DNA of 47,873 nt from Acidimicrobiia bacterium (GTDB lineage Bacteria > Actinomycetota > Acidimicrobiia > Spongiisociales > ZC4RG35), in assembly GCA_015488325.1 (NCBI GenBank), contig WFOA01000015.1, forward strand, positions 1 through 47,873, given 5' to 3'. The notes under the pieces are model-generated. The model did no database searches, was not told the origin of the DNA, and saw nothing but the letters and a program-made list of their open reading frames with translations. The number at the start of each line of letters is the position of its first letter. The first letter of the stretch is position 1. Of this stretch, positions 1-47,873 are shown in pieces. The translations under genes were made by a program, and so were the position numbers.

Positions 1-37
1 CCCCGAGGCGCCGCACCCTCGGATCACCCCCCACCCC

Positions 38-529
38 GTGACCGCGCCCTTCGTCGTCGGCCCGGTCCCGGCTCCCGAGCGGGCCCGACACGACCACATG
101 GTCCGCCGATTCAGCCGCCGGGCAGAGCTCATCTTCGATCTGCGCCGCTGGGCCGCCGAGCGCACCGTCGCCGCAGAGCTCGTCCGGGCCGTCTGCGCCG
201 AGCTGGACGCCCCGGTGCCCGACGTGACGTTTCACCGGCGTCGCAGTCCCCACACCGGCTACGCCCAGGCGCCCCGACGCCGGGCGGTGATGCGTTTCGG
301 AGAACCGACGGTCCGAGCCTGGGAGGAACGGCGGCGGCGGCGCTGGCCGGAGACCGGCATGCTCCGGTTCGGCGACCCCGCCTCCCTCGACACGATCGCC
401 CACGAGCTCGCCCACCACCTCGTCCACCATCACGAACCGCTCCGCACCCGCGACCACGGGAAAGTCTGGGTCGCCTGGTACGACAGGGCCGCCGTCGTCG
501 TCGCCGCGTTGGCGCCTCCCGCCCCATGA
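38..529 (+). CDS. SprT-like / zinc metallopeptidase-like protein
   Basis: GTG-start ORF; HExxH-type motif in 'DTIAHELAHHLVHHH'. Confidence 0.65.
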   Translation: MTAPFVVGPVPAPERARHDHMVRRFSRRAELIFDLRRWAAERTVAAELVRAVCAELDAPVPDVTFHRRRSPHTGYAQAPRRRAVMRFGEPTVRAWEERRRRRWPETGMLRFGDPASLDTIAHELAHHLVHHHEPLRTRDHGKVWVAWYDRAAVVVAALAPPAP

Positions 530-788
530 GGGACGGGGCGACGCCTGCAGTCCCGGACAGCCACCGCGGTATGCTCGACGTCGAACGGCCCCGCATTCAC
601 CCTCATGTCGAACCCGCCGTCGTCCCAGCACCCCACCAGCGGAGGTGACGTCCACGGCCGCAGCAGAGACGTCCGGTCCCCCGCCCTCCCCATCGACGGG
701 ACCGGAGGCGGCATGCAGCGTCTCGGAGAACCCTCCCACCTCCGCGCCGACGGCCATCACACCGCCCACACCCTCACCTGACGGCTCG

Positions 789-1787
789 ATGAGAGCGGCA
801 CGTCTCCACACCCCCGCCCCCGTCGCTGGTCGGCCCCTGACCCTCGAAGAGGGGGAGGATCCCCGACCCGGCCCCGGAGAGATCCTCGTCGAAGTGGCCG
901 CCTGCGGGGTCTGCCGCACCGACCTCCAGCTCGTCGAAGGCGACCTCCGGCCTCGACGGCTCCCCATCGTCCCCGGGCACCAGGCCGTGGGACGGGTCGT
1001 GGCGGTCGGCCGGGACGTCGACGGCTGGAGCGTCGACGACCGGGTCGGTATCGGCTGGTTGGCCGGGACTTGCGGACGATGCCGGTTCTGCCGGACCGGA
1101 CGGGAGAACCTCTGCGAGGAGGCACGGTTCACCGGATGGGACCGGGACGGAGGCTATGCGACCCTCACCACCGTCCGGGCGGATTTCGCCCTCCGGCTCC
1201 CACCCGGCCGAAGCGACCTCGAGCTGGCCCCGCTGCTGTGCGGAGGCGTCATCGGCTACCGCGCCCTCCGCCTCGCCGAAGTGCGCCCCGGCGGCACCCT
1301 CGGCCTCTACGGCTTCGGCGCGTCCGCCTCCCTCGCCATCCAAGTGGCCACCCACTGGGGCTGTGACGTCTACGTGGTGACACGGTCGGAGCGGGAGCAG
1401 GAACGAGCCCGCCGACTCGGCGCCGTCTGGGCGGGCGGATACGACGACCCTCCGCCCGTCCCCCTCGACGCCGCCGTCACCTTCGCCCCGGTCGGATGGG
1501 TGGTGGTCAAAGCGCTCGAAGCCGTCGACCGGGGCGCCACCGTGGCGATCAACGCCATCCACCTCGACCGGATCCCCGAATTCGGATACGAGTCTCTCTG
1601 GTGGGAACGCCGGCTCCGCTCCGTAGCCAACTACACCCGGGCCGACGCCGAAGCCTTCCTCGCCCTCACCGGCGAGATCCCCGTGACCACGGCGATCGAC
1701 CCCCGCCCACTGTCGGAGGCGAACCGGGCCTTGGCCGACCTCGCCACCGGGAACGTCGACGGCACCCTCGTCCTCGTCACCTCCTGA
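789..1787 (+). CDS. Zinc-binding alcohol dehydrogenase family protein
   Basis: 'ACGVCRTDLQ', 'VPGHQAVGRVVAVG', structural-Zn region 'CGRCRFCRTGRENLC'; ATG at 789 is the likely start. Confidence 0.85.
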   Translation: MRAARLHTPAPVAGRPLTLEEGEDPRPGPGEILVEVAACGVCRTDLQLVEGDLRPRRLPIVPGHQAVGRVVAVGRDVDGWSVDDRVGIGWLAGTCGRCRFCRTGRENLCEEARFTGWDRDGGYATLTTVRADFALRLPPGRSDLELAPLLCGGVIGYRALRLAEVRPGGTLGLYGFGASASLAIQVATHWGCDVYVVTRSEREQERARRLGAVWAGGYDDPPPVPLDAAVTFAPVGWVVVKALEAVDRGATVAINAIHLDRIPEFGYESLWWERRLRSVANYTRADAEAFLALTGEIPVTTAIDPRPLSEANRALADLATGNVDGTLVLVTS

Positions 1788-1835
1788 GCGCCGATCTGGT
1801 GTTGGTGTGCAGACGGGGTACCCTCACCCCGGTCC

Positions 1836-2588
1836 GTGTCCCGTTTCACCATCACCACCGCCGACGGTGTCGTGCTCACGGCACGACACCACCCCGCCTC
1901 CGGCCGACGCCGGTCCGTCGTCGTGCTCGTCCCCGGCTTCACCGCCTCCAAAGACGACCCCGAAGTCGTCGCCGTGGCGGAAGCCCTCTCCTCGGCGGGA
2001 CACGACGTCATCTCCTACGACGCCCGCGGCCACCACACGTCGGGGGGACTGTGCACGCTCGGGTACTCGGAATGGCTGGACGTCGCCGCCGCCACCCAGG
2101 CCGCCCGTGACCGCGACGAACGGGTCGTCACCGTGGGAGCGTCCCTCGGCGGCGTCGCCGTCCTCCGTCACGCCACCCACGACCGTGACCTCACCGGCGT
2201 GGTCGCCGTCAGCTCCCCGGCCCGGTGGCGTCTCCCCCACAACATCCGAGGGTTCTTCTCCACGTTCCTCACCCGGACCCGGCTCGGACGTGCCCTCGCC
2301 GAACGCAAACTCGGGGTGAAGATCGACCCCGTGTGGGCCGACCCTCCGCCACCGGCCGACCTGACCGGCCGGATCCGGGTGCCCCTGGCGGTGATCCACG
2401 GCGACGCCGACCAGATGATCCCCCCCACCGCGGCCACCCAACTCGTCGACGGTAGCTACGGGGCCGCCCGCCTCGACATCGTCCCCGGAATGGGCCACGC
2501 CTTCGACCCCCTCGGGATCCCGGCGATCCTCGACGCCGTCGACTGGACCCTCCGCCAACCCGCCCACGAATCCCCCGCCAGACCCTGA
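1836..2588 (+). CDS. Alpha/beta hydrolase
   Basis: 'VVVLVPGFTASKDD', nucleophile-elbow-like 'TVGASLGGVA', 'VIHGDADQMIPP', 'GMGHAF'. Confidence 0.8.
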   Translation: MSRFTITTADGVVLTARHHPASGRRRSVVVLVPGFTASKDDPEVVAVAEALSSAGHDVISYDARGHHTSGGLCTLGYSEWLDVAAATQAARDRDERVVTVGASLGGVAVLRHATHDRDLTGVVAVSSPARWRLPHNIRGFFSTFLTRTRLGRALAERKLGVKIDPVWADPPPPADLTGRIRVPLAVIHGDADQMIPPTAATQLVDGSYGAARLDIVPGMGHAFDPLGIPAILDAVDWTLRQPAHESPARP

Positions 2589-2591
2589 CCC

Positions 2592-3287
2592 GTGAGCGGC
2601 GACGGAACGGTCCTCGCCGCCCGGTTCGTCGACCGGCCCAACCGCTTCCTGGTGGTCGCCGAGCTCGACGACGGCCGCCGGGTCGACGCCTACCTCCCCA
2701 ACACCGGGCGGCTCACCCACCTCTGCGTGCCGGGCCGCCCGATCGTGCTCCGCCACGACCCCGACCCCCGACGCAAGACCGAATACACCGTGATCCGAGC
2801 CTGGGACGACACCTGGGTGGCGTTGGAGGCGAGCCTCGCCCCCCGACTCCTCGTGGAATGGCTCTCCGCCGGACATCCCCTCGGTCCCTTCGGGCCCGCC
2901 CGGAGCGTCGAGACCGAGGTGACGGTCGGCACCCACCGCCTCGACCTGCGGGTCGTCACCGCCGGCGGCCCGGTCTGGGTGGAGGTGAAATCCGGAGGGC
3001 GTTCCGACACCGGCACGGCGCTCTTGTCGAAGACACCGTCGAGTCGGGGAGCCTCCCATCTGGCGACCCTGGCGCACCTCGCCCGGAAGGGAGAACACGC
3101 CGTCGCCGCCTTCGTCGTGCAACGCGGCGACGTCCGCCGGCTCCTCATCGGCGGCGACGCCGACGAGGGATGGATCGACGCGGTCCGTTCCGCCCACGAC
3201 GCCGGCGTCGTCGTATGTGCCTACGGATGTGACGTCACCGAGACCACCGTCCGCATCGGCCGGGAACTGGAGGTCGTCTGGGGCTGA
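2592..3287 (+). CDS. sfsA: SfsA family protein (sugar fermentation stimulation protein homologue)
   Basis: 'RFVDRPNRFLVVAELDDGRRVDAYLPNTGRLTHLCVPG' and 'WVEVKSGG' are SfsA-like. Confidence 0.85.
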   Translation: MSGDGTVLAARFVDRPNRFLVVAELDDGRRVDAYLPNTGRLTHLCVPGRPIVLRHDPDPRRKTEYTVIRAWDDTWVALEASLAPRLLVEWLSAGHPLGPFGPARSVETEVTVGTHRLDLRVVTAGGPVWVEVKSGGRSDTGTALLSKTPSSRGASHLATLAHLARKGEHAVAAFVVQRGDVRRLLIGGDADEGWIDAVRSAHDAGVVVCAYGCDVTETTVRIGRELEVVWG

Positions 3288-3292
3288 GCCCG

Positions 3293-4366
3293 TCAGGCGC
3301 TCTCCACCCCGATCTCGGTCGCCTTCACCGACACCCACACCTTCGATCCGGCACCGAGGCCGAGGGCGGAGACGGCTCCCGGAGTGACCTCGGCGGTCAA
3401 CGGCAACGGTGCTCCCGTCTGCAGCCGCACCCGATCACCGTGATGCTCGATCCGCACGATCACCGTCTCCCACGTGTTCCGGGGGCTTCCCTCCGGGCGC
3501 CGACGGTAGACGGCGACTGCTCGAGGGTGGACCGTGACGAACACCGGGCCCGCCATGCCCCGGTCCGCCACGCTCAGGTGGTGGCCGCCCACCGATACCA
3601 TCCCGTCCGACGCCTCCCCCAGCCAGAAGTTGGTGCCGACGAGGTCCGCGACATACCGGGTTCGGGGGCGGAGGCGGATGTCGTCGGCGGTCCCCGATTG
3701 GACGACGGAGCCGTCCTGGAGGACGAAGATCCGGTCGGCGAGGAGGAACGCGTCGGTGGGGTCGTGGGTGATGAGCAGTCGCGGTCCTTCGAACCCGTCG
3801 AGGTGGTCCCTCAAGGCGCGCCGAAGCTGCACCCGGCTGGAGGCGTCGACCGCGGCGAAGGGTTCATCCAGCAACAAGAGGGCCGGTCCCGAAGCAAGGG
3901 CGCGGGCGAGGGCAACCCGCTGGCGCTGGCCCCCGGAGAGGTCTCGGGGCCGACGGCCTCCGAGGTCGGCGACGTCGAGCCGTTCCAGCCAGAACCGGGT
4001 GCGGTGACGCACCTCGGTCCGGGACCGCCCCTGGCTCCTCGGCCCGAAGGCGACGTTCTCGAAGACCGAGAGATGCGGAAAGAGCAGGTAGTCCTGGAAC
4101 ACCACCCCCACTCGGCGACCCTCGGGCGGGACGAACACTCCCGCCGCCGGGTCGTCCAACACCCGCCCGTCGAGGAGGATCCGTCCGGCATCGAGGGGGA
4201 TCAGGCCGGCCAGCGCCTCCACCAAGGTGGTCTTCCCCGAGCCGTTTGGCCCGAGAACGGCGACCGTCTCACCGCCTTCGATACGGACGGCGGCGTCGAG
4301 GCGGAACTCGCCTCGACGCACCACACAGCGGGCGTCCAGACCCGACGTCACGGCGCCTTCCACCAT
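3293..4366 (-). CDS. modC: Molybdate ABC transporter ATP-binding protein (ModC-like)
   Basis: Walker A 'GPNGSGKTT', signature 'LSGGQRQRVALARAL', C-terminal MOP/TOBE-like region; follows modB and modA. Confidence 0.85.
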   Translation of the reverse strand: MVEGAVTSGLDARCVVRRGEFRLDAAVRIEGGETVAVLGPNGSGKTTLVEALAGLIPLDAGRILLDGRVLDDPAAGVFVPPEGRRVGVVFQDYLLFPHLSVFENVAFGPRSQGRSRTEVRHRTRFWLERLDVADLGGRRPRDLSGGQRQRVALARALASGPALLLLDEPFAAVDASSRVQLRRALRDHLDGFEGPRLLITHDPTDAFLLADRIFVLQDGSVVQSGTADDIRLRPRTRYVADLVGTNFWLGEASDGMVSVGGHHLSVADRGMAGPVFVTVHPRAVAVYRRRPEGSPRNTWETVIVRIEHHGDRVRLQTGAPLPLTAEVTPGAVSALGLGAGSKVWVSVKATEIGVESA

Positions 4367-5145
4367 CGGTCCCGGAGGGCGACGAGGACGATCAGGGAGA
4401 TCACCACCATCACCAGGCTGAGGGCCAAGGCGGCGTCGCGGTCGGCCTCGAGCTGCACGAACACGGCGAGGGGCAACGTCTGGGTGCGGCCCGCCAAGTT
4501 GCCGGCGAAGGTGACGGTCGCACCGAACTCCCCCAGCGCACGCGCCCAGGTCAGCACCATGCCGGAGAGGAGCGACGGCCCCACCATCGGGAGGGTGACC
4601 CGCCGGAACACCGTCCACCGCCCGGCACCCAAGGAGGCGGCGGCACCTTCGAAACGGGGGTCGAGGGACCGGAGGGCGCCCTCCACCGTCACGATCAGGA
4701 AGGGCATCGAGACGAACGTGACGGCGAGGACCACCCCGGCGACGGAGAACGGGAGGACGAGTCCGGTGAGTCGGTACAGCGGCTCACCGAACGGACCCCG
4801 CCGGCCGAAGGCGAACAGCAGCGCCGCACCGCCCACCACCGGGGGGAGCACCAGGGGGAGGAGGACAAGCCCGCGAACCAGCGACCGTCCCGGGAACTCG
4901 ACCCGGGCCAACACCCAGGCGACGGGAACTCCCAGCACGGCGGCGATGACCGTCGCCGCCGTCGACGTCACCGCCGACAGGCGGAGGGCATCGACGGTGA
5001 CCTCCGAGGTGAGCAACCCGACGAGGTCCCGCCACGGGACCCGGAGGAGCAGGCCCGCCAGCGGAAGCACGAACAGCGCCAGCCCCACCACCGCCGCCAC
5101 AGCCAGGGGCCAGGGGGGACGCAAGGCCCGGCGGCTTCCCCTCAT
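4348..5145 (-). CDS. modB: Molybdate ABC transporter permease
   Basis: Hydrophobic permease; 'EGALRSLDPRFEGAAASLGAGRWTVFRRVTLPMVGPSLLSGMVLTWARALGEFGATVTFAGN'. Confidence 0.88.
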   Translation of the reverse strand: MRGSRRALRPPWPLAVAAVVGLALFVLPLAGLLLRVPWRDLVGLLTSEVTVDALRLSAVTSTAATVIAAVLGVPVAWVLARVEFPGRSLVRGLVLLPLVLPPVVGGAALLFAFGRRGPFGEPLYRLTGLVLPFSVAGVVLAVTFVSMPFLIVTVEGALRSLDPRFEGAAASLGAGRWTVFRRVTLPMVGPSLLSGMVLTWARALGEFGATVTFAGNLAGRTQTLPLAVFVQLEADRDAALALSLVMVVISLIVLVALRDRWWKAP

Positions 5146-5873
5146 GGCAGGTCGAACCCGAAACGGGTGAGGACGGCGCGCCCTTCGTCGGAGAGCACCG
5201 TCTCGACGAACGCTTCGGCGGCGGGCGGCGCTCCGGAGAGCACCGCGATCGAATAGTCGGTGGTCACCTCCACCCCGACGTCGATCCCCTCCACTCGACC
5301 CTCGGCGGCCTGCACGTCGGTGACATAGACGAGCCCGACGTCGACCTCCCCCTCCTCGATCTTGGTGAGGAGGGAACGGACATTCGGTTCGCTCGTGTCG
5401 ACGGCCGGTTCGAGGCCGGCGAGGTCGAAGAGCCGACGGGCGAGGGCGCCGCAGGGGACGGCCGGGTCGCAGAGACCGACCACCAGTTCCGGCCGGGCGA
5501 GGTCGGCCAGCCCGCTGACCCCTCCAGGGTTCCCCGGCGGCACGGCGATCTGCAGCCGGTTCCGGGCGAAGACGGCCGATTCGGCCACCAGACCGGCCGC
5601 CGACACCGCCTCCATGTTGGCGATGTCGGCCGACGCGTAGACGTCCACGGGGGCACCGGCGAGGATCTGTTCCCGGAGGCCCGAGCTGGCCCCCAGGTTG
5701 AGGACGACGTCCACTCCAGGATGGGTCTCCTCGAACGACTCCTCGATGTCGGCGAAGGCATCGGCGAGGGACGACGCCGCCGACACCACCACCTGGCGGT
5801 CCTGTCCCCCGGCGACGCAGCCGGCGACCGCCAAGGCCAGGACCGTCGAGACGAAGACGGGACGGATGTTCAC
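5142..5873 (-). CDS. modA: Molybdate ABC transporter substrate-binding lipoprotein
   Basis: Lipobox 'ALAVAGC'; 'VVSAASSLADAFADIEESFEETHPGVDVVLNLGASSGLREQILAGAPVDVYASAD'; GTG start overlaps the upstream regulator. Confidence 0.88.
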   Translation of the reverse strand: MNIRPVFVSTVLALAVAGCVAGGQDRQVVVSAASSLADAFADIEESFEETHPGVDVVLNLGASSGLREQILAGAPVDVYASADIANMEAVSAAGLVAESAVFARNRLQIAVPPGNPGGVSGLADLARPELVVGLCDPAVPCGALARRLFDLAGLEPAVDTSEPNVRSLLTKIEEGEVDVGLVYVTDVQAAEGRVEGIDVGVEVTTDYSIAVLSGAPPAAEAFVETVLSDEGRAVLTRFGFDLP

Positions 5874-6859
5874 GGCACCCGCTCCCCGAGGCCGGACAGG
5901 TCGTACCCCCCGACGGCCTCCAGTCGTCTCCGGAACCGGCGGTCGGTGAGCCCGTCGAGGGCTTCGGCGACGGCCGGGTCCGCCAGATACCGGTCGCGTA
6001 CCCACAGTTCGGCCCGATGGGTCTCCAAGGGATGGAACGGGGCGCCCATCGCCAGCGCCGCCGGTTCGATGGTGACGGCCGTCATCCCCGATGCCACCGC
6101 CCGGCGTACCGCGTCGAGATGGGTTCGGACCCGGGGGCCGGGGACCGGGCCCACTCCCGGCGTGAGAGCCCGACGGAAGGCACGCTGGACACCGGCCCCT
6201 TCCTCCCGCTGGACGACGGCGGTCCGGCCCGCGAGCGCGTCCCGCCACCAGGCACCGCCCGCTCCCGGAGGTCCGGCCAGCCCGACCCGCCAACGGGCCA
6301 GACGGAAACGAACGACGGCGAGGTCGTCGGGCGGCGACGGTGCCGGACCGTGGACGACGGCTGCGTGCACCCGTTCGGCCCGCAGGGCGTCGAGGGCGGC
6401 CGCGCTGGACACCGCCACCGCGACCGCTCCACGTCCCCGCTGACGCAGCAGGCCTTCCAGAACGGCCAGCCCAGGTTCGCATCCGGCGAGCACCGGGCCG
6501 GAGGGGACCGGCCCCATGGTGACGACCCGGCCCTCCTCCACGTAGGCGTCGGCGACGTCCCAGCCGTCGCCGCCGGTCCCGACCGGGGCCGTCACGGCCC
6601 GGTCGCCGACCCGTCCCAGCCGGACCACGGCACCGTCGGGCGGCGGGGTTCCGGTCGCCACGTCGACCGCTCCGGTTGCCGTCCCGAAGAGGGCGGCGAC
6701 GTCGGTGCCGAGCGCCTCGGCGAGGGCGAGGGCGGCGTCCACCCGCGGGAGGTGTCGCCCGGCCTCCACCGCCGAGACGAGCTGGCGGCTGACCCCGGCA
6801 CGGGCGGCCAGCTCCGCCTGGGTGAATCCTGCGGCTTCCCGCAGGCGACGCAGCTCCAT
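5870..6859 (-). CDS. HTH (XRE-type) regulator with C-terminal PBP-like substrate-binding domain; probable molybdate-responsive regulator
   Basis: 'MELRRLREAAGFTQAELAARAGVSRQLVSAVEAGRHLPRVDAALALAEALG' HTH, then a PBP-like domain; first gene of the mod operon. Confidence 0.8.
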   Translation of the reverse strand: MELRRLREAAGFTQAELAARAGVSRQLVSAVEAGRHLPRVDAALALAEALGTDVAALFGTATGAVDVATGTPPPDGAVVRLGRVGDRAVTAPVGTGGDGWDVADAYVEEGRVVTMGPVPSGPVLAGCEPGLAVLEGLLRQRGRGAVAVAVSSAAALDALRAERVHAAVVHGPAPSPPDDLAVVRFRLARWRVGLAGPPGAGGAWWRDALAGRTAVVQREEGAGVQRAFRRALTPGVGPVPGPRVRTHLDAVRRAVASGMTAVTIEPAALAMGAPFHPLETHRAELWVRDRYLADPAVAEALDGLTDRRFRRRLEAVGGYDLSGLGERVP

Positions 6860-6907
6860 CAGACAGGAATCTAGCGGTTCTGCCAGCTCTCTGTCCTTCT
6901 TCTCGCT

Positions 6908-6954
6908 TTTGACAGCCAGATCCGGCAAATGTTGCCGGATCTGGCTGTCAAAAC
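6908..6954. repeat. Perfect palindrome, copy 1 (22-nt arms, 3-nt loop)
   Basis: TTTTGACAGCCAGATCCGGCAA-ATG-TTGCCGGATCTGGCTGTCAAAA. Confidence 0.97.
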
Positions 6955-8458
<1,504 letters not shown>

Positions 8459-8604
8459 GTCGGCCCGGTCGGCGAGGCACCCTCGGCCGGGTTGCGCGTA
8501 CACCACCGGGCTGCGGCCCCGCCCCCGGTGTCGGCAGGGCGACCCTTCTCCAAACCGAAGGCCCACCCACCCTCTCGGTCCGGCACCGGTGATACGATGA
8601 CCGG

Positions 8605-9288
8605 GTGACCGCCTCCGACACCGAACGCCTCCCCACCTCCGAAGCGGAGGAGATGTACCTCATCACGATCGCGATGGCGGTGGAGGAGGGACACGAGGGC
8701 CCGGTACCGGTCCCCCAGCTCGCCAAGGCGTTGGGAGTCTCCCGGGTCTCGGCCAACGAGATGGTGAAGAAGCTCGCCGACCGGGGTCTGGTGGAGTACG
8801 CCCGTTACAAGGGAGCGAGCCTCTCTCCGGCAGGCGAAGAGATCGCCCGGGCGGTGCTGCGACGTCGACGCCTGTGGTCGGTGTTCCTCTCCGAACGCCT
8901 CGGCCTCACACCGCAGGCCGCCGACACCGTGGCCTGCGAGTTCGAGCACATCACGCCCGCCGACGTGGCCCAACGTCTCGCCGAGTTCCTGGGGGATCCC
9001 CAGACCAGCCCCCAGGGAAAGCCGATCCCCGCCGCCTCCGCTGCCGCGCCCCGACCTGCGGTGACGATCCCGCTCGGAGAGGCACAGGTGGGACGAGGGG
9101 TCGAGGTGGTAGGGGTCGACGGCGACACCGCAGGCCGCTCCTTCCTCTCCGAACAGGGGATCGCGCCCGGTGCTCGCATCACGCTCCTCGCCGTGGCGGA
9201 CGGCGGGGCCTGCCTGGTGGAGACCGACGGCGGCCGGGTCCACATCTCGGCGGATCTCGCCCGGACGGTGACGGTCGCCGCCGGGTGA
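8605..9288 (+). CDS. DtxR-family metal-dependent transcriptional regulator with C-terminal FeoA-like domain
   Basis: 'EEMYLITIAMAVEEG...VPVPQLAKALGVSRVSANEMVKKLADRGLVEYARYKGASLSPAGEEIA...'; C-terminal SH3-like region. Confidence 0.88.
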   Translation: MTASDTERLPTSEAEEMYLITIAMAVEEGHEGPVPVPQLAKALGVSRVSANEMVKKLADRGLVEYARYKGASLSPAGEEIARAVLRRRRLWSVFLSERLGLTPQAADTVACEFEHITPADVAQRLAEFLGDPQTSPQGKPIPAASAAAPRPAVTIPLGEAQVGRGVEVVGVDGDTAGRSFLSEQGIAPGARITLLAVADGGACLVETDGGRVHISADLARTVTVAAG

Positions 9289-9388
9289 GCCCGGTGGCGT
9301 CGCCAGACGGTGACGATCCGGACCTCGGCTACAGTATCAGGGCAGCCATACGAATCTTCGCAGGCTCTGTGACGATCGGGGAGTCTCC

Positions 9389-10414
9389 ATTCCGTACCTG
9401 CAGGCCCATCGCATCACGAAATGGTTCGGTGACGTCGCCGCCGTAGCCGACGTCAGCTTCGGTGTGGAACGGGGCGAGACCCTAGTGCTGCTCGGGCCGA
9501 GCGGATGCGGCAAGACCACGCTCCTTCGGGTCCTCGCCGGACTCGAGCTCCCCGACTCGGGGACGATCACCTTGGACGGAGAGATCCTCAGTGGTGGCGG
9601 CACCTTCGTTCCCGCCGAACGGCGACGCGTCGGGATGGTGTTCCAGGACTGGGCCCTGTTCCCGCACCTCACGGTCGCCGAGAACGTCGCGTTCGGTGTC
9701 GCCGACGAGCCCCACGCCCGCCGACGGGTGGCTGAGACCTTGGAGATGGTGGGTCTCACCGACCTCGCCGACCGCTACCCCGAGGCCCTCTCCGGCGGGC
9801 AGATGCAGCGGGTGGCCCTCGCCCGGGCGTTGGCGCCTCGCCCGCGGGTCTTGTTGTTCGACGAGCCCTTCTCCAATCTGGACGTCACCTTGAGGAACCA
9901 GGTCCGCAGCGACATCGCCGAGCTGATGCGGGCGGTCGGGACGACGTCGGTCTTCGTCACCCACGACCAGGAGGAGGCTTTCGTTCTCGGCGACCGGGTC
10001 GCCGTCATGCGGGACGGCCAGATCGTCCAGTTGGGCGCCCCGGCGGAGGTGTACCAGTACCCGGCGACGCCGTGGGTGGCGACGTTCGTCGGGGACGCGA
10101 ACCTCCTCGAAGGTGAGGCGTCGGACGGTCGAGTCCAGACCGTCGTGGGGGCCCTTCCGCTGTCGAACGAGGTGACGGGGAGGTGTCGGGTCGTGGTCCG
10201 ACCCGAATACCTGATGATCGGCAACGGCTATGACGGCCTCGTCACCGGCGTCGAGTTCTACGGCCACGACACGTCGTATCGGGTGACGATGGGTGCGGTC
10301 ACGTTGACGGTCCGGGGCATGGCCGCTCCGAGGTTCGGCGTGGGGGATCGGGTCTCGGTCACCTACGGAGGCCCGAAGGTGGTGGCCTTCGCCGCCGACG
10401 ACGCCGTCTCCTGA
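9389..10414 (+). CDS. Fe(III) ABC transporter ATP-binding protein
   Basis: 'LLGPSGCGKTTLLRVLAGLE', 'LSGGQMQRVALARALAPRPRVLLFDEPFSNLD'. Domain homology begins upstream of the first GTG (9464); ATT at 9389 with a GGGGAG SD is the best start candidate. Confidence 0.82.
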   Translation: MPYLQAHRITKWFGDVAAVADVSFGVERGETLVLLGPSGCGKTTLLRVLAGLELPDSGTITLDGEILSGGGTFVPAERRRVGMVFQDWALFPHLTVAENVAFGVADEPHARRRVAETLEMVGLTDLADRYPEALSGGQMQRVALARALAPRPRVLLFDEPFSNLDVTLRNQVRSDIAELMRAVGTTSVFVTHDQEEAFVLGDRVAVMRDGQIVQLGAPAEVYQYPATPWVATFVGDANLLEGEASDGRVQTVVGALPLSNEVTGRCRVVVRPEYLMIGNGYDGLVTGVEFYGHDTSYRVTMGAVTLTVRGMAAPRFGVGDRVSVTYGGPKVVAFAADDAVS

Positions 10415-10436
10415 CCGGCGACCGACCCTTCCCACG

Positions 10437-10480
10437 TTGGGTAAGGCCTTCCATGCCTAAAGCGTTAGGCTGACTTTACA
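10437..10480. promoter_or_regulatory. Candidate DtxR/IdeR-type operator(s)
   Basis: TTGGGTAAGGCCTTCCATGCCTAAAGCGTTAGGCTGACTTTACA: GTTAGGCTGAC core resembles the IdeR core GTTAGGCTAAC; internal CCTAA-AGCG-TTAGG inverted repeat. Confidence 0.55.
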
Positions 10481-10553
10481 TTCTTGGTCACCGGTGTCTA
10501 CGCTTGCCGCCGCCGACCGGATCCTCCGGATCCCATCGAACAAGGAGCAGACC

Positions 10554-11558
10554 GTGAAACGACCCCTTCTCGCCCTCCTCGGGTCCCTCGCCCTCCTCCT
10601 CGCCGCCTGCGGAGGAGGACAGCCCGAAACCCTCACCGTGTACTCGGGACGCACCGAGAACCTGATCGGGCCGCTGCTCGAACGGTTCACCGCCGAGACC
10701 GGCATCCCCGTCGAGGTCCGCTACGGACAGTCCGCCGACCTGGCCCTCCTCATCGACCAGGAGGGCGATCGCAGCCCGGCCGACGTCTTCATCTCCCAAA
10801 GCCCCGGCGCCGTCGGGTACCTGGCCGAACGGGACCGCCTCCGACCGATCCCCGAACGGCTCCTCGGCCTCGTACCCGCCGAATTCCGCAACGCAGACGG
10901 GCTGTGGATCGGGATGACCGGGCGGGTCCGGACCCTCGTGTACAACCGGGACTTGGTCGACCCAGCCGACCTCCCCCGATCGGTCTTCGACCTGACCGAC
11001 GAGGCGTACCGGGGCCGGGTCGCCGTCGCACCGGCCAACGGGTCCTTCCAGGATTTCGTCACCGCCATGCGGGAGCTGTACGGCGACGACGCCGCCCTCG
11101 ACTGGCTCCGGGGCCTCGCCGCCAACGACGCCCAGACCTACGCCAACAACACCGCCATCGTCCAGGCAGTCGCCCGCGGCGACGTCCCCATGGGACTCGT
11201 CAACCACTACTACAACCTCCGGGCCAAGGCAGAGGACCCCACCATCGCCTCGGAGAACAGCCCCTTCGCCGACGGCGACATCGGGAACCTGATGATCGTC
11301 ACCGCCATCACCGTCCTCTCCACCGCCGACGCCCCCGAAGACGCCGAGCGTCTCGTCGAGTTCATGCTGGGCGAAGAGGCGCAGCGGTTCTTCAGCGAAC
11401 AGACCTTCGAATACCCGCTGGCTGCCGGTGTCGAACCCGCCGACGTCCTTCCCCCGCTCTCCGCCGTCGGCGTGGCCACCTACGATTTCGACCGGCTCGG
11501 CGGAGGTCTGGAACGCACCAAGGAGTTGATCGATGAGAGCGGTCTCGAAGGTCCCTGA
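10554..11558 (+). CDS. Fe(III) ABC transporter substrate-binding lipoprotein
   Basis: Lipobox 'LLLAAC'; 'LTVYSGRTENLIGPLLERFTAETGIPVEVRYGQSADLALLI...PADVFISQSPGAVGYL'; SD AAGGAG. Confidence 0.88.
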   Translation: MKRPLLALLGSLALLLAACGGGQPETLTVYSGRTENLIGPLLERFTAETGIPVEVRYGQSADLALLIDQEGDRSPADVFISQSPGAVGYLAERDRLRPIPERLLGLVPAEFRNADGLWIGMTGRVRTLVYNRDLVDPADLPRSVFDLTDEAYRGRVAVAPANGSFQDFVTAMRELYGDDAALDWLRGLAANDAQTYANNTAIVQAVARGDVPMGLVNHYYNLRAKAEDPTIASENSPFADGDIGNLMIVTAITVLSTADAPEDAERLVEFMLGEEAQRFFSEQTFEYPLAAGVEPADVLPPLSAVGVATYDFDRLGGGLERTKELIDESGLEGP

Positions 11559-13143
11559 CCGGACCTTCGAGACCCGCCCGCCCCGGCGATGGGGGCTGCG
11601 GACGGTCGTCGCCCTGGTCGGGGTGGGGTTCGCCTTCCCCGTCGGGTACCTGGCCTGGGCGGCGGTCGGTCTCGGCGGTGAGTTCTGGGCGACCCTCACG
11701 AGCGCGTCGACCCTCGTCCCCCTCCGCAACTCGCTCCTCATCGCCGGTTCCACGGCGGCGGCCGCCGGTCTCCTCGGATCCCTGCTGGCCTGGCTCGTGG
11801 TGCGCACCGACCTGCCCGGCCGCCGCCTGTGGAAGACGATCCTGCCTCTTCCCCTGGTGGTCCCCTCGTTCGTGGGCGCCACCGCGCTCCTCGCCGCCTT
11901 CGGCCGCGGGGGGCTGGTCCCCTTCATCCCCCGGGTGGAAGGCTTCTGGGGCGCCTTCGCCGTGTTGACCCTCCTCACCTACCCCTACGTCTACCTCCCC
12001 GTCGCGGCCCGACTCTCCACCACGTCGGCCTCCCTCGAAGAGGCGGCCCGTCTCCTGGGCAAAGGGTCCGTCACCACCATCGTCCGGGTGGTCGTCCCCC
12101 AGATCCGCGAGACGGTGCTGGCCGGGACGATGCTCGTCTTCCTCTACGGCTTGAGCGACTTCGGGGCCGTCTCGCTCATGCGCTACGACACCATCACCCG
12201 GGCGATCTTCTCGGCCCGCCTCTTCGACCGCGCCGCCTCCCTCACCCTCGGCCTGGTCCTCGCGGTGCTCGCGCTGGCGGTGGCCGCCTTCGAGCGTCTC
12301 GGAGCCCCCACCCGGACCGCCCCGTTCGCCACCCTGCCGCTCCGCTACCCGCTGGGGCGGTGGAGCGTCCCCGCGACCCTCTTCGTCGCGGCGGTCGTCG
12401 GTGTCGGTCTCGTCGCCCCGCTGGCGGTCTTCGTGTTCTGGGTGGTGCGAGGATCGGCCACCGTCGGGGTCGGCTTCTCAGGGTTGGGCGACAGCCTGGC
12501 CTTCCTCGTCGAACCCACCCTCAACTCGGCCGGGGCCGCCCTCGCCGCCGGCGTGATGGCCGCCGTGGTGACCCTCCCCGTCGCCTACGCCGCCGTCCGG
12601 CTCCGGGGCTGGGTCCCGGCGGTGACGTCCACCGTCGTCAACTCGGTCTTCGCCCTCCCCGGACTCGTCGTCGCCCTGGCCGTGGTGTTCTGGGCGATCC
12701 GGGCACCGGGCGCCCTCGGAGGCCTCTACCAGACCTTCCCTCTCCTCGTCTTCGCCTACGTCCTCCACTTCGGCGCCCAGGCGATGCAGTCGAGCCGGGC
12801 GGCCATCGCCGCCGTCCCCCGCCGATACGACGACGTCGGCCGCACCCTGGGGGTCGGCCGTTGGCGCCGTTTCCTCACCGTCGAGGTCCCGCTGATGAGA
12901 CCGGGGCTCGTCGCCGGATCCGGTTTGGTGTTGCTCTCGACCTTGAAGGAACTCCCCGCCACGCTCCTCTTGGCGCCCATCGGTTTCGAGACGCTGGCCA
13001 CGAAGATCTGGGGCGCCGCCGAAGACGGGTTCTTCGCCGAGGTGGGGATCACCTCCCTCGTGTTGGTGGCCCTTTCGGCGATCCTCACCTGGCTGCTCGT
13101 GCTGCGCCAGGCCTCGGTGACCTCCCCCCCTCCCCCGAACTGA
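11533..13143 (+). CDS. Fe(III) ABC transporter permease (two fused permease domains)
   Basis: Multi-TM; two permease motifs ('SLEEAARLLGKGSVTTIVRVVVPQIRETVLAG', 'RRYDDVGRTLGVGRWRRFLTVEVPLMRPGLVAG'). Confidence 0.87.
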   Translation: MRAVSKVPDRTFETRPPRRWGLRTVVALVGVGFAFPVGYLAWAAVGLGGEFWATLTSASTLVPLRNSLLIAGSTAAAAGLLGSLLAWLVVRTDLPGRRLWKTILPLPLVVPSFVGATALLAAFGRGGLVPFIPRVEGFWGAFAVLTLLTYPYVYLPVAARLSTTSASLEEAARLLGKGSVTTIVRVVVPQIRETVLAGTMLVFLYGLSDFGAVSLMRYDTITRAIFSARLFDRAASLTLGLVLAVLALAVAAFERLGAPTRTAPFATLPLRYPLGRWSVPATLFVAAVVGVGLVAPLAVFVFWVVRGSATVGVGFSGLGDSLAFLVEPTLNSAGAALAAGVMAAVVTLPVAYAAVRLRGWVPAVTSTVVNSVFALPGLVVALAVVFWAIRAPGALGGLYQTFPLLVFAYVLHFGAQAMQSSRAAIAAVPRRYDDVGRTLGVGRWRRFLTVEVPLMRPGLVAGSGLVLLSTLKELPATLLLAPIGFETLATKIWGAAEDGFFAEVGITSLVLVALSAILTWLLVLRQASVTSPPPPN

Positions 13144-13181
13144 CAGCCAGATCCGGCAAATATCGCCGGATCTGGCTGTCA
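13141..13181. repeat. Palindromic repeat, copy 2 (17-nt arms, 7-nt loop)
   Basis: TGACAGCCAGATCCGGC-AAATATC-GCCGGATCTGGCTGTCA, followed by AAAATGGGAGGGG; near-identical to 6908-6954. Confidence 0.97.
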
Positions 13182-13218
13182 AAATGGGAGGGGGACGGTG
13201 GTGGTCGGCTGGGTCGGG

Positions 13219-14535
13219 TCAGCCGAAGGGGGATTCGTCGGTGGTCTGTTCGAAGACCCGCCGGGCCTTGCCCACCTCCTGGCGGGGCAGGGTGCCCGGG
13301 TCCCGCAGATCGACCTGCACCCGGATCCGCACCCGTTCCGTCAACGCCCGGGCCACCCGGTCCCGAATCTCCTCTCTCCGGGCGACGAGGCCCGGGTCGG
13401 CCAGTTCGGCGACGACCCGGAGCTCCGGCAGGGTCGTACGCCGGTCCACGATGATGCCGTACTGGCCGCCGATGGCTTCGTCTTCGAGCAGCGCCGTCTC
13501 CACCTCCCGGGGATAGACGTTGATGCCCCGGATGATGAGCATGTCGTCGACCCGGCCCATCAGCCGGGCGATCCGTCGGAAGGTACGTCCGTCTCGGCCC
13601 GGCTCGTCGACGAACCGGGTGAGGTCCCGGGTCCGGTAGCGGAGCACCGGCTGCGCCTCCTTGGTGAGGGTGGTGAGGACCAGTTCGCCGACTTCGCCGT
13701 CGGGGACCGCCTCCCCCGTCTCCGGGTCGACGATCTCGGGATAGAAGTGGTCGTCGAAGACGTAGAGGGCGCCTTTCGCCTCGGGGGCTTCCATCGCCAC
13801 GCCGGGGCCGATCACCTCGGACAGCCCGTAGATGTCGAGGGCCTGAAACCCCCCGCCCCACACCTCTTCGATCCTCTGTCGCATCCCCTCCGACCATGGT
13901 TCGGCACCGAGCACGCCGTACCGCACCGAGAGACGGTCCCTCAGGCCCCCTTCGAGAGCCCGCTCGCCCAAGAGGAGGGCGAAGGACGGCGTGCAGGCGA
14001 GCCCGTCGGCGCCGAGGTCCGCCATGAGGCCGAGCTGGAATCCGGGGTTTCCCCCGGAGGCGGGCACGGCGGTGGCTCCGAGACGTTCGGCGCCGTAGTG
14101 GAGACCGAGGCCACCGGTGAAGAGACCGTATCCGTAGGCGACGTGGACGACGTCGGAGGGTCGCCCACCGGCGATGGCGAGGGCGCGAGCGCAGACCTCG
14201 GCGAAGACCGCCACGTCCCCGGCGGTGTAGCCGACGACCGTCGGCTTCCCCGAGGTGCCCGACGATGCGTGGACCCGGACCAGCCGGTCCCGGGGTACGG
14301 TGAGCATCCCGTAGGGATAGGTCTCCCGGAACTCGTCCTTCTCGGTGAAGGGGAGCCGGCAGATGTCGTCGATGCTCCGGATGGCGTCGACGTCGACTCC
14401 CGCCATCTTCTCCCGCCAGTAGGGAACGTCGCAGGCGGCGAGCCGCTCCACCAACCGGCGGAGGCGTCGGCTCTGCAGGGCCGACTTCTCGGCAGGCTCC
14501 ATCGTCTCGATCTCGGGCTGGAACATCGACGGCAT
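13219..14535 (-). CDS. paaK: Phenylacetate-CoA ligase family protein
   Basis: 'RVHASSGTSGKPTVVGYTAGD', 'YGLSEVIGPGVAMEAPEAKGALYVFDDHFYPEIVDPETGE', 'GRVDDMLIIRGINVYPREVE'. Confidence 0.88.
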   Translation of the reverse strand: MPSMFQPEIETMEPAEKSALQSRRLRRLVERLAACDVPYWREKMAGVDVDAIRSIDDICRLPFTEKDEFRETYPYGMLTVPRDRLVRVHASSGTSGKPTVVGYTAGDVAVFAEVCARALAIAGGRPSDVVHVAYGYGLFTGGLGLHYGAERLGATAVPASGGNPGFQLGLMADLGADGLACTPSFALLLGERALEGGLRDRLSVRYGVLGAEPWSEGMRQRIEEVWGGGFQALDIYGLSEVIGPGVAMEAPEAKGALYVFDDHFYPEIVDPETGEAVPDGEVGELVLTTLTKEAQPVLRYRTRDLTRFVDEPGRDGRTFRRIARLMGRVDDMLIIRGINVYPREVETALLEDEAIGGQYGIIVDRRTTLPELRVVAELADPGLVARREEIRDRVARALTERVRIRVQVDLRDPGTLPRQEVGKARRVFEQTTDESPFG

Positions 14536-14770
14536 GGACTCACTCCCTCCTGGTGGCGACGTCGAAGATACCCCGTCTCGGCGAATCCTTTCGGGTCCGA
14601 GACCCGACACCCGAACCTTCCCCCACCCCGACGGCGCCGCCCCGAGTGTCCACGGATGTGCATCTTCGAACATGCCCAACGGCCCTGACGCTGTGGCCGA
14701 TCGGCCTCTAGTGTCTGTCTGGACCTCTGCGGACACTGGCGTCGACGCGATCCCTCAAAGGAGGATCCTG

Positions 14771-17371
14771 GTGGTCGAGATCTCGAGACGCACGTTCATC
14801 AAGGCGACCGCCGCCACCGGCACCACCCTGGCAGCATCGAAGGTCCTGTTCGAGACGGTCGACTCCGTCGCCCAGGCCGAAGCCTTGACCCTCGCCCCGA
14901 CCGAAGACCGGGTCTTCACCACCTGCTGGATCGGCAAGCAGGACTGTGGGATGTCGGCCCGGCGGATCGACGGCCGGGTCGTCAAGTTCGATGGAGTCGA
15001 CGATCACCCCCGCAACCGCGGGACCCTGTGCCCCAAGGGCCAGGCGCAGATCGCCTCCATCTACGACCCCCACCGGGTGAAGACACCTCTGGTCCGCACC
15101 AACGCCAAAGGAGTTCCCGGCGAGTGGCGCCGCGCCTCCTGGGACGAAGCCCTCGAGTTGGTCGCGGCCAAATACCGGGAGGTGGCGGCCGACGACCCGA
15201 AGCTGGTTCTGTGGCAGAAGGGTCGCTCCAAGGCGAAGAGCTTCTACGACAAGGCCTTCGTCAAGGCCATCGGCGCGACGAAGCTGGGTCACGGAGCCTA
15301 CTGTTCGGACACCGGGTACCGGGCGATCGAATACACCGTCGGACTCCACGGCGTCCTCCACCCCGACCTCCTCAACGCGAAGTACGTCCTTTCCTGGGGG
15401 TGGAACATCACCAACGCCGGGGGGAACAAGTTCTGCTGGCTCACCTGGCCCCAGCAAATGGTCCAGGCGCGAGAGCAGAACGGTCTCAAGATCGTTCAGA
15501 TCGACCCGAGGCTCCGACCTGCAGGCCCCTTCGCCGACGAGTGGGTGCCGATCCGACCGGCCGGCGACCTGGCCCTGGCCCTCGCCCTCTGCCACGAGCT
15601 CATCCGCCAGGGGTTCTTGGACCGTCCCTACCTCACCACCTACACCAACGCCCCCTATCTGGTCGGTGAGGACGGACTCTTCCTTCGGGAAACCGTGGGA
15701 GAAGGGGACGAAGCCGAGGAGGTCCCCCTCGTCTGGGACGAGGCGACCCGCCGAGCCGTGCCGGTCACCGAGGCGACCAGCCCCGCCCTCGAAGGCGAAT
15801 ACACCGTGGGCGGCCAGACGGCGAAGACCGCCTTCGAGTTGTTCACCGAGCATGTGGCCGACGCCACCCCCGAATGGGCAGCCGACAAATGCGACGTGGC
15901 CCCCGACACGATCCGTCGGATCGCCACCGAGTACGGCACCAACGCCCGGATCGGAGCCACCACGGTGGTGGACGGCGTCGAGGTGCCCTACCGCCCGGTG
16001 GGGATCATGGCCTACCACATGGCCCAACAGGAGCTCGGGTTCCCGGCGCTGCGGGCCATGGCGATCATCCCGATGCTGGTGGGCGCCTGGGGAGCCGTGG
16101 GCGGCCAGCTCGCCGACTTCACCTGGAAGATCCACAAGAACTACGCCAAGTTCGAAGACCTGAAGGTGGAAGAGCCCCCCTACGACTTCGTCCTCAACAA
16201 GTCGAAGTTCTTCCCCATCAACACCGGCTTTCCGGGGATCGTCGCCCGGGTGATGCAGGATCCCGCCAAGTACGGGGTGGAGAAGCTGCCCCGGATGGTG
16301 ATCCTGCACATGGTCAACCCGGTCACCTCCTTCGCTTCCCAGGCCGACTTCCTCGCTTCGTACGAGAAGTTCGAGTTCGTGGCGGTGATCAGCCCCTGGA
16401 TGTCGGAGACCGCCGACCTCTTCGCCGACGTCGTCCTCCCTTCCGCCACCATCGAGAAGTACGAGGGGCCGTTGTCGGCGGGAGACGGCTACATCGACGC
16501 CAAGGCGTTGAGGATGCCGCCCATGGATCCCCTCTTCGAGTCCCGTGGGGAGATCGACATCTACCTCGACCTCACCGAGAAGATGGGGAAGCTCACCGGC
16601 GAAGGCGGCTACATCGAACACCTCAACAAGGAGCTGAAGTTGGCCGGGACCGAGTTCGAGCTCCCCGACGGATCCCGGCCCGACGTCCGTGACATCTTCG
16701 ACCGCTGGGCGAAGATGGAGGGGCTGTCGGGGATCGACTTCTTCGAACAGAACGGGGTGTGGGTGAAGGGTCCCATCTCCCCCACCAAGAGATATGGCTA
16801 CGTCACCGACCCGCCCTTCGGCGGGGCCGTCCACCGGCTCTACGGTGAGAGCCTGCTGAAGGCCCAGCGACTGCAGAAGGAGATGGGCGCCGACGAGGTC
16901 TACTGGCGGGACTACACGCCCTTCCCCACCTGGCGTACCCCGACGATGGAGGCCTCCCCACCCGAATACGACCTGTACCTGATCAGCTACAAGCTGGTGG
17001 AGCACAAACAGTCCCGCACCTCCATGGTCCCGTTGCTGACCGAGCTGAGCGGACACCAGCGGGTGGAGATGAACCCGGCGACGGCCCGCCGCCTCGGGTT
17101 GAAGGAGGGGGACGAGGTGACGGTGGAGTCCCACCACGCCCTCACCGGTGAGACCCGCCGGGTGAAGACCGTGGTCCGGCTCACCGAAGGGATCCGTCCC
17201 GACGTGGTGGGGATGCCCCACCATTTCGGCATGTGGACCCATCCGGCGAACAAGGACGCCGGCCCCACCCCCAACACCCTCTACTTCACCGACGAAGGGT
17301 ATGTGGGCATGACCGCCGATGCGGTGTTCCACGTCAAAGTTCGAGTGATGAAAGGGGGTGGTGCGGCGTGA
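14771..17371 (+). CDS. Tat-exported molybdopterin-dependent oxidoreductase catalytic subunit (DMSO reductase superfamily)
   Basis: Strong SD (AAAGGAGG), twin-arginine 'SRRTFIKATAATG', 'GTLCPKGQAQIASIYDPHRVKTPLVRT', 'NPVTSFASQADFL', 'MNPATARRLGLKEGDEVTVES'. Confidence 0.92.
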   Translation: MVEISRRTFIKATAATGTTLAASKVLFETVDSVAQAEALTLAPTEDRVFTTCWIGKQDCGMSARRIDGRVVKFDGVDDHPRNRGTLCPKGQAQIASIYDPHRVKTPLVRTNAKGVPGEWRRASWDEALELVAAKYREVAADDPKLVLWQKGRSKAKSFYDKAFVKAIGATKLGHGAYCSDTGYRAIEYTVGLHGVLHPDLLNAKYVLSWGWNITNAGGNKFCWLTWPQQMVQAREQNGLKIVQIDPRLRPAGPFADEWVPIRPAGDLALALALCHELIRQGFLDRPYLTTYTNAPYLVGEDGLFLRETVGEGDEAEEVPLVWDEATRRAVPVTEATSPALEGEYTVGGQTAKTAFELFTEHVADATPEWAADKCDVAPDTIRRIATEYGTNARIGATTVVDGVEVPYRPVGIMAYHMAQQELGFPALRAMAIIPMLVGAWGAVGGQLADFTWKIHKNYAKFEDLKVEEPPYDFVLNKSKFFPINTGFPGIVARVMQDPAKYGVEKLPRMVILHMVNPVTSFASQADFLASYEKFEFVAVISPWMSETADLFADVVLPSATIEKYEGPLSAGDGYIDAKALRMPPMDPLFESRGEIDIYLDLTEKMGKLTGEGGYIEHLNKELKLAGTEFELPDGSRPDVRDIFDRWAKMEGLSGIDFFEQNGVWVKGPISPTKRYGYVTDPPFGGAVHRLYGESLLKAQRLQKEMGADEVYWRDYTPFPTWRTPTMEASPPEYDLYLISYKLVEHKQSRTSMVPLLTELSGHQRVEMNPATARRLGLKEGDEVTVESHHALTGETRRVKTVVRLTEGIRPDVVGMPHHFGMWTHPANKDAGPTPNTLYFTDEGYVGMTADAVFHVKVRVMKGGGAA

Positions 17372-18129
17372 CCCACTACGCCATGGCGATCGACCTCGAC
17401 CGGTGCCAGGGCTGTCGGGCCTGTGTCGAAGCGTGCAAGATCGAGAACAACACGCCGAGTGCGGTGTTCTGGATGTACGTGTTCCGACTCGAAGAGGGCA
17501 CCTATCCGGACACGTCGATCTCGTTCCTTCCCCGGCCCTGCCAGCACTGCCACAACCCGCCCTGCGTGAAGGTCTGCCCGACCGGTGCGAGGTTCCATCG
17601 GGACGACGGCATCGTCCTCACCGACTTCGACCGGTGCATCGGCTGCCGGTACTGCGAGGTGGCCTGCCCCTACGGCGTCAACTTCTTCAACTGGAGGAAA
17701 CCCGAGCAGGCCTTCGCCGACTACCAGCTCAAGATGGACGACCCCGACTTGGCGGCGGTCACCGGAGGGCTCATCCCCCCGTACCGCAACCCGGACCTGG
17801 ACGAGCTCCAGGGTGACGAGCAGCGCCGCACCGCGGGGAGCGCCCACTACAAGGGCGTGGTCGAGAAATGCACCTTCTGTGTGCAGCGTGTCGAGAAGGG
17901 TCTGGACCCCGCCTGCGTCGTCACCTGCCCGGTCGAGGCCCTGGTGTTCGGCGACCTCGAGGACCCGAACAGCCCCGTCTCGACCTACCTGCGGGGCCGG
18001 GACCAGTTCAAGCTGTTGGAGGAGCTGGGGACGGACCCGAGCGTGATCTACGTGGGCGGCACCCCGCCGACCCCGGACGCCCGGGAGATCGAGAGGCCGA
18101 TGACAGGAGTAGGCAATGCCAACGCGTGA
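17368..18129 (+). CDS. 4Fe-4S dicluster oxidoreductase FeS subunit
   Basis: 'CQGCRACVEACK', 'CQHCHNPPCVKVCPTGA', 'CIGCRYCEVACPYG', 'CTFCVQRVEKGLDPACVVTCP'. Confidence 0.92.
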   Translation: MTHYAMAIDLDRCQGCRACVEACKIENNTPSAVFWMYVFRLEEGTYPDTSISFLPRPCQHCHNPPCVKVCPTGARFHRDDGIVLTDFDRCIGCRYCEVACPYGVNFFNWRKPEQAFADYQLKMDDPDLAAVTGGLIPPYRNPDLDELQGDEQRRTAGSAHYKGVVEKCTFCVQRVEKGLDPACVVTCPVEALVFGDLEDPNSPVSTYLRGRDQFKLLEELGTDPSVIYVGGTPPTPDAREIERPMTGVGNANA

Positions 18130-19426
18130 CATGAGACAGCCCCTCCCCATGGGAGTCGGGAGCCTGACCCGGGGCTGGGCCGCGGTCCTGGCTCTCGGAG
18201 TCGTCGGGACGGTGGTGGGAATCGTCGGCTATGCCGTCGAGCGAACCCAAGGCATGGTCGCCACCGGGATGCGTGACCTGGGCACGATGCAGGGCGCCAC
18301 CTGGGGCATCTACATCGCCCTGGTCGTCTACTTCGTCGGCGTCAGCTTCGCCGGCATCACCGTCGCCGCCCTCATCCGGCTGTTCCGGCTCGACAAGCTC
18401 CGCGGTGTCGCCCGCATGGCCGAGGTGCTCACCGTCGTGGCGTTGATCCTCGGCGCCCTGGCGATCATCGTCGACCTGGGGCAGCCGGTCCGAGGTGTCA
18501 TCAACCTGTTCCGCTATGCTCGACCCCAGTCGCCGTTCTTCGGGACGTTCAGCCTGGTGATCTCCGGGTACCTGTTCGCCAGCCTCGTCTACCTGTACCT
18601 GACCGCCCGCCGTGACGCCGCCGTCCTCGCCCGGCGACCCTCCCGCCTCCAGGGCTTCTTCCGGCTGTGGGCGGCCGGCTACGAGGACACCCCCGAACAG
18701 CGGGCCCGGGACCGGCGGGTCACCTTCTGGCTGGCCCTGGCGATCCTGCCGTTGCTGGTGATCGCCCACTCGTCGCTCGGTTTCGTGTTCGGGCTCCAGG
18801 TGGGTCGGCCCGGATGGTTCGGGACCCTGCAAGCCCCCGCCTTCGTCGTTCTGGCCGGGGTCTCCGGGGTGGGCCACATCATCGTCCTCGCCGCCATCGT
18901 CCGAAAGGCCCTGGGGCTGGAGAGGAGGATCGGCAGGGACGCCTTCGGATGGCTCGGTCTGTTCCTTCTGGGCCTGCTCGCCACCTACCTCTACTTCGTC
19001 GTCGTCGAGGTCCTCACCATCATCTACCAGCCCGGTGTGATCGAGCAGCGACTCTCCGAGGCGCTCCTGTCGGGGACCTACGCCTGGCTCTTCTGGGGTT
19101 CGGTGGCGACGCTGGTCGTCCCCTTCCTCATCCTCGCCTGGATGGCCCTCACCCGAACCTGGAGGGTGGGGTGGCTGGTCACGAGCGGGATCCTCGTCAA
19201 CCTGGGGGCGATCGGCAAGCGGTACCTGATCGTCGTTCCCTCCCAGACCCACGGCCAGCTCCTCCCCTACGGGGTCGGGTCCTACACACCGAGTCTGGTG
19301 GAGCTCGCCGTCACCGTCGGCCTGTTCTCCCTGGGGGCGGTGTTGATCACCCTGTTCATGAAGGTGTTCCCCATCGTCGACCTCGAAACCGAGGCATCGA
19401 CGGAACTCGAGGAGGTGTCGGCATGA
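18116..19426 (+). CDS. NrfD/PsrC-type membrane anchor subunit
   Basis: Multi-TM; 'TWGIYIALVVYFVGVSFAGI', 'YARPQSPFFGTFSLVISGYLF', 'IGKRYLIVVPSQTHG'. Confidence 0.85.
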   Translation: MPTRDMRQPLPMGVGSLTRGWAAVLALGVVGTVVGIVGYAVERTQGMVATGMRDLGTMQGATWGIYIALVVYFVGVSFAGITVAALIRLFRLDKLRGVARMAEVLTVVALILGALAIIVDLGQPVRGVINLFRYARPQSPFFGTFSLVISGYLFASLVYLYLTARRDAAVLARRPSRLQGFFRLWAAGYEDTPEQRARDRRVTFWLALAILPLLVIAHSSLGFVFGLQVGRPGWFGTLQAPAFVVLAGVSGVGHIIVLAAIVRKALGLERRIGRDAFGWLGLFLLGLLATYLYFVVVEVLTIIYQPGVIEQRLSEALLSGTYAWLFWGSVATLVVPFLILAWMALTRTWRVGWLVTSGILVNLGAIGKRYLIVVPSQTHGQLLPYGVGSYTPSLVELAVTVGLFSLGAVLITLFMKVFPIVDLETEASTELEEVSA

Positions 19427-19632
19427 CCAAACGTGGGGTCGTGACGATCGGCATGATCCTGGTCGGAGCGGTGCTCATGGTGTGGAGCTATTTCGTGGGG
19501 GCGGCGCCGTGGTGTGCCACCGGTGTCGAATGCTCCAACCCACGTGTTGAATGGGCGCCGGCCCTGTTCGTGCTCGGCGTCGTGGTGGCGTTCTCGTCGG
19601 CTCTCTACTACTCGATCGCCAAAGACAAGTGA
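19423..19632 (+). CDS. Small membrane protein of the CISM operon (about two TM segments)
   Basis: 69-aa ORF with start/stop overlaps to both neighbours; contains 'AAPWCATGVEC'. Confidence 0.7.
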   Translation: MTKRGVVTIGMILVGAVLMVWSYFVGAAPWCATGVECSNPRVEWAPALFVLGVVVAFSSALYYSIAKDK

Positions 19633-20285
19633 GCCTCGAAGGGACCGCCCGCCTCCGCCAAGGGGTCTACCGGCTCCTCGCCCTCGGATTCTCCTATCCC
19701 AGCCCCAGGCTGGTGGAGACGGCGGCGGGGGCGCCGGCCGCCCTCGACGCCTACGGCCTCTTCGACTTCTCCTTCTCCCTCGACGTCGTGGAGGCCTCCG
19801 CGGAGGTGGCACGGTCCTCCCTCGAAGAGCTGGAGGTGGCCTACATCGCCCTGTTCGAAGCTGGGCTCGGCGGCACCGCCTGCTCCCTCTTCGAGTCCGA
19901 CCACCTCGCCGACCCCCGGCTCGGTCAGGTCGCCGAGGTCCGCTCCGCGGTCCGTCGTACCCTGCTCCGGTTCGGCCTCACCCTGGAGGGGACGCTCCCC
20001 GACATGGTGGATCACCTCTCCACCGAGCTGGACGCGATGGCGCTCCTCTGTTCTCGGGAGGTGACGGACTGGGAGACGTCGGGGCGACCGGGGCGAAGCC
20101 TCTCCCACCAGCGGGAGCTCTTCGAAGACCACCTGGGGCGATGGGCGCCGTCGCTGGCCCGACAGGTGCGGGACGCCGCCCGTCATCCCGCCTACACGGC
20201 GTTGGCGGCCGCCCTGGCGGCCTTCGTCGAACATGAACGGCAATGGCTGCCTCGACTCGTCGAGACGGCGGAGGCTCTGCGGTGA
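19629..20285 (+). CDS. TorD-like molybdoenzyme maturation chaperone
   Basis: 'RLRQGVYRLLALGFSYPSPRLVE', 'LEVAYIALFEAGLGGTACSLFESDH', 'DMVDHLSTELDAMALLC'; in operon. Confidence 0.8.
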   Translation: MSLEGTARLRQGVYRLLALGFSYPSPRLVETAAGAPAALDAYGLFDFSFSLDVVEASAEVARSSLEELEVAYIALFEAGLGGTACSLFESDHLADPRLGQVAEVRSAVRRTLLRFGLTLEGTLPDMVDHLSTELDAMALLCSREVTDWETSGRPGRSLSHQRELFEDHLGRWAPSLARQVRDAARHPAYTALAAALAAFVEHERQWLPRLVETAEALR

Positions 20286-21661
20286 CGACACTCCTCATCT
20301 GCGCCGACGGCTGGGACGGGCCGCCTCCCGACCTCGACGGGGTGGACTCGGTCCTCGTCGACGAGCTCTGCGTCGGCTCCCGATCCGTCGAAGCGGCCAT
20401 CCCCGAAGCCACCGACGAGTTGGCGGTGGCCGTGCATCGCCGACAGGTGAACCTGGGGGCGTTGCAGGCGGGGATGCGGCGAGCAGGCTTCGACCCCTTC
20501 GCGGTGGCGGTGGTGGACTTGGACGCCGTCGGGACGCCGTCGGAGTTCCCGGTGGCGGTCGCGGCCGGCCTGGCGCGGGCCCGGGCGTTTCGCGGCGCGG
20601 CCCCCGAACAGATCAAGCTGCTCCCATCCGACCGGAGGACCCGACGCGGTTTCCTCTCCCTCGGGGCCCCCACCTACACGGGAGCCCCTCGCATCGTCCC
20701 CGAGGTGTGCGCGGCCGACCGTGGGTGCGACCTCTGCGTCACCGAATGCCCCGCCGGGGCGTTGTCCTGGTCGGACGGCCGGGTCGTCTACGACCCCACC
20801 TCGTGTGTGGTCTGCGGGATCTGTCTCACCACCTGCCCGGTCGGCGCCGTCGACCATCCGACGGCTTCGCCGGCGGCGATCTCCGAGGAGATCGCCGCGG
20901 CGGTCGCCGCCTCCGAGACGACGACCGCGATCCGGTTCCGCTGCCGGGAGGCGGTGGTACCCGCCGAGCCCGGCTGGTATCAGGTGGAGGTCCCGTGCAC
21001 CCAGATGTTGACCGTGGGATGGTTTCTGGCCGCCCGGGCTCTGGGCGCAGCCGACGTCGACGCGGTCCCCTGTTCCCGAGGGGGCTGCACCCTCGGCGGC
21101 GACGAACGTCTCGCCGGGACCCTGGCGGATCTGGCCACGGTCGTCAACGCCGTCGGATCCCCGGTGGCCGACGTCCAGGCGGACGACGGTTTCGCGGCGG
21201 CAGCCACGACGAGGCTGATCGAACGGTTCGCCGACCCCGCAGCGCCCGGGTGGGTGGAGCTGTCGGTCTCCGACGTCGGTTCGGTGACGATCGACCCCGA
21301 CGCCTGCACCGCCTGCGAGGCCTGCGCGACGGTCTGTCCCCCCTCGGCGCTCCTCTCCACCTCCGACGACGGGGTCCGCATCACCTTCGATCCCCGGATG
21401 TGTGTCGCGTGCGGACTCTGCGTCCGGGTCTGCCCCGAAGTCGACGAAGGTGCCATCGCCCTGCGCCGAGGATTCGACCTCGCCGACCGGCGGCGGGGAC
21501 GGCGGACCCTCCGTCACGATCCGACGCCCCGCTGCGAGCTGTGCGGCGCCCCCGTGGCTCCGGCGTCGATGCTGGCCCGGATCTCCGAGTTGCTCGGTCC
21601 GGAAGGCTCGGCGACGATGGCCCTCGTCGGGCGGCGCTGCATCGACTGTCGAGGCCGCTGA
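20282..21661 (+). CDS. Multi-[4Fe-4S] ferredoxin with MvhD/hydrogenase-delta-like central domain and C-terminal Zn-ribbon-like tail
   Basis: Four CP-type clusters ('CAADRGCDLCVTECP', 'CVVCGICLTTCP', 'CTACEACATVCP', 'CVACGLCVRVCP'); 'VPCTQMLTVGWFLAARALGAADVDAVPCSRGGCTLG'; 'CELCGAPV...CIDC'. Confidence 0.8.
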   Translation: MTTLLICADGWDGPPPDLDGVDSVLVDELCVGSRSVEAAIPEATDELAVAVHRRQVNLGALQAGMRRAGFDPFAVAVVDLDAVGTPSEFPVAVAAGLARARAFRGAAPEQIKLLPSDRRTRRGFLSLGAPTYTGAPRIVPEVCAADRGCDLCVTECPAGALSWSDGRVVYDPTSCVVCGICLTTCPVGAVDHPTASPAAISEEIAAAVAASETTTAIRFRCREAVVPAEPGWYQVEVPCTQMLTVGWFLAARALGAADVDAVPCSRGGCTLGGDERLAGTLADLATVVNAVGSPVADVQADDGFAAAATTRLIERFADPAAPGWVELSVSDVGSVTIDPDACTACEACATVCPPSALLSTSDDGVRITFDPRMCVACGLCVRVCPEVDEGAIALRRGFDLADRRRGRRTLRHDPTPRCELCGAPVAPASMLARISELLGPEGSATMALVGRRCIDCRGR

Positions 21662-21771
21662 GCATTCGCCGTGACGTCCGCCGGGTCCCCGGACGTCCCA
21701 GCACGGTACAGTCGGTGTTCCGGAGACAGCGAGGTGGCTTCGCCCGTGCCGCCCCAAACCGTTGGTTCGTC

Positions 21772-22899
21772 ATGACGATCACCTTCCGAGGCGCCGTCCT
21801 CCGCGAGAGGGGACTTCCCCGCCCCTACGTGGAGTCCCGCCCCTTCGAGGTCGTCGAGCTGGAGCTCCCGGCGCCGGGACCCGGGGAGGTGCTGGTGAAG
21901 GTCCGGGCGGCCGGCCTGTGCCGCTCCGACCTGTCGGTGGTGACCGGCGCCCGGGTGTGGCCGCTGCCGATGGTGGTGGGTCACGAAGCCGCCGGAACGG
22001 TCGAGGCGGTGGGAGCCGGGGTGGATCGGGTCGGCCCCGGAGACGACGTCGTCCTCGTCTACCTCCCCCAATGCGGGACGTGCCGTCGCTGTGAAAGCGG
22101 TGAACCGTGGCTCTGCAAGGTGGGCATGGCCGCCAACCTGAGAGGCGAGCTGCTCACCGGCGGCACCCGGCTCACCCACCGGGGGGAGCCGATCCACCAC
22201 CACATGGGGGTGGCCGCGTTCGCCGAGTACGCCCTGGTGGCGGAACCGTCGGCGGTGCCGGTCCCGTCCGGACTCTCGGCCCGGGACGTGGCGGTGTTCG
22301 GCTGCGCCGTGCTCTGCGGGGCGGGCACGGTCCTCAACACCGCCCGGGTCCGTCCCGGAGAGTCGGTGGCGGTGGTGGGACTCGGCGCCGTCGGGCTGGC
22401 GGCCGTGATGGGAGCCCGCGTCGCCGGGGCTGGCCGAATCGTCGCCTTCGACCTCCTCGAGACGAAGCTGGAGGCGGCTTCGGCCGTGGGGGCGACCGAG
22501 GTGGCAGTCGCCGACGACGCCGCCGTCGAGGACCTGATCCGCCGAACCGACGGCGGCGTCGACCACGCCGTCGAGGCGTCCGGCACGCTGGAGGGATTCG
22601 AGCTGGCTTCGAAGCTGGTACGTCCCGGCGGGACCGTCACCACCCTGGGCCTGCCCGGCCCCGGGGTGTCTCATGCCCTGGCGCTCGCTCCCCTCGTCGC
22701 CTCGGGGCTCACGATCCGGGGGAGCTACCTCGGGTCCTGCGACGTCCGCCGGGATCTGCCCCGGTTCGTCGAGCTGTATCGGGAAGGAAGGTTCCCCGCC
22801 GACCGGCTCGTCACCCACCATCTGGGCCTCGACGACCTCAATACCGCCCTCGACCGCCTCGCCGACGGCGCCGCCCTCCGTCAGGTCGTCGAGTTCTGA
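21772..22899 (+). CDS. Zinc-dependent alcohol dehydrogenase
   Basis: 'GLCRSDLSVVTG', 'VVGHEAAGTVEAVGAGV', 'CGTCRRCESGEPWLC', Rossmann 'VVGLGAVGLAAV'. Confidence 0.9.
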   Translation: MTITFRGAVLRERGLPRPYVESRPFEVVELELPAPGPGEVLVKVRAAGLCRSDLSVVTGARVWPLPMVVGHEAAGTVEAVGAGVDRVGPGDDVVLVYLPQCGTCRRCESGEPWLCKVGMAANLRGELLTGGTRLTHRGEPIHHHMGVAAFAEYALVAEPSAVPVPSGLSARDVAVFGCAVLCGAGTVLNTARVRPGESVAVVGLGAVGLAAVMGARVAGAGRIVAFDLLETKLEAASAVGATEVAVADDAAVEDLIRRTDGGVDHAVEASGTLEGFELASKLVRPGGTVTTLGLPGPGVSHALALAPLVASGLTIRGSYLGSCDVRRDLPRFVELYREGRFPADRLVTHHLGLDDLNTALDRLADGAALRQVVEF

Positions 22900-22909
22900 T
22901 CTTCGGGGT

Positions 22910-23746
22910 TCACACCCGGTAGCGGTCGAGGAGGTCCTGGTAGGCGGCGGCGTTGGCCGCAGGGTCGACGTCGGCCGCGGCCGGTACCGTCTCCTCTCGG
23001 GGTGAACGGTCGGCGTCGAGGAGGATCTGGCCGGTGGCGATCCGGCCTTCCGCCGCCAGTCCGGTGGTGACGGCGAAGGCGGCCGCCCGGTCGGAGGGGT
23101 CGTATCCCTGTCGGGTGTCGACGTCTTCGACCAGATGCTCCCAGGATGCGTAGGTGTCGTTGTAGGTGACGCAGGGGGACAGCACCTCGACGAAGGCGAA
23201 CCCGCGGCCTTCCCGGGCGTAGCGGACGGCGTCGGTCATGAGCCGCCGAAGCTGGTCGGGATGACGGCTGAACCCCCGGGCGAGGAACCCGGAGGCGGGG
23301 ATCGAGAGCCCCAGGTCGATGGCGTCGAACCCCCCGATCCCCGACAGGCCGTGCCGTGTCGGCGAATCCTGGCCCTTGGTGAGCCCGTACACGCCGTTGT
23401 TCATCACGACGTATACGAAGGGCAGGTCCCGCCGGAAGGCGTGGACCAGATGCCCCATGCCGATGGCGTAGCCGTCGCCGTCGCCGCCTGCAGCCACCAC
23501 GGTGAGGCGGGGATTGGCGAGGTGGACCCCGGCGGCGGTGGGCAACACCCGTCCGTGGAGGGCGTGGTACCCGTAGGTGCCGAGGTTGTTCTGGACGGTG
23601 CCGCTGCAGCCGATCCCGGCCAGCACGACGATCTCGTGGGGTGGGATGTCGAGGGCGGCGAAGGCGTGGGCCATCGCCCCTTGGACGCCGAAGTGGCCGC
23701 AGCCGGCACACCAGATGGGACGGGCCGGGGTGTAGGTGACGGTCAT
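22910..23746 (-). CDS. korB: 2-oxoacid:ferredoxin oxidoreductase subunit beta
   Basis: 'IWCAGCGHFGVQGAMAHAFAALDI', 'GIGCSGTVQNNLGTYGYHALHGRVLP', TPP-binding 'GGDGDGYAIGMGHLVHAFRR'. Confidence 0.9.
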   Translation of the reverse strand: MTVTYTPARPIWCAGCGHFGVQGAMAHAFAALDIPPHEIVVLAGIGCSGTVQNNLGTYGYHALHGRVLPTAAGVHLANPRLTVVAAGGDGDGYAIGMGHLVHAFRRDLPFVYVVMNNGVYGLTKGQDSPTRHGLSGIGGFDAIDLGLSIPASGFLARGFSRHPDQLRRLMTDAVRYAREGRGFAFVEVLSPCVTYNDTYASWEHLVEDVDTRQGYDPSDRAAAFAVTTGLAAEGRIATGQILLDADRSPREETVPAAADVDPAANAAAYQDLLDRYRV

Positions 23747-25515
23747 CGTCCCACCTCCTCTTCCAGGATCCTCCCCGCCAGCTCCCCGGGCCGGAAGGGG
23801 ACGCCGTCGTAGCGGAGGACCGGGACCAGCCGGTCTCGGGGAACGCCGACGGAGGCCAACAGGTGGGTGAGCTGGGCTTCGGCGTTGTGTTCCACCACGT
23901 ACACCCGCTTTCGGCGCTCGACGAACTCGACGGTCTCGTCGAGGACCGGCCACAGGGTTCGGGGCTGGAGCCCGGCGACGGGGACGCCGGCGGCGGCGAG
24001 GAGTTCGGCGGCCTCGGTCATGACTCCGAGCTGCATGCCGATCCCGAGGATCCCCAGCGGGGCGTCGTCGGTTCCGAACCGCCGACCGCCTGGAAGACGG
24101 GGCCGAACCGTGTCGAGTTTCCGCATCCGTTTGTCCATCATCGCCACCCGGTTGGCCGGTTCGGTGGAGACCTGGCCCCATTCGTTCCGTTCGTTGCCGG
24201 TGACGAGGTTCATGCCGCCGGGCGTTCCGGGGACCGCCCACGGGGAGATCCCGTCGTCGGTGATGGCGTACCGGCGGTACTCGCCCTGGGCGGCGAGGTC
24301 GGCTACGGACACGACCTTGCCTCCTTCGATCTCGACGCCGTCGACATCGAAGGGGGGCACGGTCACCGAATCCTGGGAGACGGCCTGGTCCAACAGGAGG
24401 AACACGGGTCCTTGGAAGAGGTAGGCGAGGTTGGTCGCCTCGACCGCCAGTTCGAAACAGTCGGTGGGGTCGCCGGGCGCGAGGACGATCCGGGGGAAGT
24501 CGCCGTTGCCGCCATGCACGACCATCCCGATGTCGCTCTGCTCGGGTTTGGTGGGCATCCCGGTGGAGGGCCCGGACCGCTGGCAGTCGACCACGACCAC
24601 CGGGATCTCGGCGGAGCCGAGCTGGCTGATGCCTTCCTGCATGAGGGCGAGACCCGGACCGGACGTTGCGGTCATGGCCCGCACCCCGGCCAGCGCGGCG
24701 CCGATCGCGAGGTTGATGGCGGCCAGCTCGTCTTCGGCCTGCAGGGCCACCCCTCCGAAGCGGGGGAGCTGGCGTTCCAGCCAGCTCAGGATCTCCGAGG
24801 CCGGGGTGATCGGATACCCGGCGTAGAAGCGGCCCCCCGCCACCAGGAACCCGAAGGCGAGCGCCTCGTTTCCGGAGATGAGGATGCGGTCGTCGGCCTG
24901 GGCCGAGTCGAGCCTCCAGGGGCTGGCCCCCTCCCCGAGACCTTGGCTGTCGGCGTAGGCGAACCCTTCCCGGAGGGCTTCGAGGTTGGCGGCGGCTACT
25001 TCGGGACGGAGATGGGAGAAACGCCGGGCGAGGACCTCTTCGGCTTCGGCGTCGCCGACGCCGAGCATCCGGGCGGCGACCCCGAAGGCGAGGCTGTTCT
25101 TGAACAGGTCCCGCCGCAGGTCCCGGACCGCCATCCGGGCGAAGGGGATCTCGAAGACCCGCGCCCCGGCGGGCAGACGGGTCCGGTCGGCGGGACCATC
25201 GGAGGCGTCGAAGATGACGACACCGTCGTCGGAGAGGCGGGGCCCGCCTTTTTCGACCGCTTCGGCGTCGAAGGCGACGAGGAGGTCGATGCGGTCTCCG
25301 AGACTGCCCCGGGGAACGAGCGATCCCCGCATGAGGGCGGCGGCGTGGCCCCCTTTGATCCGGGAGGCGACGTCCCGGGCCACGTAGAGGTGGAACCCCC
25401 GCCGGCCCAGGAGGATCCCCAACAGGTTGGCGACGGTGAGGGAGCCGTCTCCGCCTTGGCCGGCGACCATGACGTCGAGGTCGGTGAGGACACGTTTCGT
25501 ACCGGTGGCGGTCAT
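23743..25515 (-). CDS. korA: 2-oxoacid:ferredoxin oxidoreductase subunit alpha (gamma-alpha fusion)
   Basis: N-terminal gamma-like 'VMVAGQGGDGSLTVANLLG'; alpha 'GNEALAFGFLVAGGRFYAGYPITPASEILSWLERQL'; ATGA overlap with korB. Confidence 0.9.
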   Translation of the reverse strand: MTATGTKRVLTDLDVMVAGQGGDGSLTVANLLGILLGRRGFHLYVARDVASRIKGGHAAALMRGSLVPRGSLGDRIDLLVAFDAEAVEKGGPRLSDDGVVIFDASDGPADRTRLPAGARVFEIPFARMAVRDLRRDLFKNSLAFGVAARMLGVGDAEAEEVLARRFSHLRPEVAAANLEALREGFAYADSQGLGEGASPWRLDSAQADDRILISGNEALAFGFLVAGGRFYAGYPITPASEILSWLERQLPRFGGVALQAEDELAAINLAIGAALAGVRAMTATSGPGLALMQEGISQLGSAEIPVVVVDCQRSGPSTGMPTKPEQSDIGMVVHGGNGDFPRIVLAPGDPTDCFELAVEATNLAYLFQGPVFLLLDQAVSQDSVTVPPFDVDGVEIEGGKVVSVADLAAQGEYRRYAITDDGISPWAVPGTPGGMNLVTGNERNEWGQVSTEPANRVAMMDKRMRKLDTVRPRLPGGRRFGTDDAPLGILGIGMQLGVMTEAAELLAAAGVPVAGLQPRTLWPVLDETVEFVERRKRVYVVEHNAEAQLTHLLASVGVPRDRLVPVLRYDGVPFRPGELAGRILEEEVGR

Positions 25516-26795
25516 CGGGACTCTCCGTCGTCGGTGGGGGCGCCGGGACCTTTCGTGTAGAAGGTCTTCGGGTCGAGCCATCCGAGCGCCTGGCGTTGTT
25601 GGAGGGTGGGCATCTGGGCGGGGAGGGGGCGGTTCTTCTTCTTGGCGGCGGACAGCTTACGAAGCAGCTCTTCGCCCCGGGGTTCGTCGGTGAGGGGCCG
25701 CGTCTCGATCCAGCCGTCGTCGATCGCCGCCTGGAAGGCCCGATGTCCGGCTTCGGTGCGGACGAGGGTGAGGGTCCAGTCGTCGAGGCCGATCCCCCCG
25801 GCGGCGATGTCGGCGTTCTCGGCTCCGTAGTCGAGGCAGTACAGGCAGGCCGGGCGGGCGAACTCCCGGTATTTCTTGAGGGATGCCGTCACCACTTCGC
25901 CGTCGTCGAGCCGGACGACCACCTTGCCTTTGATGTTGATGTTGACGATCCGAGAGGGTGGGACGTCGATCATCTCCCCGAGTTTGGCGATGCTCTCGTG
26001 GGTGAAGGCTTCCGAACAGAACAGGCCGACGACCAGGGAGATGTTGTCCCGGTACCAGTCGGCGACCTCGAGACGGATCGACGAGTTCTGCTGGAGGCGC
26101 ACCCCGTCCACCTGGCAGGGCACGCCCACCACCGCCAGGGGGCGGACGTCGTTCCGCATCGCTTCGAGGAGGGCGAGGGTGTTGGGCGAGTAGGTGTAGC
26201 GGGACCCGGCGCAGGCCAGCACGTCCTCTCGGGTACGTGCCAGGCGATGGGTCCCGATCTGGTTGTTGTCGGGGAGGACGTCGCCGAGGACCGCACCTCC
26301 GAGGGTTCCCGTCTCCAAACCGTGGATGATGAGGGCCGAGACCATCCCGCCGTCCTGGCCGCGGTCGAGGATCTTCGGGTCGGTGGCCCGGGCGTAGACC
26401 CCGTAGCTGTACCGCCCGAAGCCTTCGTCGGTGGCGGGAGGGCGGAACTCGACGAGCCGAGGGAGGTCTTTGTCGACCGGTCGCAGCACCGGGCAGACTT
26501 CGGCGCAGAGGACGCAGTAGACACATGCTTCGCGGCGGGCGTCGACGGGGTGTTCGTCTTCGTATTCGAAGACGTCGACGGGACAGATCGTCACACAGGA
26601 TGCACACCCGATGCATTTGCCCGTCTCGACGATTTCGGACATGAGGAAGTCGACGGCCCGGAACCCCCCTTTGTTGAGTTCGGTCCGCCACGCGTACGCC
26701 CACTCGTGGGGATCCGACGCCTCTTCGAGCAGACGGTGGTACCGACGGCGGACGCGCTCCACCTCGGGGTCGCGGGGCACGTCGACCGACGTCAT
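25512..26795 (-). CDS. Coenzyme F420 hydrogenase/dehydrogenase beta subunit (FrhB)-like protein with 2x[4Fe-4S] N-terminus
   Basis: 'CIGCASCVTICPVDVF', 'CVYCVLCAEVCPV', 'GQDGGMVSALIIHGLETG', 'VVGVPCQVDGVRL', 'LVVGLFCSEAF', 'CLYCLDYGAENADIAAGGIG'; ATGA overlap with korA. Confidence 0.87.
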   Translation of the reverse strand: MTSVDVPRDPEVERVRRRYHRLLEEASDPHEWAYAWRTELNKGGFRAVDFLMSEIVETGKCIGCASCVTICPVDVFEYEDEHPVDARREACVYCVLCAEVCPVLRPVDKDLPRLVEFRPPATDEGFGRYSYGVYARATDPKILDRGQDGGMVSALIIHGLETGTLGGAVLGDVLPDNNQIGTHRLARTREDVLACAGSRYTYSPNTLALLEAMRNDVRPLAVVGVPCQVDGVRLQQNSSIRLEVADWYRDNISLVVGLFCSEAFTHESIAKLGEMIDVPPSRIVNINIKGKVVVRLDDGEVVTASLKKYREFARPACLYCLDYGAENADIAAGGIGLDDWTLTLVRTEAGHRAFQAAIDDGWIETRPLTDEPRGEELLRKLSAAKKKNRPLPAQMPTLQQRQALGWLDPKTFYTKGPGAPTDDGESR

Positions 26796-27053
26796 GGACG
26801 GTGTCCTGGTTGGGTTCGGCTGTCGATCATGGCGAGCAACGTACCGTATTCTCCCTTCGTGACGTAATGCGACGTCGATCCGGTACCTGCGCATCGACGT
26901 CTCGGAGGGCGGTCGTCGCGGCGAGCCGCCGGCGGGCCGTCGCTCGACCACCCCCTCCCACATGGTTGATACTTGATCATATCGGCCAGATTGGGGTCTC
27001 CCGAAACCCTCCGGGGTTTGGCGGCCGGAACGCCCACCGCCAACATCGGAGCC

Positions 27054-27668
27054 GTGTCAGAACCCCCCGCCCCCGGCGCTTCGCCGCTGCGAGTCCGCGC
27101 CAAGAGGTTGCAGTACGCCACCATCGGCTGGAACGTCGGCGAAGCGGTGCTCACCCTCGCCCTCGGTTCCGCCGCCGGATCCCTGGCGCTGATCGGTTTC
27201 GGTACGGTGTCGATCGTCGAGGTCTTCGCCTCCCTGGTCGTGGTGTGGCACCTGTTCGACGACACCGGACGACGAGACCGCACCCCCACCGCCCTCCGCC
27301 TCATCTCCGCAGCCTACGGCGCCCTGGCGTTCGGGCTGGTGGTCGCCGCCGTCGGGGATCTGACCGGCGGGCGACGCGCCGGCGAATCCCCCTGGGGGAT
27401 CGCCTATCTGGCGGTCACCGCGGTGGTGATGTTCACCCTGGCGGCGTGGAAGCACACCACCGCCCGGGGCCTCCGCTCCGAGCCCCTCCGGCGGGAAGCC
27501 ACCATCACCTTCCTCGACGGGATCCTCTCGGTCTCCACCCTCTCCGGACTCGCCCTCAACGCCTACCTGGGACTGTGGTGGGGCGACCCGGCCGCCGGCA
27601 TCCTCGTGGCGCTCGCCGCCGCCAACGAAGCCCGGGAGACCTGGGTCGAGGCAGCCGAGGTGAGCTGA
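27054..27668 (+). CDS. Multi-pass membrane protein, cation-efflux (CDF)-like
   Basis: Several TM segments; 'GSAAGSLALIGFGTVSIVEVFASLVVVWHL', 'LDGILSVSTLSGLALNAYLGLWWGDPAAGILVALAAANE'. Start uncertain (GTG 27054 or upstream). Confidence 0.6.
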   Translation: MSEPPAPGASPLRVRAKRLQYATIGWNVGEAVLTLALGSAAGSLALIGFGTVSIVEVFASLVVVWHLFDDTGRRDRTPTALRLISAAYGALAFGLVVAAVGDLTGGRRAGESPWGIAYLAVTAVVMFTLAAWKHTTARGLRSEPLRREATITFLDGILSVSTLSGLALNAYLGLWWGDPAAGILVALAAANEARETWVEAAEVS

Positions 27669-27779
27669 AGAGCGCCGGAGCCCGAAGAGGCGGCCGTCAC
27701 CGTCGACCGGTCCCGGCGTGACCGCCGTTTCCGTCACGGGCCGGCGATACGTTCGTCGCACGCGACGAAAGGAACCGAC

Positions 27780-28268
27780 GTGGACGTCCAGGCCTGGATG
27801 GACCAATACGACGCCGCCGTGACGACGGCGATCCGCCGCTTCGGCTGGCACATCTCCTATGTGGGCGGGGGATGCTCCTGTCCCGGATGCTCGAACGTCG
27901 ACGACGGCCCCACCTTCGCCTACACGGTAGGGATGTTCGGTCTCGGCCATCCCGAGTTGCTGATCTTCTCGGTGACCCCCGAGACCGCGCTGGCGGTCAT
28001 CAACCAGCTCGGCGACCGTATCGTGAAGGGCGAGACGCTGCTGCCCGGATTCGAGATCGCCGTGGAGGGTTTCGAACCCCGGATCGTCCCCGAGGTGGTC
28101 CCCAACGCCGGCGAGATCGTGTTCGACGCCAACCTCTTCTACGACCGTCCCCCCGGGTTCTCGGTGCCCCTCCTCCAACTCACCTATTCCGACGCCGCCG
28201 ACCGCTTCCCCTGGGAAGCCGAATACGCCGGTCCCCATCAGCCCCGTCCGGGGACCTTCGCCGCCTGA
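27780..28268 (+). CDS. DUF4262-like protein
   Basis: 'FGWHISYVGGG...FAYTVGMFGLGHPELLIFSV'; GAAAGGAA SD upstream of GTG. Confidence 0.65.
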   Translation: MDVQAWMDQYDAAVTTAIRRFGWHISYVGGGCSCPGCSNVDDGPTFAYTVGMFGLGHPELLIFSVTPETALAVINQLGDRIVKGETLLPGFEIAVEGFEPRIVPEVVPNAGEIVFDANLFYDRPPGFSVPLLQLTYSDAADRFPWEAEYAGPHQPRPGTFAA

Positions 28269-28307
28269 CCCGACCCTTCGACACCGGCATGCCGGCCGGC
28301 GACGAGG

Positions 28308-30737
28308 TCAGGACCACCAGGCACCGACGAGGAGAGCGGCCGCTCCGATCACCACCGACACCCAGATCCAGAACCCGACCGAATGCCCATCGATCTCGAC
28401 GTCTCGCAGACGAAGGCGGCCGGGTCCGTCGAAGGCCGTCTCGGTCGCCGCCCCCTCCGAGCCTCCGTGATGGTCCTCCCCCATCAGGGCCGGGTAGCCG
28501 ACGGCGAGGGTCCGGTCTCTGAGGAGGCGACCTCCGAAGGAGTTGGCGAGGACGGCCGTCACCGAGGCGATCATGGCCACCATCGCCCACACCGGGCTGA
28601 CCAGCCCGGTCGTCGCCGCCGCCACCCCCAACCCGTTGAAGCCGAAGGCGATCGTCAGGTTCTGTTTGGTCTTCCGATAGGAGGCCTCCCCGATCTCGAG
28701 GGCGTCGACGACCGCCCCCAACCGATCCCCGAGGACGACGACGTCGGCCGATTCGATGGCGATGTCGGTACCGGCGCCCATGGCGACACCGATGTCGGCC
28801 TGGGCGAGGGCGGGCGCGTCGTTGATGCCGTCGCCGACCATCATCACCCGGCGTCCCTTCCGTTGCAGCTCCCGGATCCGGGCTGCCTTCTCTCCGGGGA
28901 GGACTTCGGCCACCACCTCGGCGATCCCCACCTCGGCGGCGATGGCTTCGGCGGTGCGTCGGTTGTCGCCGGTGATCATCATGGCGGCGAGGCCCCGGTC
29001 TGTCAGCCTGTCGACGGTCGCGGAGGCGTCGGGACGGACGGTGTCGGCGATGCCGATGAGGCCGAGGAGTCGCCCCCGCCGGGCGACGCCCACCACCGTC
29101 TGTCCGGCGGCTTCCAGACGCCGACGCTCCGCCTCCAAGGGTCCGAGGTCCACGCCCTCGGAACGGAGCCAGGCGGGTTTCCCCACCAGCACCAGGTCGC
29201 CACAGATCCGGCCCTGGACACCCCGCCCCGGCCGGGCGACGAAGTCCTCCACGTCTTCGATCGGGACGCCGGCGGATTCGGCGGTGTCCTCCACCGCCCG
29301 GGCGAGCGGGTGTTCGCTGTTGGCCTCGACGGCGGCGGCCACCCCCACCAGCTCCGTCTCCGAGATCCCTGCCGCCGGGAGGATCGTCCGCACCGCCGGC
29401 TCCCCGCGGGTGACGGTGCCCGTCTTGTCGAACACGACGACGGCGATGTCCTTCGCGACCTGGAAGGCCTCCCCCGAACGCATCAGGATCCCCCGCCGGG
29501 CGGCCTCGCCTCCACCACGGATGGTGGCGAGGGGTGTCGACATCCCCAGAGCGCAGGGATACCCCATGACGAGGGCGGCGAGGGCGGCGAGGAGAGCCCG
29601 GTTCCAGTCGGGACCGTCGCCGAAGACGGCGGGCAGAAGGGCCCACAGGACCAGTCCGAGGCCGGCGGCGACGAGGACACCGGGAACGAAGTAGCGGAGC
29701 ACCAGGTCGGCGACCTGGAGGATCCCGGGGCGGAGACTGCGGGCTTCGTCGATGGAGCGGGCCACCTGGGCGAGGAACGAGTCGTCGCCGACCCGGGTGA
29801 CCTCGACCACCAGCGTCCCCGTCTCGTTGACCGACCCGCCGATGACCTCGGCGCCGGCGACCTTCTCGGTGGGGATCGACTCCCCGGTGACGATGGCTTC
29901 GTTCACCGTCGACGCCCCTTCGACGACGACGCCGTCGACGGGGATCGACTCCCCGGGCCGGATCCGCACCCGGTCACCGACGGCGACTTCGTCGACCGGG
30001 ACCTCCACCTCCTTCCCGTCCCGGACGACCCGGGCGGTGTCGGGCCGGAGCGCCATCAGACGCCTCACGGCCTGGGAGGAGCGGGTGCGGACCACGAGAG
30101 AGGAGTAGTGGGAGAGGACGTGGTAGGTGGTGACGAGGGTGGAGGCGGCGAAGAAGTCGCCGACGGGGAACCCGTCGAGGACGAAGAGACCGAGGAGCCC
30201 CCCGACGATCCCGGCGAAGGCGGCGAACTCCAACAGGACGTGCTGGTTGAGGATGCGTCTCCGCAGCGACGCCCAGGCCATCTTCTTGATGAACCACCCG
30301 GTGACGAACATGGTGTCGAGCGCCAGGGCCAGCAGCAGCCAAGGCATGAGGGGGATGTCGACGAGGCCGAGCCACGGGCCGACGAACATGAGGACCAGGC
30401 TGGTGGCGGCGAAGCCGGCGGCGACGAGCAGCCGGCCCCGTTCCCGGCGAAGCTCGGCAGCCTCTTCATCGAAGGTGCGGACCTTCTCGGGGTCCCGGTA
30501 GACGTAGCCGAGCTGTTCGAGGGTGCGCCGCAGCGTCTCGGGCGTCACCTTGGTGGGGTCGTATTTCACCAAGCCCTCTTCGTGGGCCAGCGACACCCCC
30601 ACTTCGTACACGCCGTCGATCCGCGAAAAGGCCTTGTCGATGGTGGACGTGCAGAACGAACAGGACATGCCGCCGATCTTCATCCGGAAGACGGCCGGCT
30701 CCTGGCGATCGGATGTCCGCTCGGTCGTCGCCGCCAT
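28308..30737 (-). CDS. Heavy-metal translocating P1B-type ATPase
   Basis: N-terminal HMA 'GGMSCSFCTSTIDKAF', TM6 'MGYPCALGMSTPL', 'VVVFDKTGTVTRGEP', 'SEHPLARAVED', 'MVGDGINDAPALAQADIGVAMG'. Confidence 0.93.
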   Translation of the reverse strand: MAATTERTSDRQEPAVFRMKIGGMSCSFCTSTIDKAFSRIDGVYEVGVSLAHEEGLVKYDPTKVTPETLRRTLEQLGYVYRDPEKVRTFDEEAAELRRERGRLLVAAGFAATSLVLMFVGPWLGLVDIPLMPWLLLALALDTMFVTGWFIKKMAWASLRRRILNQHVLLEFAAFAGIVGGLLGLFVLDGFPVGDFFAASTLVTTYHVLSHYSSLVVRTRSSQAVRRLMALRPDTARVVRDGKEVEVPVDEVAVGDRVRIRPGESIPVDGVVVEGASTVNEAIVTGESIPTEKVAGAEVIGGSVNETGTLVVEVTRVGDDSFLAQVARSIDEARSLRPGILQVADLVLRYFVPGVLVAAGLGLVLWALLPAVFGDGPDWNRALLAALAALVMGYPCALGMSTPLATIRGGGEAARRGILMRSGEAFQVAKDIAVVVFDKTGTVTRGEPAVRTILPAAGISETELVGVAAAVEANSEHPLARAVEDTAESAGVPIEDVEDFVARPGRGVQGRICGDLVLVGKPAWLRSEGVDLGPLEAERRRLEAAGQTVVGVARRGRLLGLIGIADTVRPDASATVDRLTDRGLAAMMITGDNRRTAEAIAAEVGIAEVVAEVLPGEKAARIRELQRKGRRVMMVGDGINDAPALAQADIGVAMGAGTDIAIESADVVVLGDRLGAVVDALEIGEASYRKTKQNLTIAFGFNGLGVAAATTGLVSPVWAMVAMIASVTAVLANSFGGRLLRDRTLAVGYPALMGEDHHGGSEGAATETAFDGPGRLRLRDVEIDGHSVGFWIWVSVVIGAAALLVGAWWS

Positions 30738-30739
30738 GG

Positions 30740-30955
30740 TCACTCGGCTTCGAATCCGGATGCTCGGATCCGTTCTCGCAGGTCGTCTTCGGTGACCCGA
30801 TCGGGGTCGTATCGGACCTCCACGGTGGCGGTGTCGTAGTCGCCCCGCACCCGGATCACCCCTTCCAGCCTCTCGAGCGCCTTCGCCAGGTTGTCGGAAC
30901 AGCCCGAGCAGTGGAAGCCGCGGACACGAAACATGGTGGTGGTCGCCGTCGCCAT
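30740..30955 (-). CDS. Heavy-metal-associated (CopZ-like) protein
   Basis: HMA fold 'FRVRGFHCSGCSDNLAKALERLEGVIRVRGDYDTATVEVRYDP'. Confidence 0.85.
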   Translation of the reverse strand: MATATTTMFRVRGFHCSGCSDNLAKALERLEGVIRVRGDYDTATVEVRYDPDRVTEDDLRERIRASGFEAE

Positions 30956-30978
30956 CGGGTCCTCCTCGTCGGACCCGA

Positions 30979-31009
30979 AGGTACACCTTCGAGCCACTCG
31001 AAGGTCAAG
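30979..31009 (-). promoter_or_regulatory. MerR-family-type promoter/operator
   Basis: Minus strand TTGACC-19 bp-TACCTT with a perfect inverted repeat ACCTTCGAG-TGG-CTCGAAGGT in the spacer; directly upstream of the CopZ-like gene. Confidence 0.78.
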
Positions 31010-31030
31010 TCCCGATGTCGGGTTCCGGAC

Positions 31031-33442
31031 TCAGTCGCATCCGAAGCTGTCGATTCCCTTCGCCGACTCTTCGAGGGCGGAGATCTCCGACTGGAGGGAC
31101 TGGACGAACCTCACCATCGCCTCGACGTCGGCCTTCGGTGCCGACGGGCGACGGGACTCCGTCCGCACCGCGTTCGTTTGCCGTTGGCGGACCTGGTCGG
31201 TGGGCCGCATCTCACCGCCTTGGCACCGGTAGAGACGCTCGCACGCCAACGTCACGTCGACGATGTCGATCTCGGCGGAGACCACCGACCGGGTGGCGAG
31301 GACGCTCTCGGTGGCGTCGAGGGGTGCCGACAGCTCCGCGATCCGACTCTCTGACAGACCCGCGAACACGTCGGGGGGGATGGTGCCGCCGTAGCCGGTC
31401 TGCAGACCCGACCAGAGGGCACCGCCACGGGACATCCGGATCCGCACCCCGGCGGGGACGGTGAAGGTCTCCGCCGTCTCGCGCCGCCATTCCTCGTCTC
31501 CGGGCTGGCAGCCGCCCCTGTCCCCTTCCTCGGGCGGCGCGCCTCCCTCCGATCCCGGTTCATCGGGTTCACCGACGGCGGGAGGGGGCGGCGCGGCCAT
31601 CTTGAGGCGTCGCCGGCATTCGACGAGGGCCTCATATGCCCGATGGACCGCCTCCACCGCCCGGTCGTGGGCCGCGTCGGCCTCCTCGAAGGCGCGGGTG
31701 GCGTCGGCGAGCCGGGCTTCCACGTCGGGGAGCCGGCGTCTCGCTTCGTCGGCGGCGGCCTGGCGGGCGTCGTATGCCTCCAGGTCGGCCTGGTATTCGG
31801 CTTCGGCCTCCGCGGTGAGGGGGTAGGGCTTGGGCGGTCTCGGAACGTCCGCTGCCCGGATTGCGGCCCGGAGCTCCGACCTCTCCCGGCCGATATCGCT
31901 GAGCGTCGCCGCCGCCCGGCGTTGAGCCTCGAGGGCGATCTGGGAAGCGTCGTAGGCCTGGTCGAAGGCCAGCATCTCCGGGCGGCAGTTCCTGGTCCGG
32001 GATCGGAGCCGCCGGCCGCCCTCGGCGACGGCGACCACCGCGGCCCCGGTGAGGGCGATGGGTCCCCAGGGGATGCCGCCGCCCCTCTCGACGGGTTCGG
32101 GGATGTCCTCGATGGGGGAGTTCTCCGGCGGCAGCGGCGGTGACCCACTGTCCTCCCCGCCGGATCCTCCCTCCCCGACGGCCGCGGGTGTTCCGCTGAT
32201 CTCCACCGTTCCCTCCCCTTGGCAGGCCTCCTGGCTTGGTCCTCCCGGTCCGACCGTGCGGGTCACGGTGAAGGTGTTCGCTTCCAAGTCGATCCTGACG
32301 GTGTCGGTTCCCCCGAAATCGTTGGGCAACTCCATCATGAGCAGCGACCCTTCCCGATTCGCCAGGCCGAAGATCGAGAGAGTCTGGAGCCAGATGTCAG
32401 CGGCGTTCTCGTCGAGGGGTCCGGAGTAGATGACCCTTTCGGCCGGGCTGCAGTCCTTGGACACCCCGACGAAGGAGGCGTCGCCGGGCCTGAACAGCAA
32501 GGTGGCCGCCCCCGGCCGGGCAGCGCCGACCCGCTGTCCGCCCACCAGGTCGATCCGGACCGGGAACCGCTCGTAGGGGTTGGGTAGGAGGAGCGGGATC
32601 TCACCCGACCAAGGCGAGACGACGACCGCGGCATCGTCGGCCCCGTCGGCGAAGGTCGCTCCCGACATGTCGCCGACCTGACGCATCGGGGTGAAGAAGA
32701 CGACCAGGTTGCCTTTGACGAGGACGGTGGTCTTGTTCGGCGACAGGGGCCGGATGCCGCTCTCCTTCATCCGGTACAGGCCGACGGTCGGCGTCCCTTC
32801 GCAGGAGAGCTGCATGATCCTCGATCCGGCACCGGCCAGGGGGGCGTGGCCCGGTCCGAACCGGTCGACGAGGTCACCGGACCCGAAGGGTGTCTCCGGG
32901 TCCCCGAGGAAGACGTCGCTCCAGACGCGGCCCACCACCCTGGTCGTCGCACAGGTCGGGTCGAAGGGTTCGGCCAGCTCCACCCCCCACACCACCGTCG
33001 GTCCTTCGGTGACGTCGATCCCGTCTTCGACCGCTCCGAACTCGCCGAAGGCCGACCATCCGTCGAGACCGATGCGAGCGGGATCGAGCGTACCGCCGAT
33101 CCCCGACATCGGGTCGAGGGGAGGAAGCAACGACCGGGGTCCGAGGGTGCCCCGGAAGAACTCTTCGAGGGAGGCCAGGTCACCGGTCGAGGAGAACCCC
33201 CGCGGCACCAGCTCCACGTCGGCGGTGGGGAAGGTGGGTTTCTCCCCCAGGTTGACCACCATCTGGAACTGACGGAGGATCGGCCCCTCCCCCGCCTGGA
33301 CCACCGGCGTCTCCTCCGCGTCCGCGAAGGTCCGCACCACGTCGCCGAGGGGGTCGAGGCTCGTGGTCTCCTGGGCGATCGCCACGCCGGCGAACAGTCC
33401 GACCAAAGCGCCGGTGACGATCGCGAACAGACGGAAACCCAT
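31031..33442 (-). CDS. Large exported single-pass protein with C-terminal coiled coil, unknown family
   Basis: ~800-aa ORF; signal 'MGFRLFAIVTGALVGLFAGVAIAQ'; internal TM 'IPWGPIALTGAAVVAVAEGG'; Ala/Glu/Arg-rich helix 'AEAEYQADLEAYDARQAAADEARRRL...'. Confidence 0.7.
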   Translation of the reverse strand: MGFRLFAIVTGALVGLFAGVAIAQETTSLDPLGDVVRTFADAEETPVVQAGEGPILRQFQMVVNLGEKPTFPTADVELVPRGFSSTGDLASLEEFFRGTLGPRSLLPPLDPMSGIGGTLDPARIGLDGWSAFGEFGAVEDGIDVTEGPTVVWGVELAEPFDPTCATTRVVGRVWSDVFLGDPETPFGSGDLVDRFGPGHAPLAGAGSRIMQLSCEGTPTVGLYRMKESGIRPLSPNKTTVLVKGNLVVFFTPMRQVGDMSGATFADGADDAAVVVSPWSGEIPLLLPNPYERFPVRIDLVGGQRVGAARPGAATLLFRPGDASFVGVSKDCSPAERVIYSGPLDENAADIWLQTLSIFGLANREGSLLMMELPNDFGGTDTVRIDLEANTFTVTRTVGPGGPSQEACQGEGTVEISGTPAAVGEGGSGGEDSGSPPLPPENSPIEDIPEPVERGGGIPWGPIALTGAAVVAVAEGGRRLRSRTRNCRPEMLAFDQAYDASQIALEAQRRAAATLSDIGRERSELRAAIRAADVPRPPKPYPLTAEAEAEYQADLEAYDARQAAADEARRRLPDVEARLADATRAFEEADAAHDRAVEAVHRAYEALVECRRRLKMAAPPPPAVGEPDEPGSEGGAPPEEGDRGGCQPGDEEWRRETAETFTVPAGVRIRMSRGGALWSGLQTGYGGTIPPDVFAGLSESRIAELSAPLDATESVLATRSVVSAEIDIVDVTLACERLYRCQGGEMRPTDQVRQRQTNAVRTESRRPSAPKADVEAMVRFVQSLQSEISALEESAKGIDSFGCD

Positions 33443-33630
33443 CGAAAAGCTCTCTTCCGAGCTCACCCTATCAAGGGGTACTGCCCGATGACGGCGACTC
33501 GGGGGAACGTTTCCGGAGGTCGTGACGTCACCCCTGGATGTCGTGCCCGATGCGGTGTCGGACGATCCGCCCCGACGGAAGGAACCTCCGATGCGGGAAC
33601 CGCCGGCCGATCCGCCGACGTCGAAGGGGT

Positions 33631-34044
33631 ATGAGAACCGTCATCGCCCTCATGACTCTGATCGCCCTCGTCGCCGCCGCCTGCGGGTCGGCGCCCGCCG
33701 TCTCGGTCGAAGGCACGTGGCAGCTCGAGTCCGGAACGTTCGGCGGAGCCCCGATCCCGCTCCTCCCCACCCACCCCGTCACGATGACCGTCGACGGTCC
33801 CGAGATCTCCGGTGTCGCCGCCTGCAACGAGTACCGGGGCCGGATCGACGTCTCGGGTGACGCCTTCGTCGTCGAAGAGTGGACCGCCACCGCCATGGGG
33901 TGCCTCCCCCCGGAGGTGATGGATACCGAGACGGCGTTCCTCTCCGCCCTCGACGACGTCACCACGGTGGAGGTGACCGGCGACGGTCGTCTCGTCCTCC
34001 GCGGACCCGACTCCGAGCTGGTGTTCCGGACCCGACAAGGGTGA
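33631..34044 (+). CDS. META-domain (HslJ-like) lipoprotein
   Basis: Lipobox 'IALVAAAC'; 'GTWQLESGTFGGAPIP...ISGVAACNEYRG...TATAMGC'. Confidence 0.75.
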   Translation: MRTVIALMTLIALVAAACGSAPAVSVEGTWQLESGTFGGAPIPLLPTHPVTMTVDGPEISGVAACNEYRGRIDVSGDAFVVEEWTATAMGCLPPEVMDTETAFLSALDDVTTVEVTGDGRLVLRGPDSELVFRTRQG

Positions 34045-34097
34045 AGGCCACAACACCCACACCCCCCGTTCTCCGGCCGTCGGCGTAGCCTCACATC

Positions 34098-35174
34098 ATC
34101 GGACGCCGCCTCTACCCCGTCGCACTCTTCGCGCTGGCCCTCCTCGTGGGAGCGTGCCTCCGACCGCCCGCGGATGCTCCCGCCACGTCGGCCCCGCCGA
34201 CGTCGACATCCCCTCCGCCTCCGAGGTCGACGACCGTCCGGGACCCCACTCCGGCGCCGACGGTGACCAGACCTCCGAACCCGGACCCAGCCACCTTCCC
34301 CTATGTGGTCGTGTCGTGGGAACGGGGTGCCCGACTGTTCGTCCTGGACGTTCCCCCATGCGACGGCCGTTCCTGTCCGACCCCGGCGATCATCGCCGAG
34401 GTGGAGACCTCCCCCGGTCCCCACAACGTGGTAGCCGCCGGCCAGGTCGTGTGGGTCACCCATCCCCGAGAGGGACGCCTCTCCCGCTACGACGTCTCCA
34501 CCGGGAAGCTGGTGTCGGAGGTGGTGGGGTCCGAACCCCACGACGTGGCCCTGGCCCCGGACGGCTCGGTGGCGTACGTCAGCGACGAGGCCGGACACCG
34601 CCTCGTCGTGGTGGACCCGAACACCCTCAACGTCGTCGACGAGGTGCCCCTGCCGGCTCGCCCCCACAACGTCGAAGTCGTCGGCACCGAGGTGTGGGTC
34701 AGCCTCGACCGACGTGACGAACTGGCGGTCGTCTCCGGCGACGAGCTCGAACTGGTTCCCACCGGTGGGGCTCCCCACGATCTCGTCGTGGGAGGTGACG
34801 GCCGTCTGTGGATCTCCCAGTGGGGTTCGGCTGACCTCTTGGTCGTCGACCCCGCCACGTGGACCGTCGAAGGCTCGGCGTCGGGTCTGGAGAACCCTCA
34901 ACACTTCGCCGTGACGCCCACAGGCGCCCTCTGGGTCTCCGACAACGACGGGCCGACGGTGGCCGTGTTCGACGCCGGCGACGTCGAACGGGTAGAAGTC
35001 AGCGTCCCCCAACACCACCTGGGATGGGTGGCGGAACGGCTGATCGCCGCCGGCGCCGGTGAGATCGTCGTGGTCGGCCCCGACTCGACGGCCACGTCGA
35101 TACCCGTGGGACGGGGACTCCACGGCGTGGCGACCGGCACCACCCCCGCCCTGGCCACCACCGACGGACCCTGA
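34098..35174 (+). CDS. YncE/NHL-like beta-propeller lipoprotein
   Basis: Repeats 'PHNVVAAGQVVWVTHPREG', 'PHDVALAPDGSVAYVSDEA', 'PHNVEVVGTEVWVSLDRRD', 'PHDLVVGGDGRLWISQWGS'. In-frame signal/lipobox 'IGRRLYPVALFALALLVGAC' precedes the first GTG (34146); start inferred as ATC. Confidence 0.72.
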   Translation: MGRRLYPVALFALALLVGACLRPPADAPATSAPPTSTSPPPPRSTTVRDPTPAPTVTRPPNPDPATFPYVVVSWERGARLFVLDVPPCDGRSCPTPAIIAEVETSPGPHNVVAAGQVVWVTHPREGRLSRYDVSTGKLVSEVVGSEPHDVALAPDGSVAYVSDEAGHRLVVVDPNTLNVVDEVPLPARPHNVEVVGTEVWVSLDRRDELAVVSGDELELVPTGGAPHDLVVGGDGRLWISQWGSADLLVVDPATWTVEGSASGLENPQHFAVTPTGALWVSDNDGPTVAVFDAGDVERVEVSVPQHHLGWVAERLIAAGAGEIVVVGPDSTATSIPVGRGLHGVATGTTPALATTDGP

Positions 35175-35527
35175 CCGTCCGTCACAACTCGGTGCGCCGT
35201 CTCGCCGGATCGAACGTGCGGCGAACGGAACACACGATGCGCGTCCTCGTCACAGGCGGGAAGGGCATCGGCTACGGCTCCCGGGTTCCGGGACCCGGAC
35301 CGCCCCGACGTCTCCTCGCGTAGCATCGGTGATGGTCGAACCGGGAAGGCACCATGGCCCGAAGAGGGCGGCGAGCCGAACCGACGTTCCGACGGGTGCC
35401 CGGCGACGCGCCGAGCCGTCGCCGACGTACCCCGGTGTCTGCCATGTCGTCGGCGCGTGACCCTCCGACCTGTCTGCCGAACCCTTCGGAACTCCCGACA
35501 TCTCCACCACGTGTGACAGGAGACATC

Positions 35528-36865
35528 ATGGTTCACGCACCGACGAAGACCGCCGCCGATCACGTCCTGGTCGACCGCTACACCGACCTGGTCGGCCCGA
35601 GCAACGAGATGCTCGGCCCGGTTCGTGACGGAGGCCGGATCGAATTCCTGACCGTCCCCGGCTGCTGGGGACCGATGATCACCCCCCATCTGCGGAGCGG
35701 CCACGAGGTCACCCTCCCGGTGGCGGTGGAAGGTGCCCGGGTCGGTGACGCCGTCGCCCTCCACATCGAGAAGATCGAACAGCTCTCCCGTGCCACCACG
35801 TCGGGAACCCACGAAGGATGGGAAGGGAGGTTCATCTCCGACCCCTTCGTGGCGAGGATCTGCCCCACCTGCAAGGACGAGGGTCGCCATTTCCTCTACC
35901 CGGACACCTACCTGGACGGTGTCGGCGAAGGGGCGGTCCGTTGCTCGGCCTGCCATTCGGAGGTCATCCCCTTCCACATGGTCGAGGGCTACACGATGGT
36001 GTTCGACGACGCGAAGGAGATCGGGGTGACCGTGTCGGCCGAGCGTGCACGGGAGATGGCAGAACGCGCCGAAGAGTGGGTGGTGCTGCAGGAGCACTCC
36101 ACCCAGCATCCGATCGTGGCCCTCGGTAAGGCCGACCTGGTCGGGACGATGACCCGCTGTCGGATCTCGGTCGGCAACCTCGGTTCGATCCCGGCGATCG
36201 ACCTGCCGTCGTCCCACAACTGTGGGGACTTCGGGGCGTTCCTGATCGGTGCCGAGCACGAGTTCGCCGTCACCGAGGAGCAGCTGGAGTCCCGTACCGA
36301 CGTCCACATGGACATCGACTCGGTGCGGGAGGGGGCGATCCTGATCGTGCCGGTGAAGGTCGACGGTGCCGGTATCTACGCCGGGGACGTCCACGCCATG
36401 GTCGGTGATGGCGAGGTGGCAGTGCACACCACCGACATCTCCGCCCGGGTCGTCGTCCGGGTCGAAGTCATCGAGGGACTGACGATCGACGGGCCGATCC
36501 TGCTGCCACCCGTAGACGACCTGCCGTTCCTCGCCCGGCCGTTCACCGCCGACGAGGTCGAACGGGCCCGCCGGCTCGCCGAGGCGAACCGGACGGTCCT
36601 CGAAGGGCCGGTGCTTCCGCTCCAGGTCCTCGGCTCGGGGCCGTTCATCAACGCCGCCGTCGACAACGGGGTCGAACGGGCAGCTCGTCTGCTCGACATG
36701 TCCGTCGACCAGGTGAAGAACCGTGCCACGATTTCGGGGGCGGTGGAGATCGGCCGTCTGCCCGGCTTCGTCCAGATCAACCTCCTCGCCCCCCGGGAAC
36801 GCCTCGAACGGATCGGCATCGCCTCCCTGGTGGAGGCCATGTACGGCGAGCCGGCCGGGTGGTGA
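35528..36865 (+). CDS. Acetamidase/formamidase-family protein with inserted zinc-ribbon-like CxxC...CxxC
   Basis: 'PGCWGPMITPHLRSGHEVTLPVAVEGARVGDAVALHIEKIE', 'ICPTCKDEGRHFLYPDTYLDGVGEGAVRCSACHSEV', 'PSSHNCGDFGAFLIGAEHEF', 'GAGIYAGDVHAMVGDGEV'. Confidence 0.75.
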   Translation: MVHAPTKTAADHVLVDRYTDLVGPSNEMLGPVRDGGRIEFLTVPGCWGPMITPHLRSGHEVTLPVAVEGARVGDAVALHIEKIEQLSRATTSGTHEGWEGRFISDPFVARICPTCKDEGRHFLYPDTYLDGVGEGAVRCSACHSEVIPFHMVEGYTMVFDDAKEIGVTVSAERAREMAERAEEWVVLQEHSTQHPIVALGKADLVGTMTRCRISVGNLGSIPAIDLPSSHNCGDFGAFLIGAEHEFAVTEEQLESRTDVHMDIDSVREGAILIVPVKVDGAGIYAGDVHAMVGDGEVAVHTTDISARVVVRVEVIEGLTIDGPILLPPVDDLPFLARPFTADEVERARRLAEANRTVLEGPVLPLQVLGSGPFINAAVDNGVERAARLLDMSVDQVKNRATISGAVEIGRLPGFVQINLLAPRERLERIGIASLVEAMYGEPAGW

Positions 36866-36866
36866 G

Positions 36867-37076
36867 GTGCGGATCCAGGTGAGAGTCCGAGGAGGTCCCG
36901 GCGAGCCGACCACCGTCGAGCTGGAGGACGGCGCCACCGTCGGCGCCGTCCTCGCCCATCTCGGACTCCCTGCTGCCATTTCGGTGTGCACCGTCAACGG
37001 CGCGGTGGCGAGCCGGACGCAACGGCTCCGCGACGGCGACCGGGTCGAAGTCCATCCGCCGCTGGCCGGCGGATAG
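36867..37076 (+). CDS. ThiS/MoaD-like ubiquitin-fold sulfur-carrier protein ending in Gly-Gly
   Basis: 69-aa 'VRIQVRVRGGPGEPTTVELEDGATVGAVLAHLGLPAAISVCTVNGAVASRTQRLRDGDRVEVHPPLAGG'; starts 1 nt after the upstream stop. Confidence 0.75.
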   Translation: MRIQVRVRGGPGEPTTVELEDGATVGAVLAHLGLPAAISVCTVNGAVASRTQRLRDGDRVEVHPPLAGG

Positions 37077-37114
37077 ACACCACGGCGGGCGGCCGTCCAG
37101 GGACGGGCGCCCAT

Positions 37115-38722
37115 TCAGCGTGGATCGACGAGAACTCCCGGGTTGAGGATCCCGCCGGGATCGAGTACCGCCTTGGCGGCGGCGATACCCGACCGCACCA
37201 GCTCGGGCACCTGACGGTCGTACCAGGGACGGTGGTCCCGGCCGACGGCGTGATGGTGGGTGATGGTGCCGCCTGCGGAAAGCACGGCTTCGGAGACGGC
37301 CGCTTTGATCTCGTCCCACATCGCCACCTCCGACCCCCGGCGCCCCATCCCGAAGACGCTGAAATAGGAGGCCGGTCCGTCCGGGTACAGGTGGGTGAAC
37401 CGGCAGGTAACCCACCCGATCCCACAGACCTCCTGCAACGCCCGGGCTGCGGCGTCGGTCACCTGGGCGTGGAGCTCGTCGAACGCCTGCCAGGTGCAGG
37501 CGGTCTCGAAGGTCTCCACGATCACACCCAGTCGGATCAGGGCGTCCCGCAGGTAGGGCGCCCGGAAGAAGGAGCTTCGCCAACGGCCGACGGCGTCGTC
37601 TCGTTCTCCGCCGGTCGAGGGGGCTTGCGGCACGACCCCGCCGTGGTCACGACAGAGCTCGAGGGCTCGTTCCATGGCAGCGTCCACCGGCTGGTCGGCG
37701 GATTCGAACCCCAGCACCAGCAGGCTGGCGCCGTCGCGGACCCCGGCGAAGGTGACGGCTTCGACGGCGTCGATGAGACGGCAGTTGGCGGGCTGCAGAC
37801 CCGACTGGGCCAGCGCCCGGCAGGCGGCGACGCCGTCTTCCCAGCGGGCGAAATGCACCCCGGCGGCGGTCTTGAAGACCGGTCGGGCCTGGAGGCGAAT
37901 CCAGGCCTCGGTGATGATTCCCAAGGCGCCTTCCGACCCGAGGAACAGCCGGTCGGGGGACGGGCCCGCTCCCGAGCCGGGAACCCGGAGCGTCCGCAAC
38001 TCCCCGGCGGGGGTGACCACGGTGACGCCTTCGACCAGATCGTCGACGTGGGTAAGGGCGGTGGCATAGTGACCGCCGGACCGGGTGGCGATCCACCCTC
38101 CCAGGGTGGAGAACTCGAAGGACTGGGGAAAGTGCCGGAACGTGAGGCCCGACGGCCGGAGCCGGCCTTCGAGGGTCGGACCCATGATCCCCCCTTCCAC
38201 CAGGGCAGCCCTGCTGGTGGTGTCGATCTCGACGACCCGATCCAGCCGGGTGAGATCGAGGGAGACCCACGCATCGAACCCGCCTTCTCCCCGGTATTCG
38301 ACGCCGCCCACCACCGACGACCCGCCGCCGTAGGCGACGACGGCGACCCGTGCGCGGTCGCACCATTCGAGGACCCGGGCGACGTCGGCGATGGAGGCGG
38401 GGTACACGACGGCGTCGGGAGCCCCGCCGAGGTCGCCTGCGAGGGCACGGGCCACATCCCGGAACGCCCGGCCGTAGGTGTGTCGTGCCCGTTCGTGCAC
38501 CGACACGTCGGCGATCGGTCGCAACGGGTCGGGTGGGGCGATCCGGGGTACAGGCAGCATCGAGTTCCGCAGGGCCGGTTTCGGCCGCAGGTCCGGTTCG
38601 ACCCCGAACCGGCGGTTGAGGAACGCCGCCAGCTCGGCGATCTCGTCTTCGGTGAGGGCCTGGTCCTCCCAGCCCCACCCCCACCAGGACCTCCGACGGC
38701 GGGACGGGGGTGTGGGAGCCAC
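37115..38722 (-). CDS. FAD-binding oxidoreductase (alkyldihydroxyacetonephosphate synthase-like)
   Basis: 'ARVAVVAYGGGSSVVGGVE', 'LRPSGLTFRHFPQSFEFSTLGGWIATRSGGHYAT', 'GSEGALGIITEAWIRL'. Confidence 0.87.
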   Translation of the reverse strand: MAPTPPSRRRRSWWGWGWEDQALTEDEIAELAAFLNRRFGVEPDLRPKPALRNSMLPVPRIAPPDPLRPIADVSVHERARHTYGRAFRDVARALAGDLGGAPDAVVYPASIADVARVLEWCDRARVAVVAYGGGSSVVGGVEYRGEGGFDAWVSLDLTRLDRVVEIDTTSRAALVEGGIMGPTLEGRLRPSGLTFRHFPQSFEFSTLGGWIATRSGGHYATALTHVDDLVEGVTVVTPAGELRTLRVPGSGAGPSPDRLFLGSEGALGIITEAWIRLQARPVFKTAAGVHFARWEDGVAACRALAQSGLQPANCRLIDAVEAVTFAGVRDGASLLVLGFESADQPVDAAMERALELCRDHGGVVPQAPSTGGERDDAVGRWRSSFFRAPYLRDALIRLGVIVETFETACTWQAFDELHAQVTDAAARALQEVCGIGWVTCRFTHLYPDGPASYFSVFGMGRRGSEVAMWDEIKAAVSEAVLSAGGTITHHHAVGRDHRPWYDRQVPELVRSGIAAAKAVLDPGGILNPGVLVDPR

Positions 38723-38769
38723 GGACAGAGGATACGCCGCCCGCAGGTGACGCGGTACCGTGTCACACC

Positions 38770-39528
38770 GTGACCGAACCCCGCAGTCGCCGTCCCCCTC
38801 CCCCGTTCCGACGGGTCGAGGTCCTCCGCACCGAGCGTCTCACACCCCGGATGATGCGGGTGACCTTCGGCGGAGAGGAACTGGAAGGGTTCCCCATCCC
38901 CGAACCGGCCGCCAGCGTCCGGTTGCTGCTCCCCACCGCCGACGGTCTGGTGCTCCCCGAATGGACCGGCAACCTCTTCGTGCTGCCCGACGGCACACCG
39001 GCGACGATCCGCACGTTCACGCCCCGGCGGTTCGACCCCGACCGCCTCGAACTGGACCTCGACATCGTCCTCCACGGCTCCGGCGCGGCCTCCACCTGGG
39101 TGGCAGCCGCCCGCCAGGGTGACGAGGCGGCGATCTCGGGTCCCGGACGGGGCTACACGGTCGATCCCGACGCGGAGAGGTTCTGGCTGCTCGGCGACGA
39201 GACGGCGATCCCCGCCATCTCCCAGCTCCTCGACCACCTCCCCGACGTCCCCGTCCGCGTCGACGTCGAGGTCGTCGAGGCGGATGCCCGTATCGACCTG
39301 GGACGGGAAGCCGACGAGCGTTGGCACGTCCTCGCCGGGGGTTCGGCTCCCGGATCCACCCTGGTCGAGGCGGTGCAGAGCACCGAACCGGAGCCGGGGA
39401 CACTGATCTGGGCGGCTGGCGAGGCCGCGGCGATGCAGCGGATCCGGCGTCGCCTGTTCACCGAACTGGGGGTTCCCCGCAGCCACGCCACCGTCCGGGG
39501 GTATTGGAAGGCGGGCCGGAGGGGCTGA
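38770..39528 (+). CDS. Siderophore-interacting protein (FAD-binding ferric-siderophore reductase family)
   Basis: 'RVEVLRTERLTPRMMRVTFGGEELEGF', 'RTFTPRRFDPDRLELDLDIVLHGSGAASTWVAAARQGDEAAISGPGRGY', 'LLGDETAIPAISQLL'. Confidence 0.9.
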   Translation: MTEPRSRRPPPPFRRVEVLRTERLTPRMMRVTFGGEELEGFPIPEPAASVRLLLPTADGLVLPEWTGNLFVLPDGTPATIRTFTPRRFDPDRLELDLDIVLHGSGAASTWVAAARQGDEAAISGPGRGYTVDPDAERFWLLGDETAIPAISQLLDHLPDVPVRVDVEVVEADARIDLGREADERWHVLAGGSAPGSTLVEAVQSTEPEPGTLIWAAGEAAAMQRIRRRLFTELGVPRSHATVRGYWKAGRRG

Positions 39529-39573
39529 GCTCCGGTCGGCTGTGGTCGTGGCTCCGCTACGATGCCCGCTGGC

Positions 39574-40098
39574 GTGCGACCACGGTTGACGACCCTCGCC
39601 CTCGTCGGTTTCGGGACCTTGATCGGTCACGGCCTGGCCTACGCGCTGTCGGGGTCCCCGGTGGCCGGCGACCCGATGCACGGCTACCTGCGGGTCGTGG
39701 CCGCGGCCGTCGTCCCCTTGGTCTTCGTCGTCATGATCGTGCTGGTACGCCGTGACGGCGCAGGGATGCCGGGACTCGTCGAACTGGTCGGCTACCAGAC
39801 CGTCCTCTACGTACTCCAAGAGTCCCTCGAACGTGGCGCCGTGGGCGTCCCACCCAACGCTCTGGCCGGAGATCCGGTCCTCTGGTGGGGGCTCGGCGCC
39901 CAGGTCGCCGCGGCGGCGTTCGCCCGGGGTTCGGTCCGGCTCTCTGTGCGGCTCGTGCGTGCGTGGAGGCGGCTCGTCTCCCGCCGGGAGATCCTGGGGG
40001 TCGTCTCCGCCGTCGCCGCCTGGGTCTCCGACCCGTGGCCCGATCCGCCGTCGCCGCACCGTATCCGGCCTCGGGCACCCCCCGTCGCCGCCGTCTGA
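39574..40098 (+). CDS. Multi-pass membrane protein of unknown function
   Basis: Hydrophobic ORF 'LTTLALVGFGTLIGHGLAYALSG...VVAAAVVPLVFVVMIVLV'; ATG 39562 or GTG 39574 possible. Confidence 0.6.
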   Translation: MRPRLTTLALVGFGTLIGHGLAYALSGSPVAGDPMHGYLRVVAAAVVPLVFVVMIVLVRRDGAGMPGLVELVGYQTVLYVLQESLERGAVGVPPNALAGDPVLWWGLGAQVAAAAFARGSVRLSVRLVRAWRRLVSRREILGVVSAVAAWVSDPWPDPPSPHRIRPRAPPVAAV

Positions 40099-40138
40099 TC
40101 CGAGAACGAAGAGATCGACGAGCGACGAGGGGGTCGAT

Positions 40139-40738
40139 ATGCCCCGGCGGATCCACCGCCATGTCCTCGCCGTCGCCCTGCTCGCCGCGAGCTGCGCCGC
40201 TCCTTCCCCGACCGGCCGGCTCCAGGGCGTCGTGGTCGAGGACCCCACACCGAAACCGAGCTTCGTGCTCACCGACACGTCCGGTGAGCGCTACGACTTC
40301 GCCGCCGAGACGGAGGGCAAACTCGCCCTTCTGTTCTTCGGCTACACGAACTGCCCGGACATCTGCCCGGTCCAGCTCTCCCAGATCGCCGAGGTGCTCC
40401 GCCAGATGCCCGATGTCGCCGCCCACACCGAGGTGGTGTTCGTCGGTGTCGACTGGCGGCGGGACACACCGGAGGTGATCCGGGCCTACCTGGACCGGTT
40501 CGACAGCAGGTTCGTCGGGCTGACTGGCACCGCCGAAGAGCTGGAGCGGGCACAGGTCGCCGCCGGGGTACCTCCGGCGGTCGTCGACGCCGACACCGGC
40601 GTCGCCCATGCCGGATGGGTGATCGCCTACGCCCCGGATGGCATGAACCACGTCATCTACCCCTTCGGGACCCGGCAGTCGACCCTCATGAACGACCTGC
40701 CGGTCCTGGTGACGATGACCGGGGAGGACCGGCGATGA
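40139..40738 (+). CDS. SCO1/SenC-family copper chaperone lipoprotein
   Basis: 'LALLFFGYTNCPDICPVQLSQIAEVL' (CxxxC), 'VDWRRDTPEVIRAYLDRFDSRFVGLTG', 'VIYPFGT'; signal/lipobox. Confidence 0.9.
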   Translation: MPRRIHRHVLAVALLAASCAAPSPTGRLQGVVVEDPTPKPSFVLTDTSGERYDFAAETEGKLALLFFGYTNCPDICPVQLSQIAEVLRQMPDVAAHTEVVFVGVDWRRDTPEVIRAYLDRFDSRFVGLTGTAEELERAQVAAGVPPAVVDADTGVAHAGWVIAYAPDGMNHVIYPFGTRQSTLMNDLPVLVTMTGEDRR

Positions 40739-41175
40739 TCCGCGCTGTCGCCGCCGTCGGGGTCGTCTTGGCGGTTGTCGCCTGCGTCCCCGACCGTTCT
40801 CCCGAAATCGTCTCGGCTCGTCTGTCCTACGGCGGCGGAGACCAGGCTGCGCTCTACTTCGTGGCGCAGGGCTCCGACGACCGGCTGCTCGAGGTGATCG
40901 TCGGCGAAGCCGCCGGGGAGTTCCACCGCACCGAGACCGACGCCGACGGTCGGACGACGATGCAGCCTCTGACGGATCCACCCCGGCTGACTACCCGATC
41001 GCCCCTCGTGTTCGAACCGGGAGGTCTGCACGTCATGGTGGTCGGCCTCGACCCGGCGACGTTCTCCCCTGGCGAGGTCGTCGACGTCACCTTCGTGTGG
41101 GAACGGAGCGGCCGCCAGCGCCTACGGATCCCCGTCGTCGACCCCTCCGCCGCCCTGGGAGGTCCCGATGGGTGA
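40735..41175 (+). CDS. PCu(A)C-like copper chaperone lipoprotein
   Basis: Lipobox 'VVLAVVAC'; H...M spacing with 'FEPGGLHVMVVGL'; between sco1-like and ctaG-like genes. Confidence 0.78.
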   Translation: MIRAVAAVGVVLAVVACVPDRSPEIVSARLSYGGGDQAALYFVAQGSDDRLLEVIVGEAAGEFHRTETDADGRTTMQPLTDPPRLTTRSPLVFEPGGLHVMVVGLDPATFSPGEVVDVTFVWERSGRQRLRIPVVDPSAALGGPDG

Positions 41176-41983
41176 GGTCACCTTCGCTGCGATCTCCTGG
41201 TGGTGCACCGCCACCGGCCAGCCGTGGACCTGGCGGTGGATCCCCTATCCGGGTGTGTGGATCGCAGTGGCGGTCCCCACCGTCGCCTACCTCCGCACCG
41301 CCCGCCTCTCCGTCACTCGCCGCCACCGCGCCGCGTTCCTGGCGGGCATGGCCGTGTTCTGGGTCGCCTCCGACTGGCCGCTGGGCACCCTCGGTGCCGG
41401 GTATCTGGCGTCGGCCCATATGGCGCAGTTCCTCCTCTACACCCTCGGTGCCGCCCCCCTGTTGCTCCTCGGCGTCCCCGGAGCCTTCGGCGAACGGATC
41501 CTCGCTCGCATGCGGCTCACCGAAGGGGTGAGGCGTCTGGGCCGTTCTCCGATCCTGTGTGGCGTCGTCTACAACGTGCTGCTGCTCACCACCCATTCGC
41601 CTCCCGTCGTCGAAGCGCTGCGGCGGAGCCAGTTCGGGTCCTTCGCCATGGACCTGTCGTGGCTGGTCTCCGGGCTGGTGTTGTGGCTTCCGATCCTGTC
41701 GCCGCTTCCGGGGGGACGACCTCGGTCGGTCGGCGTGAGGATGGCCTACCTCTTCTCCGCCACCGCCCTCGTCGCGGTGATCCCGGCGAGCCTGCTCACC
41801 TTCGCCGCCAACCCCGTCTACGAGATCTACGAGCTCGCCCCTCGGGTCTGGTCCCTCTCGGCGAGGGACGACCAGCAGCTCGCCGGGATCGTCATGAAGC
41901 TCGGCACCATCCCCGTCGTGTGGGGAACGCTGGCGACGATGTGGTTCCGCTGGGCCCGTCGCGAAGGAGCCGACGGAGGTTGA
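41168..41983 (+). CDS. CtaG-like cytochrome c oxidase assembly protein
   Basis: Multi-TM; 'SAHMAQFLLYTLGAAPLLLLGVPG', 'DLSWLVSGLVLWLPILSPLPG'; adjacent copper chaperones. Confidence 0.78.
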   Translation: MGEVTFAAISWWCTATGQPWTWRWIPYPGVWIAVAVPTVAYLRTARLSVTRRHRAAFLAGMAVFWVASDWPLGTLGAGYLASAHMAQFLLYTLGAAPLLLLGVPGAFGERILARMRLTEGVRRLGRSPILCGVVYNVLLLTTHSPPVVEALRRSQFGSFAMDLSWLVSGLVLWLPILSPLPGGRPRSVGVRMAYLFSATALVAVIPASLLTFAANPVYEIYELAPRVWSLSARDDQQLAGIVMKLGTIPVVWGTLATMWFRWARREGADGG

Positions 41984-42045
41984 GCGGGGAGATGCGACGG
42001 GTGTTTCGGCGAAGCCGACGACCGCCCATGTGATACATTCGCCGC

Positions 42046-42771
42046 GTGACCGACGGGGCCGAGACGTACGACCCGATCCTGGAAGGTCGGGGTGCGTCCG
42101 ACTACGAACGCTACCTGCGCACCGACGAGCTCCTCGCCCTCCAGAAGGAGCCCGCGGAGATGGCCCATCGTGACGAGCTCCTGTTCCAGGTGGTGCACCA
42201 GTCGTCCGAACTCTGGTTGAAGCTGGCCGGGTTCGAGCTGGAGGAAGCGACGGCGGCGACGACGCAGGGTCGCATCACCGACGCGGTGCGGTGCCTTCGC
42301 CGGGCGAACCTGGCCGTCGCCTACGTCACCGACCAGTTGGAGATGCTCGACCTGATGTCCCCGTGGGAGTACCACCCGGTCCGGCTCGCCCTCGGCCACG
42401 GGAGCGGGTTCGACTCTCCGGGCTGGAACCACATGCGAGAGGTGATGACCTCCCTCGGCCGAGCCTTCGAGACGGCGGTGGCCGACCGGGGCTTGGATCT
42501 GGTGGACCTGTACCGGCGGGGACGCGTCCACGACGACCTGTACCAGCTCGCCGAGCAGCTCAGCGAGCTCGACGGACGGGTGGCGGTGTGGCGGTACCGG
42601 CATCTGGTCACGGTGCACCGCGCCATCGGCGGCGGAGCGGTCGGCACCCAGGGGACGCCGGTGGAACAACTGGAACGGCTCATCCATCATCGTGCGTTCC
42701 CTCGCCTCTGGCAGGTGCGAGACGAGCTGACCCGCCTCGCCGACGAGGGCGGTGTCGACGACGCCGGATAG
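42046..42771 (+). CDS. kynA: Tryptophan 2,3-dioxygenase
   Basis: 'YERYLRTDELLALQKEP...HRDELLFQVVHQSSELWLKLAGFEL', 'WEYHPVRLALGHGSGFDSPGWNHM', 'WRYRHLVTVHRAIGG...GTQGTPVEQL'. Confidence 0.92.
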   Translation: MTDGAETYDPILEGRGASDYERYLRTDELLALQKEPAEMAHRDELLFQVVHQSSELWLKLAGFELEEATAATTQGRITDAVRCLRRANLAVAYVTDQLEMLDLMSPWEYHPVRLALGHGSGFDSPGWNHMREVMTSLGRAFETAVADRGLDLVDLYRRGRVHDDLYQLAEQLSELDGRVAVWRYRHLVTVHRAIGGGAVGTQGTPVEQLERLIHHRAFPRLWQVRDELTRLADEGGVDDAG

Positions 42772-42779
42772 CCGGGTTC

Positions 42780-43169
42780 TCAGCGTTCGGGGGTCTGCGT
42801 CATCTGGTCGGCCGCCCGGCCGGTCGCCGCGAAGGGACGGACCTCGATGGGAGCTCCGATGGCGTCGACCACGTTGGCGGCCCACCCCAACGCCTCGGAC
42901 CGGTCGGCGGCTTCGATGATGTAGAGGCCGGCCATGTGGACGTCACCCGGGGCGGCGGACCCGTCGGTCGTGGTGACGTCACCGCCTTCGCGACGGACCA
43001 CCGCAGAGGCGTCGGGACCGTGGAGGCGGCCGCCGAAGACGAATGCCCCGGCTGCGTCCATCTCCGCTTCGAGGGCGATGATCCGCGCCATGAGCGCCTC
43101 CATCTCCTCGGGTGTCGGTGGCGGACGGTCGTCGGGTCCGGCGTGCACCGACAGCAGATAGTGGCTCAT
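42780..43169 (-). CDS. YCII/DGPF-related protein
   Basis: 'MSHYLLSVHAGPDDRPPPTPEEMEALMARIIALEAEMDAAGAFVFGGRLHGPDAS...'. Confidence 0.8.
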   Translation of the reverse strand: MSHYLLSVHAGPDDRPPPTPEEMEALMARIIALEAEMDAAGAFVFGGRLHGPDASAVVRREGGDVTTTDGSAAPGDVHMAGLYIIEAADRSEALGWAANVVDAIGAPIEVRPFAATGRAADQMTQTPER

Positions 43170-43372
43170 GTGCGTCCCTCTCCTCGGACGGGCCGATCCG
43201 CGTTCACCCTACCGGCGATCCGAGACTGGAGACGGGACGGCATGGGAATCGTCCGCGGCGGCGGTGGCCGGGCTCGATCTGGTCGCGACGTCGTTCACGG
43301 CGGCAGCCGAAGGCCAGCCCCCGGTCCTCGAGGAAGACTTGCCAGGCAGGTTCTTTCGATTATTCTGCAACT

Positions 43373-43705
43373 ATGGAAACAACGCAGGCCGTCCGTATGC
43401 TCGACTCCCTCGCCCACGAGACCCGGCTCGACGTGTTCCGCCTCCTGGTGAAGGCCGGGGAGACCGGGTTGGCGGCCGGCGAGATCGCCGAACATCTCGC
43501 GGTGTCACCTCCCACCCTCTCGTTCCACCTCAAGGAACTGAAGAACGCCGGGATCCTCCAGGTGCGCCGAGACGGACGGCGGCTCGTATATCGCGCCGAC
43601 TACGAGGCCATGGGGAGCCTGCTGGCCTTCCTCACCGACGAATGCTGCGTCGGGGTCACCATCACCGGCGCCTGCGTCCCCACCCCGCAAGGAGCATCAG
43701 CATGA
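43373..43705 (+). CDS. arsR: ArsR-family transcriptional regulator
   Basis: 'AVRMLDSLAHETRLDVFRLLVKAGETGLAAGEIAEHLAVSPPTLSFHLKELKNAGILQVRRDGRRLVYRADY'; C-terminal 'ECCVGVTITGAC'. Confidence 0.9.
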   Translation: METTQAVRMLDSLAHETRLDVFRLLVKAGETGLAAGEIAEHLAVSPPTLSFHLKELKNAGILQVRRDGRRLVYRADYEAMGSLLAFLTDECCVGVTITGACVPTPQGASA

Positions 43706-44529
43706 ACGAACCGATCAAAGACGTCGTGGCAACCAAGTACGGGGAGATCGCCAAGGCGGTGCTGGAGGGAAGAGGCGGCGGCTGCTGTGGATCCGACGAC
43801 TCGACATGCGCCGCCGACGACCCGATCACCCGAGACCTCTACGACGAACGGGAGACCGCCGGCGTCCCCGACGACGCCGTCAACGCCTCCCTGGGGTGCG
43901 GCAATCCCACCGCCCTGGCCACCCTGGAACCCGGAGAGACGGTGCTGGATCTCGGCTCGGGAGGGGGCATCGACGTGTTGCTGTCCGCCCGGAGGGTCGG
44001 CCCCACCGGCTTCGTGTACGGCCTCGACATGACCCCCGAGATGCTGGAGCTGGCCCGCAAGAACCAGGCCGAGGCCGGTCTCACCAACGTCGAGTTCCTC
44101 GAAGGGACCATCGAGGACATCCCCCTCCCCGACTCGAGCGTCGACGTGATCATCTCCAACTGTGTCATCAACCTCTCCGCCGACAAGGACCGGGTCTTCG
44201 CCGAGGCGTACCGGGTGCTGAAACCGGGGGGACGCTTCGCCGTATCGGACATCGTGGTCCGCGGGGAGATCCCGACCGAGATCCGGCGCAGCGTCGAACT
44301 GTGGATCGGCTGTGTCGCCGGAGCCCTCGACGAAGAGGACTTCCGGTCGGGCCTGGAGACGGTGGGGTTCGTCGACGTCGACATCGAGCCGACCCGCGTG
44401 TACACGTTCGAGGAGGCCGAGGAGTACCTCGTCGCCGCCGGCCTCGACCTCGAAGTGGCGAAAGCCGCCGAAGGGCGAATCATGTCGGCGTTCGTTCGGG
44501 CCACCAAACCCCAGCCGCCGGTCCGATGA
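43702..44529 (+). CDS. arsM: Arsenite S-adenosylmethionine methyltransferase
   Basis: 'ASLGCGNPTALATLEPGETVLDLGSGGGIDVLLSARRVGPTGFVYGLDMT', 'SNCVINLS', 'IGCVAGAL'. Confidence 0.93.
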   Translation: MNEPIKDVVATKYGEIAKAVLEGRGGGCCGSDDSTCAADDPITRDLYDERETAGVPDDAVNASLGCGNPTALATLEPGETVLDLGSGGGIDVLLSARRVGPTGFVYGLDMTPEMLELARKNQAEAGLTNVEFLEGTIEDIPLPDSSVDVIISNCVINLSADKDRVFAEAYRVLKPGGRFAVSDIVVRGEIPTEIRRSVELWIGCVAGALDEEDFRSGLETVGFVDVDIEPTRVYTFEEAEEYLVAAGLDLEVAKAAEGRIMSAFVRATKPQPPVR

Positions 44530-44828
44530 TCGCCCGGATCTGGCGAGGCGTCGTACCGGCCGACCGTGCCGACGAATACCTCGAGCTGATGCGGACCGTG
44601 GCCTTGCCCGACTACCGGTCGACACCCGGCAACCGGGGCGCCTACGCCCTGCGTCGCATCCGAGGGGACCGCGCCGAGTTCCTCATGGTGACGTTCTGGG
44701 AGTCCGCCGAATCGGTGAAGGCCTTCGCCGGCGACGACCCCACCGCCGCCAAGTACTACGACTTCGACGCCGACTTCCTCCTCGAGATGGTCCCCTCGGT
44801 CGACCACTTCGAGCTGTACGACGACTGA
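44526..44828 (+). CDS. Small dimeric alpha/beta-barrel (ABM-like) protein
   Basis: 'MIARIWRGVVPADRADEYLELM...RIRGDRAEFLMVTFWESAESVKAFAGDDP'; ATGA overlap with arsM. Confidence 0.72.
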   Translation: MIARIWRGVVPADRADEYLELMRTVALPDYRSTPGNRGAYALRRIRGDRAEFLMVTFWESAESVKAFAGDDPTAAKYYDFDADFLLEMVPSVDHFELYDD

Positions 44829-44893
44829 AGTCCGCAGCGCCGCAGTCCACGGGAATCCCCGGCCCCACCCCTCGACCTGGCCATCATGGCCCC

Positions 44894-45331
44894 ATGAGAA
44901 CACTGTTCGTCGTGCTGGTCGGAGTGGTCGGCGGGCTCGCCGCCGCCCTCCAAGCCCGGTTCCTCGGGATCATGGAACAGAGAGCGGGCACCCTGGCCTC
45001 CGCATTCGTCACCTACGGCGGTGGAGGCCTGGCCATCGGGCTGGTCGCCCTCGCCGTCGGAGGCGCCAGGATCTCCGAGCTTCGGACGGTCCCCTGGTGG
45101 GCGTTCACCGCCGGGATCATGGGCCTCGTCGTCGTCGCCTCCCTCGGGATCAGCGTCGACCGGCTGGGGCTGGGGGCGGGCCTCACCCTGTTCACCGGCT
45201 CCACCCTGGTCCTCGCCGCCGTCGTCGACCACGTCGGCTGGTTGGGAGAGCCCTACCGGCTCGACCTCGCCCGCCTCGCCGGCATCGCCATGGTGGTTGC
45301 CGGGACCTGGCTGGTGGTGGCAGGTCGATGA
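44894..45331 (+). CDS. DMT-family / YdcZ (DUF606)-like membrane protein
   Basis: Four predicted TMs; 'GVVGGLAAALQARFLGIMEQRAGTLASAFVTYGGGGLAIGLV'. Confidence 0.78.
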   Translation: MRTLFVVLVGVVGGLAAALQARFLGIMEQRAGTLASAFVTYGGGGLAIGLVALAVGGARISELRTVPWWAFTAGIMGLVVVASLGISVDRLGLGAGLTLFTGSTLVLAAVVDHVGWLGEPYRLDLARLAGIAMVVAGTWLVVAGR

Positions 45332-45370
45332 CCGGCCGACCCGACCACTCCGGCACCGCGGGACGGACGG

Positions 45371-46150
45371 TCACTCGGGGGTGACGTAGGCGGCGGTGAT
45401 GCCTCCGTCGACGACGAACTCGGTGCCGGTGACGTAGGAGGATTCGTCGGACGCCAAGAACAGGGCCGCCTTCGCCATCTCTTCGGCCTCGCCGAACCGT
45501 CCGACGGGGATGTGGACGAGGCGGCGTCGGCGCTTCTCCTCGGTATCGAGGAACTTCATCAGCAGCTCGGTGCGCAACGGACCCGGGCACAGGGCGTTGA
45601 CCCGGATGTTCTCCCGTGCGTGGACCACCGCCAGCTCCCGAGTCAACGCCAACACTGCACCCTTCGACGCCGTGTAGGCGATCTGGGCGGTCGCCGCCCC
45701 CATCAGCGCCACGAACGAGGCGGTGTTGATGATCGACCCTCCGCCGGCCCGGCGCAGAGCCGGGATTCCGTACTTACATCCCAGGAAGACGCCTTTGGCG
45801 TTGACATCCATGGTGCGGTCCCAGGTCTCCGGCGACGTGGAGATGGCGTCGCCGTCGGACGAGTCCATGATCCCGGCGTTGTTGAACAGCACGTCGAGCT
45901 TGCCGAACTCTGACTCCGCCCGGGCCACCATGTTCTTCGTGTCGTCGGGGTCGGCCACATCGGCCCGTTGGGCGACGGCGACGCCTCCGGCCAGACCGAT
46001 CAGCTCCACCGTCTCGAGGGCCGCCGTCTCGTTGATGTCGACGGCCACCACGGCCGCACCCTCCGCCGCGAACAGCTCCGCCGACCTCCGGCCGATTCCC
46101 GAACCTGCCCCGGTGATGAGGGCGACCTTGCCTTCGAGACGTCCGCTCAT
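45371..46150 (-). CDS. SDR-family oxidoreductase
   Basis: 'KVALITGAGSGIGRRSAELFAAEGAAVVAVDI', 'NNAGIMDSSDG', 'YTASKGAVLALTRELAVVHARENIRVNALCPGPLRTEL'. Confidence 0.93.
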   Translation of the reverse strand: MSGRLEGKVALITGAGSGIGRRSAELFAAEGAAVVAVDINETAALETVELIGLAGGVAVAQRADVADPDDTKNMVARAESEFGKLDVLFNNAGIMDSSDGDAISTSPETWDRTMDVNAKGVFLGCKYGIPALRRAGGGSIINTASFVALMGAATAQIAYTASKGAVLALTRELAVVHARENIRVNALCPGPLRTELLMKFLDTEEKRRRRLVHIPVGRFGEAEEMAKAALFLASDESSYVTGTEFVVDGGITAAYVTPE

Positions 46151-47526
46151 ATGCGCTCAAAGTACCTGATCCGCTCCCAGTCGGTGACCGCGGCGTCGAA
46201 GGCCTGCTGCTCCGACCGGAAGAAATGGGTGTAGTGCTGCTGCATCTCCGACCCGAAGACGTCCCGGACGAAATCGGAGGCGGCGAACAGCTCGACGGCA
46301 TCCCGGAGGTGCCTGGGTACGTGGGGGACGGACTCGGCTCGGTACACGTCGCCGTCGAACATCTCGGGGGGCTCGGTCTGGTCGACGATGCCGTCGAGTC
46401 CGGCGGCGACCACCCCCGCATAGGCCAGGTAGGGGTTGACGTCGGCCCCGGGGATCCGGCATTCGATCCTGAGGCTGTCGTCGTGGCCGACCACCCGAAA
46501 GCCCGCCGTCCGGTTGTCGTAGCTCCACGCGATCCGGGTCGGGGCCCAGGATCCGTCCTGATACCGCTTGTAGGAGTTGACGGTCGGTGCCATCAGCACC
46601 ATCAGCTCCGGCACCCGGGCCATCCACCCTCCGAGGAACCATCGGAACAGGTCGCTGCATCGGATCGGACCCATCGGAACGTCCCCGGGGAAGACGTTGC
46701 GCTCCCCGTCCCACAGGCTGACGTGGAGATGACAGGACGATCCCGCCTCCGACATGGAGGGTTTCGCCATGAACGTCACCGAGACCCCTTCCTGGTCGGC
46801 GATCTCCTTCATGGCGTGTTTCATCACCGTGTGGCGGTCCGCCATGTCCAACACGTCGGCGTAGGCGACGTTCATCTCGTGCTGGCCCCGACCCCACTCC
46901 CCCTTCGAGTTCTCCACCGGGATGCCCGACGCCGCCAGATGACGCCGCACCCGACCGTGATAGAACTCCTCTCGGGTCCCTTGGAGCAGGTGATAGTCCT
47001 CGATGTACCAGCCTGCCGGGGTCGGATACCGGTACCCGCCCTCGGCCACCTCCCGGTACGAGTCGGTGTACAGGAAGTACTCGAGCTCCGAGGCGGCCTT
47101 CACGTGGTATCCGGCCCGGGCGGCCCGTTCGAGCTGTCTCTTCAGGATGGTGCGGGGCGCCACCGCCACCGGCTCCCCGGTGCGGGTGTCGTAGAGATCG
47201 CACAGGACCATCGCCGTCCGATCCAGCCAGCTCGCCACCCGCAGGGTGGTGGGGTCGGGCACCATGTGGAAGTCGCCGTACCCTTTCTCCCAGTTGGCGT
47301 ACCGGTATCCGGGGACCGGCTCCATCTCCATGTCGACGGTGAGCAGGTAGTCGCAGCCGTGGGTGCCGTGTCCGAACCCGACGTCGAGGAAGTGGGTTGC
47401 GTCGAAGCGTTTGCCGTGGAGCCGGCCGTAATGGTCGGTGAACGCGACCACCACCGTGTCGATCACCCCCTCGGCGACCCGAGCTTCGAGGTCGTCGACG
47501 TCGAGCGTCCCTCGTCGAACCTCCAT
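46147..47526 (-). CDS. Glutamine synthetase family protein (GlnA-like ligase)
   Basis: 'KAASELEYFLYTD', 'GEWGRGQHEMNVAYADVLDMADRHTVMKHAMKEIADQEGVSVTFMAKPSMSEAGSSCHLHVSL', 'RIECRIPGADVNPYLAYAGVVAAGLDGI'. Confidence 0.9.
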   Translation of the reverse strand: MEVRRGTLDVDDLEARVAEGVIDTVVVAFTDHYGRLHGKRFDATHFLDVGFGHGTHGCDYLLTVDMEMEPVPGYRYANWEKGYGDFHMVPDPTTLRVASWLDRTAMVLCDLYDTRTGEPVAVAPRTILKRQLERAARAGYHVKAASELEYFLYTDSYREVAEGGYRYPTPAGWYIEDYHLLQGTREEFYHGRVRRHLAASGIPVENSKGEWGRGQHEMNVAYADVLDMADRHTVMKHAMKEIADQEGVSVTFMAKPSMSEAGSSCHLHVSLWDGERNVFPGDVPMGPIRCSDLFRWFLGGWMARVPELMVLMAPTVNSYKRYQDGSWAPTRIAWSYDNRTAGFRVVGHDDSLRIECRIPGADVNPYLAYAGVVAAGLDGIVDQTEPPEMFDGDVYRAESVPHVPRHLRDAVELFAASDFVRDVFGSEMQQHYTHFFRSEQQAFDAAVTDWERIRYFERI

Positions 47527-47563
47527 CCGTCCTCCCTCCTCGTCGCGCATCTCCGGGCTCCGC

Positions 47564-47873
47564 CTACTTGTCCTGGGCGGTCACGAAGCCACTCATGAAG
47601 GGCTTCTGCATGACGACGAACACGAGTGCCGGCGGGACGGAGGCGATGATGGCCGCCAGCATCAGGGGTCCGAAGGTGAGGGCCCCCCCGAAGTTGAGCA
47701 GCGTCTGCATCGCCACCTGGACCACCTGCGCCGAGTCGTCACGGATGATGAGGCTGGGCCACAGGAACATGTTCCACGTGTAGACGAACTGGATGACGAA
47801 GAGGGCCCCGATGATGTTCCAGGAGAGGGGGATCAGGATTCGGGTGAGGAACGTGAAGGGGGTGGCGCCGTCG
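47564..47873 (-). CDS. Carbohydrate-type ABC transporter permease, partial (5' end beyond window)
   Basis: 'WNMFLWPSLIIRDDSAQVVQVAMQTLLNFGG...GPLMLAAIIASVPPALVFVVMQKPFMSGFVTAQDK'; frame stays open to the window edge. Confidence 0.82.
   Translation of the reverse strand, partial: DGATPFTFLTRILIPLSWNIIGALFVIQFVYTWNMFLWPSLIIRDDSAQVVQVAMQTLLNFGGALTFGPLMLAAIIASVPPALVFVVMQKPFMSGFVTAQDK

Follow-up and report, generated by a model that had tools for sequence, protein, structure and literature searches.

What reaction is carried out by the six-gene molybdoenzyme operon at positions 14771-21661 of a 47,873-nucleotide contig of an Acidimicrobiia bacterium (the whole of this stretch is called the window below), and does it belong to a known respiratory system? 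The six open reading frames lie on a single strand:

14771-17371, + strand, Mo-bisPGD catalytic subunit (Mo subunit) of 866 aa; Pfam PF00384/PF01568/PF04879 (Molybdopterin/Molydop_binding/Fe4S4)
17368-18129, + strand, FeS electron-transfer subunit of 253 aa, DsrO/ArrB/PsrB type; Pfam Fer4_11
18116-19426, + strand, NrfD/PsrC-type membrane anchor, start ATG; Pfam PF03916 (E 1.6e-30)
19423-19632, + strand, 69-aa protein with two predicted transmembrane helices, start ATG; equivalently placed homologues occur in about 28 loci
19629-20285, + strand, TorD/NarJ-family chaperone of 218 aa, start GTG; Pfam PF02613 (Nitrate_red_del)
20282-21661, + strand, polyferredoxin of 459 aa, start GTG; Pfam Fer4 repeats

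The genes overlap the preceding stop by 4, 14, 4, 4 and 4 nt; four of the five junctions are GTGA/ATGA overlaps and the 14-nt junction is that of FeS and NrfD. Starts initially assigned at 19551 (TorD) and 20243 (polyferredoxin) were superseded by 19629 and 20282. The same order, Mo-FeS-NrfD-69aa-TorD-polyferredoxin, was detected in about 28 other distinct loci in Actinomycetota, Chloroflexota, Armatimonadota, Tectimicrobiota and others, and reduced versions are present in archaea. Since identical genes in identical order recur across several phyla, the arrangement is not due to chance, and the original prediction of a single operon is borne out by all six reading frames, their overlapping junctions and the retained order. 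The gene-neighbourhood survey that had been set beforehand as the refuting test found the six genes conserved together across genomes and thus gave no refutation. A zinc alcohol dehydrogenase gene starting at 21772, 110 nt 3' of the operon, falls outside the conserved set.

Regarding the type of enzyme, the operon very probably encodes an exported, membrane-anchored complex iron-sulfur molybdoenzyme (CISM, DMSO reductase superfamily). This layout had been proposed originally and agrees with the Tat signal and with the Mo, FeS, NrfD and TorD domains identified by Pfam: PF00384, PF01568 and PF04879 score above their gathering thresholds, the AF2 fold matches, the Mo subunit has a Cys ligand to Mo, the FeS subunit has 16 Cys for four [4Fe-4S] clusters, an NrfD anchor and a Nitrate_red_del chaperone are present, and the gene set is widely conserved. 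The Mo gene starts with GTG at 14771, immediately downstream of AAGGAGG, and its product carries the Tat motif SRRTFIK, in which R6 and R7 are nearly invariant in 38 homologues. Invariant among the same 38 homologues are C52, C59 and C87 of the signature C52-WIGKQD-C59...C87, in which one canonical cluster Cys is replaced by G55, and the Mo ligand Cys178 in GHGAYCSD.

The Mo subunits of this family form a clade of their own (support 100/100, stem of 1.22 changes per site) outside ArxA/ArrA, PsrA and PhsA, with CWIGKQDCG as the clade signature. The window protein reached no equivalog cut-off in NCBIfam, scoring 138 bits against ArrA NF041714 (cut-off 1600) and 227 bits against PhsA NF012032 (cut-off 694), and the system was therefore rightly predicted to be uncharacterised. 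No description of this lineage was found in the open-access literature; the haloarchaeal arr genes (Rascovan 2016) stood outside the comparison. The AF2 model (pLDDT 89) has ArrA 6cz7 as its top PDB match in Foldseek (E 3.9e-46). R152, H174 and C178 align with what we take to be R165, H189 and C193 of ArrA, and Y183 stands at the position of ArrA K198 in the same presumed numbering.

Regarding the other subunits, the FeS protein, which starts with GTG at 17368, scores 203.8 bits against DsrO (cut-off 200) and 197 against ArrB (cut-off 450), and the chaperone scores 85 bits against TIGR03482 DMSO_red_II_cha, under its cut-off of 152. The quinone site is presumed to be located in the NrfD anchor. 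The 69-aa protein, originally taken for an unusual addition, is instead a small, regular partner of NrfD that recurs beside it in the about 28 loci, forms an in-frame fusion with the C-terminus of NrfD in one Chloroflexi locus (L041), and is absent from three loci (L034, L048 and L056) in which NrfD is also absent. The Cys pair in AAPWCATGVEC, to which attention had been drawn, is lineage-specific, most homologues having APWG/APLG...SNPRVPFAP; not being conserved, it is no functional hallmark and was rejected as a functional motif.

The polyferredoxin consists of an N-terminal domain, two [4Fe-4S] clusters, an FlpD/MvhD-like domain, two further [4Fe-4S] clusters and a HycF-like C-terminal CxxC pair, and no signal peptide was seen. 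Across 24 homologues all 16 ferredoxin Cys are fully or almost fully conserved, and a homologue gave a weak match to FlpD (E 2.3e-4). The AF2 model (pLDDT 91) has HycF 7z0s_F as its top PDB match, followed by FwdF and HdrA. The proposal that this protein ties the exported enzyme to a cytosolic low-potential pool went unsupported: some archaeal operons retain the catalytic core but lack this protein, which is therefore accessory, and an accessory or maturation role fits better than electron carriage.

Evidence regarding the substrate comes from the genes beside the operon in relatives. An X-S-R regulatory system adjoins the operon in ten loci (L027, L033, L034, L035, L041, L048, L051, L052, L089 and L140), and an adjacent X was found in 9 of the 33 family loci with enough flank versus none of 34 control loci of the PsrA type (p 0.0009 by Fisher's test, the loci not being independent). 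The X protein matches ArrX (PDB 6x6b, E 2.2e-57) better than AioX (E 3.1e-36), and the X proteins of the relatives cluster with ArrX, apart from AioX and ArxX (100/100). The seven pocket positions of AioX, Y88, C106, Y131, S161, S163, H192 and D210 (Badilla 2018, PMC5908839), are kept in all ten X proteins apart from S163T in eight and D210E in L048, and four control proteins have Gly or Pro in place of Cys106; an arsenic oxyanion is the predicted ligand. Unlike the AioX, ArxX and ArrX systems, these X proteins are paired with NarX/NarL-type (HisKA_3/LuxR-type) S and R partners; the regulator annotated at the Arx-type locus of Azoarcus is of the sigma-54 type, a difference that speaks against the arsenate reading.

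Arsenic-resistance genes were likewise detected near the operon in six relative loci: arsR ahead of it and arsD-arsA behind it in Natronorubrum bangense, arsR-acr3 in Halomicrobium katesii, acr3 and a low-molecular-weight phosphatase (arsC-like) together with X in L041, an arsC-like phosphatase in L021 and in L089, and arsR-arsP-acr3 in the acidimicrobial L135. These neighbours, with X-S-R, narrow the original list of S, N, As and Se oxyanions to arsenic. An arsenic oxyanion has a somewhat better than even chance of being the family's substrate. About two thirds of the family loci with enough flank have neither X-S-R nor ars genes, and neither was found near the window operon. Co-occurrence of ACR3 was also considered as support and proved negative: it was detected in none of the six operon-positive genomes (G000, G001, G005, G024, G039 and G048, including that of the window) versus 13 of 54 operon-negative genomes in the set of relatives. 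Because X-S-R and ars genes are lacking in the window and acr3 is absent from this genome and five relatives, the substrate in the window organism is one that we infer from the family, and arsenate reduction there is possible, at a likelihood clearly below even.

Among known systems, ArrAB(CD) of Shewanella ANA-3 shares the exported Mo subunit with a Cys ligand, the four-cluster FeS subunit, the closest solved fold (6cz7) and, in relatives of the operon, ArrX-type regulation; however, identity is only about 20-21%, the family lies outside the ArxA/ArrA clade, its FS0 lacks one Cys, K198 is not kept, and the operon adds the 69-aa protein and the polyferredoxin. ArxAB(B2)CD with ArxXSR has the same kinds of parts (Mo, FeS, NrfD, TorD and XSR), and the Mo-ligand motif is GHxxxCSD in the family, GHSSMCSD at the Arx locus of Cereibacter and SHSSVCAE in ArrA, which would suit an Arx-like arsenite oxidase passing As(III) electrons to the quinone pool of hosts that are for the most part aerobic or facultative. 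A mainly aerobic life is generally assumed for some of the hosts (SAR202, haloarchaea). We nevertheless consider this doubtful, since X falls with the arsenate-binding ArrX rather than the arsenite-binding AioX and ArxX, arsenite electrons are poorly accepted by menaquinone, and Mo and X belong to other clades than those of Arx. Arx also differs in having ArxB2 in place of the polyferredoxin and no 69-aa protein, and the window does not have the arxB2ABCD gene order. Equally doubtful is an enzyme for some other oxyanion, such as antimonate, selenate/selenite or phosphite, with an ArrX-like sensor whose ligand has drifted. Most X proteins of the family have Thr in place of S163, and pocket residues by themselves cannot specify the ligand, since ArrX, AioX and ArxX share them and yet differ in ligand (PMC5908839); the ars genes beside six relatives, however, favour As over Se, Sb and P.

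PsrABC and PhsABC resemble the operon in fold, NrfD anchor and Cys-ligated Mo and gave the highest HMM/profile scores (PhsA 227 bits, PsrA 2vpw 229 bits), with Foldseek ranking PsrA directly after ArrA, which fits only slightly better. A sulfur-oxyanion or polysulfide enzyme of this type, the arsenic neighbours of relatives being coincidental or lineage-specific, is nonetheless unlikely, although less so than the two preceding alternatives: the PhsA cut-off is far off, the clades are separate, the control loci have no dedicated X-S-R or polyferredoxin, and no sulfur genes turned up among the conserved neighbours. Finally, positions 13219-14736 encode a ligase similar to PaaK (489 bits against a cut-off of 646), and genes at 22910-26963, identified by reading as KorA, KorB and FrhB-like, could perform the next step of a pathway in which the operon would encode a Pad-like phenylacetyl-CoA:acceptor oxidoreductase acting with this divergent phenylacetate-CoA ligase and KorAB/FrhB in anaerobic breakdown of aromatic amino acids. 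PadBCD has a cytoplasmic-facing catalytic subunit and lies beside conserved genes for a CoA ligase and phenylglyoxylate oxidoreductase. The near-invariant Tat signal puts the active site of the family on the outer side of the membrane, away from any CoA esters; the ligase neighbours the operon in the same genus only, and KorAB/FrhB are not among the conserved neighbours. The Pad-like reading is thus highly improbable and was dropped, the comparison with PadBCD being one of location and gene neighbourhood. A PadI family search of the window genome gave ferredoxin-level matches only, below cut-off.

On balance, the operon is tentatively regarded, at somewhat less than an even chance, as a menaquinol-linked arsenate reductase, an exported, quinone-linked CISM of a separate lineage. 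TorD, and possibly the polyferredoxin, would assist in folding and loading the Mo and FeS subunits in the cytoplasm; Tat would then export these two subunits, and they would dock on NrfD and the 69-aa protein. NrfD would oxidise menaquinol and the FeS clusters would relay the electrons to Mo, where an oxyanion would be reduced outside the membrane, most likely arsenate to arsenite in view of the ArrX-type sensor system and the arsenic-resistance genes beside relatives. Menaquinone has a potential of about -80 mV. Against it the As(V)/As(III) couple stands at +60 mV (PMC10100899), so that reduction would be favoured over arsenite oxidation.

With a probability just short of even, the family may join Aio, Arx/Arr and the TtrA-like archaeal arsenate reductase as one more lineage of respiratory arsenic oxidoreductases. 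It occurs in Actinomycetota, Chloroflexota (SAR202 among them), several other bacterial phyla and archaea, and is marked by an atypical three-Cys FS0, a dedicated small NrfD partner and a polyferredoxin. If the arsenic reading is true, marine and hot-spring lineages to which arsenic respiration is not normally attributed would have it too, and marker surveys based on ArrA, ArxA and AioA would overlook such enzymes. Even without a substrate, the operon represents a respiratory complex that has no name, is conserved widely and can be recognised by a simple sequence signature, CWIGKQDCG, and the link to X-S-R reduces the substrate question to one binding experiment.

Six co-directional genes with overlapping junctions, as originally predicted, were read in the stated order at 14771-21661 (+), encoding a Mo subunit, an FeS protein, NrfD, a 69-aa protein, TorD and a polyferredoxin. 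Once the starts were refined, the FeS and NrfD genes share 14 nt, and at each of the other four junctions the overlap is 4 nt (GTGA/ATGA). Gene assignments were borne out by Pfam and NCBIfam for all except the 69-aa protein, which had no match in either, and the Mo subunit carries an N-terminal Tat signal (SRRTFIK). The window is a single contig of a 2.9 Mb draft genome, 98% complete, whose named relatives are Acidimicrobiia MAGs.

Regarding the catalytic subunit, the window's Mo protein reached no NCBIfam cut-off, and its family branched separately with 100/100 support and a long stem, ArxA/ArrA, PsrA and PhsA all lying outside, in a tree whose ArrA and PsrA sequences are partial and copied from printed alignments; L104, labelled 'ArxA-like' only by its gene context, fell near but not within the ArxA/ArrA pair. 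Within the phylum, identity of Mo orthologues runs from 59 to 88% and then falls abruptly to partial matches of 38% or less, and the family is therefore discrete. The FeS site FS0 reads C52-x6-C59-x27-C87, with an invariant Gly at the second position where other families have Cys; D58 is also invariant, and Cys178, in the motif GHGAYCSD, is the Mo ligand. The AF2 model (pLDDT 89) matched ArrA (6cz7) best and PsrA (2vpw) next; R152, H174 and C178 align with R165, H189 and C193 of ArrA, and ArrA K198 is not conserved. Divergent paralogues (41%) occur in Thermomicrobiaceae (L059/L060), in which GHGAYC before the Mo ligand is replaced by RRGNDC.

The family is patchy, being present in 22 of 138 genomes of the order and in three of 398 sampled from the phylum, source genome counted. 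A scan of named genomes detected it in Acidimicrobiia, Chloroflexota (including SAR202 and Dehalococcoidia), Thermomicrobiaceae, Rokubacteria, Armatimonadota, Tectomicrobia and one Clostridia MAG, in the archaeal Hecatella, Thermofilaceae, Geothermarchaeota and Nitrososphaerota, and in haloarchaea at 34-40% identity. The possibility that the neighbours are not conserved together fails, because the complete six-gene order recurs in about 28 other distinct loci.

The 69-aa protein has homologues encoded between NrfD and TorD that share the consensus APxG...SNPRVPFAP...VVYELxPD, the window's two Cys being present only in a few close relatives. The protein is joined in frame to NrfD in L041 and its gene is missing where NrfD is absent (L034, L048, L056); most simply, it is a small NrfD partner. 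In L048, the Clostridia MAG, a frame with two CxxCH motifs (8786-9747) replaces both genes, and its sequence suggests a cytochrome c electron partner. The 16 ferredoxin Cys of the polyferredoxin are retained across the homologue alignment; the protein has a weakly matching FlpD/MvhD-like middle and a HycF-like C-terminus, and Foldseek matches it to HycF, FwdF and HdrA. The proposal that it serves the exported enzyme as a redox partner is unsupported, the gene not being found in Hecatella, Thermofilaceae and Halomicrobium loci that retain the operon core; we infer that it acts in maturation or is accessory in some other way.

Other genes of the window are:

8605-13143 (+), DtxR-type regulator, then iron(III)-type ABC transporter (ATPase, binding protein, permease)
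13219-14736 (-), PaaK-like phenylacetate-CoA ligase, divergent from the operon, 489 bits against a cut-off of 646
22910-26963 (-), genes reading by eye as KorB, fused KorA and FrhB/F420-type Fe-S protein
35354-36865 and 42046-42771 (+), genes reading as formamidase/acetamidase and tryptophan 2,3-dioxygenase

The ligase and KorAB/FrhB genes, the latter by sequence possibly an F420-linked 2-oxoacid oxidoreductase, prompted a reading as anaerobic phenylacetate oxidation (Pad-like). Judged by neighbours and Tat signal, this is unlikely: the ligase does not adjoin the operon outside the genus, KorAB/FrhB did not turn up among the genes conserved beside it, and the Tat signal hardly varies across the family. 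The sister genome (L022/L023) retains both the ligase and the DtxR-type regulator and transporter set. Together with the ligase and KorAB, the formamidase/acetamidase and dioxygenase genes hint at aromatic amino-acid breakdown.

Regarding the substrate, de novo neighbour clustering with Pfam revealed three recurrent genes in relatives, encoding a PhnD-like binding protein (X), a histidine kinase (S) and a response regulator (R). The nearest solved relative of X is ArrX (E 2.2e-57), which binds arsenate (PMC5908839), and family X proteins group with ArrX, apart from AioX/ArxX. They retain the pocket residues of Badilla et al. (PMC5908839), S163 often being Thr and D210 once Glu; position 106 is Gly or Pro in four PhnD/PtxB-type control proteins. 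X adjoins the operon in 9/33 family loci with sufficient flank and in 0/34 PsrA-type control loci (p = 0.0009, indicative only, the loci being related to one another). L026 has a truncated X gene (1187-1507) that contains a gap, next to S and R genes that are intact, and the sensor may be decaying in that lineage. Arsenic-resistance genes lie near the operon in six relatives:

Natronorubrum bangense: arsR, arsD, arsA
Halomicrobium katesii: arsR, acr3
L041: acr3 and arsC-like phosphatase
L021 and L089: arsC-like phosphatase
L135: arsR-arsP-acr3

The quinone is presumably menaquinone, and the direction of the reaction would follow from menaquinone energetics and the ArrX affinity of the X proteins. 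Neither X-S-R nor ars genes lie near the operon in the window, and none of the six genomes in the relatives set that carry the operon has ACR3, so what the enzyme acts on in this organism is extrapolated from relatives with 34-71% identity. The operon is real and widely conserved, encodes a complex iron-sulfur molybdoenzyme and is apparently undescribed, and the most useful outcome is a specific arsenic hypothesis open to test.
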